NCBI GenBank assembly: GCA_001550305.1
Contig: LRTP01000286.1
Location: 1-64,000, forward strand
Source of the DNA: Streptomyces diastatochromogenes
GTDB lineage: Bacteria; Actinomycetota; Actinomycetes; Streptomycetales; Streptomycetaceae
Length of the DNA stretch: 64,000 nt
Direction: 5' to 3'
The translations under genes were made by a program, and so were the position numbers. Under the pieces are notes generated by a model. The model did not search any database. It saw only the letters and a list, made by a program, of their open reading frames with translations, and was not told the DNA's origin. Positions 1 to 64,000 of the stretch are shown one piece after another. Every line of letters starts with the position of its first letter. Position 1 is the first letter of the stretch.

Positions 1-1625
1 GCGTCGGCGTGCTGGACGGCGCCGAGCCGGTCGTCACCGAACCGCCCGCGACGGTGGACGGCGAGGCCCTGGCCCGTGAGATCGCCCGCCGCTCCTTCGT
101 CCTCGTGCGCAACCAAGGGGCTCTTCCGCTCGGGGGAGGGCACGGGGAAGCGCGCGGCGAAGGGCACAAGGTCGCCCTGATCGGCGCCGCAGCCCGCGAC
201 GCCCGCATCCTCGGCGGCGGCTCCGCCACCGTCTTCCCCGCCCGGGTCGTCCCGCCCCTCGACGCCCTCACCGCCGCTCTCCCCGAGGGCAGCCTCACGT
301 ACGCCGTCGGCGCCGACCCGAACGAGGAACTCGCCGTCGCCGACAGGGGGTTCACCCTGCGGGCCGTCTGCCGCGACCGGGACGGCGCGGTCATCGGCAC
401 CGGCTCGGCCCCCAACGGCCAGATCCAGTGGATGGGTGACGACCTCCCCGAGGGCGTCACCCACGCCACCCTCCACAGCGTCGAACTGACCGGCACCTTC
501 ACCCCGCGCGAGAGCGGCACCCACACCCTCGGCATCAAGGGCCTCGGCGCGTTCACGCTCACCGTCGACGGCACGGTCCACTTCGACGACATCCAGCGCG
601 GCACGAAGGACGACCCCTTCGAGGCGTTCTTCGGCGCCCCCGTCGAGCGCGCCCAGGTGGATCTCGTCGCCGGTGAGACGTACGAGGTGGCGTTGCGGCA
701 CGTCATCGTCGTCCCCGAGGGCGCGCCGCTGAAGGTGGTCGGCTTCGCACTCGCCCACCAGGACCCGCGCCGCGACCCCGACGAACTCATCGCCGAGGCC
801 GTCGAAGCCGCCCGCGCCGCCGACACCGCCGTCGTGGTGGTCGCCACCACCGACCGCGTCGAGTCCGAGGGCTTCGACCGCAAGGACCTCCGGCTGCCGG
901 GCCGTCAGGACGAGTTGGTGCACGCCGTCGCCGCCGCCAACCCGAACACCGTCGTGGTCGTCAACGCCGGCTCCCCGGTCGAGCTGCCGTGGCGCGAGGA
1001 CGTCGCGGCCGTACTGCTCAGCTGGTTCCCCGGCCAGGAGGGCGGCGCCGCCCTCGCCGACGTCCTCACCGGCGCCCACGAGCCCGGCGGCCGGCTGCCC
1101 ACCACCTGGGGCTCCCTCACGGCCGCCCCGGTCACCCAGGTGGTCCCGGCCGACGGCGAACTCCCGTACACCGAGGGCGTGTTCATCGGCTACCGCGCCT
1201 GGGAGAAGGAGAGCAGGACCCCCTCGTACGCCTTCGGACACGGCCTCGGCTACACCGACTGGACGTACGAGTCGATCGAGCTCGGCGACGGGGGTGCCGG
1301 TTCCGGTGTCGGTGCCGGTTCGGGTACGACGACGGTCACGGTCCGCGTCCGCAACTCCGGTGCGCGGGCCGGGCGCGAGGTCGTCCAGGTCTATCTGGCG
1401 CCCGTCGAGGCCGACGTCGAGCGTCCGGCCCGGTGGCTCGCCGCCTTCGCGGGTGTCGAGGCGGGCCCCGGCGAGAGCGTCGACGTCGTCCTCGTCCTCC
1501 CGCGCCGGGCCTTCGAGGTCTGGGACGAGAGCACCGGAGCCTGGGTGTTTGTGAAGGGTTCGTACGAGATTGCTGCGGGTCGCTCGATCGTCGACCGTCG
1601 GGTCGCGGCGACGATTAACGTCTGA
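1..1625 (+). CDS. GH3 family beta-glucosidase, 5' truncated by window edge
   Basis: The open frame enters from the left edge (first full codon at base 3), so the N-terminal TIM barrel with the catalytic aspartate lies outside. What is visible is the second GH3 half: a stretch like the C-terminal alpha/beta sandwich, a PA14-like insert (around codons 155-240, with FTPRESGTHTL and a following VDG), the rest of the sandwich with the KDLRLPG, NAGSPVELPW and GRLPTTWG signatures, and a fibronectin-III-like tail (REVVQVYL, ending in an immunoglobulin-like strand set). The PA14 insert is typical of GH3 enzymes acting on plant-derived oligosaccharides. No secretion signal can be judged. A hairpin terminator follows directly. 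The family is certain; the substrate is unknown. Confidence 0.9.
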   Translation, partial: VGVLDGAEPVVTEPPATVDGEALAREIARRSFVLVRNQGALPLGGGHGEARGEGHKVALIGAAARDARILGGGSATVFPARVVPPLDALTAALPEGSLTYAVGADPNEELAVADRGFTLRAVCRDRDGAVIGTGSAPNGQIQWMGDDLPEGVTHATLHSVELTGTFTPRESGTHTLGIKGLGAFTLTVDGTVHFDDIQRGTKDDPFEAFFGAPVERAQVDLVAGETYEVALRHVIVVPEGAPLKVVGFALAHQDPRRDPDELIAEAVEAARAADTAVVVVATTDRVESEGFDRKDLRLPGRQDELVHAVAAANPNTVVVVNAGSPVELPWREDVAAVLLSWFPGQEGGAALADVLTGAHEPGGRLPTTWGSLTAAPVTQVVPADGELPYTEGVFIGYRAWEKESRTPSYAFGHGLGYTDWTYESIELGDGGAGSGVGAGSGTTTVTVRVRNSGARAGREVVQVYLAPVEADVERPARWLAAFAGVEAGPGESVDVVLVLPRRAFEVWDESTGAWVFVKGSYEIAAGRSIVDRRVAATINV

Positions 1626-1648
1626 CGCGGGACGAGTCCACCCCGAGC

Positions 1649-1684
1649 AGCCCCGGTCCGGAACCTGACATCCGGATCGGGGCT
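1649..1684 (+). terminator. Hairpin terminator after the GH3 gene
   Basis: Arms 1649-1662 and 1671-1684 are complementary over 14 bp with one G-U pair and an 8-base loop. It lies 24 bases after the stop codon and before the next gene. Confidence 0.7.
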
Positions 1685-1751
1685 CGTCGGTTCTCGGCCA
1701 CCTGTGGCAGACTCGCGGGCCGGAACACGCCGGTTCGGGGGAGAACAACGC

Positions 1752-2588
1752 ATGTACCCAGGTCAACAGCCAGGCCCGTACTCACCGCAGGGGCCCTATC
1801 AGGGGCAGCAGCCCTCCTACCCGCCGCCGCAGCAGTTCCCGTACCCGCCTCAATACCAGCAGCAGCCCCAGGCCCCCCAACAGCACCTGGGCGAGGGCGA
1901 GATGCGGCTGGATCCCCACCTCACCCCCGACCAGCGACAGCGGGTGCTGCGCATCCAGCAGCAGGCGAAGACATACGCGTACGGCTTCGTCCTCGGCATC
2001 CCGCTGACCTTCGGCGGCGCCCACTACGGCATCACGCGGACACCGGTCGGCTTCGCGGCCACGGCCGTGGGACTGGTCGCCGTGGCCGTCGGCCTCTTCG
2101 CCATGACACGGATGCGGGCCCTCAAGCAGCAGCTGCGCCTGATCACCCCGGACGCCTGGCGCTCCCCGGCCGCGCATCTGCCGGGCGCACGCAAGGCCGC
2201 CACCCTCGCCGCGTACCTCAACGGCGTACTCGTCCTGCTGTCCCTCGGCGCCGCGGGCTATCTGCTCTACAAGGGCGCCGGATGGGGCGCGTACGGCAAC
2301 TCGTTCGGCTTCGGCGCCCTGGTGCTCGGCGCGTTCATCCCGTTCGGCATGGGCATCGCCGCCGCCACGACGATCCCGCAGCTGCTGCGGGTGATCCCGG
2401 CCGGCGCCAAGGTCGGCCGGAGCCTGTACTCGATCATCATGGTGCTGGCCACCACCGTGCTCGTGGAGGGGATCAAGGGCAAGTCCCCGCTCCCCGCGCT
2501 GATCGGGGCCGTGGTGGTCGCGGTCTGCCTCGGCGCGATGACCCTGCTGGGCAGGGCCACCAAGCGGATGCGCGGCGAGCGCGTCTGA
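1752..2588 (+). CDS. Integral membrane protein with Pro/Gln/Tyr-rich N-terminus
   Basis: 278 residues from the ATG at 1752, preceded by gggggag. Residues 1-50 are a cytoplasmic-looking P/Q/G/Y-rich tail (repeated YPP, QQP, PYPP). They are followed by about six hydrophobic segments (for example FVLGIPLTFGG, AVGLVAVAVGLFAM, LNGVLVLLSLGAAGYLL, FGALVLGAFIPFG, and two near the C-terminus around TTVLVEGIKGK and AVVVAVCLGAM). I recognise no catalytic motif. Low-complexity tails of this sort are common on Streptomyces membrane proteins. An upstream in-frame start at 1704 would add 16 residues without a good ribosome site. Function unknown. Confidence 0.8.
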   Translation: MYPGQQPGPYSPQGPYQGQQPSYPPPQQFPYPPQYQQQPQAPQQHLGEGEMRLDPHLTPDQRQRVLRIQQQAKTYAYGFVLGIPLTFGGAHYGITRTPVGFAATAVGLVAVAVGLFAMTRMRALKQQLRLITPDAWRSPAAHLPGARKAATLAAYLNGVLVLLSLGAAGYLLYKGAGWGAYGNSFGFGALVLGAFIPFGMGIAAATTIPQLLRVIPAGAKVGRSLYSIIMVLATTVLVEGIKGKSPLPALIGAVVVAVCLGAMTLLGRATKRMRGERV

Positions 2589-2609
2589 CGGTCGGTCGCC
2601 GGTCGTCGG

Positions 2610-3590
2610 CTACTGGTCGCGGACGCCGAACCCGTACACGGTCTCCGACCGGTACACCCCGCCCGGCCGCAGTTCCGTGCTCGGGAACTCGGGCCGGTTG
2701 GGGGAGTCGGGGAAGTGCTGGGTCTCCAGCGCGACGCCGTCCCCGGGGGTGAAGGGGTCGCTCAGGTGCTCCGCGGTGTACAGCTGGAGCCCGGGTTCGG
2801 TGGTCGCGACCGTCAGCGTCCGCCCGGAGGACGGGTCGTGCAGCTCGGCGACCTCGACGGCGGTCTGCGTGAGCCCCTTGTCGAGGACGAGGTTGTGGTC
2901 GTAGCCGGCGCCGACCTTCCGTGCCGTACGGAAGTCGAACCGCGTCCCGTCGACGGCCGCCAGCGCCCCGGTGGGGATCAGATCGGCGTCCACCGGCGTC
3001 AACCGTGAGGCGTCCAGGCGGAGTTCGTGGCCGCCGGCGTTGCCCGTACCGGCCAGGTTCCAGTACGTGTGGTTCGTCAGGTTCACCACGGTCGGCGCGT
3101 CCGTGACCGCCTCGTACGCGATCCCCAGCGCGCCCGCCTCGTCCAGCGTGTACGTCGCCGAGACCTCCAGACGGCCCGGGAAGCCCTCCTCGCCGTGCGG
3201 GGAGACCCTGGTCAGGCGCAGCCCGTGATCGACCGGCTCCGCGTCCCACACCCGCTTGTCGAAGCCGCGCTCCCCGCCGTGCAGGGAGTTGGGCGGGTTG
3301 TTCTGCGCCAGGTGATAGGTGAGGCCGTCGAGCAGGAAGCGGCCCCCGGCGATCCGGTTCGCGTACCGCCCGACGAGCGCCCCGAAGTACGGCCCCGTGT
3401 GCGTCAGATAGCCGTCGAGGTCGGAGAACCCCAGCACCACGTCCGCGCGCACCCCGTCCCGGTCCGGGACCTCGACCGACTGGACGATCCCGCCGTACGT
3501 CAGGATCCGCACCCGCACCCCGGCACGCTCCAGCGTCCAGCGGTGGACCGGGGTGCCGTCGGGAAGAGTGCCGAAGAATTCGCAGTGCAT
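2610..3590 (-). CDS. galM: Aldose 1-epimerase (mutarotase)
   Basis: 326 residues, usual length for GalM. It interconverts alpha and beta anomers of aldohexoses in the cytoplasm. Family landmarks are all present: SLHGG with H104, the NHTYWNL block with H174 (the catalytic base/acid pair partner), D231 in DHNLVLD, and the catalytic glutamate E289 in ETQHFPDSPN. No signal peptide. It lies downstream of the SGNH lipoprotein gene on the same strand, separated by a 120-base region full of inverted repeats that would separate or attenuate transcription. Substrate (glucose, galactose or arabinose) cannot be told from sequence. Confidence 0.93.
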   Translation of the reverse strand: MHCEFFGTLPDGTPVHRWTLERAGVRVRILTYGGIVQSVEVPDRDGVRADVVLGFSDLDGYLTHTGPYFGALVGRYANRIAGGRFLLDGLTYHLAQNNPPNSLHGGERGFDKRVWDAEPVDHGLRLTRVSPHGEEGFPGRLEVSATYTLDEAGALGIAYEAVTDAPTVVNLTNHTYWNLAGTGNAGGHELRLDASRLTPVDADLIPTGALAAVDGTRFDFRTARKVGAGYDHNLVLDKGLTQTAVEVAELHDPSSGRTLTVATTEPGLQLYTAEHLSDPFTPGDGVALETQHFPDSPNRPEFPSTELRPGGVYRSETVYGFGVRDQ

Positions 3591-3610
3591 GATCGAAAGC
3601 CTAGGCCAAG

Positions 3611-3716
3611 GATCCGAACGACAGGGCCTAGGGCCTGCCGTTCGGATCAGGTCGTTTCAGGAGACGGTGCGTGCCAGACCCCGTGGCCCAGGCCTGATCC
3701 GAACGGCAGGCCCTAG
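3611..3716 (-). repeat. Nested inverted repeats between SGNH lipase and galM
   Basis: A perfect 24-bp inverted repeat (3628-3651 and 3693-3716) surrounds a 41-base loop. A third near-copy at 3611-3631 can pair instead with 3634-3648 (15 bp, one mismatch). The lipase stop codon (3713-3715) lies inside the outer arm. The layout suits a terminator or attenuator for minus-strand transcription with two mutually exclusive folds. Confidence 0.75.
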
Positions 3717-4615
3717 CTCACCGGCTTCGTCGCCGTCACCACCCGATAGGCCATCTCCGCGAGCCGCGCCTGCCCGTCCCTGCTCGGGTGGAACCAGTCC
3801 CAGTGGCTCAGCTGGTCCGTGCCGAAGCGGTAGTCGAAGACCGCGCCCCCGTCGAAGCGGCAGTGCTGGTCCTTGGCGCACACCTCCTTCAGGACCTGGT
3901 TGTACGCCTCCACCCGGTCCTGCACCGTCGTGCGCCGCCGCATCGCCGTCGTGGTCAGGGAGTCCGCGTCGCCCAGCATCGAGGGGCAGATACCCAGCTT
4001 CCAGATCTGCTTGCCCAGCGGGTTGCTCCGGCCCTCGGACCACAGTCGCTTCAGATCCGGCACGCTCGACACGTACACCTGGGTCTTGGGCAGCGCCTTG
4101 CGCAGCGTGTCCATGGCGTCCTCGAACTCGGCGCGGAACTCGGCGACGGGGGTCATCGCCGACACCGACGAGCGGCAGGCGTCGTTCGCGCCCGCCATCA
4201 CGGTCACCAGCTCCGGCTTGTTCGTGACGGCCTGTGCCATCTGGTCGGGGAGATCCGCCATCCGGGCACCGGTCACCGCGTAGTTCCAGCTGCGCTCGGC
4301 GGCCCCGGCCTGCCCGAGCAGCCGCACGGCGAGGCTCTTGACCTTCGTGTCGCTGCCGGTCGCCCAGGACACCTCCGGACAGTCGGACAGCACGGTGCAC
4401 GCGTCGAAGCCGCGGGTGATGGAGTCCCCGACGGCGGCCATCGACGTCGGGCTGCGGTCCCAGGTGGGGGTCGGCTTCGGGAACGCCTTGGCCGTCGTGC
4501 CCCGGGGCGCCGGGGAGTTGTCACCGACGGCGTCGCAGCCGGCGACGGCGACGCCCAGGAGAGCCGCCGACGCGATGGCGAGGGCGGCCCGAGAACGGTG
4601 AATCCTGTGACGCAT
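3713..4615 (-). CDS. SGNH/GDSL-family hydrolase lipoprotein
   Basis: 300 residues from the ATG at 4615. An upstream GTG/ATG frame is possible, but this start puts the signal peptide at the N-terminus. Residues 1-27 form a lipoprotein signal (RSRAAL, hydrophobic core, then VAVAGC with Cys27 as the lipid anchor), so the protein is tethered outside the membrane. SGNH blocks follow: GDSITRG with the nucleophile Ser, a Gly block near VTGARMADLP, GANDAC with Asn, and DWFHPS with Asp and His close to the C-terminus. Such enzymes are esterases or lipases acting on acyl or acetyl esters. The natural substrate is unknown. A transcript would run into the inverted repeats before galM. Confidence 0.88.
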   Translation of the reverse strand: MRHRIHRSRAALAIASAALLGVAVAGCDAVGDNSPAPRGTTAKAFPKPTPTWDRSPTSMAAVGDSITRGFDACTVLSDCPEVSWATGSDTKVKSLAVRLLGQAGAAERSWNYAVTGARMADLPDQMAQAVTNKPELVTVMAGANDACRSSVSAMTPVAEFRAEFEDAMDTLRKALPKTQVYVSSVPDLKRLWSEGRSNPLGKQIWKLGICPSMLGDADSLTTTAMRRRTTVQDRVEAYNQVLKEVCAKDQHCRFDGGAVFDYRFGTDQLSHWDWFHPSRDGQARLAEMAYRVVTATKPVS

Positions 4616-4871
4616 CCCCTGGTCCCCTCGTTCGTCAAGCACGATTGCTCAGCACGATTGCTCAGCACCCATGCGACACGGTTGGCCGACACCCCGCAGT
4701 ACGCGACCGGTCGCACCGCGTCCCCTTGGGTGAAACCTCAATGTTTCTGGGCGCTGGGACCGACGGTACGTCACACTCCTTGCGCCGCCGCACGGTAGCC
4801 TCGCCACGTGGCCGCCCTGCCACAGCCTTTCCGCTAAGTTACAAGATGTCTCGCTCTGTCCGGAGGCCCCA

Positions 4872-5366
4872 GTGACGACACGTGGAGTTCTCTACGTGCA
4901 CTCCGCGCCCCGCGCGCTGTGCCCGCACGTCGAGTGGGCGGTCGCGGGCGTGCTCGGTACCCGCGTCAACCTCGACTGGATCCGGCAACCCGCCTCGCCG
5001 GGCACCTGGAGATCCGAGTTCTCCTGGAAGGGCGAGGTCGGCACCGCCTCCAAGCTGGCCTCCGCGCTGCGCGGCTGGCAGATGCTGCGCTTCGAGGTCA
5101 CCGCCGAGCCCTGCCCCACGGCCGAGGGCGAGCGCTACAGCTGCACCCCCGAGCTGGGCATCTTCCACGCCGTCACCGGAATCCACGGCGACATCCTGAT
5201 CCCCGAGGACCGCCTGCGCGCCGCCCTCCTGCGCTCCCAGCGCGGCGAGAGCGACCTGGAGTCCGACCTCGCCAAACTCCTGGGCAAGCCCTGGGACGAC
5301 GAACTGGAACCCTTCCGCTACGCGGGCGAGGGCGCTCCCGTCCGCTGGCTCCACCAGGTCGTTTGA
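4872..5366 (+). CDS. DUF3145 family protein
   Basis: 164 residues from a GTG at 4872 with ggagg nine bases upstream. The sequence (RGVLYVHSAPRAL near the start, WAVAGVLG, conserved W and C residues) is what I recall for the DUF3145 family, found next to fabF across Streptomyces. It is convergent with fabF and separated from it by a dispersed repeat and a strong hairpin. No catalytic motif or membrane segment is visible. Function unknown; its conserved position beside fatty acid synthesis may be historical. Confidence 0.8.
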   Translation: MTTRGVLYVHSAPRALCPHVEWAVAGVLGTRVNLDWIRQPASPGTWRSEFSWKGEVGTASKLASALRGWQMLRFEVTAEPCPTAEGERYSCTPELGIFHAVTGIHGDILIPEDRLRAALLRSQRGESDLESDLAKLLGKPWDDELEPFRYAGEGAPVRWLHQVV

Positions 5367-5401
5367 CTCTTAGTCGCCCTCAGGGGCAGCGCCCTGTTTT
5401 T

Positions 5402-5433
5402 AGGGGCGCGGGGAACTGCGCGACCAGCCCCCA
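5402..5433 (+). repeat. Dispersed intergenic repeat, copy 1
   Basis: A ~32-base element (core GGGGCGCGGGGAACTGCGCG followed by ACCAGCCCCCA) that recurs at 11330, 14378 (inverted) and 19393, always just after a gene end. It is self-complementary at its tips and resembles the widespread Streptomyces intergenic repeat. Confidence 0.8.
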
Positions 5434-5460
5434 CACACCCGCACCCGATGACCAAGCACA

Positions 5461-5495
5461 TGTGGCCCGGACTCCGACAGGGAGTCCGGGCCACA
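5461..5495. terminator. Bidirectional hairpin between DUF3145 and fabF
   Basis: Perfect 15-bp arms (5461-5475 and 5481-5495) with a 5-base loop between two convergent genes. It can end transcription from both sides. Confidence 0.85.
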
Positions 5496-5523
5496 CGCCG
5501 GTTCAGTACACCTACGGCCGAAT

Positions 5524-6795
5524 TCAGATCGTACGGAACGCCAGCACCACGTTGTGCCCACCGAACCCGAACGAGTCGTTCAGGGCGGCGATGCGGCCCT
5601 CGACAGGCAGCTTGCGAGCCTCCCCGCGCACGATGTCGGCGTTCGCCTCGGCCTCGGGGTCGAGGTTCTCGACGTTGATGGTCGGCGGAGCGATCCGGTG
5701 GTACAGCGCCAGCACCGACGCCACCGACTCCACACCCCCCGCGCCACCGAGGAGATGACCGGTCATCGACTTGGTCGCGGAGACCGCCATGTGGTCGGCG
5801 TCGTCCCCGAAGACCTTGCGCAGCGCCTTCAGTTCCGCCACGTCACCGGCGGGCGTCGAGGTCGCGTGCGCGTTCACGTGCACGATCTCGGCCGGGTCCA
5901 GGTCGGTGTTGTCGAGCAGGTTCTGCAGGGCGTGGGAGATGCCACGCCCCTCCGGCTCCGGCTGCACGATGTCGTGGCCGTCGGCGGAGATGCCCTGGCC
6001 GACCGCCTCCGCGTACACCCGGGCCCCGCGCTTGGCGGCGTGCTCGGCGGACTCCAGGACGAGGACGCCGGCGCCCTCACCGAGGACGAAGCCGTCACGG
6101 GCGACGTCGTAGGGGCGCGAGGCGCCCTGCGGGTCGTCGTTGTTCTTGGACATCGCCATCATGTTGCCGAACGCGGCGATGGGCAGCGGGTGGATCGCCG
6201 CCTCCGTACCACCGGCGACGACGACGTCGGCGCGCCCGGTGCGGATCATCTCGATGGCGTAGCCGATGGCCTCGGCGCCCGAGGCGCAGGCGGAGACGGG
6301 GGTGTGCACGCCGGCGCGGGCGCCGACGAGCAGACCCACGTTGGCGGACGGGCCGTTCGGCATGAGCATGGGAACGGTGTGCGGGGAGACGCGGCGGACG
6401 CCCTTCTCCTTCAGCACGTCGTACTGGTCGAGCAGCGTCGTCACGCCACCGATGCCGGAGGCGATGACGGTGCCGAGCCGGTCCGGGTCGACGGAGGCGT
6501 CGTCGCCGGCCTTGTCGGTGAAACCGGCGTCGGCCCAGGCTTCCTTGGCGGCGATCAGAGCGAACTGCGCCGAGCGGTCGAGACGGCGGGCCTGCGGGCG
6601 GGGGATGACCTCGCCCGGCTCCACGGCGATCTGCGCCGCGATTCGGACCGCCTGGTCGGCGGCCCAGTCCTGCTCCAGGGCGCGGACACCGGACTTGCCG
6701 GCGACGAGGCCCTCCCAGGTAGAGGCTGCGTCGCCACCCAGCGGTGTGGTTGCGCCGATACCGGTGACGACCACGGTGCGATTGGTCGAGCTCAC
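5524..6795 (-). CDS. fabF: 3-oxoacyl-ACP synthase II (KAS II)
   Basis: 423 residues. It condenses malonyl-ACP with a growing acyl-ACP in type II fatty acid synthesis. The Cys-His-His triad is visible: C170 in VSACASG, H310 in NAHATSTP and H347 in SMTGHLLG, with the conserved Lys five residues before H347. GFGGHN closes the C-terminus. It is the last gene of the fabD-fabH-acpP-fabF operon, 106 bases after acpP. Length and motifs are those of an ordinary housekeeping KAS II and not a polyketide chain-length factor, because the active Cys is intact. Confidence 0.96.
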   Translation of the reverse strand: MSSTNRTVVVTGIGATTPLGGDAASTWEGLVAGKSGVRALEQDWAADQAVRIAAQIAVEPGEVIPRPQARRLDRSAQFALIAAKEAWADAGFTDKAGDDASVDPDRLGTVIASGIGGVTTLLDQYDVLKEKGVRRVSPHTVPMLMPNGPSANVGLLVGARAGVHTPVSACASGAEAIGYAIEMIRTGRADVVVAGGTEAAIHPLPIAAFGNMMAMSKNNDDPQGASRPYDVARDGFVLGEGAGVLVLESAEHAAKRGARVYAEAVGQGISADGHDIVQPEPEGRGISHALQNLLDNTDLDPAEIVHVNAHATSTPAGDVAELKALRKVFGDDADHMAVSATKSMTGHLLGGAGGVESVASVLALYHRIAPPTINVENLDPEAEANADIVRGEARKLPVEGRIAALNDSFGFGGHNVVLAFRTI

Positions 6796-6901
6796 GGGAA
6801 TTCTTTCTCCAAATACGAGGATTCAGCGGCGCCACCGCCGGGTGGCGGGGCAACGGACTGATCGGTGGACCGGGCCGGGCGAACCGGGCCCGATCGCTGG
6901 A

Positions 6902-7150
6902 TCAGGCCTGGTGCTTGAGGATGTAGTCGGTCGCGTCGCCGACGGTCTTGAGGTTCTTGACGTCGTCGTCCGGGATCTTGACGTCGAAGCGCTCTTCGGC
7001 GGCGACGACGACCTCGACCATGGACAGCGAGTCGACGTCCAGGTCGTCGGTGAAGGACTTGTCCAGCTGGACGTCCTCGGTGGGGATCCCGGCGATCTCG
7101 TTCACGATCTCGGCGAGACCTTCGACGATCTCTTCCTGAGTGGCGGCCAT
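6902..7150 (-). CDS. acpP: Acyl carrier protein
   Basis: 82 residues, acidic. Ser41 in DVDSLSMVE is the phosphopantetheine attachment site. Helix pattern and length match bacterial fatty-acid ACPs. It lies between fabH and fabF in the minus-strand operon and would carry the growing chain among FabD, FabH and FabF products. Confidence 0.96.
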   Translation of the reverse strand: MAATQEEIVEGLAEIVNEIAGIPTEDVQLDKSFTDDLDVDSLSMVEVVVAAEERFDVKIPDDDVKNLKTVGDATDYILKHQA

Positions 7151-7227
7151 GTCAGGCGCTCCTTCGGTGTGTATCCAGAGAGGGTTGGCGGTATTCCGTA
7201 CGGACCGGATGATCCGGCACGGAGTGC

Positions 7228-8259
7228 CTAGGGGAGAGTAACGACCGTCGCGGCGTACACGAGACCCGCCCCGAAGCCGATGACGAGCGCGGTGTCGCCG
7301 CTCTTCGCCTCGCCGGTCGCCAGAAGCCGCTCCATCGCGAGCGGGATCGAGGCGGCCGAGGTGTTGCCGGTGGTGCGTACGTCACGCGCGACCGTGACGT
7401 GCTGCGGCAGTTTCAACGTCTTCACCATCGAGTCGATGATCCGCTCGTTGGCCTGGTGGGGAATGAAGACGTCCAGGTCGTCCGCGGTGATTCCGGCCGC
7501 GTCCAGCGCCTGCTGGGCGACCTTCGCCATCTCGAACACGGCCCAGCGGAACACCGCCTGGCCCTCCTGCGTGATCGCAGGGAACTTGATCTCGCCCTTG
7601 GAGTCGAGGGGAAGCTCCGACACGTCGCCGATGCGGAAACGGTCCCACGGCACGGTCTGCTTGATCGTGCCGGCCTTGTCGCCCTCGCTGCCCCACACGG
7701 TCGGGCCGATGTGCGGCTCCTCGGAGGGGCCCACGACGACCGCGCCCGCGCCGTCACCGAACAGGAAGGCCGTCGCACGGTCCTCCAGGTCGGTCAGGTC
7801 GGACAGCCGCTCCACGCCGATGACGAGGACGTACTCCGCCGAACCCTCGACGATCATGCCCTTGGCGAGCGTGAGGCCGTAGCCGAAGCCCGCGCAGCCG
7901 GCCGAGATGTCGAACGCGGCGGCCTTCTGCGTGCCGAGCTTGTCGGCGATCTCCGTCGCGACGGCCGGAGTCTGGCTGAAGTGCGAGACGGTCGAGACGA
8001 CCACGGCGCCGATCTGGTCGGCGTTGATCCCGGCGTCGGCGATGGCCTTGCCGGACGCCTCGATCGACATCGCGGCGACGGTCTCCTCGTCGGAGGCCCA
8101 GTGCCGGGTCTCGATGCCGGAGCGCGAGCGGATCCACTCGTCGGAGGAGTCGATCGTCTCGAGGATCACCTCGTTCGGCACGACCCGGACGGGACGGTAG
8201 CCGCCCACACCCAGGATCCGCGCGTACGGGGCGCCCTTGCTGGGCCTGATCTTCGACAT
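7228..8259 (-). CDS. fabH: 3-oxoacyl-ACP synthase III (KAS III)
   Basis: 343 residues. It starts fatty acid chains by condensing an acyl-CoA primer with malonyl-ACP. Catalytic Cys122 (ISAGCAGFG), His268 (IPHQANER) and Asn299 (TTGNTSAAS) are all present. Streptomyces enzymes usually accept branched primers from amino acid breakdown, which gives iso and anteiso fatty acids; that is family knowledge and is not readable here. It follows fabD by 15 bases and precedes acpP by 77. Confidence 0.96.
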   Translation of the reverse strand: MSKIRPSKGAPYARILGVGGYRPVRVVPNEVILETIDSSDEWIRSRSGIETRHWASDEETVAAMSIEASGKAIADAGINADQIGAVVVSTVSHFSQTPAVATEIADKLGTQKAAAFDISAGCAGFGYGLTLAKGMIVEGSAEYVLVIGVERLSDLTDLEDRATAFLFGDGAGAVVVGPSEEPHIGPTVWGSEGDKAGTIKQTVPWDRFRIGDVSELPLDSKGEIKFPAITQEGQAVFRWAVFEMAKVAQQALDAAGITADDLDVFIPHQANERIIDSMVKTLKLPQHVTVARDVRTTGNTSAASIPLAMERLLATGEAKSGDTALVIGFGAGLVYAATVVTLP

Positions 8260-8274
8260 GCTCTGTCGGCTCCT

Positions 8275-9201
8275 TTAGGCGGAGGCGTGCTCGGCGATGA
8301 GCTCGCGAGCCGCGTCGAGGTCGTCGGGGGTCTTCAGCGCCAGGGTCTTCACACCCGGCAGCGCGCGCTTGGCGAGCCCGGTCAGGGTGCCGCCCGGGCA
8401 GACCTCGATCAGCGCGGTCGCGCCGAGCTCCTGGAAGGTCTCCATGCACAGGTCCCAGCGGACCGGGTTCGCGACCTGGCCGACCAGTCGCTGCACGACC
8501 TCGGCGCCGGTCGTGACGACCTCGCCGTCCTTGTTCGAGACGTACGCGATCTTCGGGTCCACGGGGCTCAGGGCCTCGGCGGCCTGCGCCAGCTTCGCGA
8601 CCGCGGGTGCCATGTGGTGCGTGTGGAACGCGCCGGCGACCTTCAGGGCCACCACGCGGCGGACGCCCTCGGGCTTGTCCGCCTCCAGGGCGGCCAGCTG
8701 CTCCAGCGTGCCGGCGGCCACGATCTGGCCCCCACCGTTCACGTTCGCCGGGGTCAGACCGAGCTTCTCCAGGTGCGGGACCGTGGTCTCGGGGTCCCCG
8801 CCGAGCAGCGCCGACATACCGGTCGCGGTGATCGCGGCGGCCTCGGCCATCGCCAGACCCCGGGTGCGCACGAGCTTCAGCGCGGCCGTGGCGTCGAGCA
8901 CGCCCGCGAACGCGGCGGCGGTGATCTCACCGACGCTGTGACCGGCGACGGCACCGGGGCCGAGCTCGGCGACGTCACCGAGCGCGGCGGCGGAGAGGAG
9001 ACCGGCGGCGACCAGGAGCGGCTGCGCGACAGCCGTGTCCCGGATCTCGTCCGCGTCTGCCTGTGTGCCGTAGCGGGCAAGGTCGAGCCCGATGGCGTCC
9101 GACCACGCGGCGAGGCGGTCGGCGGCACCGGGGAGATCGAGCCAAGGGGTCAGGAAGCCAGGCGTCTGAGCGCCCTGGCCGGGAGCGACGAGTACGAGCA
9201 C
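8275..9201 (-). CDS. fabD: Malonyl-CoA:ACP malonyltransferase
   Basis: 308 residues from a GTG at 9201 (another in-frame GTG at 9207 would add two residues). The open frame runs further upstream, but homologous sequence begins at the LVLVAPGQGAQ block, so the long upstream start is rejected. It moves malonyl groups from CoA to ACP. The nucleophile Ser89 lies in GHSVGE, and a His is in the GAFHTHHM block. It is the first gene of the fab operon, 90 bases after the fasR stop on the same strand, and may be read from its own promoter or from read-through. Confidence 0.95.
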   Translation of the reverse strand: MLVLVAPGQGAQTPGFLTPWLDLPGAADRLAAWSDAIGLDLARYGTQADADEIRDTAVAQPLLVAAGLLSAAALGDVAELGPGAVAGHSVGEITAAAFAGVLDATAALKLVRTRGLAMAEAAAITATGMSALLGGDPETTVPHLEKLGLTPANVNGGGQIVAAGTLEQLAALEADKPEGVRRVVALKVAGAFHTHHMAPAVAKLAQAAEALSPVDPKIAYVSNKDGEVVTTGAEVVQRLVGQVANPVRWDLCMETFQELGATALIEVCPGGTLTGLAKRALPGVKTLALKTPDDLDAARELIAEHASA

Positions 9202-9268
9202 TCTCACACTCTCTCTTGTGGACGGCCACGGCCGCCCGTGGGGACAGGGACGAAGAACACGAAGGGGA

Positions 9269-9297
9269 ATTGTAGAGCCCCGACAAAAGCCTAGGCT
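9269..9297 (-). promoter_or_regulatory. Candidate fabD promoter with poor -35 region
   Basis: On the minus strand a TACAAT -10-like hexamer sits at 9274-9269, and no TTGACA-like hexamer lies 16-18 bases upstream. A 10-bp palindrome AGCCTAGGCT (9288-9297) overlaps the fasR stop codon just upstream. A weak -35 fits a promoter that needs an activator such as FasR; this is inference. Confidence 0.4.
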
Positions 9298-10496
9298 TGA
9301 GGATCCCCATCGGCCAGACGCCCCAGGATCAGCGCGATCCGCAGTGTGAACGCGGATCGTACATCCGAAGGCGACCAACCGGTGACGTCAGTCACACGTC
9401 GGAGCCGGTAGCGCACGGTGTTGGGGTGAACGAAGAGCATCCGGGCCGCGCCTTCGAGGCTGCTCGCCTGTTCCAGATAGACACTGAGCGTTTCCAGCAG
9501 CGCGGAGCCGGCTTCTTCAAGCGGTCTGTAGATCTCCTCCACCAGTTGCTCGCGCGCCGAGGGGTCTCCGGCGATCGCGCGCTCCGGCAGCAGATCGTCC
9601 GCCAGAACCGGGCGCGGGGCGTCCTGCCAGGCGAAACACGCCTTCAGCCCGGCGGCGGCGGCCTGCGCGGAGCGGGTCGCGGCGAGCAGATCGGGCACGA
9701 TCGGCCCCGCGACGACGGGCCCGGCGGCATAGGGCCCGATCAACGACTTCGCGACCCCGAGCGGGTTGTTGTTACCCCCCGCGATGACCACGAGCCGGTC
9801 CCCGAGCACACCGGTGAGCACCTGCAGCTTGGCGTGCCGGGCAGCGCGCCGGATCGCCTCGACCGTCAGCTCGCTGTCACCGTCGGGCGCCGTACCCAGC
9901 ACCACGCAGACATGTTCGGGCGAGTTCCACCCGAGGGCGGCGGCCCGGCTGACGGCACCCTCGTCGGCCTCGCCGGAGAGCACGGCGTTCACGACGAGCG
10001 ATTCGAGGCGGGCGTCCCAGGCGCCCCGGGCCTCGGCGGCCTGCGCGTACACCTGGGCGGTGGCGAAGGCGATCTCCCGGGCGTACACGAGCAGCGCCTC
10101 GCGCAGGACGGACTCGTCGCCCGGGGCGGCGACCTCGTCGATCGCGCTCTCCATGACCTCGATGGTCGTGCGCACCATCTCCACGGTCTGCCGCAGGGTG
10201 ATCGCCCTGGTCAGCTCGCGTGGCGCGGTCCCGAACACATCGGTGGAGATGGCCTGCGGGGCGTTCGGGTGCCGGAACCACTCGGTGAAGGCCGCGATAC
10301 CGGCCTGAGCGACGAGCCCGATCCAGGAACGGTTCTCCGGTGGCATGGCCCGGTACCACGGCAGCGTCTCGTCCATCCGCGCGATGGCCTGGGCGGCGAG
10401 ACTGCCGGAGGACTTCTCCAGCCGCTTCAGGGTCGCGGAGTGCGCGTGGATGTCGTGCGCTGGGCGCTCGGTGTTGCTGGATTCGGGTTCGGGCAC
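9291..10496 (-). CDS. fasR: FasR-type PucR-family activator of fatty acid synthesis genes
   Basis: 401 residues from a GTG at 10496. A longer frame exists, but it overlaps the divergent pirin gene and is not homologous sequence. The C-terminus carries the PucR-family helix-turn-helix: SLEGAARMLFVHPNTVRYRLRRV. The rest has a central GGDEF-like CdaR fold region. It lies directly upstream of fabD on the same strand. In Streptomyces coelicolor the gene in this position (FasR) activates the fab operon; I assign by position and domain type. The start region MDETLPWYRAMPPENRSW is typical of the family. Confidence 0.85.
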   Translation of the reverse strand: MPEPESSNTERPAHDIHAHSATLKRLEKSSGSLAAQAIARMDETLPWYRAMPPENRSWIGLVAQAGIAAFTEWFRHPNAPQAISTDVFGTAPRELTRAITLRQTVEMVRTTIEVMESAIDEVAAPGDESVLREALLVYAREIAFATAQVYAQAAEARGAWDARLESLVVNAVLSGEADEGAVSRAAALGWNSPEHVCVVLGTAPDGDSELTVEAIRRAARHAKLQVLTGVLGDRLVVIAGGNNNPLGVAKSLIGPYAAGPVVAGPIVPDLLAATRSAQAAAAGLKACFAWQDAPRPVLADDLLPERAIAGDPSAREQLVEEIYRPLEEAGSALLETLSVYLEQASSLEGAARMLFVHPNTVRYRLRRVTDVTGWSPSDVRSAFTLRIALILGRLADGDPQA

Positions 10497-10628
10497 GGGA
10501 CAAGACTGCCTTATCAGGACGGAGGCGTGCGGCGGCGGGTCGCAAGTAGGCGGGGGGAGGGCCTGGGGCGGGGCTACGGTGTCCGTTGTGACGGACGTAC
10601 GGCGACGACGGCGGAACGAGCGGATCTG

Positions 10629-11288
10629 ATGGACGTACGGCGCGCGGACGAGCGCTACCACGGAGGTGACCCGGACGCCGGGATCACCTCCTTCCACGCC
10701 TTCTCCTTCGGACCGCACTACGACCCCGACAACCTGCGCTTCGGTGCGGTGATCGCCTGCAACGAGGAGTGGCTCGCGCCCGGCGCCGGCTTCGACGAGC
10801 ACCCGCACAGTCACACCGAGATCGTCACGTGGGTGGTGGAGGGGGAGCTGACCCATCGCGACTCGGCGGGCCACGAGTCGGTGGTCCGCCCCGGGGACGT
10901 CCAGCGCCTCAGCTCCGCGGGCGGCGTCCGCCACGTGGAACGCAACGACGGCTCGGTCCCCCTCGCCTTCGTCCAGATGTGGCTGGCCCCGCTGTCACCC
11001 GGCGGCGAACCGTCCTACGAAGTCGTCCACGGCATCGCCGACTCCACGCCGTACGCCGTCCCCGAGGCCGGGGCGATGCTTCATGTGCGGAGGCTGGCGG
11101 CGGGGGAGCGGACGGCGGTGCCGGACGCCGGGTTCGTGTACGTCCATGTAGTGCGGGGCGAAGTGCTCCTGGACGGCGAGGAGTTGGGCCCCGGCGACGC
11201 GGCCCGCATCACCGAGGCCAAGGACCTGGAAGCGGTGGCGGGAGCCCCCGCGGAGCTGTTGCTGTGGGAGATGACCCCCACGATCTGA
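10629..11288 (+). CDS. Pirin family cupin protein
   Basis: 219 residues from the ATG at 10629, although the reading frame is open far upstream, antisense to fasR. Two cupin halves are visible. The N-terminal one has the metal-binding set in HPHSHTEIVTWVVEGELTH (His-x-His plus a Glu) and DVQRLSSAGGVRH. It is preceded by FGPHYDPDN, the standard pirin start after an FHAFSFG block. Many pirins are iron proteins with quercetinase activity or roles as redox sensors; the substrate here is unknown. It is transcribed divergently from fasR across 132 bases. Confidence 0.88.
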   Translation: MDVRRADERYHGGDPDAGITSFHAFSFGPHYDPDNLRFGAVIACNEEWLAPGAGFDEHPHSHTEIVTWVVEGELTHRDSAGHESVVRPGDVQRLSSAGGVRHVERNDGSVPLAFVQMWLAPLSPGGEPSYEVVHGIADSTPYAVPEAGAMLHVRRLAAGERTAVPDAGFVYVHVVRGEVLLDGEELGPGDAARITEAKDLEAVAGAPAELLLWEMTPTI

Positions 11289-11329
11289 AACTCCGATCGC
11301 CATCGAGCCCCGGCTGACCGGAGGCTCTT

Positions 11330-11362
11330 AGGGGCGCGGGGAACTGCGCGACCAGCCCCCAC
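11330..11362 (+). repeat. Dispersed intergenic repeat, copy 2
   Basis: Same element as at 5402, same orientation, 42 bases after the pirin stop and before the convergent serine hydrolase. Confidence 0.8.
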
Positions 11363-11389
11363 CCACCCGCAGCCGAAGAACCGGTGGGA

Positions 11390-12214
11390 TCAGGCTCGTA
11401 GGGCTGTCACTACGGCATCCGTGAACGGGGGCCAGGACTCGACCGCCCAGGCGCCGAACGCGCGGTCCGTGAGGGCGACGCACGCCGCGCCCGCCACCGG
11501 GTCGATCCACAGGAACGTACCGGACTGCCCGAAGTGACCGAAGGTCCGCGGGGAGGAGGAAACCCCCGTCCAGTGGGGGGACTTGGAGTCGCGGATCTCG
11601 AAGCCGAGCCCCCAGTCGTTGGGGTTCTGGTGGCCGTACCCGGGCAGCACCCCCTTCGTACCGGGGTACTGGACGGTCATGGCCTCCAGGACCGTACGCG
11701 GATCGAGCAGCCGCGGCGCCTGCACCTCGGCCGCGAAACGCACCAGGTCCGCCACCGTCGACACCCCGTCCCGCGCGGGCGAGCCGTCCAGCGACGTCCT
11801 CGTCATCCCCAGCGGCTCCAGCACCGCCTGCCGCAGATACTCCCCGAAGGGGATGCCGGTCGCCTTGGCGACATGGTCCCCGAGCACCTCGAACCCGGCG
11901 TTGGAGTACAACCGCCGCTCCCCGGGCGCGGACGTCACCCGGTGCTCGTCGAACGCGAGCCCGGAGGTGTGCGCGAGGAGATGACGAACCGTCGATCCGG
12001 CAGGACCGGCAGGCTCGTCGAGCTCGATCGCCCCCTCCTCGTACGCGACGAGCGCGGCGTAAGCGGCCAGCGGCTTGGTGACCGAGGCGAGGGCGAAACG
12101 CTGATCGACGGGACCGTGCGACCCGAGCACCGCCCCGTCCGCGCGGACGACGGCCGCGGCCGCCGTGGGAACGGGCCAGTTCTCGATCGACGCCAGGCTG
12201 TTCTGCAAAGACAT
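11390..12214 (-). CDS. Serine hydrolase, beta-lactamase/D-Ala-D-Ala peptidase fold
   Basis: 274 residues. The SxxK motif is ASVTKPLAAY (Ser and Lys separated by two residues), the Y-x-N motif is YSNAGFE, and an HxG-like FGHFGQSGT stands in for the KTG triad. This is the class C-like esterase family. No signal peptide, so it is probably a cytoplasmic esterase or amidase and not a beta-lactamase. It runs antiparallel to the pirin gene, and the GNAT gene lies just upstream (19 bases) on the same strand, so the two may be cotranscribed. Substrate unknown. Confidence 0.88.
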   Translation of the reverse strand: MSLQNSLASIENWPVPTAAAAVVRADGAVLGSHGPVDQRFALASVTKPLAAYAALVAYEEGAIELDEPAGPAGSTVRHLLAHTSGLAFDEHRVTSAPGERRLYSNAGFEVLGDHVAKATGIPFGEYLRQAVLEPLGMTRTSLDGSPARDGVSTVADLVRFAAEVQAPRLLDPRTVLEAMTVQYPGTKGVLPGYGHQNPNDWGLGFEIRDSKSPHWTGVSSSPRTFGHFGQSGTFLWIDPVAGAACVALTDRAFGAWAVESWPPFTDAVVTALRA

Positions 12215-12233
12215 GACTACGAGCCTAAGCGGC

Positions 12234-12719
12234 TCACAGCTGCAGCCGCATCGACGGGTCGGCCTTGCGGACGAATCCGAGCGAGGCGTACAGCGGCTCG
12301 GCCGCGGCGGACGCGTTGAGGTCGACCTGGCGGACGTTGCGTTCGCGGAACCAGTCGAGGAGCGTCTCCATGCACGCCCGCGCGTACCCCCGCCGCCGCG
12401 AGTCCGGATCGGTCGCGACGCTGAAGACGTGCCCGACCGCGCCGTGCGGATTGCCCGCGCGCCCGATCCGGTACTCGATCGTCCCCGCGACGAGCGCCGC
12501 GAGAGCGCCGGGCCGGTCGGGGTGGTCCGGGTGGTCCACGACGAAGGCCACGAAGTCCCCGTCGAGGTCGGCGAGCCTGCCGCGTATGGTCGGAAGGGAC
12601 TGGGCGTGCCACTCGGTGGACGAGGGGCCGGCGGAGGCGAAGACCGAGTCGATCATCACCTGGCGCAGCCGCAGCACTTCCTCGGCGTCCTCGGGCACGG
12701 CACGGCGTACGAGACTCAT
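12234..12719 (-). CDS. GNAT family N-acetyltransferase
   Basis: 161 residues from the ATG at 12719. A much longer frame continues upstream through the opposite-strand MerR gene and is rejected. The acetyl-CoA pyrophosphate loop is DPDSRRRGYARA (the R/Q-x-x-G-x-G/A type), followed by a beta strand with VDLNASAAAEPLYASLGF, the typical GNAT C-terminal motif. It would acetylate a small molecule or a protein amine. It starts 95 bases from the MerR promoter on the opposite strand, so the region between holds two divergent promoters. Confidence 0.88.
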   Translation of the reverse strand: MSLVRRAVPEDAEEVLRLRQVMIDSVFASAGPSSTEWHAQSLPTIRGRLADLDGDFVAFVVDHPDHPDRPGALAALVAGTIEYRIGRAGNPHGAVGHVFSVATDPDSRRRGYARACMETLLDWFRERNVRQVDLNASAAAEPLYASLGFVRKADPSMRLQL

Positions 12720-12813
12720 GATCCGCACGGTAGTCAGGGTGCCCCGCGCACGTCTCCGTATTTTCGGCGGGCACCCGTCGGACGTCGCCGGGCGGGTTCT
12801 CACCCGAATCCGC

Positions 12814-12844
12814 TTGCTTCGAGTGCACTCGAAGGTTTTAGCGT
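12814..12844 (+). promoter_or_regulatory. MerR-type promoter with 19-bp spacer and operator palindrome
   Basis: A -35 TTGCTT (12814-12819) and a -10 TAGCGT (12839-12844) are separated by 19 bp, the stretched spacing of MerR-activated promoters. Between them a perfect 18-bp palindrome, CTTCGAGTGCACTCGAAG (12817-12834), would be the operator. Transcription would begin at about 12850-12852, on the start codon. Confidence 0.75.
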
Positions 12845-12851
12845 GGAGGTC

Positions 12852-13340
12852 ATGACGGTGATGGAGACCACGGCCGAGGCCGCCGAGACCGGCACCAGTA
12901 CGCGTACCCGGGACTGCGCCGCCCCGCCCCATCGGCACCGGCGCCCGGACGGCCAGGACAACTACACGATCAGCGAGGTCGTCGCCTTCACCGGCCTCAC
13001 CGCGCACACCCTGCGCTGGTACGAGCGGATCGGGCTGATGCCGCACATCGACCGCTCGCACACCGGCCAGCGCCGCTACAGCAACCGCGACCTGGACTGG
13101 CTCGACCTCGTCGGCAAGCTCCGGCTGACCGGTATGCCGGTCGCCGACATGGTCCGGTACGCGGAGCTGGTGCGCGAGGGGGACGAGACCTACATCGCGC
13201 GCTTCGAGCTCCTGGAGGCGACCCGCCGCGACGTCAAGGCGCGGATCGCCGAGCTCCAGGACACCCTGGCGGTTCTCGACCACAAGATCAGTTTCTACGC
13301 GGACGCCGGGCGTGCCCTGGCGTCGGAGAGGTCCCGATGA
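12852..13340 (+). CDS. MerR family transcriptional regulator
   Basis: 162 residues from the ATG at 12852 (a second ATG at 12861 is possible). An unusual 35-residue polar lead is followed by the MerR winged helix: YTISEVVAFTGLTAHTLRWYERIGL, then the GQRRYSNRDLDWL wing. A long dimerisation helix follows (KARIAELQDTLAVLDHKI). No Cys pair or metal ligands are visible in the effector region, so it is probably not a metal sensor of the classic type. Its stop codon overlaps the aldo/keto reductase ATG (ATGA), so both form one operon read from the palindromic promoter and likely self-controlled. Confidence 0.9.
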   Translation: MTVMETTAEAAETGTSTRTRDCAAPPHRHRRPDGQDNYTISEVVAFTGLTAHTLRWYERIGLMPHIDRSHTGQRRYSNRDLDWLDLVGKLRLTGMPVADMVRYAELVREGDETYIARFELLEATRRDVKARIAELQDTLAVLDHKISFYADAGRALASERSR

Positions 13341-14350
13341 CGGACAGCAGGATCGCGAACGTGGAGCTGGGCACCGGCGGCCCCGAGGTCGGCGTACAGG
13401 GCCTCGGCTGCATGGGCATGAGCGCCGCGTACGGGCCCACGGACGCCGACGAGGCCCGGGCCACCCTGGAACGGGCGCTGGAACTGGGCGTCACGCTCTT
13501 CGACACGGCCGACGTGTACGGCCTGGGGGAGAACGAGAAGTTCATCTCGCCCTTCGTCAGGGCGCACCGCGACGAAGTCGTCCTCGCCACGAAGTTCGGC
13601 ATCTTCCGTGATCCCGCCGATCCGACGAAGCGGACCATCCGCAACGACACGCCGTACATCCGCCGGGCCGTCGAGGGGAGCCTGCGGCGGCTGGACGTCG
13701 AGGTCATCGACCTCTACTACATGCACCGCCGTGATGTGAACATCCCCATCGAGGAGACCGTCGCCGCGATGGCCGAGCTGGTGCGCGAGGGCAAGGTCAA
13801 GCACCTCGGGCTGAGCGAGGTCACCGGCGGGGAGCTGCGCGCCGCGCACGCCGTGCACCCGATCGCGGCCGTGCAGTCGGAGTGGTCGCTGTTCAGCCGG
13901 GACATCGAGGCGGGCGTGGTGCCGGCGGTCCGTGAGCTGGGCGTCGCTCTGGTGCCGTACTCGCCGCTCGGGCGCGGTTTCCTCACCGGTTCGTTCGTCC
14001 ACGCCGAGGATCTGACCTCGGACGACTTCCGCCGTACGATGCCGCGTTTCACCGGAGACAACGCGGCCGCCAACGCCGCGCTGCTGGAGCCGGTGCGTGC
14101 GGTCGCCGAGGCGCACGGGGCGTCGCCGGGGCAGATCGCGCTGGCCTGGGTGCAGCAGCAGGCGTCGTCGCTCGGGTTGCCGGTGGTGCCGATCCCGGGC
14201 ACGACGCGGCGCAGCCGGGTCGAGGAGAACACCGCGGCCACGCGGATCGTCCTGACGGAGGACGAGTTGGCGGTGCTGGAGCCGATCGCCTCGAAGGTGG
14301 CCGGGGAGCGGTACGCGGACATGTCGTTCGCGTCGGCGGGGCGGGAGTAG
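13337..14350 (+). CDS. Aldo/keto reductase
   Basis: 337 residues, overlapping the MerR gene by four bases. NADPH-dependent reductases of this family turn aldehydes into alcohols. The tetrad is recognisable: Asp and Tyr in DTADVYG, Lys in LATKFG and His in YYMHRRD, plus the C-terminal cofactor motif PIPGTTRRSRVEEN. The start GLGCMGMSAAYGP is that of the AKR11/AKR13-like group. With MerR as co-gene, the likely role is to detoxify an electrophile that MerR senses; that is inference. Confidence 0.93.
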   Translation: MTDSRIANVELGTGGPEVGVQGLGCMGMSAAYGPTDADEARATLERALELGVTLFDTADVYGLGENEKFISPFVRAHRDEVVLATKFGIFRDPADPTKRTIRNDTPYIRRAVEGSLRRLDVEVIDLYYMHRRDVNIPIEETVAAMAELVREGKVKHLGLSEVTGGELRAAHAVHPIAAVQSEWSLFSRDIEAGVVPAVRELGVALVPYSPLGRGFLTGSFVHAEDLTSDDFRRTMPRFTGDNAAANAALLEPVRAVAEAHGASPGQIALAWVQQQASSLGLPVVPIPGTTRRSRVEENTAATRIVLTEDELAVLEPIASKVAGERYADMSFASAGRE

Positions 14351-14377
14351 TAGCGGGTCGTTCGTCGGCTGCGGGCC

Positions 14378-14410
14378 GTGGGGGCTGGTCGCGCAGTTCC
14401 CCGCGCCCCT
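14378..14410 (-). repeat. Dispersed intergenic repeat, copy 3 (inverted)
   Basis: Reverse complement of the element at 5402, between the aldo/keto reductase stop and the convergent DUF4429 gene. Confidence 0.8.
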
Positions 14411-14447
14411 GAAAGCGGGCCTGCGGCCCCTTTCACCGCCCCGCGCC

Positions 14448-15305
14448 CTACAGCTCGGCCAGCAGTTCCGCCTTCTTCGTCGTGAACTCCTCGTCCGTGA
14501 CGAGGCCCGCCTGGTGGAGTTCGCCGAGGTGGCGGATGCGGTCGGCGATGTCGGCCGGGTCGCGGCGGGGAGCCGCGGTCGCCGGGGTGGGACCCGAGGC
14601 CCGTACGGCCGCGAGGACCGAGGCGGCGAACGGGAGGGACTCGTGGACGGGGCCGTAACCGAGGCCGAAGACGACCGCCGCCGGGTCCTGGTCCGCCTGG
14701 GCGGGCTGTGCGGTGGCGGGCTCGCGCCGCAGGAGCCGCAGATGGCCCTCGAAGACCTCGGGGGAGCGCCACTCGACCCCGCTGAGGCCGGTGACCGGGA
14801 AGCTCTGGTCGCCGGCCTTCCACTTGGCGGAGGACGCGCCCGTCCAGAACCAGCGGAAGGACACCGCCCTGCCGTCGAAGGAGGCCTTCCCGTCGTACGC
14901 CTTGAAGTGGAGCGGCGCCTCGGGCGGCGCGACGAGGTAGCGCTCGGGCGGTTCGGCGTCCTCGGTGAGCGCGGCGCGCAGTTCGTCCGCGTAGTACTCG
15001 GCGAGGGTCTCCCGGTCGGCCGGCAGCACCAGCCGATAGGGGTCGCCCCCTTCCTTCAGCTGTCCCGCGGCCGCCTCCATCAACGGATCCGCGCCCGCTC
15101 GCGGCACGGCGTGCAGGACGACCGTTCCGCGCTTGCCCGGCGTCAGTGTGACCCCCGCTATCGCCTCCAGGGGGATACGCCGTTCGCCGAGCGCCTGGAA
15201 CAGCTTCGGCGTACGGATCCCCCGTTCGAAGCGGATGAGCACGGAGTCGGACTCGAACTCCCAGGCGGCATGAAATCCGGCCAGTACGTCACCCATGCGG
15301 GCCAT
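14448..15305 (-). CDS. DUF4429 protein with C-terminal SHOCT domain
   Basis: 285 residues (start at 15305, or the next ATG at 15296). The N-terminal part repeats a beta-rich DUF4429 module twice (around GVTLTPGKRG and again around FRWFWTGASSAKWKAG). The last 35 residues (ADRIRHLGELHQAGLVTDEEF) are a SHOCT short helical domain. SHOCT domains are thought to mediate oligomerisation. No enzyme motif or membrane segment. Function unknown. Its gene begins 58 bases from the stop of the next minus-strand gene, so the two may form an operon. Confidence 0.85.
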   Translation of the reverse strand: MARMGDVLAGFHAAWEFESDSVLIRFERGIRTPKLFQALGERRIPLEAIAGVTLTPGKRGTVVLHAVPRAGADPLMEAAAGQLKEGGDPYRLVLPADRETLAEYYADELRAALTEDAEPPERYLVAPPEAPLHFKAYDGKASFDGRAVSFRWFWTGASSAKWKAGDQSFPVTGLSGVEWRSPEVFEGHLRLLRREPATAQPAQADQDPAAVVFGLGYGPVHESLPFAASVLAAVRASGPTPATAAPRRDPADIADRIRHLGELHQAGLVTDEEFTTKKAELLAEL

Positions 15306-15362
15306 CGTAAGCGGCTCGCACGTCTGCGTCGCCTCCCTGGGCGAACCGCAGTTTTTCGACCT

Positions 15363-16580
15363 CTACGCGCGTCCCGCCGCCGGGGTGTCGGACAAACCCT
15401 GTCGGCACGCGTCATCGTCGTGTGCGCACTGCACCGCCTGGTACGCGCCAATGCCGATCTCGGCGAAGTTGCGCAGGCTCTCGGTGCCCGGCTCGAAATA
15501 GCCTCCGTGGCCGTTCGCGCCCCGCGCGGACAGCACCCGGGCCCCGAACGCCTTCGACACCGGGTCGGCGCCGTGTCCGAGCCCGCCGAATTCGAGGTAG
15601 GGCACGTCCTGGATCCAGTCGCCGGAGTCCCGCATCGCCCAGACCCGGGCGGTGGTGTGCAGCGAGGACGCCTTCTGGGCCCGCATGCCGGGGCTGCCGG
15701 CGACCGCTATGTCGGAGACCCGGGAGGGCAGGGTGCGGGCGGCGAGACCGCACAGCACGGAGCCGTAGCTGTGGCAGTAGAGCGCGACGGGCGCACGGCC
15801 GGGCAGGGCGCGCAGCAGCGCGTTCAGCCGGATCGCGCCCTCCTCGGCGCGGCTGCCGGTGGCGGCGTCCATGCCGAGTCCGCTGGGCGTGGTGTAGTCG
15901 GCCCAGGCGATCACGGCCGTACGGGCCTGGGGGGCGGCGGCGTGCTCGGCCCCGTACAGGGCCTGCGCCATGCCGACCGGCGCCGAGTACTTCTTGTTGG
16001 TGCGCTGGAACGTGAGCAGATCGGTGTCGACGCCCGGCACCACGATGGAGATCCGCTCGGCCCGGTCGAGGTTTCCGAAGACCTCGGCGACCCGGCCCGA
16101 ACCCATGGGGTCGAAGGCGAGGAAGTCGCGCCCCTTCTCCAGCATCGCCTCGTAGCGGTGCATACGGCGCCCGGCCTGCTGCTGTCCCAGGGACGAGAGC
16201 CGGTTGTCGTGCATGCGCTTCTTCTCGACCTCGCGCTGCTGGTCGATGGCGACGCGGTTGGCCTCGTAGCGCAGGGTCACGGGCGCGCCGTTCATGTTGC
16301 CGACCGCGAGCGGATAGCGGTGGGCGAGACGGGTGCGCTCGTGGGCGTCGAGGGACGCGAAGAAGCGGGTGAGGCGGCTCGGCGTGGTGTCCGGGTCAGG
16401 CAGTCGCTGTCCGGCGACGCTGCCGTGCTCCCACGCGGAGCGGGACGACTGGAGAGGGGTTGCCCCTCGATGGCCCTGGAGTGCGGTCCAGCCACTGGTG
16501 GCCAGCATCACGAACACCACGGCCAGCGCGAGCAGTGCGCGCCAGACGTTCAGTTGGGGGGATGAGTCGAAGGAAGTCAC
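15363..16580 (-). CDS. Exported alpha/beta hydrolase (DUF1023 type)
   Basis: 405 residues. An N-terminal hydrophobic segment (RALLALAVVFVMLATSGW, residues 14-31) is a signal anchor, so the enzyme works outside or is membrane-tethered. The nucleophile elbow is YCHSYGSVLCG with Ser in H-S-Y-G. A His near HGADPVSKAFG or NGHGGYFEPGT would complete the triad; both are conserved-looking. This is the DUF1023 hydrolase family common in Streptomyces. Natural substrate unknown. The upstream 200 bases are AT-richer and hold its promoter. Confidence 0.87.
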   Translation of the reverse strand: MTSFDSSPQLNVWRALLALAVVFVMLATSGWTALQGHRGATPLQSSRSAWEHGSVAGQRLPDPDTTPSRLTRFFASLDAHERTRLAHRYPLAVGNMNGAPVTLRYEANRVAIDQQREVEKKRMHDNRLSSLGQQQAGRRMHRYEAMLEKGRDFLAFDPMGSGRVAEVFGNLDRAERISIVVPGVDTDLLTFQRTNKKYSAPVGMAQALYGAEHAAAPQARTAVIAWADYTTPSGLGMDAATGSRAEEGAIRLNALLRALPGRAPVALYCHSYGSVLCGLAARTLPSRVSDIAVAGSPGMRAQKASSLHTTARVWAMRDSGDWIQDVPYLEFGGLGHGADPVSKAFGARVLSARGANGHGGYFEPGTESLRNFAEIGIGAYQAVQCAHDDDACRQGLSDTPAAGRA

Positions 16581-16731
16581 TGAGAGGACACCCTAGGAGA
16601 AGGTTGGCGCCTCCCGTTAAACGAGTGACTGGTATCACGTTTCTGGCAGGGTAATTGGGGCAAACCGGGTTCAGTTTCAGATAAATAGTGACGCTGTGTG
16701 CGCGGAGTTGATCGTTCCGTGCGTCGCTCCA

Positions 16732-16803
16732 GACGCCATTCCGCACGCCATTCCGCACGCCGTTGCGTACGTCACTCCGCACGTCACTCCGCGCGCCACT
16801 TCT
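16732..16803. repeat. 12-bp tandem repeat across the TetR stop codon
   Basis: About six imperfect copies of a 12-base unit such as CACGCCATTCCG and TACGTCACTCCG, in phase from 16732 to 16803. The TetR gene stop (16784-16786) lies inside unit 5, so the minisatellite overlaps the gene's last codons. Confidence 0.75.
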
Positions 16804-17440
16804 CCGCCAACGCGGGCCCCACCTGGTCGAGGTAAGCGGTGGTCAACTCGCGGATCGCCGGGATGCTGTGGTCGGCCCCCTCGCTCCACAGGCGGCCCGT
16901 GATGCGCATCACTCCGCCGAACACGGCCACCGCGACGCGCGGTCTCGGGTCCGCGTCCACGTCGAGTCCCTCGCGCTCGGCGATGACCCGCGCGATCTCC
17001 TCCTCCAGTTCCGCCGAGCGGCGCAGGTAGGCGGCGAGGAGGGCGGGTGTCGACTCGATCAACTGGTAGGCGCGCATGTGCAGTTCGAGCGGCACGACGG
17101 ACTCGATCGACTCGCCGATGGTGTCCCAGCCCTCCAGGACGGCGCGGCGCAGCGCCTCCAACGGGGCTTCCTGGGGCGGGCGTTCGCGTACGGCGTCGAG
17201 GAAGCGCGCCTCCGCGACCCCCTGGGTGAACAGGGCGACCTCCTCCTTGCCCGCGAAGTACCGGAAGAAGGTGCGCTGCGAGACATCGACGGCCTCGGCG
17301 ATCTCGTCGACGGTCGTCCGCTCGTAACCCTGGGTGGTGAACAGTTCGAGGGCGGCCCGCAGCAGCGCCTCCCGGGTGCGCTGCTTCTTGCGCTCGCGCA
17401 GGCTCGCCGGGGGCGACGTCTGGGCGGCTGTCGTCTCCAT
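16784..17440 (-). CDS. TetR family repressor
   Basis: 218 residues. The N-terminal helix-turn-helix covers about residues 16-62: RTREALLRAALELFTTQGYE, then TVDEIAEAVDVSQRTFFRYF. The rest is a helical ligand and dimer domain. It is divergent from an EmrB/QacA-type MFS exporter across 113 bases that hold a long inverted repeat, so it very likely represses that exporter and itself and is released by a transported drug or metabolite. The C-terminal end is encoded within a 12-bp tandem repeat. Confidence 0.92.
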   Translation of the reverse strand: METTAAQTSPPASLRERKKQRTREALLRAALELFTTQGYERTTVDEIAEAVDVSQRTFFRYFAGKEEVALFTQGVAEARFLDAVRERPPQEAPLEALRRAVLEGWDTIGESIESVVPLELHMRAYQLIESTPALLAAYLRRSAELEEEIARVIAEREGLDVDADPRPRVAVAVFGGVMRITGRLWSEGADHSIPAIRELTTAYLDQVGPALAEKWRAE

Positions 17441-17490
17441 GAGGTCCTCTTCTGTTCTTTCAGCCCAGCTCAGCGTACTGGTGGGTGACG

Positions 17491-17546
17491 TGACAGTTAC
17501 CGACTTGTGAATTGGTTTGTCAACTGTCAGTGGCTGTCACTAGCCT
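17491..17546 (+). promoter_or_regulatory. Operator and promoter between TetR and MFS genes
   Basis: TGACAGTT (17491-17498) and AACTGTCA (17522-17529) form an 8-bp inverted repeat 23 bases apart. A TTGTCA -35 (17517-17522) and a TAGCCT -10 (17541-17546) with an 18-bp spacer overlap the right half. The -10 ends only 7 bases before the exporter ATG, so its transcript may have almost no leader. Confidence 0.6.
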
Positions 17547-17553
17547 CGAAGGT

Positions 17554-19176
17554 ATGACTAGTCAGACCACCATCGACACGACGGGTTCGGGGGACAAGGC
17601 TCCGGTCGCTCCGTCGGACAAGGCGCCGTCCGACGGACTGCGCGGCCATCCGTGGTTCACCCTGTTCACCGTCGCCGTCGGCGTCATGATGGTCGCCCTG
17701 GACGGCACCATCGTGGCCATCGCCAACCCGGCCATCCAGAAGGACCTGGGCGCGAGCTTCGCCGACGTCCAGTGGATCACCAACGGCTATTTCCTCGCGC
17801 TCGCGGTCACCCTGATCACCGCGGGCAAGCTCGGTGACCGCTTCGGCCACCGCCAGACCTTCCTCATAGGCGTGGTCGGTTTCGCCGCGGCCTCCGGCGC
17901 GATCGGCTTCTCCAGCAGCATCGCCCTGGTCGTCACCTTCCGCGTCTTCCAGGGCCTGTTCGGCGCGCTGCTGATGCCGGCCGCGCTCGGCCTGCTGCGG
18001 GCCACCTTCCCGGCCGAGAAGCTGAACATGGCGATCGGCATCTGGGGCATGGTCATCGGCGCCTCCACCGCGGGCGGCCCGATCCTCGGCGGTCTGCTGG
18101 TCCAGCACGTCAGCTGGCAGTCGGTGTTCTTCATCAACGTGCCGGTGGGCGTCATCGCGCTGGTCCTCGGCCTGATGATCCTGCTCGACCACCGCGCCGA
18201 GAACGCCCCCCGCTCCTTCGACGTCCTGGGCATCGCGCTGCTCTCCGGCGCCATGTTCTGCCTGGTGTGGGCGCTCATCAAGGCCCCGACCTGGGGCTGG
18301 GGCGACGGCCTGACCTGGACGTTCCTGGGCGCCTCGGTGCTCGGCTTCGTGCTCTTCGCCCTGTGGGAGAAGCGGGTCGAGGAGCCGTTGATCCCGCTGG
18401 GGCTGTTCCGCTCCGTACCGCTGTCGGCCGGTGTGGTCCTCATGGTGCTGATGGCCATCGCCTTCCTGGGCGGCCTTTTCTTCGTCACGTTCTACTTGCA
18501 GAACGTGCACGGTATGAGCCCGGTCGACGCCGGTCTGCACCTCCTCCCGCTCACCGGAATGATGATCGTGGGCTCACCGCTGGCCGGCGCCCTGATCACC
18601 AAGACGGGCCCGCGCATCCCGCTCGCGGGCGGCATGGCCCTCACCGCGATCTCCATGTACGGCATGTCCACGCTGGACACGGGCACCAGCGGCGCCGTGA
18701 TGTCGCTCTGGTTCGCCGGTCTCGGTCTCGGCCTCGCGCCGGTCATGGTCGGTGCCACCGAGGTCATCGTGGGCAACGCGCCGATGGAGCTCTCCGGTGT
18801 GGCCGGCGGCCTCCAGCAGGCCGCGATGCAGATCGGCGGCAGCCTCGGTACGGCCGTGCTGGGCGCCGTGATGGCCTCCAAGGTCGACGGCGACCTCGCG
18901 GGCAACTGGGCCGACGCCAAGCTGCCGCCGCTCACCCCGGCCCAGCTCGACCAGGCCTCCGAAGCCGTCCAGGTCGGCGCCGCGCCGGTCGCCCCGGGCA
19001 CCCCGGCCGCACTCGCCGAGAAGATCACGACCGTCGCCCACGACACGTTCATCTCCGGTATGAGCCTGGCCTGCCTGGTCGCCGCAGGGGTCGCCGTCGT
19101 GGCGGTCTTCGTCGCGCTCCTCACCAAGCGGGGCGACAACGCCGAGGCGGCGGGGGCGGGCGCGGGCCATATCTGA
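17554..19176 (+). CDS. MFS drug exporter of the 14-helix DHA2 (EmrB/QacA) type
   Basis: 540 residues from the ATG at 17554. A cytoplasmic N-tail of about 40 residues precedes 14 predicted helices. Motif A is LGDRFGHRQTFL, and the DHA2 motif C stretch is GASTAGGPILGG near helix 5. The first helix carries MMVALDGTIVAIANPAI with the Asp typical of DHA2 drug/proton antiporters. Controlled by the divergent TetR gene. The likely role is export of a toxic compound or own antibiotic. The large loop before the last helix is Ala/Pro-rich. Confidence 0.93.
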   Translation: MTSQTTIDTTGSGDKAPVAPSDKAPSDGLRGHPWFTLFTVAVGVMMVALDGTIVAIANPAIQKDLGASFADVQWITNGYFLALAVTLITAGKLGDRFGHRQTFLIGVVGFAAASGAIGFSSSIALVVTFRVFQGLFGALLMPAALGLLRATFPAEKLNMAIGIWGMVIGASTAGGPILGGLLVQHVSWQSVFFINVPVGVIALVLGLMILLDHRAENAPRSFDVLGIALLSGAMFCLVWALIKAPTWGWGDGLTWTFLGASVLGFVLFALWEKRVEEPLIPLGLFRSVPLSAGVVLMVLMAIAFLGGLFFVTFYLQNVHGMSPVDAGLHLLPLTGMMIVGSPLAGALITKTGPRIPLAGGMALTAISMYGMSTLDTGTSGAVMSLWFAGLGLGLAPVMVGATEVIVGNAPMELSGVAGGLQQAAMQIGGSLGTAVLGAVMASKVDGDLAGNWADAKLPPLTPAQLDQASEAVQVGAAPVAPGTPAALAEKITTVAHDTFISGMSLACLVAAGVAVVAVFVALLTKRGDNAEAAGAGAGHI

Positions 19177-19392
19177 GTCTGCGCGTCTGACCAGCCCTGT
19201 TTTGCGCAGGTTTCACCTATCCGGGTGACACCGCCGAAGATCCCTCCCACCCGGCAGCCGTCGCACCTCACAGTGGGTCAAGTCCTCCGCACGACATGGG
19301 AGGACCACCGGAACTGCGGCGCGCTGCCGGAGGGGGGCAGCGCGCCCGCAGTCCGGAGGAGGGGCGGGGCCGCCCCTTCAGGGGCGCCCTTC

Positions 19393-19421
19393 AGGGGCGC
19401 GGGGAACTGCGCGCCCAGCCA
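19393..19421 (+). repeat. Dispersed intergenic repeat, copy 4
   Basis: A slightly diverged copy of the 5402 element, preceded by a partial duplicate of its first bases at 19377 and followed by a twice-repeated 18-base unit (ACGGACCCGCACCCGACA). Confidence 0.7.
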
Positions 19422-19475
19422 CAACGGACCCGCACCCGACAACGGACCCGCACCCGACAACGAACCCCCCGCGCG

Positions 19476-20243
19476 CTAGCGCGAACGCTCTTCCGCACCC
19501 TCTGGCACCGGGTGCCGAACCCCACCAGCCAGCGCAGCCACCTCCGCCCGGAGCGCCCGCACTTCCTCCGTGAGCGACTCGATCGCCGCCGTCTGGCGCC
19601 GCTCCTCCACGTCGTCCTTCTCGAACCGCGAGATGAACCACGCGGCGATGTTCGCGGTCACGACACCGAGCAACGCGATACCGGAGAGCATCAGCCCGAC
19701 CGCGATCATCCGCCCGAGACCGGTGGTCGGCGCGTGATCCCCGTACCCCACCGTCGTCATCGTGGTGAACGACCACCACACGGCGTCACCCAGCGTCTTG
19801 ATGTTCCCGTTCGGCGACTCCCGCTCCACCGACAGCACCGCGAGCGAGCCGAACATCAGCAGTCCGACGACCGCGCCCCCGACGTAGGTCGTCAGCCGGA
19901 TCTGCTCATCCATCCGGGCCCGCCGCCCGACCAGCGTGAGCGTCGCGACGAGCCGCAGCAGTCGCAGCGGCTGGAGGATCGGCAGGATCACCGCGCACAG
20001 GTCCATCCAGTGCGTACGGACGAAGTCCCTGCGGTCCCGGACGAGTATGAGGCGCACGAGGTAGTCGGCGGCGAACGTGCCCCAGACCGTCCACTCCACG
20101 GCCGTGCACGCGCCGGTCAGGCCGCGGCTCGCGTCGCTGTCCACGATCGGCACGGCGTAGGCGACGGCGAAGGCCACCGCGAGTCCCAGCAGGGGCCGCT
20201 GCGTGCGCTGCTCCCAACGGACCTGCACGGATTGCTCGTTCAT
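19476..20243 (-). CDS. Voltage-gated-type potassium channel
   Basis: 255 residues from the ATG at 20243. The selectivity filter TTVGYGDH lies in a pore loop between the last two helices. An S4-like arginine series (PLRLLRLVATLTLVGRRARM) and earlier helices around DYLVRLIL make it a six-helix Kv-like subunit, not a two-helix KcsA type. The C-terminus after the last helix is a charged coiled coil (ESLTEEVRALRAEVAAL), which may hold the tetramer together. It probably conducts potassium across the plasma membrane. It lies downstream of aceE with a hairpin between. Confidence 0.9.
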   Translation of the reverse strand: MNEQSVQVRWEQRTQRPLLGLAVAFAVAYAVPIVDSDASRGLTGACTAVEWTVWGTFAADYLVRLILVRDRRDFVRTHWMDLCAVILPILQPLRLLRLVATLTLVGRRARMDEQIRLTTYVGGAVVGLLMFGSLAVLSVERESPNGNIKTLGDAVWWSFTTMTTVGYGDHAPTTGLGRMIAVGLMLSGIALLGVVTANIAAWFISRFEKDDVEERRQTAAIESLTEEVRALRAEVAALAGGVRHPVPEGAEERSR

Positions 20244-20272
20244 GTCCGCATCGTAGGTGCACACAGCACACA

Positions 20273-20316
20273 CGAGAGGCGCGGGAAACCGGCTGGCCGG
20301 CTCCTCGCGCCTCTCG
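20273..20316 (-). terminator. Hairpin terminator after aceE
   Basis: Perfect 11-bp arms (20273-20283 and 20306-20316) lie 39 bases after the aceE stop on the minus strand and before the channel gene. Confidence 0.7.
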
Positions 20317-20354
20317 TTCCTGTCGTTTGTTTCCCCGGCGCTCGCGCGGAGCGC

Positions 20355-23102
20355 CTACGCGTCGCCGCCCGCGGCTCCCGGGTCGGCCGACGCCACGTCG
20401 AGCAGTTGATAGCGGTCGATCGCCTGCTTCAGCACCGACCGGTCGACCTTGCCCTCACGGGCCAGTTCGGTCAGCACCGCGACCACGATCGACTGCGCGT
20501 CGATGTGGAAGAAGCGTCGGGCCGCGCCGCGCGTGTCCGCGAAGCCGAAGCCGTCCGCGCCCAGCGACTGGTACGTGCCCGGCACCCACCGCGAGATCTG
20601 GTCCGGAACCGATCGCATCCAGTCGGAGACGGCCACGAAAGGACCCTCGGCGCCGCTCAGCTTCTGCGTCACGTACGGGACGCGCTGCTCCTCCTCGGGG
20701 TGCAGCAGATTGTGCCGCTCCACGTCGACGGCCTCGCGCCGCAGCTCGTTCCATGAGGTCGCCGACCAGACGTCGGCGCGCACGTTCCACTCCTCGGCGA
20801 GGATCCGCTGCGCCTCGACCGCCCACGGCACGGCGACACCGGACGCCAGGATCTGCGCCGGGACGGAACCCGAAGTTCCTTCCGCGTAGCGGTGGATGCC
20901 CTTGAGGATGCCGTCCACGTCGACGTCCGCGGGCTCGGCCGGGTGCTGGATCGGCTCGTTGTAGACGGTGAGGTAGTAGAAGACGTCCTCGCCGTGCGGG
21001 TGTTCGTCGGACGAGCCGTACATCCGGCGCAGACCGTCCTTGACGATGTGCGCGATCTCGAACCCGAACGCCGGGTCGTACGCGACACAGCCCGGGTTGG
21101 TCGAGGCGAGCAGCTGCGAGTGGCCGTCCGCGTGCTGCAGGCCCTCACCGGTCAGAGTCGTACGCCCGGCGGTCGCACCCAGGACGAAACCGCGCGCCAA
21201 CTGGTCGGCCATCTGCCAGAACTGGTCACCGGTGCGCTGGAAACCGAACATCGAGTAGAAGACGTAGACCGGGATCAGCGGCTCGCCGTGCGTGGCGTAC
21301 GCCGAACCCGCCGCGATCAGCGAGGCCGTGCAGCCCGCCTCCGAGATGCCGTCGTGCAGCATCTGACCGGTCGGCGACTCCTTGTAGGCCAGGAGCAGAT
21401 CGCGGTCCACGGACTCGTACTGCTGACCGAGCGGGTTGTAGATCTTCGCGCTCGGGAAGAACGAGTCCATGCCGAACGTGCGGTACTCGTCGGGCGCGAT
21501 CAGCACGAACCGCTTGCCGATCTCCTTGTCCCGCATGAGGTCCTTCAGCAGTCGTACGAACGCCATGGTCGTGGCGATCGACTGCTGACCGGAGCCCTTC
21601 TTCACGCTCGCGTACGCCTTGTCGTCCGGCAGGGCCAGCGGCTGCGACCGTACGACGCGGGTGGGGACGTATCCGCCGAGTCCCTTGCGGCGGTCGTGCA
21701 TGTACTGGATCTCTTCCGAGTTCCGGCCCGGGTGGTAGTACGGCGGCGCGCCGGACTCCAGCTCCTTGTCGGAGATCGGCAGGTGCAGACGGTCCCGGAA
21801 GCCCTTGAGGTCGGCGACCGTCAGCTTCTTCATCTGGTGCGTGGCGTTGCGGCCCTCGAAGTTCGGGCCGAGCGTCCAGCCCTTGACCGTCTGCGCCAGG
21901 ATCACCGTCGGCTGGCCCGCGTGCGCCTTGGCCGCCGAGAACGCCGCGAAGATCTTCTTGTGGTCGTGACCGCCGCGCCCCAGGTGCAGGATCTGGTCGT
22001 CGGTCATGTTCTCGACCATCGCGCGCAGCCGGTGGTCGTCACCGAAGAAGTGCCGGCGGATGTAGTCGCCCGTCTCGGTGGCGTACGTCTGGAACTGGCC
22101 GTCCGGGGTGGTGTTCAGCTTGTTGACCAGCACGCCGTCGCGGTCCTGCGCGAGCAGCGGGTCCCAGGTGCGGTCCCAGACCAGCTTGATGACGTTCCAG
22201 CCGGCGCCCCGGAACTGGGACTCCAGCTCCTGGATGATCTTCCCGTTGCCGCGTACCGGGCCGTCGAGGCGCTGGAGGTTGCAGTTGACGACGAAGGTCA
22301 GGTTGTCCAGGCCCTCTCGAGCGGCGATGGACAGCTGTCCGAGCGATTCCGGCTCGTCCATCTCGCCGTCCCCGAGGAACGCCCAGACGTGTGACTTGGA
22401 GGTGTCCGCGATGCCGCGCGCCTCCATGTAGCGGTTCATCCGCGCCTGGAAGATCGCGCCGAGCGGACCGAGGCCCATGGAGACGGTCGGGAACTCCCAG
22501 AAGCCCGGCATCAGGCGGGGGTGCGGGTACGAGGACAGACCGTACGGAGCCTTCGACTTCTCCTGCCGGAACGCGTCGAGCTGCTGCTCGGAGAGCCGGT
22601 CGAGGAGGAACGCGCGGGCGTAGATACCGGGGGAGGCGTGCCCCTGGAAGAAGATCTGGTCGCCGCCGTCGCCCTCGTCCTTGCCACGGAAGAAGTGGTT
22701 GAAGCCGACGTCGTAGAGCGAGGCGGAGGAGGCGAAGGTGGCGATGTGACCGCCGACGCCGATGCCGGGACGCTGGGCGCGCGAGACCATCACGGCGGCG
22801 TTCCAGCGGGTGGCGTTGAGGATCTTGCGCTCGATCTCCTCGTTGCCGGGGAAGAAGGGCTCGTCCTTGGTGGCGATCGTGTTGACGTAGTCCGTGCTGC
22901 GCATCTCGGGCACGGCCACGCGCTTCTCGCGGGCCCTCTCGATCAGCCGCAGCATCAGATAGCGGGCGCGCTCACGGCCGCGCTCGTCGACGGCGGCGTC
23001 GAGGGAGTCGAGCCACTCCTGGGTCTCTTCGGGGTCGAAGTCCGGGACCTGACTGGGAAGGCCGCCAATGATGATCGGATTGCGATCGGATCCGGAAACC
23101 AC
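20355..23102 (-). CDS. aceE: Pyruvate dehydrogenase E1, homodimeric type
   Basis: 915 residues, the length of the single-chain E1 of the AceE family. It decarboxylates pyruvate with thiamine diphosphate and passes the acetyl unit to the lipoyl E2, feeding acetyl-CoA into the citric acid cycle and fatty acid synthesis. The thiamine-binding motif GDGEMDEPE with NCNLQRLDG is in the first third. HGDGEMDE-type spacing and the later VLAGNPG-like and YEFGP-like blocks are in the right order, ending in [10 protein letters not shown]. No E2 or E3 genes adjoin it, as is usual in Streptomyces. Start at 23102 fits. Confidence 0.96.
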
Positions 23103-23571
23103 GCTGTTCCTTCACTGTCAGAGGGGCGTGTGAGGGCTGCCCGAGGGGTTGTCTGGGAAGCTGTCTGGGGCGGTTTTTCGGTCTGTCTGCACCGTTCCCC
23201 ATCGTGTACCTCGGGAACGGAATCGTCATCTCTACCGAGAGGTAACCAACACATTCCTGCAGTTCGTTGGGACGTGCCCGACCAAAACGCAACGATACGC
23301 TCACTCCGTGACGCGTTCCGCAAAGTCGTTCGGGTCTCGTACGCTCCAAGGGTTCCGAAATTCATAAATGGGGCAGAAGGGTGTGGTGTGCGTCACTTGT
23401 GGCCTTGAATCCACGCCTGGGGTTGCGCCGACACCGCCGGGATCGTCACCGTTTCGGCGGTCTCGACGGCCGGGTACTTGCGCGATCCGCCCCGCCCGTG
23501 TGGACTACGGCCAATGCTTCGCGTACGCGCGTGGCTGAGACATCTACCGAAACATGATCAGGAGGCAAGCC
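23103..23571. other. Divergent control region between aceE and DUF3052
   Basis: 469 bases without a convincing gene. It must hold the aceE and DUF3052 promoters. It is AT-richer around 23340-23380. I see no clear -35/-10 pair, palindrome or RNA element that I can name. Confidence 0.5.
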
Positions 23572-24000
23572 GTGAGCGCGACCGCGGACCACGCGGAGGA
23601 GCGGACCAACCCGGCCGGCAGGCTGGGGTTCGAGCCCGGACAGGTGGTCCAGGAGATCGGCTTCGACGACGACGTTGACCACGAGCTCCGTGAAGGTATC
23701 GAATCGTTGATCGGCCAGGACCTGGTCGATGAGGACTACGACGACGTCGCTGACGTCGTGATGCTGTGGTTCCGCGACGAGGACGGCGACCTTACGGACG
23801 CTCTGGTGGACGCCATCGGTCTCCTTGAGGACGGCGGCATGATCTGGCTGCTGACCCCGAAGACCGGCCGGGACGGCTACGTCGAGCCCAGCGACATCAG
23901 TGACGCCGCCCAGACTGCCGGCCTCTCCCAGACGAAGAGCATCTCGGTCGGGAAGGAGTGGTCGGGCACGCGTCTGGCCACGCCCAAGTCGAAGCGCTGA
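23572..24000 (+). CDS. DUF3052 family protein
   Basis: 142 residues from a GTG at 23572 with aggagg close upstream (a GTG-free longer frame adds six residues without better support). Very acidic, with a conserved GQVVQEIGFDDDVD start and DVVMLWFRDEDGDLTD in the middle, ending KEWSGTRLATPKSKR. The family is actinobacterial and appears in nearly every Streptomyces genome beside aceE. No catalytic motif or membrane segment. Function unknown. Between it and the peroxiredoxin is a strong hairpin. Confidence 0.85.
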   Translation: MSATADHAEERTNPAGRLGFEPGQVVQEIGFDDDVDHELREGIESLIGQDLVDEDYDDVADVVMLWFRDEDGDLTDALVDAIGLLEDGGMIWLLTPKTGRDGYVEPSDISDAAQTAGLSQTKSISVGKEWSGTRLATPKSKR

Positions 24001-24034
24001 GCTCTCGCTCCGTCTGCCGCACCAAACCACCCAA

Positions 24035-24069
24035 GAGGCCCCCGTCGGCGTCCCGCCGTCGGGGGCCTC
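24035..24069 (+). terminator. Terminator after DUF3052
   Basis: Arms 24035-24048 and 24056-24069 pair over 14 positions with one mismatch and a 7-base loop, starting 34 bases after the stop. The following ~280 bases to the peroxiredoxin start hold only GC-rich noncoding sequence. Confidence 0.75.
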
Positions 24070-24370
24070 CCCCATGCCCCGGCCGTCCCATGCGCCCGCC
24101 GGGGGCTCCGCGACCAGGCCTGAGGGGGCGCGCGAGCACCACCCACGCCGGACCACCGCACCGCCACACCCCACCCGGGCCCGGGCCCCGGGGCGGGCCG
24201 GCACCCACCCGGATGGCGGCAGCCCCCACGAGACGTTGCGCCCCGGGCGCGCCGCGTCGGAATGGCGGGTGGCGCGTGGGGCGCGTGGTCGGGGTGCGGC
24301 CGGTGGGGTGGGGGGTGCTGCGTAGGGTGGGGTTCACCCGAACAGGCCCTTGGAAGGGGAGCGTGTGACT

Positions 24371-24829
24371 ATGGCGATCGAGGTCGGCACCGAGGCACCG
24401 GACTTCGAGCTCAAGGACAACCACGGCGCCACCGTGAAGCTGTCCGACTTCCGTGGTGAGAAGAACGTGGTGCTGCTCTTCTACCCGTTCGCCTTCACCG
24501 GCGTGTGCACCGGCGAGCTGTGTGCCCTGCGCGACGAACTGCCGAAGTTCGTCAACGACGACGTCCAGCTGCTGGCCGTCTCCAACGACTCCATCCACAC
24601 CCTGCGCGTCTTCGGCGAGCAGGAGAGCCTGGAGTACCCGCTGCTCTCCGATTTCTGGCCGCACGGCAACACTTCGCGCGCGTACGGCGTCTTCGACGAG
24701 GACAAGGGTTGTGCCGTGCGCGGCACCTTCATCATCGACAAGGCGGGCGTCGTCCGCTGGACCGTCGTCAACGGTCTGCCGGACGCGCGTGACCTGAACG
24801 AGTACGTGAAGGCGCTCGACACTCTGTGA
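24371..24829 (+). CDS. Peroxiredoxin, AhpE/Bcp-like
   Basis: 152 residues (a GTG at 24365 could add two). Thioredoxin-fold peroxidase that reduces hydrogen peroxide and organic or peptide hydroperoxides. The peroxidatic cysteine is in the [13 protein letters not shown] stretch (the P-x-x-x-T/S-x-x-C pattern), with the conserved Arg near LRDELP. There is a Cys near the C-terminal third (GCAVRGTF) that might resolve the disulfide. Cytoplasmic. The downstream gene is a TerD protein, so oxidative and stress roles sit together. Confidence 0.92.
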
Positions 24830-24958
24830 GCCCGACACCCTGTGATTGTTCGGTCGCAGGGCCTGCAGGGTGCGGGAACCCGTCACTAGGATCGACACGT
24901 TGATCCGATACCAACGCACGACGGGGCTCCCCGCCCCTGGACACCATTGGGAGGACTC

Positions 24959-25534
24959 GTGGGAGTCAGCCTCAGCAAGGGCGGCAACGTATCGCTGACC
25001 AAGGAGGCCCCGGGACTGACCGCGGTCATCGTCGGTCTGGGATGGGACGCCCGAACCACCACCGGCGTCGACTTCGACCTCGACGCCAGCGCCATCCTCA
25101 CGAATGCGGACGGCAAGGTGAGCACCGACCAGAACTTCGTGTTCTTCAACAACCTGAAGAGCCCGGACGGTTCGGTCGAACACACCGGGGACAACATCAC
25201 CGGTGAGGGCGAGGGCGACGACGAGCAGATCAAGGTCAACCTCGCCGCCGTGCCCGCCGACGTCCAGAAGATCGTGTTCCCGGTCTCCATCTACGACGCC
25301 GAGAACCGCCAGCAGTCCTTCGGCCAGGTCCGCAACGCGTTCATCCGCGTGGTGAACCAGGCCGGCGAGGCGGAGATCGCGCGCTACGACCTCTCCGAGG
25401 ACGCCTCGACGGAGACCGCCATGGTCTTCGGCGAGCTGTACCGCAACGGCCCGGAGTGGAAGTTCCGTGCCATCGGCCAGGGCTACGCCTCGGGCCTGCG
25501 CGGCATCGCGCAGGACTTCGGCGTCAACGTCTGA
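24959..25534 (+). CDS. terD: TerD family stress protein (first of two tandem copies)
   Basis: 191 residues from a GTG at 24959 with ggagga upstream. A complete TerD domain: [12 protein letters not shown] start, GLGWDAR, then DFDLDASA and a second acidic block GEGEGDDEQ that bind calcium in the family, and a [18 protein letters not shown] signature. TerD proteins are cytoplasmic and bind Ca2+; they are linked to tellurite, phage and membrane stress. It lies about 200 bases before a second, closely related copy, so a duplication. It starts the Ter locus. Confidence 0.93.
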
Positions 25535-25737
25535 CACGACCGTCGGACGGGCCCGCGTCGGACGCGAACGTGTGATCTGAACGTTTGACGCGACCGTCCG
25601 ACGTGAACGTCTGAGCCGTACGGCCTTCGGCTCCAGGCCCGGCGCCGCACGCTCATGTGCGGCGCCGGACCCGCTGTACCACCGCGCGCAGGCCGCGCGG
25701 AACAACTGAAAGTCTGACCTCGGGGAGGACCAGCATC

Positions 25738-26313
25738 ATGGGCGTCACGCTCGCCAAGGGAGGCAATGTCTCCCTCTCCAAGGCCGCACCCAACCTCACG
25801 CACGTGATGATCGGGCTCGGCTGGGACGCGCGCTCCACCACCGGAGCCGATTTCGACCTCGACGCCAGCGCTCTGCTGTGCAATTCCGGCCGGGTGCTCG
25901 GCGACGAGTGGTTCATCTTCTACAACCAGCTCAAGAGCCCGGACGGCTCCGTGGAGCACACCGGGGACAACCTCACGGGTGAGGGCGAGGGCGACGACGA
26001 GTCGATCCTGATCGACCTCTCCAAGGTGCCGGCCAACGTCGACAAGATCGTCTTCCCGGTCTCCATCCACGACGCCGACAACCGCGGTCAGACCTTCGGC
26101 CAGGTCAGCAACGCGTTCATCCGCGTGGTCAACCAGGCCGACGGCCAGGAGCTGGCGCGCTACGACCTCTCCGAGGACGCCTCGACGGAAACAGCGATGA
26201 TCTTCGGCGAGGTCTACCGCTACAACCAGGAGTGGAAGTTCCGAGCGGTCGGACAGGGGTACGCGTCCGGTCTGCGCGGCATCGCGCTCGACTTCGGAGT
26301 CAATGTTTCCTAG
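25738..26313 (+). CDS. terD: TerD family stress protein (second copy)
   Basis: 191 residues from the ATG at 25738, with ggggaggac upstream. About the same length as its upstream neighbour and nearly identical in motif order: [30 protein letters not shown] and [18 protein letters not shown]. The two genes are a tandem duplication; the copies differ in the middle loop and near KVPANVDK. Calcium-binding acidic loops are intact in both. It is followed 112 bases later by the DUF475 membrane protein. Confidence 0.93.
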
Positions 26314-26424
26314 GGCCCGCCCGAGTCAGCCGAAGGGGCAGCCCTCTAGACTTCGTGGTCAACAGTAGGTAAAGCCGAGTACGGCGCGGGGGAGACCCGT
26401 ACATACACGATGATTGGGTAGCCA

Positions 26425-27573
26425 GTGCTTCTGAAAACCTTCGGCTGGTCGTTTGCGGTCACCGCGCTCGGCTTGGTCGCAGCGGTGATCTACGGGGGGT
26501 GGACCGCCTTTGGCATCGTGGCGATCCTGGCCATCCTGGAGATCTCGCTGTCCTTCGACAACGCGGTGGTCAACGCCGGGATCCTGAAGAAGATGAGTGC
26601 CTTCTGGCAGAAGATCTTCCTCACGGTGGGTGTGCTGATCGCCGTCTTCGGTATGCGACTGGTCTTCCCCGTCGTGATCGTGGCGGTCACGGCCAAGAAG
26701 GGTCCGATCGAGGCGGTCAACCTCGCGCTGACCGACAAGGACCAGTACCAACAGTTGGTCACGGACGCCCACCCGGCGATCGCCGCCTTCGGTGGCATGT
26801 TCCTTCTGATGATCTTCCTCGACTTCATCTTCGAGGACCGGGACATCCAGTGGCTGCGCTGGATCGAGCGCCCGCTCGCCAAGCTCGGCAAGGTCGACAT
26901 GCTGTCGGTCTGCATCGCCCTGGTCGTGCTGCTGGTCTCCTCCATGACCTTCGCGGTCCACGCCCACCAGCACGGCGGCGCGCACATCGACAAGGCGCAG
27001 ACGGTGCTGATCGCCGGCATCGCGGGCCTGATCACGTACATGGTCGTCGGCGGACTCTCCGGCTACTTCGAGGACAGGCTCGAGGAAGAGGAGGAGCGGG
27101 AGCACGAAGAAGAGGAGGAGGCCGCGCGGACCGGCAAGAAGAAGCCGGCCGTCGTCCTCGCGGGTCAGGCCGCGTTCTTCATGTTCCTCTACCTCGAGGT
27201 CCTGGACGCGTCCTTCTCCTTCGACGGTGTCATCGGCGCCTTCGCCATCACCAACGACATCGTGCTGATGGCGCTCGGCCTCGGTATCGGCGCCATGTAC
27301 GTCCGCTCGCTCACGGTCTACCTGGTCCGCCAGGGCACCCTCGACGACTACGTCTACCTGGAGCACGGCGCGCACTACGCCATCGGCGCCCTCGCCGTGA
27401 TCCTCCTGGTCACCATCCAGTACCAGATCCACGAGGTCATCACCGGTCTCGTCGGTGTCGTCCTGATCGCCTGGTCCTTCTGGTCCTCGGTGCGTCGCAA
27501 CAGCGCGCTCGCGGCGGCCGAGGGAAAAGCGACGGCCTCGGACGACAAGACTGAGGTCTCGTCCGGGGTGTGA
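26425..27573 (+). CDS. DUF475 (TerC-like) integral membrane protein
   Basis: 382 residues from a GTG at 26425. About nine hydrophobic segments; two LDASFSFD/LEISLSFDNAVV repeats mark the two halves of a TerC-type fold, where the paired acidic residues (FDN, SFDG) may bind metal. Between the halves is an acidic stretch (residues about 213-235: EDRLEEEEERE then HEEEEEAARTG) that sits on one face of the membrane. TerC-type proteins are proposed metal or membrane partners of TerD. A hairpin follows the gene. Confidence 0.88.
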   Translation: MLLKTFGWSFAVTALGLVAAVIYGGWTAFGIVAILAILEISLSFDNAVVNAGILKKMSAFWQKIFLTVGVLIAVFGMRLVFPVVIVAVTAKKGPIEAVNLALTDKDQYQQLVTDAHPAIAAFGGMFLLMIFLDFIFEDRDIQWLRWIERPLAKLGKVDMLSVCIALVVLLVSSMTFAVHAHQHGGAHIDKAQTVLIAGIAGLITYMVVGGLSGYFEDRLEEEEEREHEEEEEAARTGKKKPAVVLAGQAAFFMFLYLEVLDASFSFDGVIGAFAITNDIVLMALGLGIGAMYVRSLTVYLVRQGTLDDYVYLEHGAHYAIGALAVILLVTIQYQIHEVITGLVGVVLIAWSFWSSVRRNSALAAAEGKATASDDKTEVSSGV

Positions 27574-27606
27574 GTCCGGGAGCGTGATTCCGGGAACGCT
27601 CTGAGC

Positions 27607-27643
27607 GGGGCGGCCGTCGAGGACGAGTCCTCGTGGCCGCCCC
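27607..27643 (+). terminator. Hairpin after the DUF475 gene
   Basis: GGGGCGGCC (27607-27615) pairs with GGCCGCCCC (27635-27643), and inner bases extend the stem (GAGGAC/GTCCTC). It ends 37 bases before the next gene's ATG. Confidence 0.65.
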
Positions 27644-27680
27644 GTCGCATATCCAGGCAACGTGGGGGCGGGACAAGGCA

Positions 27681-28421
27681 ATGGGCTTCTGGGACGACCT
27701 GTGGCGCGGACGCTCGACGGACTTCGACTCCGGCAGTGCCGCCACCAATTCCATAGAACTGACCAAGCGGAACCACACGGTCTCGCTCACCAAACAGGGC
27801 GCGGCCACCGGCAACCTGCGCATCAACCTGTCCTGGCGCATGCGCACGTCGGACATCGGCGGCGGCCAGCAGCGGGGCAGCCTGCTGCGGCACCCCTTCA
27901 AGACCTTCAAGCCGGACGTGGTCCAGGCGCACACCCAGAGCATGGTGAACGTCGACCTCGACCTGGGCGTCATGTACGAGCTCGCGGACGGCTCCAAGGG
28001 TGTGGTGCAGCCCCTGGGCAACTTCCTCGGCGACATCAACGACCCGCCGTACGTGAAGCTCAGCGGTGACGACCGGTTCGGTTCCGCGTCCGGCGAGACG
28101 GCCTACGTCAACCTCGACCACCGCGACGACATCAAACGGCTCCTGGTCTTCGTGTACATCTACGACCAGACGCCCGCCTTCGACCGTACGCACGCCATCA
28201 TCACGCTCTACCCGAGCAACGGGCCCCGGATCGAGATCGGCCTCGACGAGCGGCATCCGCAGGCCCGCTCCTGCGCGGTGGTGATGATCGAGAACAACAA
28301 GGGCGAGATCACCGTGCGGCGTGAGGTGAAGTTCGTGTACGGCTTCCAGGCGGAGCTGGACCGGTTGTACGGGTGGGGGTTGCAGTGGGGGCGGGGGTAC
28401 AAGTCCAAGGCCGACCGTTGA
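27681..28421 (+). CDS. TerD-domain protein, TerA-like
   Basis: 246 residues from the ATG at 27681. The start MGFWDDLWRG and the phrase VSLTKQGAATGNLRINLSW resemble the TerD-domain subgroup that includes TerA. Conserved DLDLGVMYEL and a later DQTPAFDRTHAIITLY are recognisable. Compared with the two tandem TerD proteins it lacks the [10 protein letters not shown] signature and has a longer N-terminal lead. It is convergent with the next TerD gene. I call it TerA-like with moderate certainty; the calcium ligands are less complete than in the tandem copies. Confidence 0.8.
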   Translation: MGFWDDLWRGRSTDFDSGSAATNSIELTKRNHTVSLTKQGAATGNLRINLSWRMRTSDIGGGQQRGSLLRHPFKTFKPDVVQAHTQSMVNVDLDLGVMYELADGSKGVVQPLGNFLGDINDPPYVKLSGDDRFGSASGETAYVNLDHRDDIKRLLVFVYIYDQTPAFDRTHAIITLYPSNGPRIEIGLDERHPQARSCAVVMIENNKGEITVRREVKFVYGFQAELDRLYGWGLQWGRGYKSKADR

Positions 28422-28472
28422 GGGTCGAATACAGCCCCGCGCTCCTTTCGGGGCGCTTTCCTGGCGTCGGAC

Positions 28473-29360
28473 CTAGCGTCCGATGAACTGTGGCCCCTGC
28501 GGCGGCAGCCTGAAGTCCGGGTCGGGGAGGGAGCCGACCGCCTGCGGGAAGCCGTAGGCCGGCTGGACGGCCGGGGCCGTCTGGGGCCCCGGGTAGCCGT
28601 AGGCGGGCTGGCTGGTCGGCTGGGGGTAGCCGTACGCGGGCTGGGCGGGGGCCGTCTGCGCGGGCCCCGGATAGCCGTACGCGGGCTGCTGGGGCACCGG
28701 GGCGGCCTGCTCGGGCGGGAGCGGCACCGAGGTCTCCGGGGAGGCCGCGGGGTCCGCCCAGGCGGTGGCGTCGGGTACGGGCGCGACCGCCTCCGGCTCG
28801 GACTCGTCCACCGTGATCCCGAAGTCGGAGGCGAGCCCCTCCAGACCGTTCGGATAGCCCTCGCCGAGCGCCCGGAACTTCCAGCCCTGACCGCGCCGGT
28901 ACAGTTCGCCGCAGATCAGCGCGGTCTCCGTACCGGTCTCCGGCTTGATGTCGAAGTAGGCCAGCGGTTCACCGTCGGACCCCGTCGTGCCGGCCGTGGC
29001 GGACGCGTCGTACAGCAGAATGCGTAGGGCGCGTACCTGGTCGAAGGTGACGCCGTCCGCCGATGCGACCAGCAGAATCTGTCCGACACCGGACTCGACA
29101 CCCGCCAGATCCGTCTGGATGGTGTCGGTGAGGCCCTCGGCGACGCGTTTCTTGCCAAGTCGCCACACCTTGCCCGAGGGATGGCGTGGCTGGTTGTAGA
29201 AGACGAAGTCCTCGTCGGATCGCACACGACCGTCGGGACCGAGGAGCAGCGCCGAGACATCGACATCGGGGACACCCTGCCCGGGCGTCCAGCGCAGCAC
29301 GGCACGTACCGCTGTGGCGTCCAGCGGGACGTTAGACCCCTTCAGCATCGCGTGCGTCAT
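28473..29360 (-). CDS. TerD-domain protein with long Pro/Tyr/Gln-rich tail
   Basis: 295 residues. Residues 1-180 form a TerD-type domain ([40 protein letters not shown]). From about residue 190 a low-complexity tail repeats [15 protein letters not shown] and YGYPGPQT, Pro/Gly/Tyr-rich and without charge, which may bind surfaces or self-associate. The reading is minus strand, divergent from the HpcH/HpaI aldolase gene with 189 bases between. The calcium acidic pattern is weaker than in the tandem TerD copies. Confidence 0.85.
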
Positions 29361-29549
29361 GCGGTCATCCTGCCCTCTCGGTCCTGGTCACGACAACGCG
29401 GGGGTAAGGATTCCCGGTCGGGATGTGCGGGCAACCGACATGGCCGAGTTACCTGAACTTCACGCCTGGTGGGAACGACTGACATGGATTTGTACGTACT
29501 ATTACCGGCCACATCACGTAGGTCCGCCTAGCCGCAACGGGGGAGTTTC

Positions 29550-30719
29550 ATGCGTCATTTCGGGCATATCGCCCCTGAAGAGCGGCAGCGTCTCTTCCAC
29601 CGGGAGCCGTGCGTCTTCACCGCCGACTCGCCCGCCCGCGTGCTCGCGGCGGCCCTCGGCGCCACCCTGTACAGCCCCGCGACCAGACCCCACCTCGCCG
29701 ACGACGTCGTCAAGCAGGCCGGACGCGGCGTGGTCTCCATGGTGCTGTGCCTGGAGGACTCGATCGACGACGCCGAGGTCGTGGGCGCCGAGGAGAACCT
29801 GGTCCGGCAGTTCGCCGACCTCGCCGGACGGCCGGAGACCGACGGGCTCCCGCTGCTGTTCGTACGGGTCCGTGAGCCCGAGCAGATCCCGGACCTCGTC
29901 CGGCGGCTCGGCGCGTCCGTGCGGCTGCTGTCCGGGTTCGTCCTGCCGAAGTTCACCGAGGAGCGGGGCGTCCCGTTCATGGAGGCGCTCGCCGCGGCCG
30001 AGTCCGCGAGCGGCCGGCGGCTGTTCGCCATGCCTGTCCTGGAATCGCCCGGGCTGCTGTACCTGGAGAGCCGCCGGGAGACCCTGGTGGGCATCTCCCG
30101 CGTCGTCGACAAGTACCGCGACCGCGTCCTCGCGCTGCGCCTGGGCGTCACCGACTTCTGCTCGGCTTACGGGCTGCGCAGGGCGCCCGACATGACCGCC
30201 TACGACGTCCAGATCGTCGCCTCCGTGATCGCGGACGTGGTGAACATGCTGGGGCGCTCGGACGGCACCGGGTTCACGGTCACCGGGCCCGTGTGGGAGT
30301 ACTTCCGGGTCCAGGAGCGCATGTTCAAGCCGCAGCTGCGCCGCAGCCCCTTCCAGGAGGGTGAGGTCGAGGAGCTGCGCCAGGCGCTGATCGAGCACGA
30401 CCTGGACGGGCTGCTGCGCGAGATAGCCCTCGACCGGGCCAACGGTCTGCTCGGCAAGACCTGCATCCACCCCTCGCACGTCCCGGCGGTGCACGCGCTG
30501 TCCGTGGTCAGCCACGAGGAGTACAGCGACGCGCAGGACATCCTCAGGCCCGAGCGGGGCGGCGGGGGCGTGCTGAGGTCGGCGTATACGAACAAAATGA
30601 ATGAAGTGAAGCCGCACCGCGCCTGGGCCGAGCGCACCCTCCAGCGCGCCGAGGTGTTCGGTGTGGCGAACGAGGACATCGGCTTCGTGGAACTGCTCGC
30701 GGCCGCCCTGCCTGCGTGA
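29550..30719 (+). CDS. HpcH/HpaI aldolase-family protein of the Ter-associated module
   Basis: 389 residues, citrate lyase beta-subunit/HpcH-HpaI fold (TIM barrel). Metal and substrate residues are in LCLEDSIDD and in LRLGVTDFCSAYGLRR; an Arg sits near RVREPEQ. The module of such an aldolase with two phosphoribosyltransferase domains and a HAD phosphatase was proposed by Anantharaman, Iyer and Aravind as a Ter-linked pathway that makes a nucleoside-like compound. The reaction here is unproven. It is followed by the PRTase gene after 37 bases, so operon-linked, and would run from a promoter in the 189-base divergent region. Confidence 0.85.
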   Translation: MRHFGHIAPEERQRLFHREPCVFTADSPARVLAAALGATLYSPATRPHLADDVVKQAGRGVVSMVLCLEDSIDDAEVVGAEENLVRQFADLAGRPETDGLPLLFVRVREPEQIPDLVRRLGASVRLLSGFVLPKFTEERGVPFMEALAAAESASGRRLFAMPVLESPGLLYLESRRETLVGISRVVDKYRDRVLALRLGVTDFCSAYGLRRAPDMTAYDVQIVASVIADVVNMLGRSDGTGFTVTGPVWEYFRVQERMFKPQLRRSPFQEGEVEELRQALIEHDLDGLLREIALDRANGLLGKTCIHPSHVPAVHALSVVSHEEYSDAQDILRPERGGGGVLRSAYTNKMNEVKPHRAWAERTLQRAEVFGVANEDIGFVELLAAALPA

Positions 30720-30756
30720 ACCGCGCCGGCCCGACCGACCGACCAACAAGGAATCG

Positions 30757-33237
30757 ATGAAGAACGTGGTGTGGACGGGGACCTGGGTCGCCGAGCGACT
30801 GGGTGTCGAGCTCGTCGGTGACGAGAGGCTGAGCGACCTGCTGGGGCTCGCGCTGCGGCGCAACCCCCGCCGGGCGCATCTGCTCGTGTCGAACGTGCTC
30901 GGCAAGCACGTCCCGCAGTCACCGTCCGTGGTGTACGGACACGGGTTCGCGCTCGGCCGGCGGGTACGGGAGCTGCTCGGCGCCGAGGACGCCGGCGCCG
31001 CCGTCGTCCTCGGGTACGCCGAGACGGCCACCGGCCTCGGCCACTGCGTCGCCGACGGCGTGGGCCTCGCGCCCTACCTCCACTCGACCCGCCGTCCCGT
31101 CATCGGCGTCGACACGGCGGGCGGCTTCGAGGAGTCCCACTCCCACGCCACCTCCCACCTCCTGCTGCCGGAGAACCCCGCGCTGCTGGCGGGCGCGGGC
31201 CCCCTGGTCCTCGTCGACGACGAGTTCTCCACCGGCAACACGGTCCTCAACACCATCCGCGACCTCCACGCCCGCTATCCGCGCGACCGCTATGTGGTCG
31301 TGGCCCTGGTCGACATGCGCTCGGCCGCGGACCTGGGCCGTCTGGCGGAGTTCGCGACGGAGATCGGCGCACGGGTGGACCTGGTCACCGCGGCGAGGGG
31401 CACCGTGAACCTCCCGGAGGGCGTCCTGGAGAAGGGCCAGGCACTGGTGGCGGAACACGAGACCACCAGGACCGCCGAGAACACCAGGACCGCCGAGAAC
31501 ACCAAGACCACCGAGCCCGCCGACAGCCGTCCCGGGCACCCCGGTGCCGCCCGGGTCGAGCTCGGCTGGCCCCGGGGTCTGCCCGACGGGGGGCGGCACG
31601 GCTTCACGCCCGGGCAACGAATACGGCTGGACGCGGCGCTGCCCGCGATGGCCGCGCGGGTCGCCGAAGCGCTGCCGGAGGGGGCGCGGCGCGTCCTCGT
31701 GCTCGGCTTCGAGGAGCTGATGTACGCGCCGCTCAGGCTGGCCAGGGAGCTGGAGCAGGTGGTGTCCGCCGAGGTGCGGTACTCCACGACCACGCGCTCC
31801 CCGGTGCTCGCCCTCGACGACCCCGGTTACGCCATACGGACGCGCCTCGTCTTCCCGGCCCACGACGACCCCGACGACGGACCGGGTGAGCGGTACGCCT
31901 ACAACGTCGCGGGTGCCGGTTTCGACGCGGTCGTGGCCGTGGTCGACTCCGCCGCCGACACGCCCGCCCTGCACGCCCCCGGCGGTCTGCTGGCCCAGCT
32001 CGCGGAGCACGCCCCGAGCGTCCTGCTCGCCGTCGTTCCGTCGTACGTCCCCGCACGGCCGTCCACCGAAAGGCCCTCCATGCTCCCCGAGCCCCTCCGT
32101 GGCCCAGCCTTCTCCTCGTACGCGCCCGACGAGGTCGGCTGGCTGCTGCAGGACCTCTCGGACGTGACGCTGGAGGCGCCGACCGAGGAGCGCGAGGAGG
32201 CGATCCAGAGCGGCGGCGCCCACTACGCGGAGTCGCTGCCGGTCGAGTACCAGCCGAGCCCCCAGTACCAGGAGCTGTTCCAGACGGCCCTCGGCACCTC
32301 GGCCGCCCGGATCGCCCAGGCCGTCGGCGCCGTCACCGAGCTGGTGCTCGCCGAACGCTCTCCGCACCCCGTACTCGTCTCGCTGGCCCGCGCGGGCACC
32401 CCCGTCGGTGTCCTGATGCGCCGCTGGGCCCAGCACCGGCACGGCCTCGACCTGCCGCACTACGCCGTCTCCATCGTCCGTGGCCGCGGCATCGACGCCA
32501 ACGCGCTGCGCTGGCTGGCCGCCCACCACGACCCGGCCGACGTCGTGTTCGTCGACGGCTGGACCGGCAAGGGCGCCATCACCCGCGAACTCACCGAGGC
32601 CATCAGGGAGTTCGAGTCCGCCGAGGGCGTCACCGGCTTCGACCCGGAGATCGCGGTCCTCGCCGACCCGGGCTCGTGCGTACGGACGTACGGCACCCGC
32701 GAGGACTTCCTCATCCCCTCCGCCTGCCTCAACTCGACGGTCTCAGGGCTGATTTCGCGTACCGTGCTGCGCTCGGACCTGGTCGGCGAGTACGACTTCC
32801 ACGGCGCGAAGTTCTACCGCGAGCTCGCCGGCTCGGACGTCTCCGTCGACTTCCTGGACGCCGTCGCCGCCCACTTCCCCGACGTCGCCGACGCGGCCTG
32901 CGCCCAGGCCAAGGAGCTCCTCGCCACCGACCGCACCCCCACCTGGGAGGGCTGGGCGGCCGTCGAGCGGATCAGCGAGGAGTACGAGATCCACGACGTG
33001 AACCTCGTCAAGCCGGGCGTCGGCGAGACCACCCGCGTGCTGCTGCGCCGCGTCCCCTGGAAGATCCTGGCGCGCGCCGGAGCGGGCACCGACCTCGACC
33101 ACGTACGCCTGCTCGCCCAGCAGCGCGGGGTGCCCGTCGAGGAGGTCGACGAACTCCCGTACACCTGCGTGGGGTTGATCCACCCGAAGTACACGCGCGG
33201 CGCGACCGGCGCCGACGGCAAGGCGGTGACGGTCTGA
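30757..33237 (+). CDS. Fused phosphoribosyltransferase-TRSP-phosphoribosyltransferase protein
   Basis: 826 residues from the ATG at 30757. An N-terminal PRTase_2-type domain has the PRPP loop LVLVDDEFSTGNT (about residues 150-162). A TRSP-like middle follows. The C-terminal third is a PRTase_1 (StiP-type) domain with FVDGWTGKGAI near residue 596 and a downstream conserved VNLVKPGVGETT block. Between is a low-complexity spacer of repeated TRTAENTR-like units (about 233-255). In other genomes these are often separate genes; here they are one chain. It overlaps the HAD gene start by one base (TGATG), so it is translationally coupled. Confidence 0.85.
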   Translation: MKNVVWTGTWVAERLGVELVGDERLSDLLGLALRRNPRRAHLLVSNVLGKHVPQSPSVVYGHGFALGRRVRELLGAEDAGAAVVLGYAETATGLGHCVADGVGLAPYLHSTRRPVIGVDTAGGFEESHSHATSHLLLPENPALLAGAGPLVLVDDEFSTGNTVLNTIRDLHARYPRDRYVVVALVDMRSAADLGRLAEFATEIGARVDLVTAARGTVNLPEGVLEKGQALVAEHETTRTAENTRTAENTKTTEPADSRPGHPGAARVELGWPRGLPDGGRHGFTPGQRIRLDAALPAMAARVAEALPEGARRVLVLGFEELMYAPLRLARELEQVVSAEVRYSTTTRSPVLALDDPGYAIRTRLVFPAHDDPDDGPGERYAYNVAGAGFDAVVAVVDSAADTPALHAPGGLLAQLAEHAPSVLLAVVPSYVPARPSTERPSMLPEPLRGPAFSSYAPDEVGWLLQDLSDVTLEAPTEEREEAIQSGGAHYAESLPVEYQPSPQYQELFQTALGTSAARIAQAVGAVTELVLAERSPHPVLVSLARAGTPVGVLMRRWAQHRHGLDLPHYAVSIVRGRGIDANALRWLAAHHDPADVVFVDGWTGKGAITRELTEAIREFESAEGVTGFDPEIAVLADPGSCVRTYGTREDFLIPSACLNSTVSGLISRTVLRSDLVGEYDFHGAKFYRELAGSDVSVDFLDAVAAHFPDVADAACAQAKELLATDRTPTWEGWAAVERISEEYEIHDVNLVKPGVGETTRVLLRRVPWKILARAGAGTDLDHVRLLAQQRGVPVEEVDELPYTCVGLIHPKYTRGATGADGKAVTV

Positions 33238-34061
33238 TGTCCGCGCCCAAGGTGCTCGTCGCCAGCGATCTCGACCGTACGCTGATCTACTCCTCCGCCG
33301 CCCTCGCGCTGACCATGCCCGACGCGCGGGCACCCCGGCTGCTCTGCGTCGAGGTGCACGAGGCCAGGCCGCTGTCGTACATGACCGAGACGGCCGCCGC
33401 GCTGCTCACCGAGCTCGGCGACACGGCCCACTTCGTGCCTACCACGACGCGCACCCGCAAGCAGTACCAGCGCATCAACCTGCCGGGCCCCGCGCCCGAG
33501 TACGCGATCTGCGCCAACGGCGGGCATCTGCTAGTCGACGGTGTCTCCGACCCCGACTGGCACGCGGCCGTGACCGCGCGGCTCGCCGACGAGTGCGCGC
33601 CGCTGGCCGAGGTACGGGACCACCTCGCGGCCACCGCCGATCCGGCCTGGGTCCGCAAGCACCGGGTCGCCGAGGACCTGTTCGCCTATCTGGTGGTGGA
33701 GCGCGAGCTGCTGCCCGAGGAGTGGGTGAAGGAGCTCGCCGTCTGGGCGGAGAGCCGCGGCTGGACGGTGTCGCTGCAGGGCCGCAAGATCTACGCCGTG
33801 CCGAAGCCGCTCACCAAGAGCGCGGCCGTGCGCGAGGTCGCCCGCCGCACCGGCGCCCTCCTCACGCTCGCCGCCGGTGACTCCCTTCTCGACGCCGACC
33901 TGCTGCTCGCCGCCGACCGCGGCTGGCGGCCCGGCCACGGTGAACTGGCCGAGGCCGACTGGACGGCGCCGGCGATCACCGCCCTCCCGGAGCGGGGGGT
34001 CGCGGCGGGGGAGCGGATCCTGCGGGAGTTCACGCACGCCTGCCGACCGGGCGCGGTCTGA
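33237..34061 (+). CDS. HAD-superfamily phosphatase of the Ter-associated module
   Basis: 274 residues from the ATG at 33237. HAD motif I is ASDLDRTLIY with the nucleophile Asp and the +2 Asp. A GDSLLDADLL block matches motif IV. The middle is a cap domain. This would remove a phosphate from a metabolite made by the preceding aldolase and PRTase steps. Its start codon overlaps the previous stop. It is the last gene of the three-gene biosynthetic part; a short spacer separates it from the FmdB gene, which runs the other way. Confidence 0.87.
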   Translation: MSAPKVLVASDLDRTLIYSSAALALTMPDARAPRLLCVEVHEARPLSYMTETAAALLTELGDTAHFVPTTTRTRKQYQRINLPGPAPEYAICANGGHLLVDGVSDPDWHAAVTARLADECAPLAEVRDHLAATADPAWVRKHRVAEDLFAYLVVERELLPEEWVKELAVWAESRGWTVSLQGRKIYAVPKPLTKSAAVREVARRTGALLTLAAGDSLLDADLLLAADRGWRPGHGELAEADWTAPAITALPERGVAAGERILREFTHACRPGAV

Positions 34062-34180
34062 GCGGGAGCCGTGCCCGGCCCGTGCGGGTGCCACGTACGG
34101 CCTGAGAGTGCGACACGCCCGGGCCGCACGGAGGATTCGGGCGAAGAAAAGCTGAAGACTTCCTGAAAAATCCTGGTCGA

Positions 34181-34405
34181 TCAGCCGCAGCAACCGCCGC
34201 CGCAGCACCCGCCTCCGCCCCCTGCGGACGGGCCAGGAGAAGGTGCGGACGCCGACCCGCCGGTGGCGACCGCGACGGTCGACAGGAGTTTCACCGTGTC
34301 GTCGTGCCCGGCGGGACAGTCCGCCGGAGCGGCGGATTCCGCCATCGGGCGGCTCAGTTCGAAGGTGTCGCCGCAGGTCCGGCAGCGGTACTCGTAGCGA
34401 GGCAT
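34181..34405 (-). CDS. FmdB-type zinc ribbon protein with Cys/Gly tail
   Basis: 74 residues from the ATG at 34405 (the GTG at 34411 adds two). The ribbon is YEYRCRTCGDTFE plus a CPAGH-type second knuckle, the usual FmdB pattern. After a Ser/Gly/Ala spacer the protein ends in the odd tail GGGGCCGGGCCG with four cysteines, which could bind another metal ion or form disulfides. Role unknown; FmdB is a regulatory or chaperone-like small protein in other species. Confidence 0.85.
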   Translation of the reverse strand: MPRYEYRCRTCGDTFELSRPMAESAAPADCPAGHDDTVKLLSTVAVATGGSASAPSPGPSAGGGGGCCGGGCCG

Positions 34406-34411
34406 ACGCAC

Positions 34412-34781
34412 AGGTTAGCGGCCGGGAGCCGACGATCGAAGCCTTCCGCGGCCCGGTCGCGCACCGGGTCGCGCCGTGATCCGGAACCCGGACCTCCTCG
34501 ATTCCTCCCCGATTCCCGCCCGGTGCCTTCAGAGGGCCGACTTGACCTGCTGAACATTTCTGTCTGGTTCCTGGGCGAGGAGATCGTATTAGTCGCTGAT
34601 AATTTAAGAGGGCCGCGACGAGCCGCAAGGTCGGGGAGGGGGGCTCGCAGCCGCATGTGCGGCAGCTGCATCTACCCGCGCGCGCAATTCCGAAGTGCGG
34701 AGGGAGACGCAGTCGTGACCGAGGCATGGCATCGAACAGATGCCCCGCAACTCCTGGGCCGTCCAAGCGCCGGAGCCGTCC
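34412..34781. other. Leader region before the PBP gene, with a possible short upstream reading frame
   Basis: 370 bases. It holds no clear gene. A ggaggg at 34699 lies before a GTG at 34715 that opens a 24-codon frame ending at 34789, overlapping the PBP start at 34782. An AT-rich stretch near 34590-34610 may be promoter. Otherwise nothing I can name. Confidence 0.4.
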
Positions 34782-37199
34782 GTGGCTAGCGGGGAGGGCG
34801 ACGACCGCCGGAATCGCCGCGGGCTCGGTCCGCAACGGCCCGCGAGCCGTGATGCGGAGGATTCCGCGAGCCGTCGTACGGGAGACCCTGCGAGTCGTCG
34901 TGCGGAAGACCCTGCGAGCCGTCGCATGGAAGACTCCGCGAGCCGTCGTGCGGAAGACACGGAGAACGAGACTCCCGCCGAGCGAACCACCCAGCTTCGC
35001 CTCCCGCCCGGCATCGAGGAGACCACTCAGCTTCGCCTCCCGCCCCGCGCCGAGGAGACCACTCAGCTCCGCCTCCCGCCAGGCGCCGAACGTCCCGCCG
35101 AGAAGACCACGCAGCTTCGCGTCCCCTCACGCGCCGAGATCGAAGCGCACTCAGGTGGGGAGGACCCCGCGCAACGCGCCGATCGAGGGACGGCTTCCGG
35201 CCATCGCGGCACCCGCCGCAAACCGGCCATGCCCTCCGCGCTCGCCGGACGCTGGGCGCGCATCGCGCGCCGTCTGAAACCGGCGTACCCGCGCCCCGGC
35301 CGCACCGGCTGGCGGCGCTGGGTGCCCTCCTGGCGCCAGTGGCTGGGAGCCTGGGGCCTGGCCATCGGGCTGAGCGGAACGTTTCTGGTGATCGCCTACG
35401 CTGCGACAGACATACCCCAGAACCTCAACACGTACGCCACCCAGCAGGACAACGTCTACTTCTGGTCCGACGGGACGCCCATGGCCCGTACCGGATGGGT
35501 GCGGCGGCAGGCGATGCCGCTGAAGGACATACCCCAGGACGTGCGCTGGGCGGTGCTGGCCGCGGAGAACCAGAGCTTCTACTCCGACCCGGGCATCTCC
35601 TTCAAGGGCATCACCCGCGCCCTGGTGCGCACGATCGGCGAGGGCAACACCGAGGGCGGCTCGACGATCACCCAGCAGTACGTCAAGAACGTCTACCTGA
35701 ACCAGAACCGCTCGGTGAGCCGCAAGTTCACCGAAGCGATGATCTCCCTCAAGCTCGACCAGAAGATGAGCAAGGACAAGATCCTCGAGGGCTATCTCAA
35801 CACCAGCTGGTTCGGCCGCGGCACGTACGGCATCCAGCGCGCCGCCCAGGCCTACTACGGCAAGGACGTCGGCGAACTCAACGCCAGCGAGGCCGCGATG
35901 CTCGCGTCCCTGCTGAAGGGCGCCGGCCTGTACGACCCCACCCTGAGCCAGGCGAACCACAAGCGCGCCGTGGAGCGCTGGTCCTGGATCCTCGACCGCA
36001 TGGTCAAGATCGGGAAGCTGTCGCCGGCCGAGCGGGCCAAGTACACGAAGTTCCCCGAGCCGACCACGCAGTCCCAGACCTTCGACACCGGCAAGCAGAG
36101 CGACTACCTGGTGGAGCTCGCGACCCAGTACGCCAAGAAGGCCGCGCACATCTCGGACCAGCAGTTCGACCTGGGCGGCTACCAGATCTACACGACCTTC
36201 GACCGGAAGCGGGAGACGGCGCTCGCCGACGCCGTGACCAAGGCCCGCAAGAAGGCCCTGAAGAACGACCCCAAGGCGGCGAAGACCGCCCACTACGGGG
36301 CCTCCTCGGTGGCCGCCGACGGCAAGATCCTCGCCGTCTACGGCGGCCCCGACCACCGTACGCAGGGCTACAACGAGTCCAACGCGAGCACCGTCCCGGC
36401 CGGTTCGGCGTTCCTGCCGTTCGTCTACGCGGCCGGGCTGGAACACGGCGTCCACAAGACCCGCGACAGTACGGCGACACCGGTCACGCCGGAGACGCTC
36501 TACAACGGCGACGACAACATCCCTGTCACCACACCCGAAGGGCCCTACTGGGACCGCGCCAACAAGAAGGTCGCCGCCCACAACGACGGCAACAAGTCCT
36601 GGGGGCAGATCAGCCTGCGCAAGGCGCTCGCCCAGTCCGTGAACGTGCCGTTCATGCAGCTCGGCATGGACACGGGCCTGGACAAGGTGCGGCAGACCGC
36701 GGAAGCGGCCGGGCTGCTCTCGTCGACCATGGGTCCCCAGGTGCCCGCGCTGTCCCTGGGCAACTCCACGCCCAGCGCGATCCGGATGGCCAACGCCTAC
36801 GCCACCTTCGCCGCGGGCGGGTCGCACACCGAGCCGTACTCCGTGCGACGCATCACCCGCAACGGCTCCCAGGTCGCCCAGGACACCCCCCGACCCCAGC
36901 GCGCGGTGAGCCCCGAGGTGGCCCGCGAGGTCACCGAGGGGCTCACGGACGCCTTCGGCACGGCGCACCCCACCGCGGCCCTGAGCGCACCGGAGACGGC
37001 CGGGAAGGCCGGCACCACGGCGGACGACACCGCCGCCTGGTACGTCGGCACGAACCGTTCCGTGTCGACCGCCGTCGTCCTCTACCGCATCGACCTGGCC
37101 AAGAGCCTCGAACCACTGCCGCTCAAGGGGCTCGCCGGCACGTCCGCCGACGACGTCCCGTACGGCATCTGGGCCGGCGCCATGAGTCCGCTCGGCTGA
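34782..37199 (+). CDS. Class A PBP-like transglycosylase with degenerate transpeptidase
   Basis: 805 residues from a GTG at 34782 with ggag seven bases before it; the ATG at 34740 has no ribosome site. Residues 1-180 are a cytoplasmic tail with four TTQLRLPP-like repeats and SRRxEDxA repeats. A membrane anchor covers about 185-210. The GT51 domain has AENQSFYSD (glutamate near 263) and GGSTITQQY, so glycan polymerisation should be intact. In the transpeptidase domain the SxxK motif is SAFL: Ser542 is present, but the Lys is Leu545. S-V-N is at 619-621, and the KTG motif reads KAG at 742-744. It may be a glycosyltransferase only. Downstream tandem repeats may be remains of a Pro-rich tail. Confidence 0.88.
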   Translation: MASGEGDDRRNRRGLGPQRPASRDAEDSASRRTGDPASRRAEDPASRRMEDSASRRAEDTENETPAERTTQLRLPPGIEETTQLRLPPRAEETTQLRLPPGAERPAEKTTQLRVPSRAEIEAHSGGEDPAQRADRGTASGHRGTRRKPAMPSALAGRWARIARRLKPAYPRPGRTGWRRWVPSWRQWLGAWGLAIGLSGTFLVIAYAATDIPQNLNTYATQQDNVYFWSDGTPMARTGWVRRQAMPLKDIPQDVRWAVLAAENQSFYSDPGISFKGITRALVRTIGEGNTEGGSTITQQYVKNVYLNQNRSVSRKFTEAMISLKLDQKMSKDKILEGYLNTSWFGRGTYGIQRAAQAYYGKDVGELNASEAAMLASLLKGAGLYDPTLSQANHKRAVERWSWILDRMVKIGKLSPAERAKYTKFPEPTTQSQTFDTGKQSDYLVELATQYAKKAAHISDQQFDLGGYQIYTTFDRKRETALADAVTKARKKALKNDPKAAKTAHYGASSVAADGKILAVYGGPDHRTQGYNESNASTVPAGSAFLPFVYAAGLEHGVHKTRDSTATPVTPETLYNGDDNIPVTTPEGPYWDRANKKVAAHNDGNKSWGQISLRKALAQSVNVPFMQLGMDTGLDKVRQTAEAAGLLSSTMGPQVPALSLGNSTPSAIRMANAYATFAAGGSHTEPYSVRRITRNGSQVAQDTPRPQRAVSPEVAREVTEGLTDAFGTAHPTAALSAPETAGKAGTTADDTAAWYVGTNRSVSTAVVLYRIDLAKSLEPLPLKGLAGTSADDVPYGIWAGAMSPLG

Positions 37200-37203
37200 C
37201 CGC

Positions 37204-37308
37204 GACGGCCACGAGGCCGCCCACCCCGACGGCCGAGAGGCCACCGCCCACCCCGACGGCCGACAGGCCACCGCGCATCCCGATGGCCGAAAGGCCCCCG
37301 CCCGCTCC
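37204..37308 (+). repeat. 27-bp tandem repeats after the PBP gene
   Basis: Four units (a 24-bp one, then three 27-bp ones, each beginning GACGGCC or GATGGCC) run without spacers from 37204 to 37308. In the frame shifted by one base relative to the PBP gene they read as a continuous Pro-rich PPTPTAERP-type repeat. Confidence 0.75.
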
Positions 37309-37337
37309 TTCCACCCCCCTCGCAGAATGTGCCCCGT

Positions 37338-38639
37338 ATGAACTCGAAGCACAGCGGTCACCGCCGCCGCGAACCCGCGCCCGCTCCCGGTTCCGCCCGC
37401 CAGGGTTTCGTGGCCATGGCGGCCTTCCTCGTGGTGACGTCGACGACCGCCACCTACCTGGCCCTGAACCACTCGGACAACACCACACCGGCCGCCTCGG
37501 CCGGCGGTCCCCGCTCCGGGGCCGGCGCCACCAAGACGACCAAAGAACCCCCGTGGGACGGCAAGACGAAGGTGCTCGGCGACGGCTCCACGTCCTACAC
37601 CGGGCCGCAGAAGGGCCAGTTGAAGCCCGTCCCGCTCAAGCCGGGTGAGAAGCCGCCCCAGTTCGTCGTCTTCTCCTGGGACGGCGCCCTCCAGGGCGAC
37701 GACAAACTCTTCACGCACTACCAGGAGTTGGCGAAGCAGTACAACGCCCACATGACGTTCTTCCTGACCGGCATCTATCTGCTGCCCAAGGACAAGAAGA
37801 CCCTCTACAAGCCGCCGATGCACGCGCCGGGCGCCGCGGCGATCAGCTACGCCACCGACCAGCACATCCGCGACACGCTGGTGGAGCTCGGCAAGGCGTA
37901 CAAGGAGGGCAACGAGATCGGCACCCACTTCAACGGTCACTTCTGCGAGGACAAGGGCGGCGGGGACTGGAGCGTGGCGGAGTGGGAGAGCGAGATCAAC
38001 CAGTTCTTCTCGTTCGTCGAGAAGTGGAAGACCAACACCGGCTACACCGATCTGCCGGCCCTGCCGTTCGACCCCACGAAGGAGGTCAGCGGCGGTCGCG
38101 CGCCCTGCCTGGAGGGCCAGAAGAACCTGCTCAAGGCCATGAAGGCGACGGCCAAGGACTACGACTGGCGCTACGACGCGAGCTCCTCGGGCAACCTCCA
38201 GATATGGCCCAACAAGAACGAGGGCGTCTGGGACTTCCCGCTGCAGCTGCTCCCCTACGAGGGCGGCAAGTTCCAAGGTCTGTCCATGGACTTCAACTTC
38301 CTCGCCAACCAGTCCGGCGACTCGACCGAGGGCGACCCGGCCAAGTACCCCGAGTGGGAGAAGCAGACCGTCGCGTCGTACATGGACGGTTTCAACCGCG
38401 TGTACTACGGCAGCCGCGCACCGCTGTTCATCGGCAACCACTTCGAGAACTGGAACGGTGGCATCTACATGAAGTCCATCGACCAGGTCGTCAAGAACGT
38501 GTGCACGAAGAAGGGCGTTCGCTGTGTGTCCTTCCGTGAACTGGCCGACTGGCTCGACGTGCAGAAGCCCGCGACCCTGGAGCGCCTGCGCAGTCTGGAT
38601 CCCGCGCAGTCCCCGGACTGGTCGACGGTGGTGAAGTAG
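37338..38639 (+). CDS. Secreted NodB-like polysaccharide deacetylase
   Basis: 433 residues from the ATG at 37338. An N-terminal hydrophobic segment (FVAMAAFLVVTSTTATYLAL, residues about 22-41) is a signal or anchor. A Ser/Gly/Pro linker follows. The NodB metal triad is visible as D115 (SWDGA, replacing the usual TFDDG), and H197 and H201 (GTHFNGHF). The rest is a deformed beta/alpha barrel ending in FRELADWLD. Such enzymes deacetylate chitin or peptidoglycan; the second Asp of the usual DD pair is a Gly here, so activity is uncertain. It follows the PBP and repeats, and cell-wall genes surround it. Confidence 0.82.
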   Translation: MNSKHSGHRRREPAPAPGSARQGFVAMAAFLVVTSTTATYLALNHSDNTTPAASAGGPRSGAGATKTTKEPPWDGKTKVLGDGSTSYTGPQKGQLKPVPLKPGEKPPQFVVFSWDGALQGDDKLFTHYQELAKQYNAHMTFFLTGIYLLPKDKKTLYKPPMHAPGAAAISYATDQHIRDTLVELGKAYKEGNEIGTHFNGHFCEDKGGGDWSVAEWESEINQFFSFVEKWKTNTGYTDLPALPFDPTKEVSGGRAPCLEGQKNLLKAMKATAKDYDWRYDASSSGNLQIWPNKNEGVWDFPLQLLPYEGGKFQGLSMDFNFLANQSGDSTEGDPAKYPEWEKQTVASYMDGFNRVYYGSRAPLFIGNHFENWNGGIYMKSIDQVVKNVCTKKGVRCVSFRELADWLDVQKPATLERLRSLDPAQSPDWSTVVK

Positions 38640-38794
38640 CCGTGAACGGCACCCCGACTTTCGGTGCGTCAACTTACCCTTTTCCCAAGGGAGTTGACCT
38701 GAGAGTGCATGAAATCCCCCCGGGTTCACCACAGTTGAGGAGGACGTGTAAAGATTCCCTCCCCGGCATCTGATCGGGTGTAAGGAGATCATCA

Positions 38795-39937
38795 GTGAGA
38801 TCGAAGATGTTGAGCCGATGCTCGACCCTGACGGCGATAGCCGTCTCCGCAGTCCTGCTGCCCCTTTCCTCCGCCCACGCGGCGACCGCGTCCATCACCG
38901 TGAACCGGGCGACGGCCGACGCGTTCGGCCGGATGGCGGACGCCGTGCTCACCGACCGCACGGCGGCGCTCCTCGACAAGAGCCAGGCGGCACCCCGCAC
39001 GGCCCTCGCGTCGAAGGCGACGGGAGGCGTCGGGCTGACCGCCGCGCTGGCGAAGACGGAGGACACCGCGGTGACCTCCCTGCGCGGTACCCGCTCCCGC
39101 CTCGCGGCGCTGGGTGAGGCCTACACCGCCGCCGACACCAAGGTCACGGTCGACAGGACGCGCAGGTGGGGCAAGGTGGCCACCGCCTGGGTCACCGAGA
39201 CCACCGTCCTCACGTACAAGAAGATCCGCGGCGACGAACCCGGCACCACGGGCTTCAACGCGCACCACGTGCTGACCTTCGCCGCCCAGCCGGACGGCAC
39301 CTGGAAGCTCTCGGGCCTGCGTACGACCGACAAGGGCGCCCACCAGGTCAACGAACCCGTCACCGCCGCCCCCGCGCGCAGGACCCCGATGGCCGTTGTC
39401 GACGCCCCCCCGGCAGCGACCACGTATCCCGCGCCCGCCAACCCCAAGAAGCTCACCGGAGGCGCGTACGACTACGCGGCGATGGCGACCTACGCGGAGA
39501 AGTACTGGAAGAACTACAACACGGCCTACCGGAAGTTCAACGGGGTCGGCGGCGACTGCACCAACTTCGTGAGCCAGAGTCTGCTGGCGGGCGGCTGGCA
39601 GCCGATCAGCACCGTGACTCCGGAGGAGTACGACACCTGGTACTACGTCGCCAACGGCCAGTCCGACTCCTGGGCGGGCGTGAACGAGTGGTCCTGGTTC
39701 ACCCAGACCGCCAAGCGCACCACGCCGCTGGCGAACGTCTACCAGATGGACGTCGGTGACGTCCTGCAGGTGGACTTCGACAGGGACGGGGCCAAGGACC
39801 ACACCATGATCACGTCCTACCGCAGCTCCAGCGGCATGCCGTACCTGACGTACCACGACGCCGACACCTACCGCCGGTCGCTGTCGAGCATCATCGCGTC
39901 GTACCCGACCTCGGCGTACTACGCGTACCGCACCTGA
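38795..39937 (+). CDS. Secreted amidase-domain protein
   Basis: 380 residues from a GTG at 38795 with aaggag upstream. A signal peptide covers residues 1-30 (hydrophobic core AIAVSAVLLPL, then SSAHA). A C-terminal amidase domain (PF12671-like) has Cys255 in GGDCTNFVSQSL and His336 in KDHTMIT, a Cys-His pair typical of NlpC/CHAP-like cell-wall amidases. A repetitive helical middle contains WVTETTVLTYKK. It probably trims peptidoglycan or a related polymer outside the cell. It follows the NodB-like gene by 155 bases with no obvious terminator. Confidence 0.87.
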   Translation: MRSKMLSRCSTLTAIAVSAVLLPLSSAHAATASITVNRATADAFGRMADAVLTDRTAALLDKSQAAPRTALASKATGGVGLTAALAKTEDTAVTSLRGTRSRLAALGEAYTAADTKVTVDRTRRWGKVATAWVTETTVLTYKKIRGDEPGTTGFNAHHVLTFAAQPDGTWKLSGLRTTDKGAHQVNEPVTAAPARRTPMAVVDAPPAATTYPAPANPKKLTGGAYDYAAMATYAEKYWKNYNTAYRKFNGVGGDCTNFVSQSLLAGGWQPISTVTPEEYDTWYYVANGQSDSWAGVNEWSWFTQTAKRTTPLANVYQMDVGDVLQVDFDRDGAKDHTMITSYRSSSGMPYLTYHDADTYRRSLSSIIASYPTSAYYAYRT

Positions 39938-39967
39938 TCACCTGGTCACCTGATCTCCTGAGGTGAC

Positions 39968-40696
39968 CTAGGGGTCCGTGGTCCTGGGCGGCTCGGCGGC
40001 CTTGGTCTCCGATGCCTTGGTCTCCGAGGCCTTGGATTCCGCCGCCTCGGTGGATTCCGATGCGTCGGTGGATTCCGCTGCCTTGGTTTCCGTGCCGCCC
40101 ACGGCCTTGGGCGTCGGCGCGGCCCTGTGCGACTGCTGCAGGGCCGTTGCCGAGGCCGACTCCCGCAGCGCCCGGATCTGCTCCGCCCGCTCGGCCTCCT
40201 CGGGGTGGCGGGCTTTGTAGTACGGGTTGTCGTGCGGCAGGGCCGAGCCGACCCTCCCGTACATCCCGAAGAACATCAGCAGGACGCCGACCACGAAGCT
40301 GAACAGCACGTTCTGGATGCGGAAGGCGAGGAAGTTGTAGCGGCCGTCCAGCAGCGCCAGGTTCAGGAAGCCGTCGAGGATGAACAGGACGCCGAAGACC
40401 ATGTTGAGCGTCGAGGCGAAGTTCCCGCCGATCACCATGCCCACGAACAGCAGCAGCCCCACGCAGATGGACAGCACACTGAGCGAGCCGTTGGTGTTCA
40501 GCCCCATGACCGTGTCCCCGTGGGTGGTGAAGAAGCCGACCTTGTTGGTCAGGCCCAGGATGCCGAAGGCGATCAGGAAGAGGCCCATCAGGCCCGCGCC
40601 GATCCGGTAGAACGTGTTCAGCCGGTGATCGACCGGCAGATGGTCGTCGAAGGCGATGCGTCGTCGGGTTCCGGGACGAAGTACGTGCGTGGCCAT
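39968..40696 (-). CDS. DUF4383 membrane protein with repetitive C-tail
   Basis: 242 residues. About four membrane helices (around FYRIGAGLMGLFLIAFGILG, LSICVGLLLFVGMVIGG, MVFGVLFILDGFLNLALL and VLFSFVVGVLLMFFGMYG) match the DUF4383 family. After the last helix come about 100 charged residues, ending in near-repeats of SESTEAAESKASETKASET. These are encoded by an imperfect tandem DNA repeat. Function unknown. Convergent with the amidase gene (30 bases apart). Confidence 0.87.
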   Translation of the reverse strand: MATHVLRPGTRRRIAFDDHLPVDHRLNTFYRIGAGLMGLFLIAFGILGLTNKVGFFTTHGDTVMGLNTNGSLSVLSICVGLLLFVGMVIGGNFASTLNMVFGVLFILDGFLNLALLDGRYNFLAFRIQNVLFSFVVGVLLMFFGMYGRVGSALPHDNPYYKARHPEEAERAEQIRALRESASATALQQSHRAAPTPKAVGGTETKAAESTDASESTEAAESKASETKASETKAAEPPRTTDP

Positions 40697-40803
40697 GTCC
40701 GCCTCCCTCTCCAGCTAGCGGAGGCCGTACGTACATCCCAGCATCCGCCCGGAGGCCGGGGACCGCCAACACCGGAGCCCGGGATCGCCGGCACCGGAGA
40801 AGC

Positions 40804-42213
40804 TCAGACCGGGCCGCCGCGCTCCTCGCGGATCTGGGAGACCACCCGGGCGGCCGTCGCCCGTACCGCCTCCGTCTCGGTCAGGAAGTGCCAGTAGTCG
40901 GGGTGGCGCCCCTCCAGCGCGGCGATGGCACGCTCCAGCCGGGCGACGGAGTCGTCGAGCGGGCGGGCGTGCCGCGGATCCGGGGTGTTGCGGCCCGCCA
41001 TGGCCAGGCGCTGGGCGTCCCGGATGGCGAAGCGGGTGCGGTCGATCTCCTGCTGGGGGTCCTTGGACACGGCGTTCAGCCGTCGCAGCCGGTCGCCCGC
41101 CGCCGACACGGCCTCGTCGGTACCGTTCAGCAGCGCGCGCACCGTGGACAGCAGCGAGGTGGCGTCCGGCCAGCGCTGCGCGTCGCGCGCGGCCTGCGCC
41201 TCCTTCAGCTTGAGCTCGGCCTGCCGTACGTTCTCGGTGGCCTGCTCCGGTACGTGCTGCAGGTCCTGCCAGCACGCGGCCGAGAACCGGCGCCGCAGCT
41301 CGCTCAGCACCGGCTCCACCTGCCCGGCGCGAGTGGTCAGCGCCTGGGCGCGGGTGCGCAGCGACACCAGCCGGTGGTCGATCTCCGCGGCCCGCTCCGG
41401 CAGCCGCTCGGCCTCCGCACGCACCGCCCCGGCCTCCCGGGAGACCCGCTCGGCGCGCTCCAGCGTCTCCGCTACGCCATGCTGTCCGGCCCCTTGGTTG
41501 AGCTTGGTCAGCTCGGGCCCGAGCGCGGCGAGCCGGCCGGCCAGATCATCGGCTCTGAGGCCTGTCTTGCGGACGCCATCGAGGGCGTTCGAGGCGGCGA
41601 GCAGGGCCTGACGGGCGCGCTCGACGGCGGGCGCGAGCCGGGCGAGCTGCGTCTCGGCCTTCCCGAGCAGCGGCCCGAGTCCCTGGCCGAACCGGTCCAG
41701 GTCCTGTTTGACCCGCCCCAGCTGGTCCTTGGCGGCGGTGAGTTCGGCGCGGGCGCGGGTGGCGACCGACGCCTCCAGCTCGTCCCGGTCGAGGTCGTGG
41801 GCGTCGACGGCCTCGATGTACTTCCCACTGGCCTCGTCGATGCGCCGGCCCAGCGCCTCGAAGTCGGAGACGGCGCGGCGGGCCGCGGGGGAGTCGTCGA
41901 CGGCGATGATGGTCTCGATCGAGATCCGCAGATCGCGCTGGGCGCTGTCCAGCTCGTAGAACGCCGCCGCGGCGGCGTCCTTCGCGGCCTGCGCCTCGGC
42001 CCGCTGACTCTCGGCGCGCCCGCCGAACCAGCGCCGAGTGCCGCCACCGGCGAAGGCCGAGGGCAGCACGAGGGCGGCGAGGAGCGGGAGGGTGACGAGG
42101 GTCAGCACGTCACGGTGTCGATGGAGCTGACGGCGTACCGACTGCGCGCGTGGCGCAGACGGCGTGTACGGCTCTGAAGGTGTCGCCGTCACATCCCTCT
42201 CCCGTGCTGTCAT
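40804..42213 (-). CDS. Membrane-anchored coiled-coil protein
   Basis: 469 residues from the ATG at 42213; a GTG at 42192 with a gggagagg site is an equally possible start. One hydrophobic segment (VLTLVTLPLLAALVLPSAFAG, about residues 35-55) is followed by long Ala/Arg/Leu/Glu-rich helices with heptad-like spacing, likely an extended coiled coil outside the membrane. It is Cys-poor and has no catalytic motif. The length and pattern are those of a Streptomyces-specific hypothetical. Function unknown. It lies next to a DUF4097-like lipoprotein on the same strand. Confidence 0.7.
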   Translation of the reverse strand: MTARERDVTATPSEPYTPSAPRAQSVRRQLHRHRDVLTLVTLPLLAALVLPSAFAGGGTRRWFGGRAESQRAEAQAAKDAAAAAFYELDSAQRDLRISIETIIAVDDSPAARRAVSDFEALGRRIDEASGKYIEAVDAHDLDRDELEASVATRARAELTAAKDQLGRVKQDLDRFGQGLGPLLGKAETQLARLAPAVERARQALLAASNALDGVRKTGLRADDLAGRLAALGPELTKLNQGAGQHGVAETLERAERVSREAGAVRAEAERLPERAAEIDHRLVSLRTRAQALTTRAGQVEPVLSELRRRFSAACWQDLQHVPEQATENVRQAELKLKEAQAARDAQRWPDATSLLSTVRALLNGTDEAVSAAGDRLRRLNAVSKDPQQEIDRTRFAIRDAQRLAMAGRNTPDPRHARPLDDSVARLERAIAALEGRHPDYWHFLTETEAVRATAARVVSQIREERGGPV

Positions 42214-42264
42214 CCGCCTTGCCCGGTCATTCTCCCACCGGTTAAGGACGAACACACGGGCCGG

Positions 42265-43047
42265 TTAGTTCGCGGTTCGTACTGTGATGCTTCCGTCGTT
42301 CGCGCGGGCGGACACGACGTGCGAACTGGCCGGGTCCCGGGGCACGGACACCCGCACGGATCCGTCCCCGCTCTCGGCCGTCACCCGGTACGTGTCGTGG
42401 GGCAGCCCGATGGTGAGTGAACCGTCCTGGCTGCGGGCCTCGACCAGGTCGGGTACGACGCCGAGTTCGAGTTGTACGGACCCGTCCGAGGTCTGGGCGC
42501 GCACGTGACGCGAGTCGATGCCGAGGGCGTGGATCGAGCCGTCGGCGGTACGCAGGTCCAGCGCGCCGGAGGAGTTCGTCACGCGGACGCTCCCGTCCGA
42601 CGTACGGATCCCGAGCGCCTCCTTGAACCCCTCCGCCCGTACGCTCCCGTCCCCGTCCACGACCTTCACCGCGACACCGCGCGGCACGACGATCCGGTGC
42701 TTGGCGCTGCAGTCGGCGACCACGCCGGAACACTTCATCCGCAGCGTCAGCCGGTCGTCCTTCATCGTCCAGGTCACGCGCGGATCCCCACCGACGACGA
42801 TGTGCCCCTGGAACCACCGGGTGACCTCGACCTTGTCCGCCGCGGCCGACCCGGCGACCACGAGCTCAAGCGCGGAGTCGTCCGAGTCCACGGTGAGCGT
42901 ACGACCGTGCAGCGCGAACGCCCGATGCTCCGGATGCCTGTCGTCCCCGGCGTTCGCCCCGCAACCTGCGGCGGTCGCGACGAGAGCGCCGACGGCACCG
43001 GCGACGGCCGCGGTCCGCGCAGCCGTCTGTGTCCGAGTCCGAGCCAT
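42265..43047 (-). CDS. DUF4097-like beta-repeat lipoprotein
   Basis: 260 residues. The signal peptide ends in the lipobox TAAGC (Cys29), so the protein is anchored at the outer face of the membrane. From about residue 120 it repeats a beta-helix-like unit whose edge reads GDGSVRAEG, SDGSVRVTN, ADGSIHALG, SDGSVQLEL, QDGSLTIGL, GDGSVRVSV and NDGSITVRT. The regular Asp-Gly-Ser turns are typical of the DUF4097 family. Some family members sit next to anti-sigma or two-component genes; none is seen here. It lies upstream of the coiled-coil gene by 50 bases and could be in its operon. Confidence 0.85.
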   Translation of the reverse strand: MARTRTQTAARTAAVAGAVGALVATAAGCGANAGDDRHPEHRAFALHGRTLTVDSDDSALELVVAGSAAADKVEVTRWFQGHIVVGGDPRVTWTMKDDRLTLRMKCSGVVADCSAKHRIVVPRGVAVKVVDGDGSVRAEGFKEALGIRTSDGSVRVTNSSGALDLRTADGSIHALGIDSRHVRAQTSDGSVQLELGVVPDLVEARSQDGSLTIGLPHDTYRVTAESGDGSVRVSVPRDPASSHVVSARANDGSITVRTAN

Positions 43048-43226
43048 GAAGATCTCCCCCTGGAATGAAACGCCGACGCGCTCCGATGCCCTTCGATGCC
43101 TTTCGACCGTACGGTTCCGGGGTCCGCCGGGGGATCCGGGCTGCTCCCGGACCTGAGGTGGGGTTAACCCCCGGATACGGGTTTGCGGGGCATCCCCCCG
43201 GGCAATGTAGGCTGTCGACTCGTCCT

Positions 43227-43298
43227 GGGCGCGTAGCTCAGCGGTAGAGCGCCGCCCTTACAAGGCGGATGTCGGCGGTTCGAAACCGTCCGCGCCCA
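43227..43298 (+). tRNA. tRNA-Val (anticodon UAC) with encoded CCA
   Basis: A cloverleaf can be drawn by hand: acceptor GGGCGCG (43227-43233) pairs with CGCGCCC (43291-43297), discriminator A at 43298, and CCA at 43299-43301. The D arm is GCTC/GAGC. The anticodon stem CCGCC/GGCGG holds the loop CTTACAA, so the anticodon is TAC. The T arm carries TTCGAAA. Its 3' 42 bases are supplied by the integrated element, whose repeat rebuilds the gene. Confidence 0.93.
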
Positions 43299-43302
43299 CC
43301 AG
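43257..43302 (+). other. attL: left copy of 46-bp attachment site (in tRNA-Val)
   Basis: 43257-43302 is identical to 56724-56769 over 46 bases, and the two diverge at both ends. It begins at the anticodon loop and runs to the base after CCA. The tyrosine integrase gene lies immediately to the right, as expected for attL next to int. Confidence 0.95.
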
Positions 43303-43305
43303 GCA

Positions 43306-43339
43306 AAAGACCCCCAGCCGATCATGGCTGGGGGTCTTT
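43306..43339 (+). terminator. Rho-independent terminator after tRNA-Val
   Basis: Perfect 14-bp stem (43306-43319 and 43326-43339) with the loop GATCAT, ending in TCTTT. It also separates the tRNA from the convergent integrase. The same loop appears in the fossil terminator at 61617. Confidence 0.9.
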
Positions 43340-43368
43340 GACATCCGGATCTGACATCAGTGCCGGGA

Positions 43369-44523
43369 TTACTCGTGCTGCAGGCGCCTCGTGAGCAGCC
43401 GGTCCATGTGGCTGACCGCCTCGCGCTGCGTGTCCTGGACCACGTGGGCGTAGACGTTCATCGTGACGGCGATCTGGCTGTGCCCCAAGATCTCCATCAC
43501 GACGCGTGGCGCCACGCCAGCCGCGGTGAGCAGGGTCGCGCAGCCATGCCGAGCATCGTGCAGTCGGATGACCCGCAGGTCCGCGTTCTTGGCGACCCGG
43601 GTGAAAGAGCGGTAGACGTTGCGCGGCTCAATCGGTCGCCCCGTTCGCGTGGTGAAGACGTGGCCACTCTCTTCCCAGCGATCACCCGCACGCTCACGCA
43701 TCGCGGTTTGCCGCATGCGCTGATACCTCAGAGGCGCCACGCAGATGGCCGGCAGGGGCAGCACCTGCCTACGACGTCGGCCCTTGGGATCGTCCTCGTA
43801 TGCCTCCCCTCCGACCCGTTGCCGCTGCTTGCGGATCCTGATCTCGCGCTTGTCGAGGTCGACGTCCTGCCACCGGAGTCCGATGACCTCTCCACGACGG
43901 AGGCCGAGGGCGATGGAGAGCACGAACGCGGGGTAGAGCGGATCAGTCCGAGCCGCGGTGAGGAAGGCGAGCGTCTCGTCCAGGCTCCAGGGATCGAGGC
44001 TGCGGGATTCGACCCGAGGCGCGTCGACGAGAGTGACGACGTTCCTGGCGATCAGCTCCTCGCGGCACGCTGCCGAGAGCGCTGTGCGCAGAACCTTGTG
44101 GGTCTCCTTCGCGGTAGCCGCGGTGGTCTGCTGTTCCAGCCGGGCAAGGAAGCGGCGGACGTCAGCGACGCTCAGTGACTCCAGCTTCTTCGTCCCGAGC
44201 ATGGGCACCAGGTAGAGCCGGACGTGGAACTCGTACTTGGCGTACGTGGTCCGCTTCCGCCGAGGCTTGATCACGTTCTCCAGCCAGTACGGCAGCCACT
44301 CGGAGAGCTTGGCCGACCGGGTGGGCACGGGCACGCCCTGGTCCACCCTGGCGAGCAGCTCCCGACGCTTGGTGTCGCACTCCTGCCAGGTCTTGCCGTA
44401 GGCGAACTTACGGGCCCGGGTGCCGTCCGGCTGGAGGACGTAGACCGCGCACTGGTAGCGACCGTCCTTGCGCTTGGTGATGGTGCCTGCCCCGTTTGGG
44501 TTGCGCTTGCGCTGGCCAGCCAT
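43369..44523 (-). CDS. int: Tyrosine recombinase (AICE integrase)
   Basis: 384 residues. It recombines attP and attB at tRNA-Val and, with Xis, reverses it. Catalytic residues are all readable: Arg209/210 in GLRRGEV, His322 and Arg325 in LHDARHG, His348 in LGHSQ and Tyr358 in MNVYAHV. The N-terminal arm-binding domain starts NGAGTITKRKDGRYQ, followed by a core-binding domain from about residue 70. The gene is adjacent to attL and overlaps the xis stop by one base, so it is part of the operon. Confidence 0.95.
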   Translation of the reverse strand: MAGQRKRNPNGAGTITKRKDGRYQCAVYVLQPDGTRARKFAYGKTWQECDTKRRELLARVDQGVPVPTRSAKLSEWLPYWLENVIKPRRKRTTYAKYEFHVRLYLVPMLGTKKLESLSVADVRRFLARLEQQTTAATAKETHKVLRTALSAACREELIARNVVTLVDAPRVESRSLDPWSLDETLAFLTAARTDPLYPAFVLSIALGLRRGEVIGLRWQDVDLDKREIRIRKQRQRVGGEAYEDDPKGRRRRQVLPLPAICVAPLRYQRMRQTAMRERAGDRWEESGHVFTTRTGRPIEPRNVYRSFTRVAKNADLRVIRLHDARHGCATLLTAAGVAPRVVMEILGHSQIAVTMNVYAHVVQDTQREAVSHMDRLLTRRLQHE

Positions 44524-44711
44524 CAGGCGGCCTCCTCTATCTGGCCGAGGACGAAGTCCCGGATGGCGTCAGCGGGGATACGGCGGGCGCCGTCAATCTT
44601 GATCGAGACCAGGCGGCGCGAGCGGATCAAGTCGTAGACCTTGGAGCGTCCGAGCTTGAGCTGCGCCATGACGTCGGGCACGGTCAGCAGTTCAGGGGTG
44701 GCAGTGGTCAT
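44523..44711 (-). CDS. xis: Excisionase-like helix-turn-helix protein
   Basis: 62 residues. A single MerR/AlpA-type HTH reads LTVPDVMAQLKLGRSKVYDLI, followed by KIDGARRIPADAIRDFV. It lies between repSA and int and overlaps both (four bases with repSA, one with int), the usual place of Xis in pSAM2-like elements. It would bend DNA at the att sites to favour excision. Name by position and motif. Confidence 0.9.
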   Translation of the reverse strand: MTTATPELLTVPDVMAQLKLGRSKVYDLIRSRRLVSIKIDGARRIPADAIRDFVLGQIEEAA

Positions 44712-46087
44712 GCTGCGGCTCCTTCCTGGGCGCGCTGGTCGCGTAGGGCTTCTCGGGCGGTTTCGCGGTTGTGCTGGAGGTCGCGGGCGATGGTGGCGGC
44801 GAGGGCGGATTCGCCGGGGGTGTGGCCGTGTCCGGCGTATTGCCAGTCGGCGAGGACGAGGACGGTGTCCGGCTCGCGGTCGTCCAGGGCGAGGGCTTCA
44901 CGTTCTTGTGCGGCGCGGAAGTCGGCGCGGGCCTGGCGGAGCTCGCCGAGGGTGGTGGAGTAGCGGCGGGACTTGGAGGAGAAGTGGCCGCGGAAGCCGA
45001 GCATGTGAGCCCAGGCCCACAGGCGGCGGTCCGGGTAGAGCGGATCGAGGAGCTTGCACGCCTCGATGAGGCGGCGGGTGTGGTCGGGCACGCCGTGGCG
45101 GTCGAGTTCGGAGAGTTCACCGATGCGGCGGTCGAGGGTGCCGGTGTTCTCGGCCGCCTTGGTGGCGTACTTGGCGACGTAGGAGGCGACGGCCTGCTCG
45201 GTGATGTCGGAGCCGTCGCCGAAGGCCTTGACGGGGCGGACGTCGAGCTGGGTGCCCCAGCGGAAGGTCCGGGCGGGCTGGTCGGCGGCGGCCGGGACGG
45301 AAATCGAGGTGTAGGAGTGCGCGGCGGCGGCGCGGATGGCGTCGGTGAGCAGGCCGACGCTGGCCCAGGACGGGGGTGGGGTGTCGGGTCCTTCGGGGCC
45401 GTCGAGGCGGATCACGGCGTGGAAGTGGAGGGCGCCGCGCTTCTGGAACTCGGCGACCTTGCCGTACGACAGTCGGGCCGACTCCTTCAGCTCCCGTTGT
45501 GTGAGTCCGGCGCGGGCGGCGATCTCGCGGCGGAGCCGGTTGGTGAAGCGCTGCCAGAGGTCGCCCGCGTGGTTGTTGAAGAGGACGGCGCCCGCGTAGT
45601 CGTAGGTGGCCGGGTCGAGCGCGGTCCCGAGGGCCGGATCGGCGGGGGCGTGGTGGGTGCCGCAGCGGCAGACGCCTCGGTCGGGCCGGTTGTGGACGGG
45701 GCCGAAGGACGGTGCGGTGAGGGTGGCGAAGACGCGGGGGTGATCGCGGATGGTGGACGGGATGTCGCGGCGGTCGTCTCCGGCCAGGCCCGCGCGGATG
45801 AGGTGGTAGGTGTCGCCCGCGTAGGTGAAGGCGCAGGAAGGGCAGCGGGAGGCGCGGCGGTTTCCGCAGGCGACCCGGAGTCGTCCGCCGGGCTCGGACT
45901 CGGTCGAATAGTGGTGGAGGGTCTGGCCGGTGGTCTTGTCCTTGGTGAGGGTCCAGCCGGTGAGGTGGATGGGGTCGGCGCATCCTCCGGTGCGGCGGAT
46001 CTGGTCGTGCCAGCGGTCGAAGTCGTCGGCCGAAGCCACCCTCAGCAGGTCGCCGAGGGTGGTCGGGTCGAGCAGGGTGTCAGGCAC
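44708..46087 (-). CDS. repSA: RepSA-type rolling-circle replication initiator
   Basis: 459 residues. Replication protein of pSAM2 and many AICEs. The HUH nickase motif is GALHFHAVIRL (residues about 215-225). The N-terminal part has a Cys-rich zinc-like cluster (ACGNRRASRCPSC and VCRCGTHH). The catalytic Tyr should lie in the ASYVAKYATK block. It nicks the double-strand origin of the excised circle so that the element can replicate before transfer. Overlaps xis by four bases. Length and layout are normal for the family. Confidence 0.92.
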   Translation of the reverse strand: MPDTLLDPTTLGDLLRVASADDFDRWHDQIRRTGGCADPIHLTGWTLTKDKTTGQTLHHYSTESEPGGRLRVACGNRRASRCPSCAFTYAGDTYHLIRAGLAGDDRRDIPSTIRDHPRVFATLTAPSFGPVHNRPDRGVCRCGTHHAPADPALGTALDPATYDYAGAVLFNNHAGDLWQRFTNRLRREIAARAGLTQRELKESARLSYGKVAEFQKRGALHFHAVIRLDGPEGPDTPPPSWASVGLLTDAIRAAAAHSYTSISVPAAADQPARTFRWGTQLDVRPVKAFGDGSDITEQAVASYVAKYATKAAENTGTLDRRIGELSELDRHGVPDHTRRLIEACKLLDPLYPDRRLWAWAHMLGFRGHFSSKSRRYSTTLGELRQARADFRAAQEREALALDDREPDTVLVLADWQYAGHGHTPGESALAATIARDLQHNRETAREALRDQRAQEGAAA

Positions 46088-46268
46088 GGGCGCCCTCCCG
46101 CAGCCGGGCGGGGCGGTGGGCGGTGCCGGTGCCGTGGCAGGCCGGGCAGTGGGCGGTGATGGTGCGCAGGTGGCCGTTCCGGTCGCGGCCGCCGAGGGTG
46201 ATGGCGGCGGAGGCGAAGCCGTCGCAGTTCGGGCAGATCCGGGACGGCGGTCGGGTGCGGTGCGTCAT
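46080..46268 (-). CDS. Small Cys-rich zinc-ribbon-like protein
   Basis: 62 residues with CPNCDG and CPACHGTG, two CxxC pairs about 30 apart, and a conserved TAHCPACHGTGT like a DnaJ knuckle. It overlaps the repSA start by eight bases, so it is translationally coupled. Common next to repSA in AICEs. It may bind zinc and help replication; function unknown. Confidence 0.8.
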   Translation of the reverse strand: MTHRTRPPSRICPNCDGFASAAITLGGRDRNGHLRTITAHCPACHGTGTAHRPARLREGARA

Positions 46269-46312
46269 GCTGGGGGTTCCTTCCGGTTGTGAGATCGGGA
46301 TGGGGCACGGCT

Positions 46313-46350
46313 CCCGGGCGGCGGAGACTTGGCGGTTGAGGCCGCCCGGG
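46313..46350 (-). terminator. Intra-operon hairpin upstream of the zinc-ribbon gene
   Basis: Perfect 10-bp arms CCCGGGCGGC (46313-46322) and GCCGCCCGGG (46341-46350), between the spdB-like stop and the zinc-ribbon gene on the minus strand. It may attenuate transcription between transfer and replication genes. Confidence 0.6.
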
Positions 46351-46356
46351 GGCCGG

Positions 46357-46686
46357 TCAGCGGCGCTTGCCCTCGGAGGCGATCAGGGAGCGGATCACCA
46401 GGGCGCAGATGGCGACGGATGCGCCGGTGATGGCGACCGCGAGGAGCATCGAGACCAGGACGGCGCCGACGACCAGGACCACGGCGGTCCCGCTGCCGAC
46501 GAGAGCGATGACGGCGCCGGGGGTCAGCTGCACAGTCGGCCGAGCCGGGACCTGTGTCGGGGCGACGACCGGGGCGGGAGCCGGGGTCTGCGGGGTGTGC
46601 TGGATGACAGCGGTCGGCTCGACGACGGCGGGCGGGGTCACCAGGCCGGTCGGCTGGGGCATGGTCGGGACCTTGGGACGGAACAT
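46357..46686 (-). CDS. Spd-like membrane protein
   Basis: 109 residues from the ATG at 46686 with gggaga upstream. A Pro/Thr/Gln-rich start (residues 1-50) is followed by two hydrophobic segments (GAVIALVGSGTAVVLVVGAVLVSMLLAVAITGASV). In AICEs such proteins help spread of the element through the recipient mycelium. I rate it Spd-like by size and position; no specific homolog is claimed. Confidence 0.75.
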   Translation of the reverse strand: MFRPKVPTMPQPTGLVTPPAVVEPTAVIQHTPQTPAPAPVVAPTQVPARPTVQLTPGAVIALVGSGTAVVLVVGAVLVSMLLAVAITGASVAICALVIRSLIASEGKRR

Positions 46687-46709
46687 GGCGGTTCTCCCTT
46701 CGCGGACGG

Positions 46710-46865
46710 TTACTTGACGGCGGTGTCGATGGCGGGGGCGAGCAGGCTGTCGGCGAGGAGGTAGCCGCCAAGGAGGAGCACGGCTATCAGCCACCAGGGC
46801 GGGCGGATGAGCTTGACGCCGAGCCAGCCGACGACGAGGAGGGCGAACCAGAGCGGGACCTGCAC
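46710..46865 (-). CDS. Very small membrane protein (51 aa)
   Basis: A GTG at 46865 with gggaga seven bases upstream opens 51 codons ending with TAA at 46712-46710. The sequence starts MQVPLWFALLVVGWLG and is almost fully hydrophobic, with two membrane segments (FALLVVGWLGVKLI and LIAVLLLGGYLLADSLL). It is 23 bases from the next gene in the operon. A small spread protein of the SpdB type is likely. Too short for most gene callers. Confidence 0.7.
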   Translation of the reverse strand: MQVPLWFALLVVGWLGVKLIRPPWWLIAVLLLGGYLLADSLLAPAIDTAVK

Positions 46866-46877
46866 GGGGTGTCTCCC

Positions 46878-47069
46878 TTAGCGGATGGAGCAGCGGTGGG
46901 TGCGGGCGGCGAGCTGGGCGGCGGACTGGCTGGAGTAGTCGGCCGACCAGCCGCAGCGGTCGTTGGTGCACACGGCGGCGTGCTTGGTGTGGCCGTGGCG
47001 GTCGCGGTGGGTGCCGATCTGCACCGGGCCGATCCGCATGACGGAGTGGAAGTGGTCACGGGCGGGCAT
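46878..47069 (-). CDS. Mobile element transfer protein
   Basis: 63 residues starting MPARDHFHSVMRIGPVQIG, followed by GHTKHAAVCTNDRCGWSADYS with a Cys-x4-Cys pair and a C-terminal HRCS. This is the small protein usually annotated as 'mobile element transfer protein' in Streptomyces AICEs. It is in the same tight operon, 12 bases before the 51-residue gene. Probably involved in spreading; exact role unknown. Confidence 0.8.
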   Translation of the reverse strand: MPARDHFHSVMRIGPVQIGTHRDRHGHTKHAAVCTNDRCGWSADYSSQSAAQLAARTHRCSIR

Positions 47070-47088
47070 GGCGGTCAGTCCTTCCGGG

Positions 47089-47745
47089 TCAGGTGAGTTG
47101 GGCGGCGATGGCGTCGGCGAGCTGGGGCGGGACGCCGAGGCGGGCGCGCAGGGTGTCGGTGTCGATGCGGGTACCAGTGCGGGCGTGGTGGTCGTTGGCG
47201 ACCTTGCGGGCGTGGTCGACCAGGGCGGCCGGGACCGGCGGAGCCGGGACGGGCTCGGCGGCGGGCAGGGCCGGGGCTTCCTCGGCCGCGGGGACTGGGG
47301 TGGCTTCCGGGGTATTGGTGGGGAGGGGTTCGGCGTCGATCTCGGGTTCGGGTGCGGGCGCCGGCGGAACCGGCACCTGGTCCCCGGTGGAGTGGGCGAG
47401 GAGGGTGCCGCCGAGGAAGGCGAGGGCGGGCCATCCGGCGATGCCGAAGCGCAGCCAGGCGGGCGGGTGGGCGAGGTCGAGGAATCCGGCGGTGGCCACG
47501 TTCGCGCCGAGGGACGCGAACAGCGCGATGACGAACCAGCACCAGGCCAGCCGGGACGGGCCGTCGCTCCGCAGCCGTCGCCAGGCAGCGACGAGAAGCA
47601 GGTCCACCGAGATCGGGTAGGCCCAGGCCTTCCACCCGTCCTGTCCGGCGGCGTCGGCGAGGTCGTGCAGGTGGGCGAAGGAGAGCGCTCCGGCGATGAC
47701 GGCCTGGACGAGGACGGCGTCCACGCGGAGAGCGGGCCGGGCCAT
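47089..47745 (-). CDS. DUF2637 transfer-associated membrane protein
   Basis: 218 residues from the ATG at 47745, which overlaps the preceding stop by one base. Four hydrophobic segments in the first half (VQAVIAGALSFAHL, WAYPISVDLLLVAAW, WCWFVIALFASLGANV, GWPALAFLGGTLLA) are the DUF2637 core. A Pro/Ala-rich linker follows, and a C-terminal helical piece has RIDTDTLRARLGVPPQLADA, like a DNA-binding helix-turn-helix. DUF2637 proteins are a common Spd-type partner of TraB in AICEs. Alternative GTG at 47748 adds one residue. Confidence 0.85.
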   Translation of the reverse strand: MARPALRVDAVLVQAVIAGALSFAHLHDLADAAGQDGWKAWAYPISVDLLLVAAWRRLRSDGPSRLAWCWFVIALFASLGANVATAGFLDLAHPPAWLRFGIAGWPALAFLGGTLLAHSTGDQVPVPPAPAPEPEIDAEPLPTNTPEATPVPAAEEAPALPAAEPVPAPPVPAALVDHARKVANDHHARTGTRIDTDTLRARLGVPPQLADAIAAQLT

Positions 47746-47948
47746 CACGAGCCGCCGGGGTAGTCGGGGCCGTCGGTGGGGTCGTAGCCAGGCGGGAAGG
47801 TGCCGGGCGGCGGCTCCGGCAGGGACGCGGCCAGCGACGGGCCCACAGCCTCGATGAAGCTGTCGTCTGCGCCGGACGTGTCGGCGTAGAGGGCGAGTTG
47901 GCCGAGCAGTAGAACGGTGCGGGCGAAGTCGTCGCAGTCGGGGCACAT
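47745..47948 (-). CDS. Small acidic hypothetical protein
   Basis: 67 residues starting MCPDCDDFARTVLLLG, with a CxxC pair at the very start and no other motif. It follows ggagag and overlaps the DUF2637 gene start. Tight packing argues it is real. Function unknown. Confidence 0.75.
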   Translation of the reverse strand: MCPDCDDFARTVLLLGQLALYADTSGADDSFIEAVGPSLAASLPEPPPGTFPPGYDPTDGPDYPGGS

Positions 47949-48021
47949 GACGTGCTCTCCCTTCCTCAGGCATGGAGGGGGTAGGGACCTGGCGCGATGC
48001 GGTCGCGCCGACCGGGGGAGG

Positions 48022-49377
48022 TCAGGCGGTGGCGGGGGCTGTCTTGGACAGCGGCACCCGGTCCGAGGGCAGCGCGGCGGTGGCGGGCCGGAAGGGCGCC
48101 AGCGCGGGCAGGTCCGGGGTGCGGTCGGCGTGCTTGTTGCAGAGGTTCACGGCCTCGCGCAGCGAGGTGTGCGGGGCGCGGATACGGGCCCAGCCGCCGG
48201 ACGAGTCTCCGGTGACGGCGATGCCGGGGGTGTCGGTGGGGATCTGGATGGCGGCGAGGACGGCGTCCGGGGAGATGTCCCCGAAGGCCATGTTCGCCGA
48301 GGATTCGTCGTTGACGCGGTGGGCGGTCCGGCCGGTGAGCTGCGCTCGCAGCATGGTGATGCCCTTGCCGAGTTCGGAGCCGAAGCGCTGCCCGCAGATC
48401 TCCAGGTAGATCCCCGCGGCACGGCCGAGCTGGGCGAGGCGGACCAGTGCGGTGATGATCCGGTCCCGGCGCTTCTCCTCGTCCTTGGTCGCGAACAGGG
48501 CCAGCTCGGCGACCTCGTCCACGAGGACCACGACCGGTACCGGGCGCAGGTGGTCGGGCAGGTCCCAGATGTCGGCGGCGATCTCCGCATCCGGCACGTT
48601 CACGGTGATCCGCTGCTCAGCCCGTATGAGCTGGTAGACGCCTTCCATGTGGGTGACGAGGGCTTCGAGGAGGTCGAGGGCGGTGTCAGGGTTGTCGGCG
48701 AGCGCGGAGAACCGGCGGGCGAGGGGGAAGAGTTCGACGCCCTGTTTGCAGTCGATGCCGACGAGCGCGACGTTCATCGGGGCGAGCCCGGCGACCAGGT
48801 TGCGCTGGTAGACGGACTTGCCGGACTCGGTGGCGCCGAGGGTCAGACCGTGCGGGACGGCCCGGTAGTCGCGGTAGTGCACCGCGCCGTCCTCGCGCAG
48901 GGCGACCGGAACCCGCATCGGAGCCGTATCGGTCCTGGCGGGCATCTGCACCCGCTTGAGGACGTCATAGCCGGTCATCCGCACCTCGACGACGCCGGAG
49001 CGCAGTTCCCGGGAGGTGACGCCGTACATGGAGAAGGAGTGGCGCAGCCGGTCCGTAGCAGCAGAGACGTCGAAGGCGTCCTGCCCGGGGCGGAGTTTGA
49101 GCCGGAGCACCAGGCCGGTCCGGGTGGGGCGGATCCGCAGGATACGAGGTGCCCGGGACTCGGGGACGGGCCGGTTGGTGATCCGGGCGAGGGTGAGGCG
49201 CCAGCGGGAGGGCGGGACGGTCAGCCCGCAGGCGTCCATGACGGAGGTGTAGCGGACCAGGACCCGCAGGGCGGCGAAGGCGGCACCGAAGGCCAGCCAG
49301 TACCAGGCGGGGCGCCGCCACCGCAGGATCACTGCGGAGGCGACGACCAGCAGCAGGGCGACCGTTAACGCGGTCAT
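48022..49377 (-). CDS. traB: TraB/TraSA-type FtsK-SpoIIIE DNA translocase
   Basis: 451 residues from the ATG at 49377. An N-terminal hydrophobic stretch (TALTVALLLVVASAVIL and WLAFGAAFAALRVLV) anchors the protein. The Walker A motif is GATESGKSVY and Walker B is VPVVVLVDEVAELAL. In Streptomyces one such hexameric pump moves double-stranded plasmid DNA between hyphae, in contrast to the type IV secretion of other bacteria. Two bases separate it from the upstream gene stop, so operon-coupled. The C-terminus (TPDLPALAPFRP and the rest) is shorter than FtsK's gamma domain. Confidence 0.93.
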   Translation of the reverse strand: MTALTVALLLVVASAVILRWRRPAWYWLAFGAAFAALRVLVRYTSVMDACGLTVPPSRWRLTLARITNRPVPESRAPRILRIRPTRTGLVLRLKLRPGQDAFDVSAATDRLRHSFSMYGVTSRELRSGVVEVRMTGYDVLKRVQMPARTDTAPMRVPVALREDGAVHYRDYRAVPHGLTLGATESGKSVYQRNLVAGLAPMNVALVGIDCKQGVELFPLARRFSALADNPDTALDLLEALVTHMEGVYQLIRAEQRITVNVPDAEIAADIWDLPDHLRPVPVVVLVDEVAELALFATKDEEKRRDRIITALVRLAQLGRAAGIYLEICGQRFGSELGKGITMLRAQLTGRTAHRVNDESSANMAFGDISPDAVLAAIQIPTDTPGIAVTGDSSGGWARIRAPHTSLREAVNLCNKHADRTPDLPALAPFRPATAALPSDRVPLSKTAPATA

Positions 49378-49379
49378 GA

Positions 49380-49733
49380 TCAGGCCGCCTTCGATGTCGA
49401 GGCAGCGGCGGCGAGCGAGGTGACCGCGACCGCGCGGAACGCGATCCCGTGCCGCTTCTGCCCGTTGAACTCGTTCTCCCACGCCGAGGCGACCAGACCC
49501 GTCAGCGCGACCGGGGTCCCCATGGCCAGGTCCTCGGAGACGCCGGGCTGGGGGACGGTGAGCTTGAGGATCTCCACCTCGTCGGGCGTGGAGAACATGA
49601 CCTCCACGGTCATCAGGGTCACGCCATCCTTGTCGAGGGCGATCTCACCGGTACGACGGTCCTTGACCTTCGGCTGCGGAGCCTTGGCGACCATCACGGT
49701 CGCGTTGGTGGTGTCGACGGGAATCTGACGCAT
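49380..49733 (-). CDS. SCO3933-family regulatory protein
   Basis: 117 residues from the ATG at 49733 (earlier starts in the same frame have no good ribosome site). Sequence MRQIPVDTTNATVMV, then KDRRTGEIALDKDGVTLMTVEVMF, ends in an Ala/Ser-rich tail. Such proteins are first genes of AICE transfer operons and are annotated as SCO3933 family regulators; function not established. It lies downstream of the twin palindromes at 49845-49884, which would control the operon. Confidence 0.8.
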   Translation of the reverse strand: MRQIPVDTTNATVMVAKAPQPKVKDRRTGEIALDKDGVTLMTVEVMFSTPDEVEILKLTVPQPGVSEDLAMGTPVALTGLVASAWENEFNGQKRHGIAFRAVAVTSLAAAASTSKAA

Positions 49734-49844
49734 GATGGAACTCCCTTTCAGGGGCGGGAGCGGCGTACTTGCTTGGCGGTGGGTCGCCGCTCCTGTGCGT
49801 TGACGGGTGGCCCGCAGCAAAGTCGCGGGCGTTCGCGTTTCAAT

Positions 49845-49884
49845 CTGGTGCGCACCAGTAGGTTGCATCTGGTGCGCACCAGAT
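49845..49884. promoter_or_regulatory. Twin palindromic operators
   Basis: CTGGTGCGCACCAG at 49845-49858 and the 18-bp palindrome ATCTGGTGCGCACCAGAT at 49867-49884, centres 24 bp apart. They sit between the XRE gene and the transfer/replication operon, the likely binding sites of the element's GntR regulator. Confidence 0.8.
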
Positions 49885-50071
49885 GTCAAGCGTTGTCGCC
49901 GGTCCGGCTCTCCAACTCGCCTTTCTGCGACGCTTCTAGAGAACCGCTCCTGCCAACGCCCCGGTAGCCAACAGGGGTTAACACCCGGCGCGTTAACCCC
50001 TGCCGACCTGCGCGGATGTGAGGCATGCTGCTATTAGGGCTTGGCAACCACAGGTGGGGCGAGGCGACGTG
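49885..50071. other. Divergent control region of the AICE
   Basis: About 190 bases between the operators and the XRE gene, with an AT-rich stretch and an imperfect repeat of GGGGTTAACACC and GCGTTAACCCC near 49973-49999 (a palindromic GGGTTAAC/GTTAACCC pair). Likely promoters of both divergent units; no clear -35/-10 could be fixed. Confidence 0.5.
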
Positions 50072-51202
50072 ATGAACGGACTCAAGGCAGCGCGGAGCGC
50101 ACGAGAGTGGTCGCAGGAGCGGCTAGTTCGAGAGATCGAACGCCATGCGCATCAGCACATGCTCACCGTCGCATCCACGGCCAGCCTGCGCGTCTACGTC
50201 TCGGAGTGGGAAAACGGCCGCCGTTCGATCTCGGCCCGCTACGCGAAGATCCTGCGCGCTCTCCTCGGCATCACGGACGACGAACTGCATGGCAGGGGCG
50301 AGGCGTTGGCCGCACCCGTCGTGGCTGACGGATACGACGAACTCATAAGCCGGATCGACGCCGCCCGCAGCGTCAGCCTGACCATGGTGACGACATTCAT
50401 GGATCAGACGGAACTGTTCAGGACCATGGACCGGCAGATGGGCGCCGCGAGCCTTGTCGACCCGATGACGGGGCACCTGGCGAAGCTCGAGGACGCGCTC
50501 ACCTTCGCCGTACTTCCGGAGACCCGGCGCCCGGTCGCCCTCGCGTTGGCAGGGGCCGCAACGCTGGCCGCATGGCAGGCACTTGACGTGGGCGCCGTGG
50601 AACGAGCCTGGCGGCACTATGAGTTGGGCAAGCGGGCGGCACAGGAGGCTGACGAGCCGATGTATCTCGCGCACGCCACGGCCGAGCAGGCGTATGTGCT
50701 GTGCGACGCGGGCCGGGCCTCCGTCGCGGTCCAGCTGATACGGGATGCCCAACGCGTCGGCGGCAAGGCGATGTCCCCACGACTCACAGCCTGGTTGTAC
50801 GCGGCCGAAGCCGAGATCTGCGCCCGGGCGGGGATGCCGGACGACTGCCGGCGGGCGCTGGAAAACGCGATGCGATGCCTGCCGCCGGGGCAGGAAGCCC
50901 GAGACGCGGACATGCTGAGCATCTTCTTGAACGAGGGGCACCTCAGCAGGTGGCGCGGCAACGCACTCGCCCTGATAGGTGACGACGAAGCAGTGACCAG
51001 CTTGTACGACGCCCTAGATTCCGCAGACCCCACCTTCATACGAGCGTCGGCGGGAGTGCGCTGCGATCTCGCCCAGGCGCACATGGCGCGCGGCGAATAC
51101 GACCAGGCGCACGAGCACCTGCGGCAGGCTCGACTGCTGGCGAGTCGTACCGGATCAGTGCGTCATCGGCGCCGGATCGAACAACTCACGCAGCAGTTGT
51201 AG
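50072..51202 (+). CDS. XRE-family regulator with TPR-like C-terminal part
   Basis: 376 residues from the ATG at 50072 (a GTG at 50069 is adjacent). The N-terminal HTH is [19 protein letters not shown], followed by [21 protein letters not shown]. The rest is mainly helical with TPR-like pairs (around [17 protein letters not shown] and [17 protein letters not shown]). This type of regulator often reads signals such as mycelial contacts or peptides. It overlaps the end of the GntR-Nudix gene (convergent, 17 bp). It may activate transfer, in the role that Pra has in pSAM2, but it is not Pra by sequence. Confidence 0.8.
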
Positions 51203-51980
51203 GCGCGGCTCCAGCACCCCGTGAGGCGAGCACGTGCAGGAGAGCCACGAGCGTCCCTGAGCCCATGAGCTCACCGCGGGTCATCAGGCCGGGAATGTCC
51301 GCGAGAGGCACCCAGGCGACGTGCCCCGCTTCTTCGAGGTCGGTCGGTTCTCCGACGAGCTTCGCACCCTGGCCGACGTAGATCTCGTGGGGTGAGTCGA
51401 CCATGCCGACCATGGGCTGATAGGTGACTACGTGTTCCAGGGCATCCGGCCGCCAGCCGGTCTCTTCCTCGACTTCCCGCAGTGCGGCCTGCGCGGCGTC
51501 TTCTCCCTCGTCAACGATGCCGCCGGGCAACTCCCAGCCGAACGAGTCGGGGACGAAGCGGTAGCGCCAGAGCATCAACACGCGGTCCTGGTCGTCGAGG
51601 ACGGCGGCGATGGCGACGTGATGAAGCCGTACGACGTGATGCTCGAAGCGTTCGACGCCGGGCGGCTCGACGTCCACCAGGCTGAGCTTCACCCAACGGT
51701 TGTCGTACACGGTCCGCTCACCGTGAATCTGCCACGGCTCCACGTCTGTTGGCGTCTCAGTGCTCACAGACCGGTCCGGCACGCGGTACGAGCTACGGCC
51801 GTGCACCTCGATGGCGCCCTCGGCGATGAGCTTGGCCAGCACCTGGCGAAGGGCCGTACGGCCGATGCTCAGTTCTTCCGACAGGGTGCGCTCAGACGGG
51901 AGCTTGGAGCCAGGCTGATACTTGCCCGTTGAGATCCACTCGCGAATCGTGAGGTAGACCCGCTCCGACTTCGGTCCCAT
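51186..51980 (-). CDS. GntR-Nudix fusion, KorSA/Pif-like
   Basis: 264 residues from the ATG at 51980; an in-frame GTG at 52037 would add 19. The N-terminal GntR winged helix ([29 protein letters not shown]) is KorSA-like, and the C-terminal part is a Nudix domain with the box [23 protein letters not shown], all residues of GX5EX7REUXEEXGU present. In pSAM2 KorSA (GntR repressor of transfer) and Pif (Nudix immunity factor) are separate genes. Here one chain would repress transfer and give immunity to the same element. The twin palindromes at 49845 are its likely sites. Confidence 0.85.
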
Positions 51981-52037
51981 CCTGTGAGCACGCTCCCTGC
52001 GTCCTGTGATGCTGGTCCGCTCCAGCGTAGCGACCAC

Positions 52038-52548
52038 ATACGAAAATCCGTAGGTGGTTGGCCGTTGCTGCTGATCGCCAAGGGGCGCGGTAGAACTTTC
52101 CCTACTTCATCAAGGCCCGCGCACGGCGCGGGCGCGCGCCGCCTTGTCGGCGGGGCCGCCGCCCTGTCTTCGCCAGCGGCGGCCCCGCCCGGCGGCGCGC
52201 TACGTGCAGCGGGCGGAGTAGGTATGCCCAGCAAGGTCTGGCCAGTCAATGGGCGGCATCGCTGGGCGGTTTACGTGGCTGAAGCGCGGCCGACTGCGGC
52301 CATAGCCGTAGTGCTGTTGAACAGGCTGGCTGCGGAAGGGGTGGCGCCGGGGCCGGGCACCCATGCCGGGCAGGAACGGCCGGCATGGGTAAGCCGCCGT
52401 ACCGCCGCCGTCACGGATGCGAGAGCGTGAGCGGACCATCGCCCGGAGATTGGCGGACGTAGAGCAGCTGCTGCCGCGATGTGGCTGGGCCCGTCGTGGG
52501 CGCTCCGCTAGGTGCGCCCCGGTGGATGAACAGCATTCGACATTCGGG
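52038..52548. other. Noncoding region with strong GC hairpin (possible replication or transfer origin)
   Basis: About 510 bases. It holds a GC-rich cluster of inverted repeats at about 52110-52210, the strongest a perfect 14-bp stem (52149-52162 with 52176-52189, 13-base loop). A ggag-tagged ATG at 52224 opens a 68-codon frame (to 52430) without recognisable homology. A second frame from 52417 is even weaker. Placement suggests oriV, single-strand origin or clt; no direct proof. Confidence 0.5.
52224..52430 (+). CDS. Possible small protein (68 aa)
   Basis: ATG at 52224, ggag five bases upstream, starting MPSKVWPVNGRHRWAV. Mid-GC, no motif recognised. It lies between the GC hairpin and the cargo and may be a chance frame. 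Confidence 0.35.
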   Translation: MPSKVWPVNGRHRWAVYVAEARPTAAIAVVLLNRLAAEGVAPGPGTHAGQERPAWVSRRTAAVTDARA

Positions 52549-53745
52549 CTAGGGTGCTTCCGCAACGCCGCTACTAAGATTTCGATGTTCTTCCCTGAAC
52601 TCAACTTCTAGATCTATCATCCACGAGAAAATGTTTAGAAAATTGGGCATCTTCACATCTGCGCCAGCCCTTGATGCCCAAGTTTGCAGGACAGCAGAGA
52701 TGAAGCCGCGGAACTGGATCATGAATCCCATGGGGTGATCACCGGTCTCACCCACGGGCATCTTCAGGGTGATTTCCTTGACCAGCCGGAACACTATTTC
52801 GTATCGGGTCAGAAAATCGGGATGTGTCTCCTGGTCGCCCGTGGAAATCCAACTCTCCGATACGTGCGCCAATGCCACCAAGGCGACCATGGAGCCACCA
52901 ATGGCACGATAAGTACGGGCACGAGATGCGTTCTCTGTAAAAAGTCCGGACAAGAGGATGAATGCTCCGACGTCCGCTTCCACCTCCTTTTTTTGATCCT
53001 CGTTCAGCTTGGCAATCACATCGTGAATACCGATTCGATTCAACCAGTCACCGACAGTTTTCCTGACGGTCCGCGAGTGGCGAAATGAAGAATCTGTATG
53101 TCCAAGCATATGGTGGCAAAATTCGTGGGCAATTACAAATTGTTCGACTGCGTTCACCAAATTGAAGTAATCGCCCTCCTTCCTGCGTCGGGGCAGGTCA
53201 ATGTGGAGAGCGTCCGTGGCGCGTACGTGTCGTTCGGCGGCCCACGTATGGACGGCTTGATCAGTCACATCGATGGGTTCAAATGCGGCACGTTCAATCT
53301 CCTCCAAGATCATCTGGGTCGTTTCCGTGTCGTCATCGTTAAAGTTAACCTCCTTCCCTGCCGTCAGGATGGAGTCGTAGAAATGGCTGAAGAGCGTAGT
53401 GTAGATCATGGCGGCCATGGTGAAGCCGTAGTTCAGTTCAATAATTCCAGCGCTTCTGAAAGAAGAAGCTTCAGCATTGGCCTCCCCTTTGAAGGCGCGC
53501 GCTACAAAGATGTTACGCATGGTGGCCTTCCATTCGACAGGGGCGATGTCGATCAGGGCTTTCGTTGCGCTATCGAGTTCCGGACAGTTGGAGTGTTCTG
53601 GCCTCCATCCAAGAAATTCGGCATACTTCTGGTCGCTCACGAGTTCTCGGCGATCGGCCTGTTCGAAGAGTGTCTTCCAAAAATTCTCTTCCGGCCTGCC
53701 GCAGTCTACGTAGAATCGGCGACGAGATTCACTAAGTTTCCACAT
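52549..53745 (-). CDS. Zinc-metallopeptidase-like cargo protein
   Basis: 398 residues from the ATG at 53745. An HExxH motif is H207-E208-F-C-H211 in FVIAHEFCHHML, and the downstream glutamate pattern is KEVEADVGAF (E254 to D258), as in gluzincins of the M48/M78 style. There is no signal peptide and no membrane segment. GC is low: in 53101-53160 I counted 26 of 60 (43%). The gene has no known partner motif; it lies downstream of the TIGR04255-led operon and may be its effector or regulator protease. Function unknown. Confidence 0.8.
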   Translation of the reverse strand: MWKLSESRRRFYVDCGRPEENFWKTLFEQADRRELVSDQKYAEFLGWRPEHSNCPELDSATKALIDIAPVEWKATMRNIFVARAFKGEANAEASSFRSAGIIELNYGFTMAAMIYTTLFSHFYDSILTAGKEVNFNDDDTETTQMILEEIERAAFEPIDVTDQAVHTWAAERHVRATDALHIDLPRRRKEGDYFNLVNAVEQFVIAHEFCHHMLGHTDSSFRHSRTVRKTVGDWLNRIGIHDVIAKLNEDQKKEVEADVGAFILLSGLFTENASRARTYRAIGGSMVALVALAHVSESWISTGDQETHPDFLTRYEIVFRLVKEITLKMPVGETGDHPMGFMIQFRGFISAVLQTWASRAGADVKMPNFLNIFSWMIDLEVEFREEHRNLSSGVAEAP

Positions 53746-53946
53746 GTGCCCCCCCTGAATTCTTTGCGACTACTCCCTAAGGTAATCGAATCATGATGGC
53801 ACTGATAAGATCCGTTGTCAGCCAGATTTCGCGGAGCGGGGTGAATTTCCACCTACGTGACAACGTCGACGTACAGGGGCGGACTGGCACGCACACTTGC
53901 CCTTGACGCGGTCATTGTCCGCCGACCTGGACGGTTGCGCCCCCAG
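53746..53946. other. Short intergenic region between cargo transcripts
   Basis: 201 bases of lower GC that hold the promoter of the metallopeptidase-like gene and the end of the three-gene operon. No palindrome noted. Confidence 0.4.
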
Positions 53947-54345
53947 TCAAATCCACTCGGCAGCTTTAGCAAGCTTGCGCTTGGCCCCAGTAGTTCTGTT
54001 GCCTTTTAGGTCGATGACCAGTGCATGCCCCGGGAAGTAGTCAACCGGATCTCTTTCCACATCCTGACCAAGTTCACGAAGCAGTGAAACGGTCCATTTG
54101 CACGCATCAGTGTAGGCGGCAAATATGGGCAGTTCGAAGAGTTCTGCGACAGTTTTCCCAGCGGCAATGATGTCCTCTTCGAGGAATGTAGACATGCCAT
54201 CGTCGGATGAACTGTTGGCCATGGCGTTGGAAGAAATCCTCCGCCCTGTTCCGTCCTCGGTTTGCCTGATCCACTCGGGTTTCAAAAGGCGGATCACTGT
54301 TAGCTCACTCAGGACAACTTGAGCAGATGCGGAATCATCGCCCAC
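53947..54345 (-). CDS. Cargo hypothetical protein, third gene of operon
   Basis: 132 residues from a GTG at 54345 with ggaag upstream, 10 bases from the previous stop. Rich in Ser/Asp/Asn early (MANSSSDDGM), then an EEDIIAAGKTVAELFELPIF helix-like block and a C-terminal DLKGNRTTGAKRKLAKAAEW. No motif recognised, no signal peptide. The tight spacing and shared low GC support one operon. Confidence 0.75.
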   Translation of the reverse strand: MGDDSASAQVVLSELTVIRLLKPEWIRQTEDGTGRRISSNAMANSSSDDGMSTFLEEDIIAAGKTVAELFELPIFAAYTDACKWTVSLLRELGQDVERDPVDYFPGHALVIDLKGNRTTGAKRKLAKAAEWI

Positions 54346-54355
54346 TTGCTTCCGC

Positions 54356-54805
54356 CTAAAGTCCGGCGATCACGCGAAGAGCCCTGGCTATCTTACTCTC
54401 GGCCATATCGAGACTCGTTTCCCACTCATCCCCGTTGGCTCCTTCGAAGTAGGCCTCTCCGCCATCCTGGTCGAACTGAATGAAGAGATAGTTATCCGAG
54501 CGCTCCCACTCGAACCCTAGAGCTCCGTCATCGCCGATCGTGAAGAAGGGTCTCGGTGCACCTACGGGGAGTTTCGCGATCCATTCCACGCATGTGCGCT
54601 TGGAGATATCGGAAACACGTGGATCCGATGCTGAGCGAACCAGCACTTCACGCACCAGGGGTGTTGCCCAGTCGTTCTGCGATGTCGAGTACAGAAGGGT
54701 GCTGACGTAGCTTGAGCTGGCTCGCCCTTGCTCGGGTGCCCCTGTCAGCGTGGACGGATCCGCTGCCCGCTTCGGGCCCCACATTGAATCGACCGCAGTG
54801 CTCAT
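54356..54805 (-). CDS. Cargo hypothetical protein, second gene of operon
   Basis: 149 residues from the ATG at 54805, which shares a base with the preceding TGA stop. Contains FFTIGDDGALGFEWERSDNYLFIQFDQDGGEAYFEGANG, an acidic beta-like stretch that might bind metal or a partner, and RALRVIAGL at the end. No motif recognised. Translational coupling with the TIGR04255-like gene implies a 1:1 partner. Confidence 0.75.
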   Translation of the reverse strand: MSTAVDSMWGPKRAADPSTLTGAPEQGRASSSYVSTLLYSTSQNDWATPLVREVLVRSASDPRVSDISKRTCVEWIAKLPVGAPRPFFTIGDDGALGFEWERSDNYLFIQFDQDGGEAYFEGANGDEWETSLDMAESKIARALRVIAGL

Positions 54806-55605
54806 CAAACCCCCCAGAATGCGCGTGCTTCTGTAGTTATCATACTTCTGAACGCATCGTTAGCTACGATGTGGGCCTTGTCGAAGAAAGATAGGGCCTT
54901 CACTGAAGAGGGATGCGTGAAGTTGAGACTCCTGGCTGTGATATTCAGGTTGATACGGGCTTCAGCCTTTGCCCAGTTATAGGCTGGCTGAACGCTAACG
55001 TGAACTCTCCCGAGAAATTCCCCTGCGTCGATAATTGGCGCTGATGCGGAAAAAGAGAACTGTTCGTAGTCCTGGGAGAGTCCAGAACTCACATTTACAA
55101 CCTTGTGCGTCTCGGAAAGGTTGCTCCACGTGGGGTTTGGTTCAATCAAGTTAATGTAGGTGAGTTCGGCGCGGATCGGCAGTACTGCTCCTCCCGCTCG
55201 CTGAAGTCCAGAGTCCGCGTTACTCAAAAAAGTAGAGAAGCGTTGCCTGAGTTCGCCGAAATGTGGATAGATTTGATCCGGAGTGACCCTCTTCCAGTTC
55301 AAAGCCAGATAATCGGGCTGAACTTGGATTACTTCGGATCCGTCTACCGAATGCAGCCAGTAACGAGACTCGACCGCATTTGTGAAATTAATGGATGGGC
55401 CACTTGGCATGCCCGAGCCGATATCGGGAGCCTGCTCAATCGGCATCACGTAGGGCTGAACGACCTGCACGTTCCGATGCTCCTCGTACCAAGAACCAAG
55501 AATCTCCGGAACCCGTGGCCCAACCAGCATGGGCTGTGGTGACATCGCCACCGAAAGTACAACCTCGTTCACTGGCGGCTGTGCGGCGAGCGTCTCGTCT
55601 CCCAT
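54805..55605 (-). CDS. TIGR04255 family protein
   Basis: 266 residues from the ATG at 55605, aaggaga five bases upstream (an earlier in-frame start at 55626 is weaker). The N-terminal signature PPVNEVVLSVAM and the overall pattern (ending DAFRSMITTEARAFWGV) match what I recall for TIGR04255, a sporadically distributed family often beside small unknown genes and without known function. No membrane or catalytic motif. It heads the three-gene minus-strand operon. Confidence 0.75.
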   Translation of the reverse strand: MGDETLAAQPPVNEVVLSVAMSPQPMLVGPRVPEILGSWYEEHRNVQVVQPYVMPIEQAPDIGSGMPSGPSINFTNAVESRYWLHSVDGSEVIQVQPDYLALNWKRVTPDQIYPHFGELRQRFSTFLSNADSGLQRAGGAVLPIRAELTYINLIEPNPTWSNLSETHKVVNVSSGLSQDYEQFSFSASAPIIDAGEFLGRVHVSVQPAYNWAKAEARINLNITARSLNFTHPSSVKALSFFDKAHIVANDAFRSMITTEARAFWGV

Positions 55606-56050
55606 GCAGTCTCCTTGGCGAGTCACCTACGACTGAGCTTGCCATAGCTTCGAGCTAACGGGCAGGGCACGGTGGGATACAAGCACAATCCGGCTGCAGT
55701 CCACTCGGCTGGGCTACCTGTCGGCCTAACGATCGGAACGCGTGGTTGCACACGGGGCGCGGTGCAGTGCTCGCGGGACGGGCTGGTGGTCCTCGGCGTA
55801 TGGAGGTACGTATCGCAGTGGCGCGCGCGCCAGAACCGTGCCAGATCGAGCGGGCAACCACGGTCGCTCCGAGCCAGCAGCGGCGCAGATGCCCGCTGAC
55901 AGGCTCTGCACCGACACACACCCGGTGACCAGTGCGGACTGGCTCACGAGGGGCGCCAGGCCTGCAAAGCCGAGGTGTTCGGTCTGCCCCTGGGGCCAGT
56001 GTGGTCAGCCAGTAGCCTGCGGCAATCAGCCCACCGACCTTGGAGGCTCC
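55606..56050. other. Upstream region of the cargo operon and the GIY-YIG gene
   Basis: 445 bases. GC returns to high values. No convincing gene: several overlapping short frames on both strands have no support. It should hold promoters for both directions. Confidence 0.5.
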
Positions 56051-56596
56051 GTGGTCCATGCTGCTCTCACCGAACCGGATCGGCTGTGGTCGGCGCGGGA
56101 GGTCTTGGTGCGTCCCAGCCCGGTGCCGGCGGCGGCTGGGGTCTACGGATGGCACTTCGAGAAGGCTCCCTGCCCGGACCTCGATGACGGGCGCCTGCTC
56201 TACGTCGGTATAGCCCCGCGGTACATGGCGAACCGGATCAGCGCGCAGAACCTGCGTAAGCGCGTGAGGTATCACTACCGGGGCAATGCGGCCGGATCAA
56301 CGCTTCGCCTCACGCTCGGTTGCCTGCTCGGGATCGAGTTGCGCCGCGTAGGCAGCGGGACGCGCATGACCTTCGGCAAGGCCGGGGAAGCCGCCCTCAG
56401 TCAGTGGATGGCAGAGAACGCCCGAGTGTGCTGGATCGAGCGTGACGAACCGTGGACCATGGAGTCGGAGCTCATCTCTCAACTCGACCTGCCTCTGAAC
56501 CTCGACCAGAACCGCCACAACCCGTTCCACGGTCGGCTCACGGAAGTGAGATCCCAAGCCCGGCAGCGGGCAAGGGAGTTGGCTGTCAGTGCATAG
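56051..56596 (+). CDS. GIY-YIG-like nuclease-domain protein
   Basis: 181 residues from a GTG at 56051 with ggagg four bases upstream. Residues 30-53 show GVY, then YVG, the two halves of the GIY-YIG core. Arg69/71 follow (NLRKRVRYH), and a Glu (E138/140, MESELIS) and Asn (N150/154) complete the usual active-site set. It would cut DNA with a metal ion. Located 127 bases before attR, which is unusual cargo. It could be a defence nuclease or a homing-type endonuclease relic. Confidence 0.75.
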   Translation: MVHAALTEPDRLWSAREVLVRPSPVPAAAGVYGWHFEKAPCPDLDDGRLLYVGIAPRYMANRISAQNLRKRVRYHYRGNAAGSTLRLTLGCLLGIELRRVGSGTRMTFGKAGEAALSQWMAENARVCWIERDEPWTMESELISQLDLPLNLDQNRHNPFHGRLTEVRSQARQRARELAVSA

Positions 56597-56723
56597 CCAG
56601 TCGGGCTGACATCACCAGTTGACATCAACGGCGGCGAACGATGGTGCACCGGGGCGGTCGCAGACGGATCGGCGAGCGACCAGCGGGTCCCGTTCTGGCA
56701 CACGGCACCGCGCTGCGAGCGAA

Positions 56724-56769
56724 CTTACAAGGCGGATGTCGGCGGTTCGAAACCGTCCGCGCCCACCAG
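56724..56769 (+). other. attR: right copy of the 46-bp attachment site
   Basis: Identical to 43257-43302 and to the 3' part of tRNA-Val, but without the 5' half of a tRNA, so not a functional tRNA gene here. It marks the right end of the AICE. Confidence 0.95.
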
Positions 56770-56785
56770 TCGCAGGACACGATCA

Positions 56786-56825
56786 AGGCCCAGGTCAGCC
56801 GGTGAGAATCCGGTGATCTGGGCCT
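56786..56825 (+). terminator. Original chromosomal terminator of tRNA-Val
   Basis: Arms 56786-56802 and 56810-56825 pair with small bulges (AGGCCCAG...CTGGGCCT, CCGG...CCGG). It follows attR at the same distance as a tRNA terminator would and probably served the tRNA before the AICE inserted. Confidence 0.7.
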
Positions 56826-56896
56826 CTGTCGTTTCCGTCCGCCGAGGGGCGCCGTGCCACTTACGTGCCAGGTGGGCCGCGCGGAGGCCGCTTCAT

Positions 56897-56989
56897 CCCG
56901 GTGTGTCGGAGATCGTGGAAGTGGACGTCACCGAGACCGGTCGGGTCGAGCGCGCGGAGCGATATCCGCCGGAAGTAACGGAGAGGAAC
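56897..56989 (-). pseudogene. Fragment of a tyrosine recombinase gene
   Basis: On the minus strand the frame reads VPLRYFRRISLRALDP, then GLGDVHFHDLRHTG, which is the box II H-x-L-R-H-T region of a phage-type integrase, with the preceding conserved strand. The flanks have no integrase sequence. It is the remains of an older element next to the same tRNA-Val. Confidence 0.7.
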
Positions 56990-57015
56990 GGCCGCTCGGT
57001 GTGAGTGACCGTCTG

Positions 57016-57186
57016 CGACCGGTCCGCCAGTCCCGCAAGACCCGACTGCCCGTACTTGCGCACCCACGCATGCACCGACTGCCGTGACACCCCATACCGC
57101 GCCGCGACTTGGGTGACGGGAACCCCCGCGGCAACCTCCATGACCGCGTGATACCGCTGCTCGACCACACTCAGCTCCACCAGCAC
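57016..57186 (-). pseudogene. Truncated IS481-type transposase, N-terminal HTH only
   Basis: From a GTG at 57186 the frame reads MLVELSVVEQRYHAVME, then the HTH VTQVAARYGVSRQSVHAWV and GLAGLADRS, the N-terminus of IS481-family transposases. After about 57 residues homology stops, and the DDE catalytic part is missing. It abuts the integrase fragment. Confidence 0.7.
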
Positions 57187-57390
57187 GGCCTCAGCCCTCC
57201 CCGCACACGCCGATCGGACGCACACAGCCAAGCCGAGGCAAGCGGTGGCACGTCTTCGGCCCAGGGGGCCTGATCGTCTTGCCGACGCACTGGAGCACGA
57301 CAAAACTGGCCATGTGGGCATTCCGGAACGTGCTCGGAAGGGAGGAGATCCCGCAGCCCGGCCGATAGACGATCAAAGGGAGAGGGAGTC
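57187..57390. other. Region before the peroxidase operon
   Basis: 204 bases, with the ggagag ribosome site of the next gene. Promoter expected; no clear hexamers, regulators or palindromes seen. Confidence 0.4.
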
Positions 57391-57891
57391 ATGACGGCAC
57401 AGAGTTCCGCGACTCCAACCGTGACCAGGCAGCCCGACGGTCTCGGCAAGCGGGTCGGCGAGGTAGCGGAAATCACCGTTCTCTTCGATGCCAAGCCAGG
57501 CGGGGCAGAGAGGTTCCACCAGAACGCCGCCAAGATCCAGGACGACGCCTTTCAATACGAAAAGGTCGTCGGCACTGTCCACGACTTCCGTGTCACATTC
57601 ATCAACAATGACACCCAGGTCATAGGCGCGGTCACCTATGACGGTGACTTCAAGCCGTACATGGCTGACATCTTCGCCAACGCCGCACCGTGGTTCGACG
57701 AGATGTTCGAAGGTGTCGTTGAGGGCTGGCCCGGGGCGACCTCTCCGAACATCGTCGACTGGCTGGCGACGAAGATCGTGGAGGCCGACATGTGGTACGC
57801 CTCCAATCCGACCATGACGGTCGAGGACACCGCCAAGGCACAGAAGGTCACGCAGGCGTTCAACGCGTTGCTGGATACGGCGTCCAGCTAG
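57391..57891 (+). CDS. Dimeric alpha+beta barrel-like small protein, first gene of the DyP operon
   Basis: 166 residues from the ATG at 57391 with gggagag upstream. The core reads VGEVAEITVLFDAKPG, then VTFINNDTQVIGAVTYDGDFKPYMADIF and EGVVEGWPG. The YDGD-x-Y-x2-D-x-F pattern is shared with small ferredoxin-like-fold proteins that occur near peroxidases and DyP enzymes; I recall the pattern but cannot name a family. No signal peptide. First of four genes in one direction with short gaps. Possibly a partner or heme-handling subunit of the DyP enzyme. Confidence 0.75.
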   Translation: MTAQSSATPTVTRQPDGLGKRVGEVAEITVLFDAKPGGAERFHQNAAKIQDDAFQYEKVVGTVHDFRVTFINNDTQVIGAVTYDGDFKPYMADIFANAAPWFDEMFEGVVEGWPGATSPNIVDWLATKIVEADMWYASNPTMTVEDTAKAQKVTQAFNALLDTASS

Positions 57892-57938
57892 CGGCGCGCG
57901 CTCGTCGGCTCGGGCCCCGTCAGGGAGGTCGCAGCATC

Positions 57939-59090
57939 ATGTCCGACCATCTTTCCGGCACTCGCGCCCTGGCCGATCCGGCCATAGACCTGACCGACCT
58001 CTATGCCTTTCCCAGCCCCTCCCGGTCGGGTCGGCTCGTCCTCGTCATGAATGTCTTTCCCAACGCGCGGCCGGGAGCCCTGTTCTCTGACGCTGCCAGC
58101 TATCGTTTCCGCGTCCGTCCGGCATCCGTGCCCATGGGAGATTCCGGCTCACTCCTCGATGTCGGCACCGACGAATTCGCGCTCACCTGCACCTTCTCGA
58201 TTCCGATCGGACCCGATGACAACGGGGAGTTGGCGCAGCGGGGAACGTGCGAGCTGCCCAACGGGGAATCGGTTTCGTTGCTGGTGAATGACGAGCGGGG
58301 CGGCGAGGGACATGGCGTGCGCTGCTACGCCGGGCTGCGGCTGGATCCCTTCTTCATGGACGTGGCCAAGGAGGTGGAGACGCGGGCGAGGCGGCGGCTC
58401 GCCTTCGTACCGAAGGGCACCAACTCCCTGGAGGGCGCCGACGTCCTGACCGTCGTGGTAGAGCTCGACGTCGCCAGGGTGTTCGGGGCGGCCTCGGGGA
58501 GCGTCTTCGCCGTTGCGGCGGAAACCGTCACGGTCGGGCCGTATCCGGTGCGCCTCGAACGCCTCGGCCGCCCCGAGGTCAAGAACATTCTCCTGTCGGA
58601 CAACGGGGTCGACGCCGCCAATAAGGTCGTTGACCTGCGCGATCTCTACAACGAGGAAGATCCGTTCCTGCTGGGGCCGAGCTACGTGGCCGCCTATCGC
58701 TCACGCCTTAACGCCAACCTGGTCTTCTTCGACGGTCTCGACGGCGAGCTGGACTGGACGACGCAGCCGGACGGGACGCATCCGCTGACGGAGCTGCTGC
58801 TCGCGGACTTCCTGGTCGTGGACGTTGCCAAGCCGTACGCCGAAGACAGCTATTTCGAGATCGAGCGGGCCCTGCTGGAGGGACGGGAGCATGCGACCTG
58901 TGGCGGCCGGTCGCTCAACGACGATGTCATCGACACGCTCTACACGCTGATCGTCAACGCGGGCCATGGCCCGCGCGTGAGCGACGGCGTCGACGGGACC
59001 GTCCCGGCTTCGCGCGAGTTCCCGTACCTGGCACCGCCCAACCCCGACCCGCCCGAACCCGTTTCCGTCCCGACGGCCGCCGCAGGCTGA
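57939..59090 (+). CDS. DUF4331 family protein
   Basis: 383 residues from the ATG at 57939, ggagg upstream, 47 bases after the previous stop. It begins MSDHLSGTRALADPAIDLTDLYAFPSP, the standard DUF4331 start (DHLS/DH-x-D and DLTDLYAF). DUF4331 proteins are a family of unknown function, sometimes secreted and sometimes cytoplasmic; this one has no signal peptide. The Asp-rich motifs suggest a metal site. It overlaps the next gene by one base. Confidence 0.85.
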   Translation: MSDHLSGTRALADPAIDLTDLYAFPSPSRSGRLVLVMNVFPNARPGALFSDAASYRFRVRPASVPMGDSGSLLDVGTDEFALTCTFSIPIGPDDNGELAQRGTCELPNGESVSLLVNDERGGEGHGVRCYAGLRLDPFFMDVAKEVETRARRRLAFVPKGTNSLEGADVLTVVVELDVARVFGAASGSVFAVAAETVTVGPYPVRLERLGRPEVKNILLSDNGVDAANKVVDLRDLYNEEDPFLLGPSYVAAYRSRLNANLVFFDGLDGELDWTTQPDGTHPLTELLLADFLVVDVAKPYAEDSYFEIERALLEGREHATCGGRSLNDDVIDTLYTLIVNAGHGPRVSDGVDGTVPASREFPYLAPPNPDPPEPVSVPTAAAG

Positions 59091-60163
59091 TGAGCAGTTC
59101 CAGGGCGGCCACTCTTGCAGACGGTGAGAGGGGGCCCGACCTCGCGGGCGGGCCGCCCACGACAGCCGGCATCATCGCCCTGGGCAACCTCGACGCGCGC
59201 ATCGAAGGTCTGACGTCGCAGGCGACACGGGGACGACTCACCGCCGACGGCTGGGGCGAGTTGGTGGAGCTGACCGCCCTGCGCGGGCATGTACGGGGCC
59301 GCATCGACGAGGCCGAGCGCGCGGCATCGCTGGCCGAGACGTTCGTCGACAAGGTGCCGCGCGATCCTCGCTCGTTTGTGGCGCGTGCCAGGCTGGCGGG
59401 CCTCTTCCATCGATTCGCGGCGGCGCTGGACGATCTGGACGCGGCGGCTGCGCTGGGGCTCGATCGGCGCACCGTGGACGAGGAGCGAGCCGCCGTCTGG
59501 CAGGCGGTCGGGCGGTACGACGAGGCGCTTGCGCTGCGTCGACAGGGGCTGTCGATGCAGCAGGACTTCTGGACCCTCGGCGCCATGGCCCGCTGTCGGG
59601 CCGAGAGCGGCGAGGTGGACGAGGCCGAGTCGTGGTTTTTGGCAGCGAGACGCGTCTTCCGCGGGGTCAGTCCCTTTCCGCCGGCGGTCCTCGAATTCCA
59701 GTGCGGACAGATGTGGCTGGCCCAGGGTGAACTGGTGAGCGCGCGCGTCTGGCTGGAGTCGGCTACTCGCCGACTGCCGTCCTACGTGCCGGCGCATGGC
59801 CACCTCGCTGAGGCCGATGCCGCCGAAGGCAGGGTGGCCGTAGCGATAGAGCGCCTGCGCCGATTGGCCCTCGCCAGTGACGATCCCGACTACGCGACCC
59901 GGCTTGCCCGCCTCCTGGGCGGGTGCGAGGCATCGACGGAAGCTCGGTTCTGGCGTGCCCACGCTGCCGCACGCTACGAGGAGTTGATGGCGCGCCACCC
60001 CGAGGCGTACGCCGATCACGCGGCGGAGTTCTGGCTGACCGTCGGCGGCGATCCCCAGCGAGCGCTTCGGCTCGCGCGGTGGAACCTTGCGCTCCGAGCG
60101 ACCCCGCGCGCTCAGGCGCTCGTCAATCGCGCGATGTGCCGTGTCGGACAGCAGCGAAAGTAG
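59090..60163 (+). CDS. TPR-like helical repeat protein
   Basis: 357 residues from the ATG at 59090, overlapping the DUF4331 stop by one base (TGATG). Repeated helix pairs with Ala/Leu/Arg spacing, for example LRGHVRGRIDEAERAASLAETF, FHRFAAALDDLDAAAALGL and FWTLGAMARCRAESGEVDEAE, are TPR-like scaffolds. Residues after 300 form a last helical part. No membrane or enzyme motif. It may assemble the DyP enzyme with the two other proteins. Confidence 0.8.
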   Translation: MSSSRAATLADGERGPDLAGGPPTTAGIIALGNLDARIEGLTSQATRGRLTADGWGELVELTALRGHVRGRIDEAERAASLAETFVDKVPRDPRSFVARARLAGLFHRFAAALDDLDAAAALGLDRRTVDEERAAVWQAVGRYDEALALRRQGLSMQQDFWTLGAMARCRAESGEVDEAESWFLAARRVFRGVSPFPPAVLEFQCGQMWLAQGELVSARVWLESATRRLPSYVPAHGHLAEADAAEGRVAVAIERLRRLALASDDPDYATRLARLLGGCEASTEARFWRAHAAARYEELMARHPEAYADHAAEFWLTVGGDPQRALRLARWNLALRATPRAQALVNRAMCRVGQQRK

Positions 60164-60207
60164 CGGCAATTGGTACAAAGTCGCCGATAGTCGACCGGGA
60201 GGACGTC

Positions 60208-61539
60208 ATGACAGCGACTGAAGCAGCGCCGCTGCAGCTGGACGAGATTCAGGGCATCGTGCTGCGTGACCGGCCGTCACCGTACGTCGGCACCTACATC
60301 CTGTTGCGTGTGGACGATCCCGGCGCCGGGCGCGAGTTGATGGGGCGTCTGGCCGAGCTGGTCGACTCCGCTGCGAACTGGTGGCAACCGGACCTGCCCG
60401 CGCTCCTCAACGCCGGACTGACGTACCGGGGGCTCGAAGCGCTCCAGGTCTCACCGGTCGCCCTGAGCACCTTCCCTGAGGAGTTTCGCCAGGGCATGGC
60501 GGCGCGCGCCGAGTTCATCGGTGACACCGGGGAGAGCGCGCCCGCCCGCTGGGAGCCGCCCTTCGGTACCGGCCAGGTACATGTCGTGCTGTCCCTCCTG
60601 GCTGCCGACCAGGAGTCATTGGCGGTCGTCCTCGAACGTGCGCGCAAGGCCCACGCGCAGCTTCGCGGTCTTCAGGTCGTCCATCGGCAGGACTTCTACC
60701 AGCTGTCCAGCGGGCGTACCAGCTTCGGCTACAAGGACGGCATCGGCAACCCCGCGATCGAAGGCAGCGGTGCCGAGAGTCCGCCCGGTGACGGTTCCGT
60801 GCTCAAGGCAGGCGAATTCGTGCTCGGCTATCGCGACGAGACCGGAAACCTGCCGCCGATGCCGCAGCCGGCCGAGCTGGGCCGCAACGGCACCTTCGTG
60901 GCCTGGCGGAAGCTGCACACGCGCGTCGCGGCCTTCCGCCGCTATCTCCACGACAACTCCGGCAGCCCGGGGGAGGAGTCGCTGCTCGCCGCCAAGATCG
61001 TGGGCCGCTGGCAGAGCGGCGCCCCGCTGATCCTGGCGCCCGAGCACGACGACCCGGCCCTGGGAGCGGACGCCCAGCGCAACAACGGTTTCCGCTACGA
61101 GTCCGATCCGCGTGGCGCGATCTGCCCCCACGGCGCCCACGCCAGGCGAGCCAACCCGCGCGACTCGGAGATCATCGGTGACATCCGCCTGCACCACATG
61201 ATCCGACGGGGCACCAACTACGGTCCCCCTCTTCCGGCCGGCATCCTGGACGACGACGGCGCCGACCGTGGCATCGTCTTCGTCTTCATCGGCTCGCACC
61301 TTGACCGTCAGTTTGAATTCGTGAAGTCGCAATGGTTGAACGACGGCCATTTCACCGGCCTCGACCAGGAGAAGGACCTGCTCACGGGCGACAACGACGG
61401 CACGGGCATCTTCACGATCCCGCAGCACCCCATCCGGCGCCGCCTGCACGGCGTAGAGCGTTTTGTCATCACCCGCGGCGGAGAGTACTTCTTCCTGCCG
61501 AGCCTCAGCGCGCTGCGCTGGCTGGCCGACGTCCAGTGA
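60208..61539 (+). CDS. DyP-type heme peroxidase
   Basis: 443 residues from the ATG at 60208 with ggagga upstream, 45 bases after the TPR gene. The DyP signature GYKDG covers residues 174-178 with the distal Asp177. The proximal heme ligand His311 is in CPHGAHARRANPR, followed by a conserved Arg. No Tat signal (no twin Arg at the start), so cytoplasmic. DyP enzymes use hydrogen peroxide to oxidise dyes, lignin-like phenols or other substrates; some are packed into encapsulins. No encapsulin gene or targeting tail is visible. It closes the four-gene operon. Confidence 0.9.
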   Translation: MTATEAAPLQLDEIQGIVLRDRPSPYVGTYILLRVDDPGAGRELMGRLAELVDSAANWWQPDLPALLNAGLTYRGLEALQVSPVALSTFPEEFRQGMAARAEFIGDTGESAPARWEPPFGTGQVHVVLSLLAADQESLAVVLERARKAHAQLRGLQVVHRQDFYQLSSGRTSFGYKDGIGNPAIEGSGAESPPGDGSVLKAGEFVLGYRDETGNLPPMPQPAELGRNGTFVAWRKLHTRVAAFRRYLHDNSGSPGEESLLAAKIVGRWQSGAPLILAPEHDDPALGADAQRNNGFRYESDPRGAICPHGAHARRANPRDSEIIGDIRLHHMIRRGTNYGPPLPAGILDDDGADRGIVFVFIGSHLDRQFEFVKSQWLNDGHFTGLDQEKDLLTGDNDGTGIFTIPQHPIRRRLHGVERFVITRGGEYFFLPSLSALRWLADVQ

Positions 61540-61580
61540 ACCGAGCTCGCGGCTTGCTCTGATCGACGGCAGGGTAAGCG

Positions 61581-61611
61581 TGAGCTGGTTCGAATCCTGT
61601 CGGGGGGCACA
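61581..61611 (+). other. Fossil attachment site: tRNA 3' end fragment
   Basis: GAGCTGGTTCGAATCCTGTC then GGGGGGCACA resembles the T arm and acceptor end of a Streptomyces tRNA-Arg-type gene, with mismatches in the T stem. No 5' half is present. Together with the following hairpin and integrase tail it mirrors the AICE left end at 43.26 kb. Confidence 0.6.
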
Positions 61612-61616
61612 AGGGC

Positions 61617-61650
61617 AAAGGCCCCGGACCGATCATGGTCCGGGGCCTTT
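61617..61650 (+). terminator. Terminator of the fossil element
   Basis: Perfect 14-bp stem (61617-61630 and 61637-61650) with the loop GATCAT, the same loop as the terminator after tRNA-Val. Confidence 0.85.
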
Positions 61651-61680
61651 GGCATCCACGGCCGACATCAACGAGCACGG

Positions 61681-61725
61681 TCACTGACGACCGGGACGCC
61701 TCCTGAGCAGCCGATCCAGGTTGTC
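61681..61725 (-). pseudogene. 3' tail of a lost integrase gene
   Basis: The minus-strand frame ends DNLDRLLRRRPGRQ, comparable to the AICE integrase end HMDRLLTRRLQHE. The stop lies 31 bases from the terminator, as in the intact AICE (30 bases). It joins directly to the end of the DUF11-like gene, so the rest of the integrase was deleted. Confidence 0.7.
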
Positions 61726-62422
61726 AGTGGTCGTGGCGATCGCAGTGGTCATGACGCTCGTCGTGCCCGTCGCCGTCGTGCCCGTGGTGCTCGATCTTGG
61801 TGGTGTCGGTGGCGGTGTGAGTCGTGGTGTCACCGCCTCCAGTGACGGTGGCGGTGTTGGTGACCCGTGCACGGGCGTTGCAGGAGACGTCGACCTTCAG
61901 GGTGACGGGCGGGTAGCTGTGCCCGGCAGGCAAGACGTCGCTGCGGGTACAGGTGAGGGTGGCCAGAGTGCAGTGCCATCCCCTGCCGGTGATCCTGTCG
62001 GCCCGAAGACCTGTGGGGAGGGTGTCGTGGACGGTGACCTTGGTGCCATTGGTCGGGCCGGCTGCGGTGACGTTACCCACAGTGATGGTGTAGACGCCGT
62101 CCTCGCCCCGGGTGAAGGTGTCCGCGTGACTCTTGGCGATGGTCAGGGAGGGGTGGCTGACTGGGATGACCGTAAATGTGAGGCCGGTACTACCGGTGCT
62201 GTCGGTGTTGCTGGGGTCAGTGGTGGCGGTGCCACTGGGTTCGGTGAGGCCGGTGGTGGTGAAGGCGTTGTTCACCGGCACCGTCCCGTCGTTGCCTTGG
62301 GCGACGTGGGCGCGCTGAACCGTGGCGGTCCAGGCTGTGGCCAGGACGATCGCCAGGACGGCCAGCCCGACGGTCACGACCGCCCCCGTCTTGCGGGGCA
62401 CCCTCAGCCACACTCGAAACAT
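61724..62422 (-). CDS. DUF11-like secreted protein with His-rich C-tail
   Basis: 232 residues from the ATG at 62422 (earlier in-frame starts at 62488 and 62500 are weaker). A hydrophobic segment (AVVTVGLAVLAIVLATAW) is a signal anchor. The middle is a DUF11-like beta sandwich: SLTIAKSHADTFTRGEDGVYTITVGNVTAAGPT, ending near NARARVTNTATVTGGGD. The last 25 residues are His/Asp/Gly-rich (HHGHDGDGHDERHDH), able to bind metals. The stop codon meets the fossil integrase tail, so this C-terminus may be a new end created by deletion. Downstream of a DUF916-like gene on the same strand. Confidence 0.78.
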   Translation of the reverse strand: MFRVWLRVPRKTGAVVTVGLAVLAIVLATAWTATVQRAHVAQGNDGTVPVNNAFTTTGLTEPSGTATTDPSNTDSTGSTGLTFTVIPVSHPSLTIAKSHADTFTRGEDGVYTITVGNVTAAGPTNGTKVTVHDTLPTGLRADRITGRGWHCTLATLTCTRSDVLPAGHSYPPVTLKVDVSCNARARVTNTATVTGGGDTTTHTATDTTKIEHHGHDGDGHDERHDHCDRHDH

Positions 62423-62643
62423 GCCGCCCGTACCTCCCGTGCCGCGGCTTGCTTCAGCCCGCCCTCTCCCATGCCTGAACACCGACATCTCCGCTTCCAA
62501 ACCGTCGATAACAAGCCATAGCTACTCATCGTGACATAAATATCACTTTACGCTTCCGCGAGTCGGCTCGCGGATACGACACGACGGTGATCGCGGCGAG
62601 CACACGAGACTCGACCAACACAGCGGGGGCTCCGTCGGAGTGG

Positions 62644-63672
62644 TCACCGGCGGCGCCGGAGGAACTTGGAGAGCAGAAGGCACAGAGCGGTGAGGACGAG
62701 GGCTGAAAGCCCGGCGACCACAGGGGTGGGGAGGTGTCCTTGCTGGGCGACCGACGCGGCGACCGCTCCGGCGCCACCGGGAGTCGTCGGGAAGGTGATG
62801 GTGGCGCGCGTGGTGTGCTCGACCAGGCCGCTTTTGAGCGTGAGCTTCGCGGTCCACGGGCCGTCCGGCAGCCGTGCGTCCAGCGGGACGACCGCCTCCG
62901 CAAGGTCGCCCGGAGCCAGTGTGGTTCCCGTCTTGGCCGAGAACGGTCCGGCGCGCAGTCCGGCAGACCCGTCGAAGAGGGAGAGTGCCCCGCTGATGTC
63001 CAGGGCGCGGCCCCCCGTGTTGTGGATCCGGGCGCGCACCTCCCCCCGCCCGTCGCGGGCTCGGGTGGGATAGAGCCGCTCGATCTTGAAGTCCGAGGGT
63101 GGCTCACCACCGGGACCGACGTCGATGTACATGCGGACGCCCACCCGGCCCAGCATCGCCACATTGTGCGTGCGGTCCGTGGCGGTGCCCGTCTGCGCCC
63201 AGATGACGCCGTATCGCTCCCCGGCGGCGGCGTCCCTGGGCACCCGGACGGTGGTGCGTACTCGCGCCGTTTCGGAGGCCGCCAGCTCAAGGTCCGCCGT
63301 ATCGAGTGACGTCCAGCCGGTCAGCTCGTTGGAGGTGCGCTCCGGCGCGAAGGTGAACTCACCCTTCGCGATGGTGGCCGCCGCGGCGTAGACGTTGACG
63401 TGCATCGGTGTGGACGACTCGTTGGTGACCTCCACCCGCCGCTCGATGGTCGAGCCGGGCGCGACGTGGTCGACGATGTAGGCCTGCGCCCTGGGATCGA
63501 CACGGCGGCTTTCCGGAGCGTCGAGCAGCTTGATACTGATGATCCTGCCCGCAGCCGGGTCCTGGGGGGAGGACACCCCGGGCGCCCCGTGCCCCGCCGC
63601 CGGCATCACCCCGGCCGTCTGTACGAAGGCCAGCACCAGCAGCAGAACCCAGTATCGGCGCGCACCCTCCAT
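62644..63672 (-). CDS. DUF916-like cell-surface protein
   Basis: 342 residues from the ATG at 63672 (TTG at 63684 is in frame). A signal peptide (VLLLVLAFVQTAGVMPAAGHG) starts the protein. The immunoglobulin-like part resembles the WxL-protein peptidoglycan-binding (DUF916) family: VAPGSTIERRVEVTNESSTP, then ERYGVIWAQTGT. A C-terminal membrane anchor (VVAGLSALVLTALCLLLSKF) with RRRR inside suggests surface anchorage. Its start is five bases from the stop of the upstream gene, so one operon. Such proteins bind polymer or host surfaces in Gram-positives; in Streptomyces the role is unknown. Confidence 0.8.
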   Translation of the reverse strand: MEGARRYWVLLLVLAFVQTAGVMPAAGHGAPGVSSPQDPAAGRIISIKLLDAPESRRVDPRAQAYIVDHVAPGSTIERRVEVTNESSTPMHVNVYAAAATIAKGEFTFAPERTSNELTGWTSLDTADLELAASETARVRTTVRVPRDAAAGERYGVIWAQTGTATDRTHNVAMLGRVGVRMYIDVGPGGEPPSDFKIERLYPTRARDGRGEVRARIHNTGGRALDISGALSLFDGSAGLRAGPFSAKTGTTLAPGDLAEAVVPLDARLPDGPWTAKLTLKSGLVEHTTRATITFPTTPGGAGAVAASVAQQGHLPTPVVAGLSALVLTALCLLLSKFLRRRR

Positions 63673-63676
63673 TCCG

Positions 63677-64000
63677 TCAGGCAACGGATTGGGTCAGCGT
63701 TCCGGTGTAGGCCCCGCCGATGGCGCCGGCGGGCACGCTGACGGTGACTGTCGGGTTCCAGGTCGCGGTGTTGTCTCCGACACCGGCGCTCCCGGTGACC
63801 ACCGTCTGCCCGGAGTTGCTCAGCGTCACGCTCGTTGGAGTGGCGGTAATGGTACCGGTCGTCGTTACCGTCCCGGTCGTGTAGGTAGCGCTGGTGGCGG
63901 GGATCGTCGACGCACCGCTCGTGAAGTCCGTCTCCGCCGCGGTCACCGTCCAGGAGGCCGAGAGGAGGGCGCGATTGTCGGTCACGGTCACGGGGCCGAT
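63677..64000 (-). CDS. Secreted beta-sandwich surface protein, N-terminus beyond the window
   Basis: The frame is open to the right edge; the visible C-terminal part has about 105 codons. It reads VTVTDNRALLSASWTVTAAETDFTSG, then Thr/Gly/Ser-rich strands, ending GGAYTGTLTQSVA. This resembles the family of secreted WxL-like adhesin domains. With the DUF916-like protein directly downstream it could be an adhesin with its binding partner. The signal peptide would lie outside the window. Confidence 0.7.
   Translation of the reverse strand: MGPVTVTDNRALLSASWTVTAAETDFTSGASTIPATSATYTTGTVTTTGTITATPTSVTLSNSGQTVVTGSAGVGDNTATWNPTVTVSVPAGAIGGAYTGTLTQSVA

Follow-up and report, generated by a model that had tools for sequence, protein, structure and literature searches.

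Three partner proteins that recur beside a DyP-type peroxidase in distant bacteria suggest a peroxidase never meant to work alone

Introduction

DyP-type peroxidases (DyPs) reduce H2O2, and encapsulins are a known home for them. Other settings have been described as well. DtpA, a Streptomyces DyP exported by the Tat route, has been linked to the maturation of GlxA (PMC4736821; cited from excerpts, as is PMC10820274). DrDyP of Deinococcus radiodurans, placed in class C/V, was studied without the product of the small gene that we find upstream of its own; the protein was inactive at physiological pH with a low-spin heme, and its M190G variant was low-spin as well (PMC10820274). Its authors leave open which substrate DyPs have under physiological conditions and what would unlock the silent low-spin DrDyP, and the words ‘operon’ and ‘partner’ are absent from the main text of that article (PMC10820274, in the excerpts cited). 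For the Pfam family DUF4331, a literature search found no paper in the library searched.

In this work we analyse a 64,000-nt stretch of Streptomyces DNA (the window), in which a DyP gene closes an operon that also encodes a DUF4331 protein. The arrangement of these genes across bacteria suggests that the peroxidase has partners almost wherever its clade occurs, and we consider what those partners might do.

Results

The operon and its genomic setting

The operon (57391-61539, forward strand) encodes, in this order, a small protein, a DUF4331 protein, a TPR-repeat protein and a DyP (Table 1). Family profiles bear out the original prediction, made from the letters of the window, of four linked genes, DUF4331, TPR and DyP genes among them, that overlap by one base or lie less than 50 apart: the small and DUF4331 genes are separated by 47 nt, the latter overlaps the TPR gene by 1 nt, and another 44 nt lead to the DyP gene. 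The operon itself contains no further enzyme gene. Against the Pfam model of the DyP N-terminal part (DyP_N) the peroxidase scores 26.2, slightly below the cut-off of 27.5, and none of the four proteins matched phage or defence libraries at E<=0.001.

Table 1. Features of the operon and its surroundings, with positions in the window. A4, 69-row alignment of the DyP-linked DUF4331 subfamily; A5, alignment of 18 DyP sequences.
Feature	Position	Strand	Length	Basis
tRNA-Val 3'-end direct repeat, att site of the neighbouring element	56724-56769	+		left of the operon, outside it
Stretch before the first gene, conserved together with the operon; likely promoter/leader	57250-57390	+		blastn homology to L017/L018/L073
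Small partner protein gene	57391-57891	+	166 aa	no Pfam or NCBIfam family
DUF4331 gene	57939-59090	+	383 aa	PF14224, 93.1 bits (cut-off 27); DyP-linked subfamily
Met-Ser-Asp-His codons, predicted mature end Ser-Asp-His	57939-57950	+		His4 in 69/69 rows of A4
TPR-repeat protein gene	59090-60163	+	357 aa	TPR_19, 33.6 bits (cut-off 25)
DyP-type peroxidase gene, class C/V	60208-61539	+	443 aa	TIGR01413, 123 bits (cut-off 100.5)
Asp177 codon, GYKDG (GXXDG) motif, predicted distal Asp	60736-60738	+		invariant in A5; DrDyP D189
His311 codon, predicted proximal heme ligand	61138-61140	+		invariant in A5; DrDyP H324
Arg333-Arg334 codons, one the predicted distal Arg	61204-61209	+		both invariant in A5; DrDyP R348
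Sequence resembling a tRNA 3' end, on the right side of the operon; possibly an old att scar	61587-61610	+		no tRNA gene predicted

All four genes are under purifying selection, with NG86 dN/dS between 0.14 and 0.40 in the 15 of 16 gene pairs for which dS was computable; the loci compared came from Streptomyces (three) and Ktedonobacteraceae (one). Homology by blastn to three Streptomyces loci (L017, L018 and L073) starts at 57250-57271, enters the first gene and ends at 61526-61554; beyond these points the flanks differ among the four genomes, and the operon has the look of a compact cassette. A scan of 57150-61750 gave no sigma-70-like promoter consensus. The same scan gave one terminator-like site, on the opposite strand within the first gene, which is no more than chance would provide.

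To the left lies a pSAM2-like element of about 13.5 kb with an integrase, RepSA and FtsK/SpoIIIE. It is bounded by att repeats (43257-43302 and 56724-56769), the second of which reproduces the 3' end of a tRNA-Val gene (43227-43301) over 46 nt with zero mismatches. The operon starts past this second repeat, and its being cargo of the element is ruled out. As for the two integration scars between which the operon had been thought to lie, the left one stands, being this 46-nt repeat, and the right one is doubtful: the sequence at 61587-61610 merely resembles the end of a tRNA gene (3' side), and the genome has a single copy of its initial 20 bases.

Encapsulins are known to house DyPs and one is encoded in this genome, which makes it conceivable that the operon's DyP is encapsulin cargo or part of another known DyP system. 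However, the set had rightly been described as free of encapsulin: a search of the genome found a single one, on contig C720 beside a different DyP. Encapsulin cargo is ruled out by this arrangement, and we give the explanation as a whole practically no credence.

Conservation of linkage

The linkage sample consists of 80 loci, the best 80 of 133, picked by similarity to the operon's DUF4331 subfamily. In 69 of these 80 a DyP gene lies within 6 kb of the DUF4331 gene, on the same strand every time (69/69), with a median gap of 43 nt and a gap of at most 500 nt in 60 of the 69. The original prediction was to be refuted if gene order proved not to be conserved, and the order is conserved: small-DUF4331-TPR-DyP recurs exactly in three further Streptomyces (L017, L018, L073), and DyP-DUF4331 sets in reshuffled order occur in five phyla (Actinomycetota, Chloroflexota, Cyanobacteriota, Acidobacteriota and Pseudomonadota). 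Such conservation is far beyond chance. Members of the operon's DyP clade were detected in 7 of 246 genomes of the phylum (E<=1e-40, the present one included), and with so rare a clade chance adjacency of DyP and DUF4331 genes would be negligible. The order kept in three Streptomyces and the linkage shuffled across phyla therefore support the view, as far as gene arrangement can, that the four genes form a functional unit.

The linkage belongs to this subfamily. Around 20 classical DUF4331 (PF14224) loci, with stretches of up to 8 kb fetched on each side, we found no DyP gene (0/20) and no small-protein or TPR partner gene (0/20), which rules out a general DUF4331-DyP link. Among 12 divergent DUF4331 loci, some of them on short contigs, the DyP set was seen in L158 only, and L160 has an unrelated DyP. 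One classical locus, L138, has a sulfite-oxidase-like gene nearby (E 9e-21).

The peroxidase and its small partner

The closest solved structures to the operon's DyP are 8re3 and 8re2, both DrDyP (phmmer E 8.3e-131 for 8re3, 1.4e-44 for the next), and the similarity places the enzyme in class C/V, in the clade of DrDyP. No signal peptide is seen on it; signal peptides and N-terminal processing are judged by eye throughout this work.

At E<=0.1 the operon's small protein has no match in Pfam or NCBIfam, and ABM matches were obtained for only 5 of the 50 aligned members of its family (best E 0.0023). The AF2 model (mean pLDDT 90.9) finds its best Foldseek match in the NIPSNAP-like 5kak (E 1.1e-3), the VIA Z values peak at 8.0 for some 100 aligned residues, in the middling range, and the nearest folds by both searches are NIPSNAP, ABM oxygenases, mutarotase and polyketide cyclases; the predicted fold is ferredoxin-like alpha+beta (ABM/NIPSNAP-like). 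The VIA list has no DyP row, an absence that is uninformative.

A profile of the small family (A3, built from the operon's own protein and 48 of these loci, with 20 loci as independent finds) matches in 68 of the 69 DyP-bearing loci and in 0 of the 11 DyP-less ones; in the sole exception, L024, the contig begins inside the DyP gene. With phmmer alone the figures are 60/69 and 1/11, the single match being L078, a long rhizobial form in four pieces. On plasmids a DyP lies within 500 nt of the small gene in 20/20 of the small-protein matches listed (28 records in all), and eight further plasmid DyPs outside that list have the small gene in 8/8. Of nine DyPs fetched by DyP similarity alone, six have a small gene within 1.5 kb; the remaining three are the operon's own, whose small gene lies further upstream, L180, cut by the contig end, and the distant L182 (37% identity), for which the small gene was not found within 1.5 kb. 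In D. radiodurans, too, a small-family gene precedes the DrDyP gene, at a distance of one base. Linkage of this kind shows the small protein to be, at the level of gene arrangement, a near-obligate companion of the operon's DyP clade. Small-DyP pairs also exist without DUF4331, often next to catalase-like proteins, and because of these pairs the DyP must be regarded as independent of DUF4331.

The DUF4331 protein and its N-terminus

The AF2 model of the DUF4331 protein is confident (mean pLDDT 92.0), and fold searches with it gave nothing firm: the best Foldseek match has an E of 1.4e-3 at a TM of 0.14, antibody folds head the VIA list (Z up to 6.5), and the DUF4331 profile matched no solved structure. 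A heme-binding DOMON/CBM9-like domain was considered on the strength of the weak Foldseek rows 4jpq and 2ivf_C, which we take to be of DOMON/CBM9 kinship, and found no support, the TM being 0.14-0.16.

No signal peptide is seen on the operon's DUF4331, and His4 is the only histidine conserved at >=95% in A4. The seed patterns used in picking loci included M[SA]DH, and the fair evidence for His4 lies in the A4 rows outside that pattern, where it is kept in 10 of 10, and in the sets found by profile. After removal of the Met or of the signal peptide, X-X-His begins the protein in 29 of 31 classical loci (L116 and L120 being ambiguous) and in 11/11 divergent ones (in L155 only with signal cleavage one residue ahead of Asp-His), and the signal-peptide-bearing forms L088 and L093 have it as well. 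Trp273 is invariant. The mature X-X-His, presumably of the ATCUN type, is possibly a metal site; that the metal would be copper is a guess from the motif.

Exchange of the peroxidase and the TPR protein

A TPR homolog is found by phmmer in 40 of the 80 loci, and the TPR gene would seem dispensable because none was found in the other 40. In nine of the 80 a di-heme cytochrome c peroxidase (CCP) takes the place of the DyP, and no locus has both; one of the nine was verified (NF040606, 449.8 bits, cut-off 150), three (in L085, L088 and L091) have the reverse orientation, the L088 one being fragmented as well. In the tree, eight CCP-linked DUF4331s share a clade (100/100) with two DyP-linked ones (Sinorhizobium and Bradyrhizobium); the forks within it lack resolution, and the two DyP-linked members may be a sister branch. 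In these CCP loci (type E) the peroxidase looks secreted in 8/9 and the DUF4331 is signal-less in 8/9, and a physical complex is for this reason unlikely in the CCP version, where metabolic coupling may be enough.

MauG acts in the maturation of methylamine dehydrogenase, and on this model the heme peroxidase could modify its DUF4331 partner and so build a cofactor in it, either protein-derived or of copper, while the TPR protein serves as escort. One DUF4331 clade beside two unrelated heme peroxidases, the invariant Trp273 and the conserved X-X-His would all suit such oxidative maturation, and a Streptomyces DyP has already been linked to the maturation of a cuproenzyme (PMC4736821). However, in type E the secreted look of the CCP is not shared by most of its DUF4331s, classical DUF4331s have no such peroxidase beside them and the family therefore does not need one, and class-C DyPs also occur beside catalase-like proteins without DUF4331; we consider this explanation decidedly improbable.

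Neighbour genes and the nature of the substrate

In other genomes the recurrent neighbours are an enoyl-CoA hydratase, a sulfite-oxidase-type molybdoenzyme, a FAD oxidoreductase, an acetoacetate-decarboxylase-like protein and an SDR. Beside the small-DyP pairs that lack DUF4331 we find 3-hydroxyacyl-CoA dehydrogenase, oleate hydratase, acyl-CoA thioesterase and patatin genes. Together with the enoyl-CoA hydratase and an SRPBCC domain fused to DUF4331, these last neighbours hint at an organic, perhaps acyl, substrate.

The operon had also been proposed as a stress island, and the view that the DyP acts alone against peroxide, with the other genes as passengers, would agree with the reduction of H2O2 by DyPs and with the differing flanks of the cassette in the four Streptomyces genomes. 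It fails on most other counts: the DyP-DUF4331 sets reshuffled in five phyla largely contradict it, selection keeps all four genes, the recurrent neighbours are metabolic with no recurrent stress gene among the families listed, and the operon is not part of the integrative element next to it. Moreover, the nearest characterised DyP, DrDyP, performs poorly as a peroxidase at neutral pH (PMC10820274). A stress island is accordingly very unlikely.

A metabolic cluster without a complex is harder to dismiss. The DyP or CCP, the small protein, DUF4331 and the neighbours would here be successive enzymes in the oxidation of a hydrophobic compound, the small protein itself being a cofactor-free monooxygenase or cyclase. 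The neighbours in locus types B, C and D are indeed enzymes (enoyl-CoA hydratase in type B), ABM oxygenases, polyketide cyclases and NIPSNAP are among the folds nearest to the small protein, L005 has an SRPBCC-DUF4331 fusion, SnoaL-like and catalase genes adjoin the small-DyP pair in L006, and secreted-looking CCPs accompany mostly signal-less DUF4331s. On the other hand, the small protein tracks the DyP (68/69 against 0/11) whatever other enzymes are present, which better fits a partner of the enzyme, and the form of the operon found here has no additional enzyme. We regard this explanation as possible, if on the unlikely side.

Discussion

The reading that we prefer, and to which we would give about an even chance, is that of a mobile cytoplasmic peroxidase module, in which a DyP and its obligate alpha+beta partner are joined to a DUF4331-TPR unit and oxidise an organic substrate. 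The operon would represent one version of a module that is widespread and moves horizontally, and whose core is a class-C/V DyP with a dedicated alpha+beta partner of about 170 aa. The second unit, DUF4331 and TPR, is joined to this core here and adjoins a di-heme CCP elsewhere, as linkage and the tree show. The small protein could dock on or near the DyP and set its heme or substrate state, the DyP being silent until this partner is present. DUF4331, presumably beta-rich, might hold a metal at its freed Ser-Asp-His N-terminus and exchange electrons or substrate with the peroxidase, in one direction or the other; the TPR protein would be a scaffold for it that is not always needed. The module would use H2O2 to oxidise an organic, hydrophobic compound, most likely acyl or polyketide-like, rather than merely remove peroxide.

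It is tempting to go further, though we find the following extension doubtful. DUF4331 would be a small-metal or cofactor family with its active site on a freed X-X-His N-terminus, reached by two processing routes; one branch would be served by an interchangeable class-C DyP or di-heme CCP together with a TPR escort, and class-C DyPs would be two-component enzymes, locked until the alpha+beta partner binds. A partner-locked class-C DyP would explain why the crystallised DrDyP looks inactive. A small gene that tracks the DyP clade and lies one base upstream of DrDyP makes the question of the DrDyP trigger directly testable, and the mature X-X-His, together with the exchange of peroxidases, offers the first concrete handles on DUF4331 function that we have found.

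Compared with known systems, the operon resembles DtpA-GlxA-Sco in tying a DyP to partner proteins, copper being involved in the latter; however, DtpA is Tat-exported, whereas the operon's DyP has no visible signal peptide and no partner of that kind (PMC4736821, as excerpted). With encapsulin-DyP systems it shares a DyP that has a dedicated companion protein, but it lacks a shell gene, and the encapsulin-DyP pair that the genome does have is a separate one at another place. Classical DUF4331s share the family and the mature X-X-His, yet mostly have a signal-like N-terminus and stand without the DyP, small and TPR partners nearby (20/20 loci). The NF040606 CCP with DUF4331-SRPBCC and TPR likewise sets a DUF4331-TPR pair beside a heme peroxidase, which in that case is an unrelated, secreted-looking c-type enzyme without the small partner. 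DrDyP (8re2/8re3) shares the clade, the heme-site Asp, His and Arg, and a small gene immediately upstream, but has Met at the last Gly of GXXDG, where the operon's DyP has Gly, and its inactivity therefore need not hold for the latter (PMC10820274, as excerpted). The two also differ in company, the DrDyP gene having a 3-hydroxyacyl-CoA dehydrogenase and a catalase-family gene as neighbours, and the operon's DyP having DUF4331 and TPR.

Results

The original prediction of a four-gene DyP operon gains from the finding of exactly its gene order in S. hygroscopicus ATCC 21589, Streptomyces sp. Ag109_O5-1 and S. carpinensis. The genes are separated by 47 nt (small/DUF4331), a 1-nt overlap (DUF4331/TPR) and 44 nt (TPR/DyP), and their dN/dS of 0.14-0.40 against relatives (15 of 16 pairs computable) indicates that all four are genuine genes under selection. 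In alignment, the DyP has the GYKDG motif, proximal His and distal Arg.

Features of the operon and its flanks
Feature	Position	Strand	Site	Basis or content
Small protein gene	57391-57891	+		no Pfam or NCBIfam family match
DUF4331 gene	57939-59090	+		above curated cut-off
TPR gene	59090-60163	+		above curated cut-off
DyP gene	60208-61539	+		above curated cut-off
pSAM2-like integrative element	43227-56769		in tRNA-Val	integrase, RepSA, FtsK/SpoIIIE, DUF2637 protein, GntR-NUDIX protein
Low-GC3 gene block	52549-55626	-	inside pSAM2-like element	
GIY-YIG protein	55742-56596		adjoins low-GC3 block	
tRNA-3'-like 24-mer	starts 61587		right of operon	sequence resemblance
Same tRNA-3'-like sequence with the stem after it	61587-61650			stem resembles the one after tRNA-Val

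Homology to three Streptomyces relatives is confined to about 57250-61554. The operon lies outside the pSAM2-like element, whose limits are marked by a perfect 46-nt repeat of the tRNA-Val 3' end and which stops to the operon's left; judging from resemblance, the 24-mer on the right may be an older scar, and its first 20 bases have no second exact copy in the genome. The low-GC3 block is possibly cargo of the element; the two of its genes compared with Pfam gave no firm match, with one weak M78/IrrE-like hint.

A scan of a one-genome-per-species collection with the DUF4331 alignment returned 133 relatives, the best 80 of which were retained. DyP lies within 6 kb of DUF4331 in 69 of these 80 loci, on the same strand in all 69 and less than 500 nt away in 60 (median 43 nt); a di-heme cytochrome c peroxidase (CCP) takes its place in nine, the two never occur together (0/80), and two loci, L078 and L093, have neither nearby. 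Six plasmid records carry this DUF4331 subfamily; the same six carry the TPR protein, and all have DyP. The commonest order (30 loci) is small-DUF4331-DyP-enoyl-CoA hydratase-sulfite-oxidase type, a form that makes a single clade in the 69-row tree (support 100/100); others are small-DyP-DUF4331-TPR, CCP-DUF4331-TPR and the rhizobial long small-DyP-DUF4331-TPR, frequently with ADC-like and SDR genes in between. On the same tree DUF4331 before DyP with TPR requires three changes, and the closest non-Streptomyces relative of the window's clade is a Ktedonobacteraceae locus whose genes stand in the other order. Sets with DyP occur in Actinomycetota, Chloroflexota, Cyanobacteriota, Acidobacteriota and Pseudomonadota, those with CCP in Pseudomonadota, Planctomycetota, Verrucomicrobiota and Vulcanimicrobiota. 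The linkage is conserved, and its survival across order changes and species borders argues for a functional role. It is specific to this subfamily, since in 20 classical DUF4331 loci, taken with flanks of up to 8 kb, neither a DyP nor a small or TPR partner gene turns up.

The small protein goes with DyP. Its profile matches 68 of the 69 loci with DyP (the single miss is a contig starting inside the DyP gene) and none of the 11 without; 48 of these loci were fed, with the window, into the profile, so 20 finds are independent. The gene also accompanies all eight plasmid DyPs drawn from outside the listed small-protein rows, and lies one base upstream of the D. radiodurans DyP (DrDyP) gene. DyPs of the window's clade are scarce (7 of 246 genomes sampled from the phylum, the window's included); among nine DyP matches in that sample the small gene lies within 1.5 kb in six, the others being the window's own DyP, where it is farther off, a contig-cut locus and one distant DyP (37% identity) that has no small gene within this distance. 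A rhizobial long form of about 250 aa lies upstream of DyP (L070-L084, e.g. L077:7714-8436), and its two plasmid copies give no more than a weak match to the profile (E about 1e-8); four ORFs of the DyP-less L078 match this long form (phmmer), resembling a decayed copy.

The window's genome has a second small-DyP pair (L164, contig C777 from base 25721; small protein 35% identical), behind which comes a catalase-like protein with no Pfam match, and an encapsulin gene beside a different DyP (C720:11920-13663). Class-C DyP and small protein also occur with divergent catalase-like proteins on plasmids (L166, L171, L172, L174, L175 and others). Genes of acyl metabolism are present at some of these loci, and one of the plasmids is a 12-kb Acinetobacter replicon that comes from permafrost.

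DyP and CCP are swapped beside DUF4331. The DyP-linked DUF4331s of Sinorhizobium chiapasense and Bradyrhizobium sp. CB82 share a 100/100 clade with eight CCP-linked ones, so two unrelated heme peroxidases accompany one DUF4331 lineage; as the inner forks lack support, these two may be a sister branch of the CCP-linked ones. One CCP was checked against NCBIfam and the rest assigned by similarity to it. By eye, secretion is suggested for eight of the nine CCPs but not for eight of the nine DUF4331s that go with them, and three of the nine CCP genes (one fragmented) lie on the opposite strand, which disfavours a physical complex in this branch.

The DUF4331 model is confident (mean pLDDT 92.0) and beta-rich, with no convincing solved relative in fold searches or a profile search of solved structures; one branch of the family carries a fused SRPBCC domain. 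Its N-terminus is conserved: His4 is the sole His kept in at least 95% of 69 rows, and is present in all. Cytosolic members start with M-[SA]-[DH]-H, two with a signal-like N-terminus (L088, L093) read ...A/SDH, the 11 divergent members begin [AS]-[DNH]-H, and 29 of 31 classical loci show either ...A/SSHREA behind a signal-like stretch (28 loci) or MSSHREAP (1), the other two being ambiguous. Met-start and signal-like forms agree, so the His is predicted to be mature residue 3 by either route.

Discussion

Taken whole, a peroxidase module with partners seems to us an evenly balanced proposition, and its parts deserve different degrees of trust. The small protein (166 aa; mean pLDDT 90.9) is modelled with confidence as a ferredoxin-like alpha+beta domain with extra C-terminal helices, nearest, at middling scores, to NIPSNAP, ABM and mutarotase folds, and R67, Y90 and D93 are among its most invariant residues; it would probably bind DyP and tune it. 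A mature X-X-His end matches Cu/Ni sites of the N-terminal ATCUN type, and it is about an even chance that the DUF4331 N-terminus binds metal. The TPR protein could, more tentatively, be an optional scaffold. Least secure is the substrate: neighbours (enoyl-CoA hydratase in type B loci and, where a small-DyP pair lacks DUF4331, 3-hydroxyacyl-CoA dehydrogenase, oleate hydratase, thioesterase and patatin) hint that DyP might act on an acyl or polyketide-like compound.

No literature on DUF4331 (PF14224), alone or with DyP, was found, a surprisingly low yield from a coverage that leaves out most subscription papers; with the same coverage, which proves no absence, the best-matching DyP papers listed do not describe this gene set in title or abstract start.

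The closest solved structure to the window's DyP is DrDyP (PDB 8re2/8re3, class C/V). It differs by the Met190 peculiarity, which the window's DyP is without; the DrDyP M190G variant is likewise low-spin (PMC10820274). Studied alone, DrDyP shows no activity at physiological pH; its heme is six-coordinate and low-spin, and its authors do not settle what would displace the blocking ligand (PMC10820274). We infer that the small partner could be what removes it.
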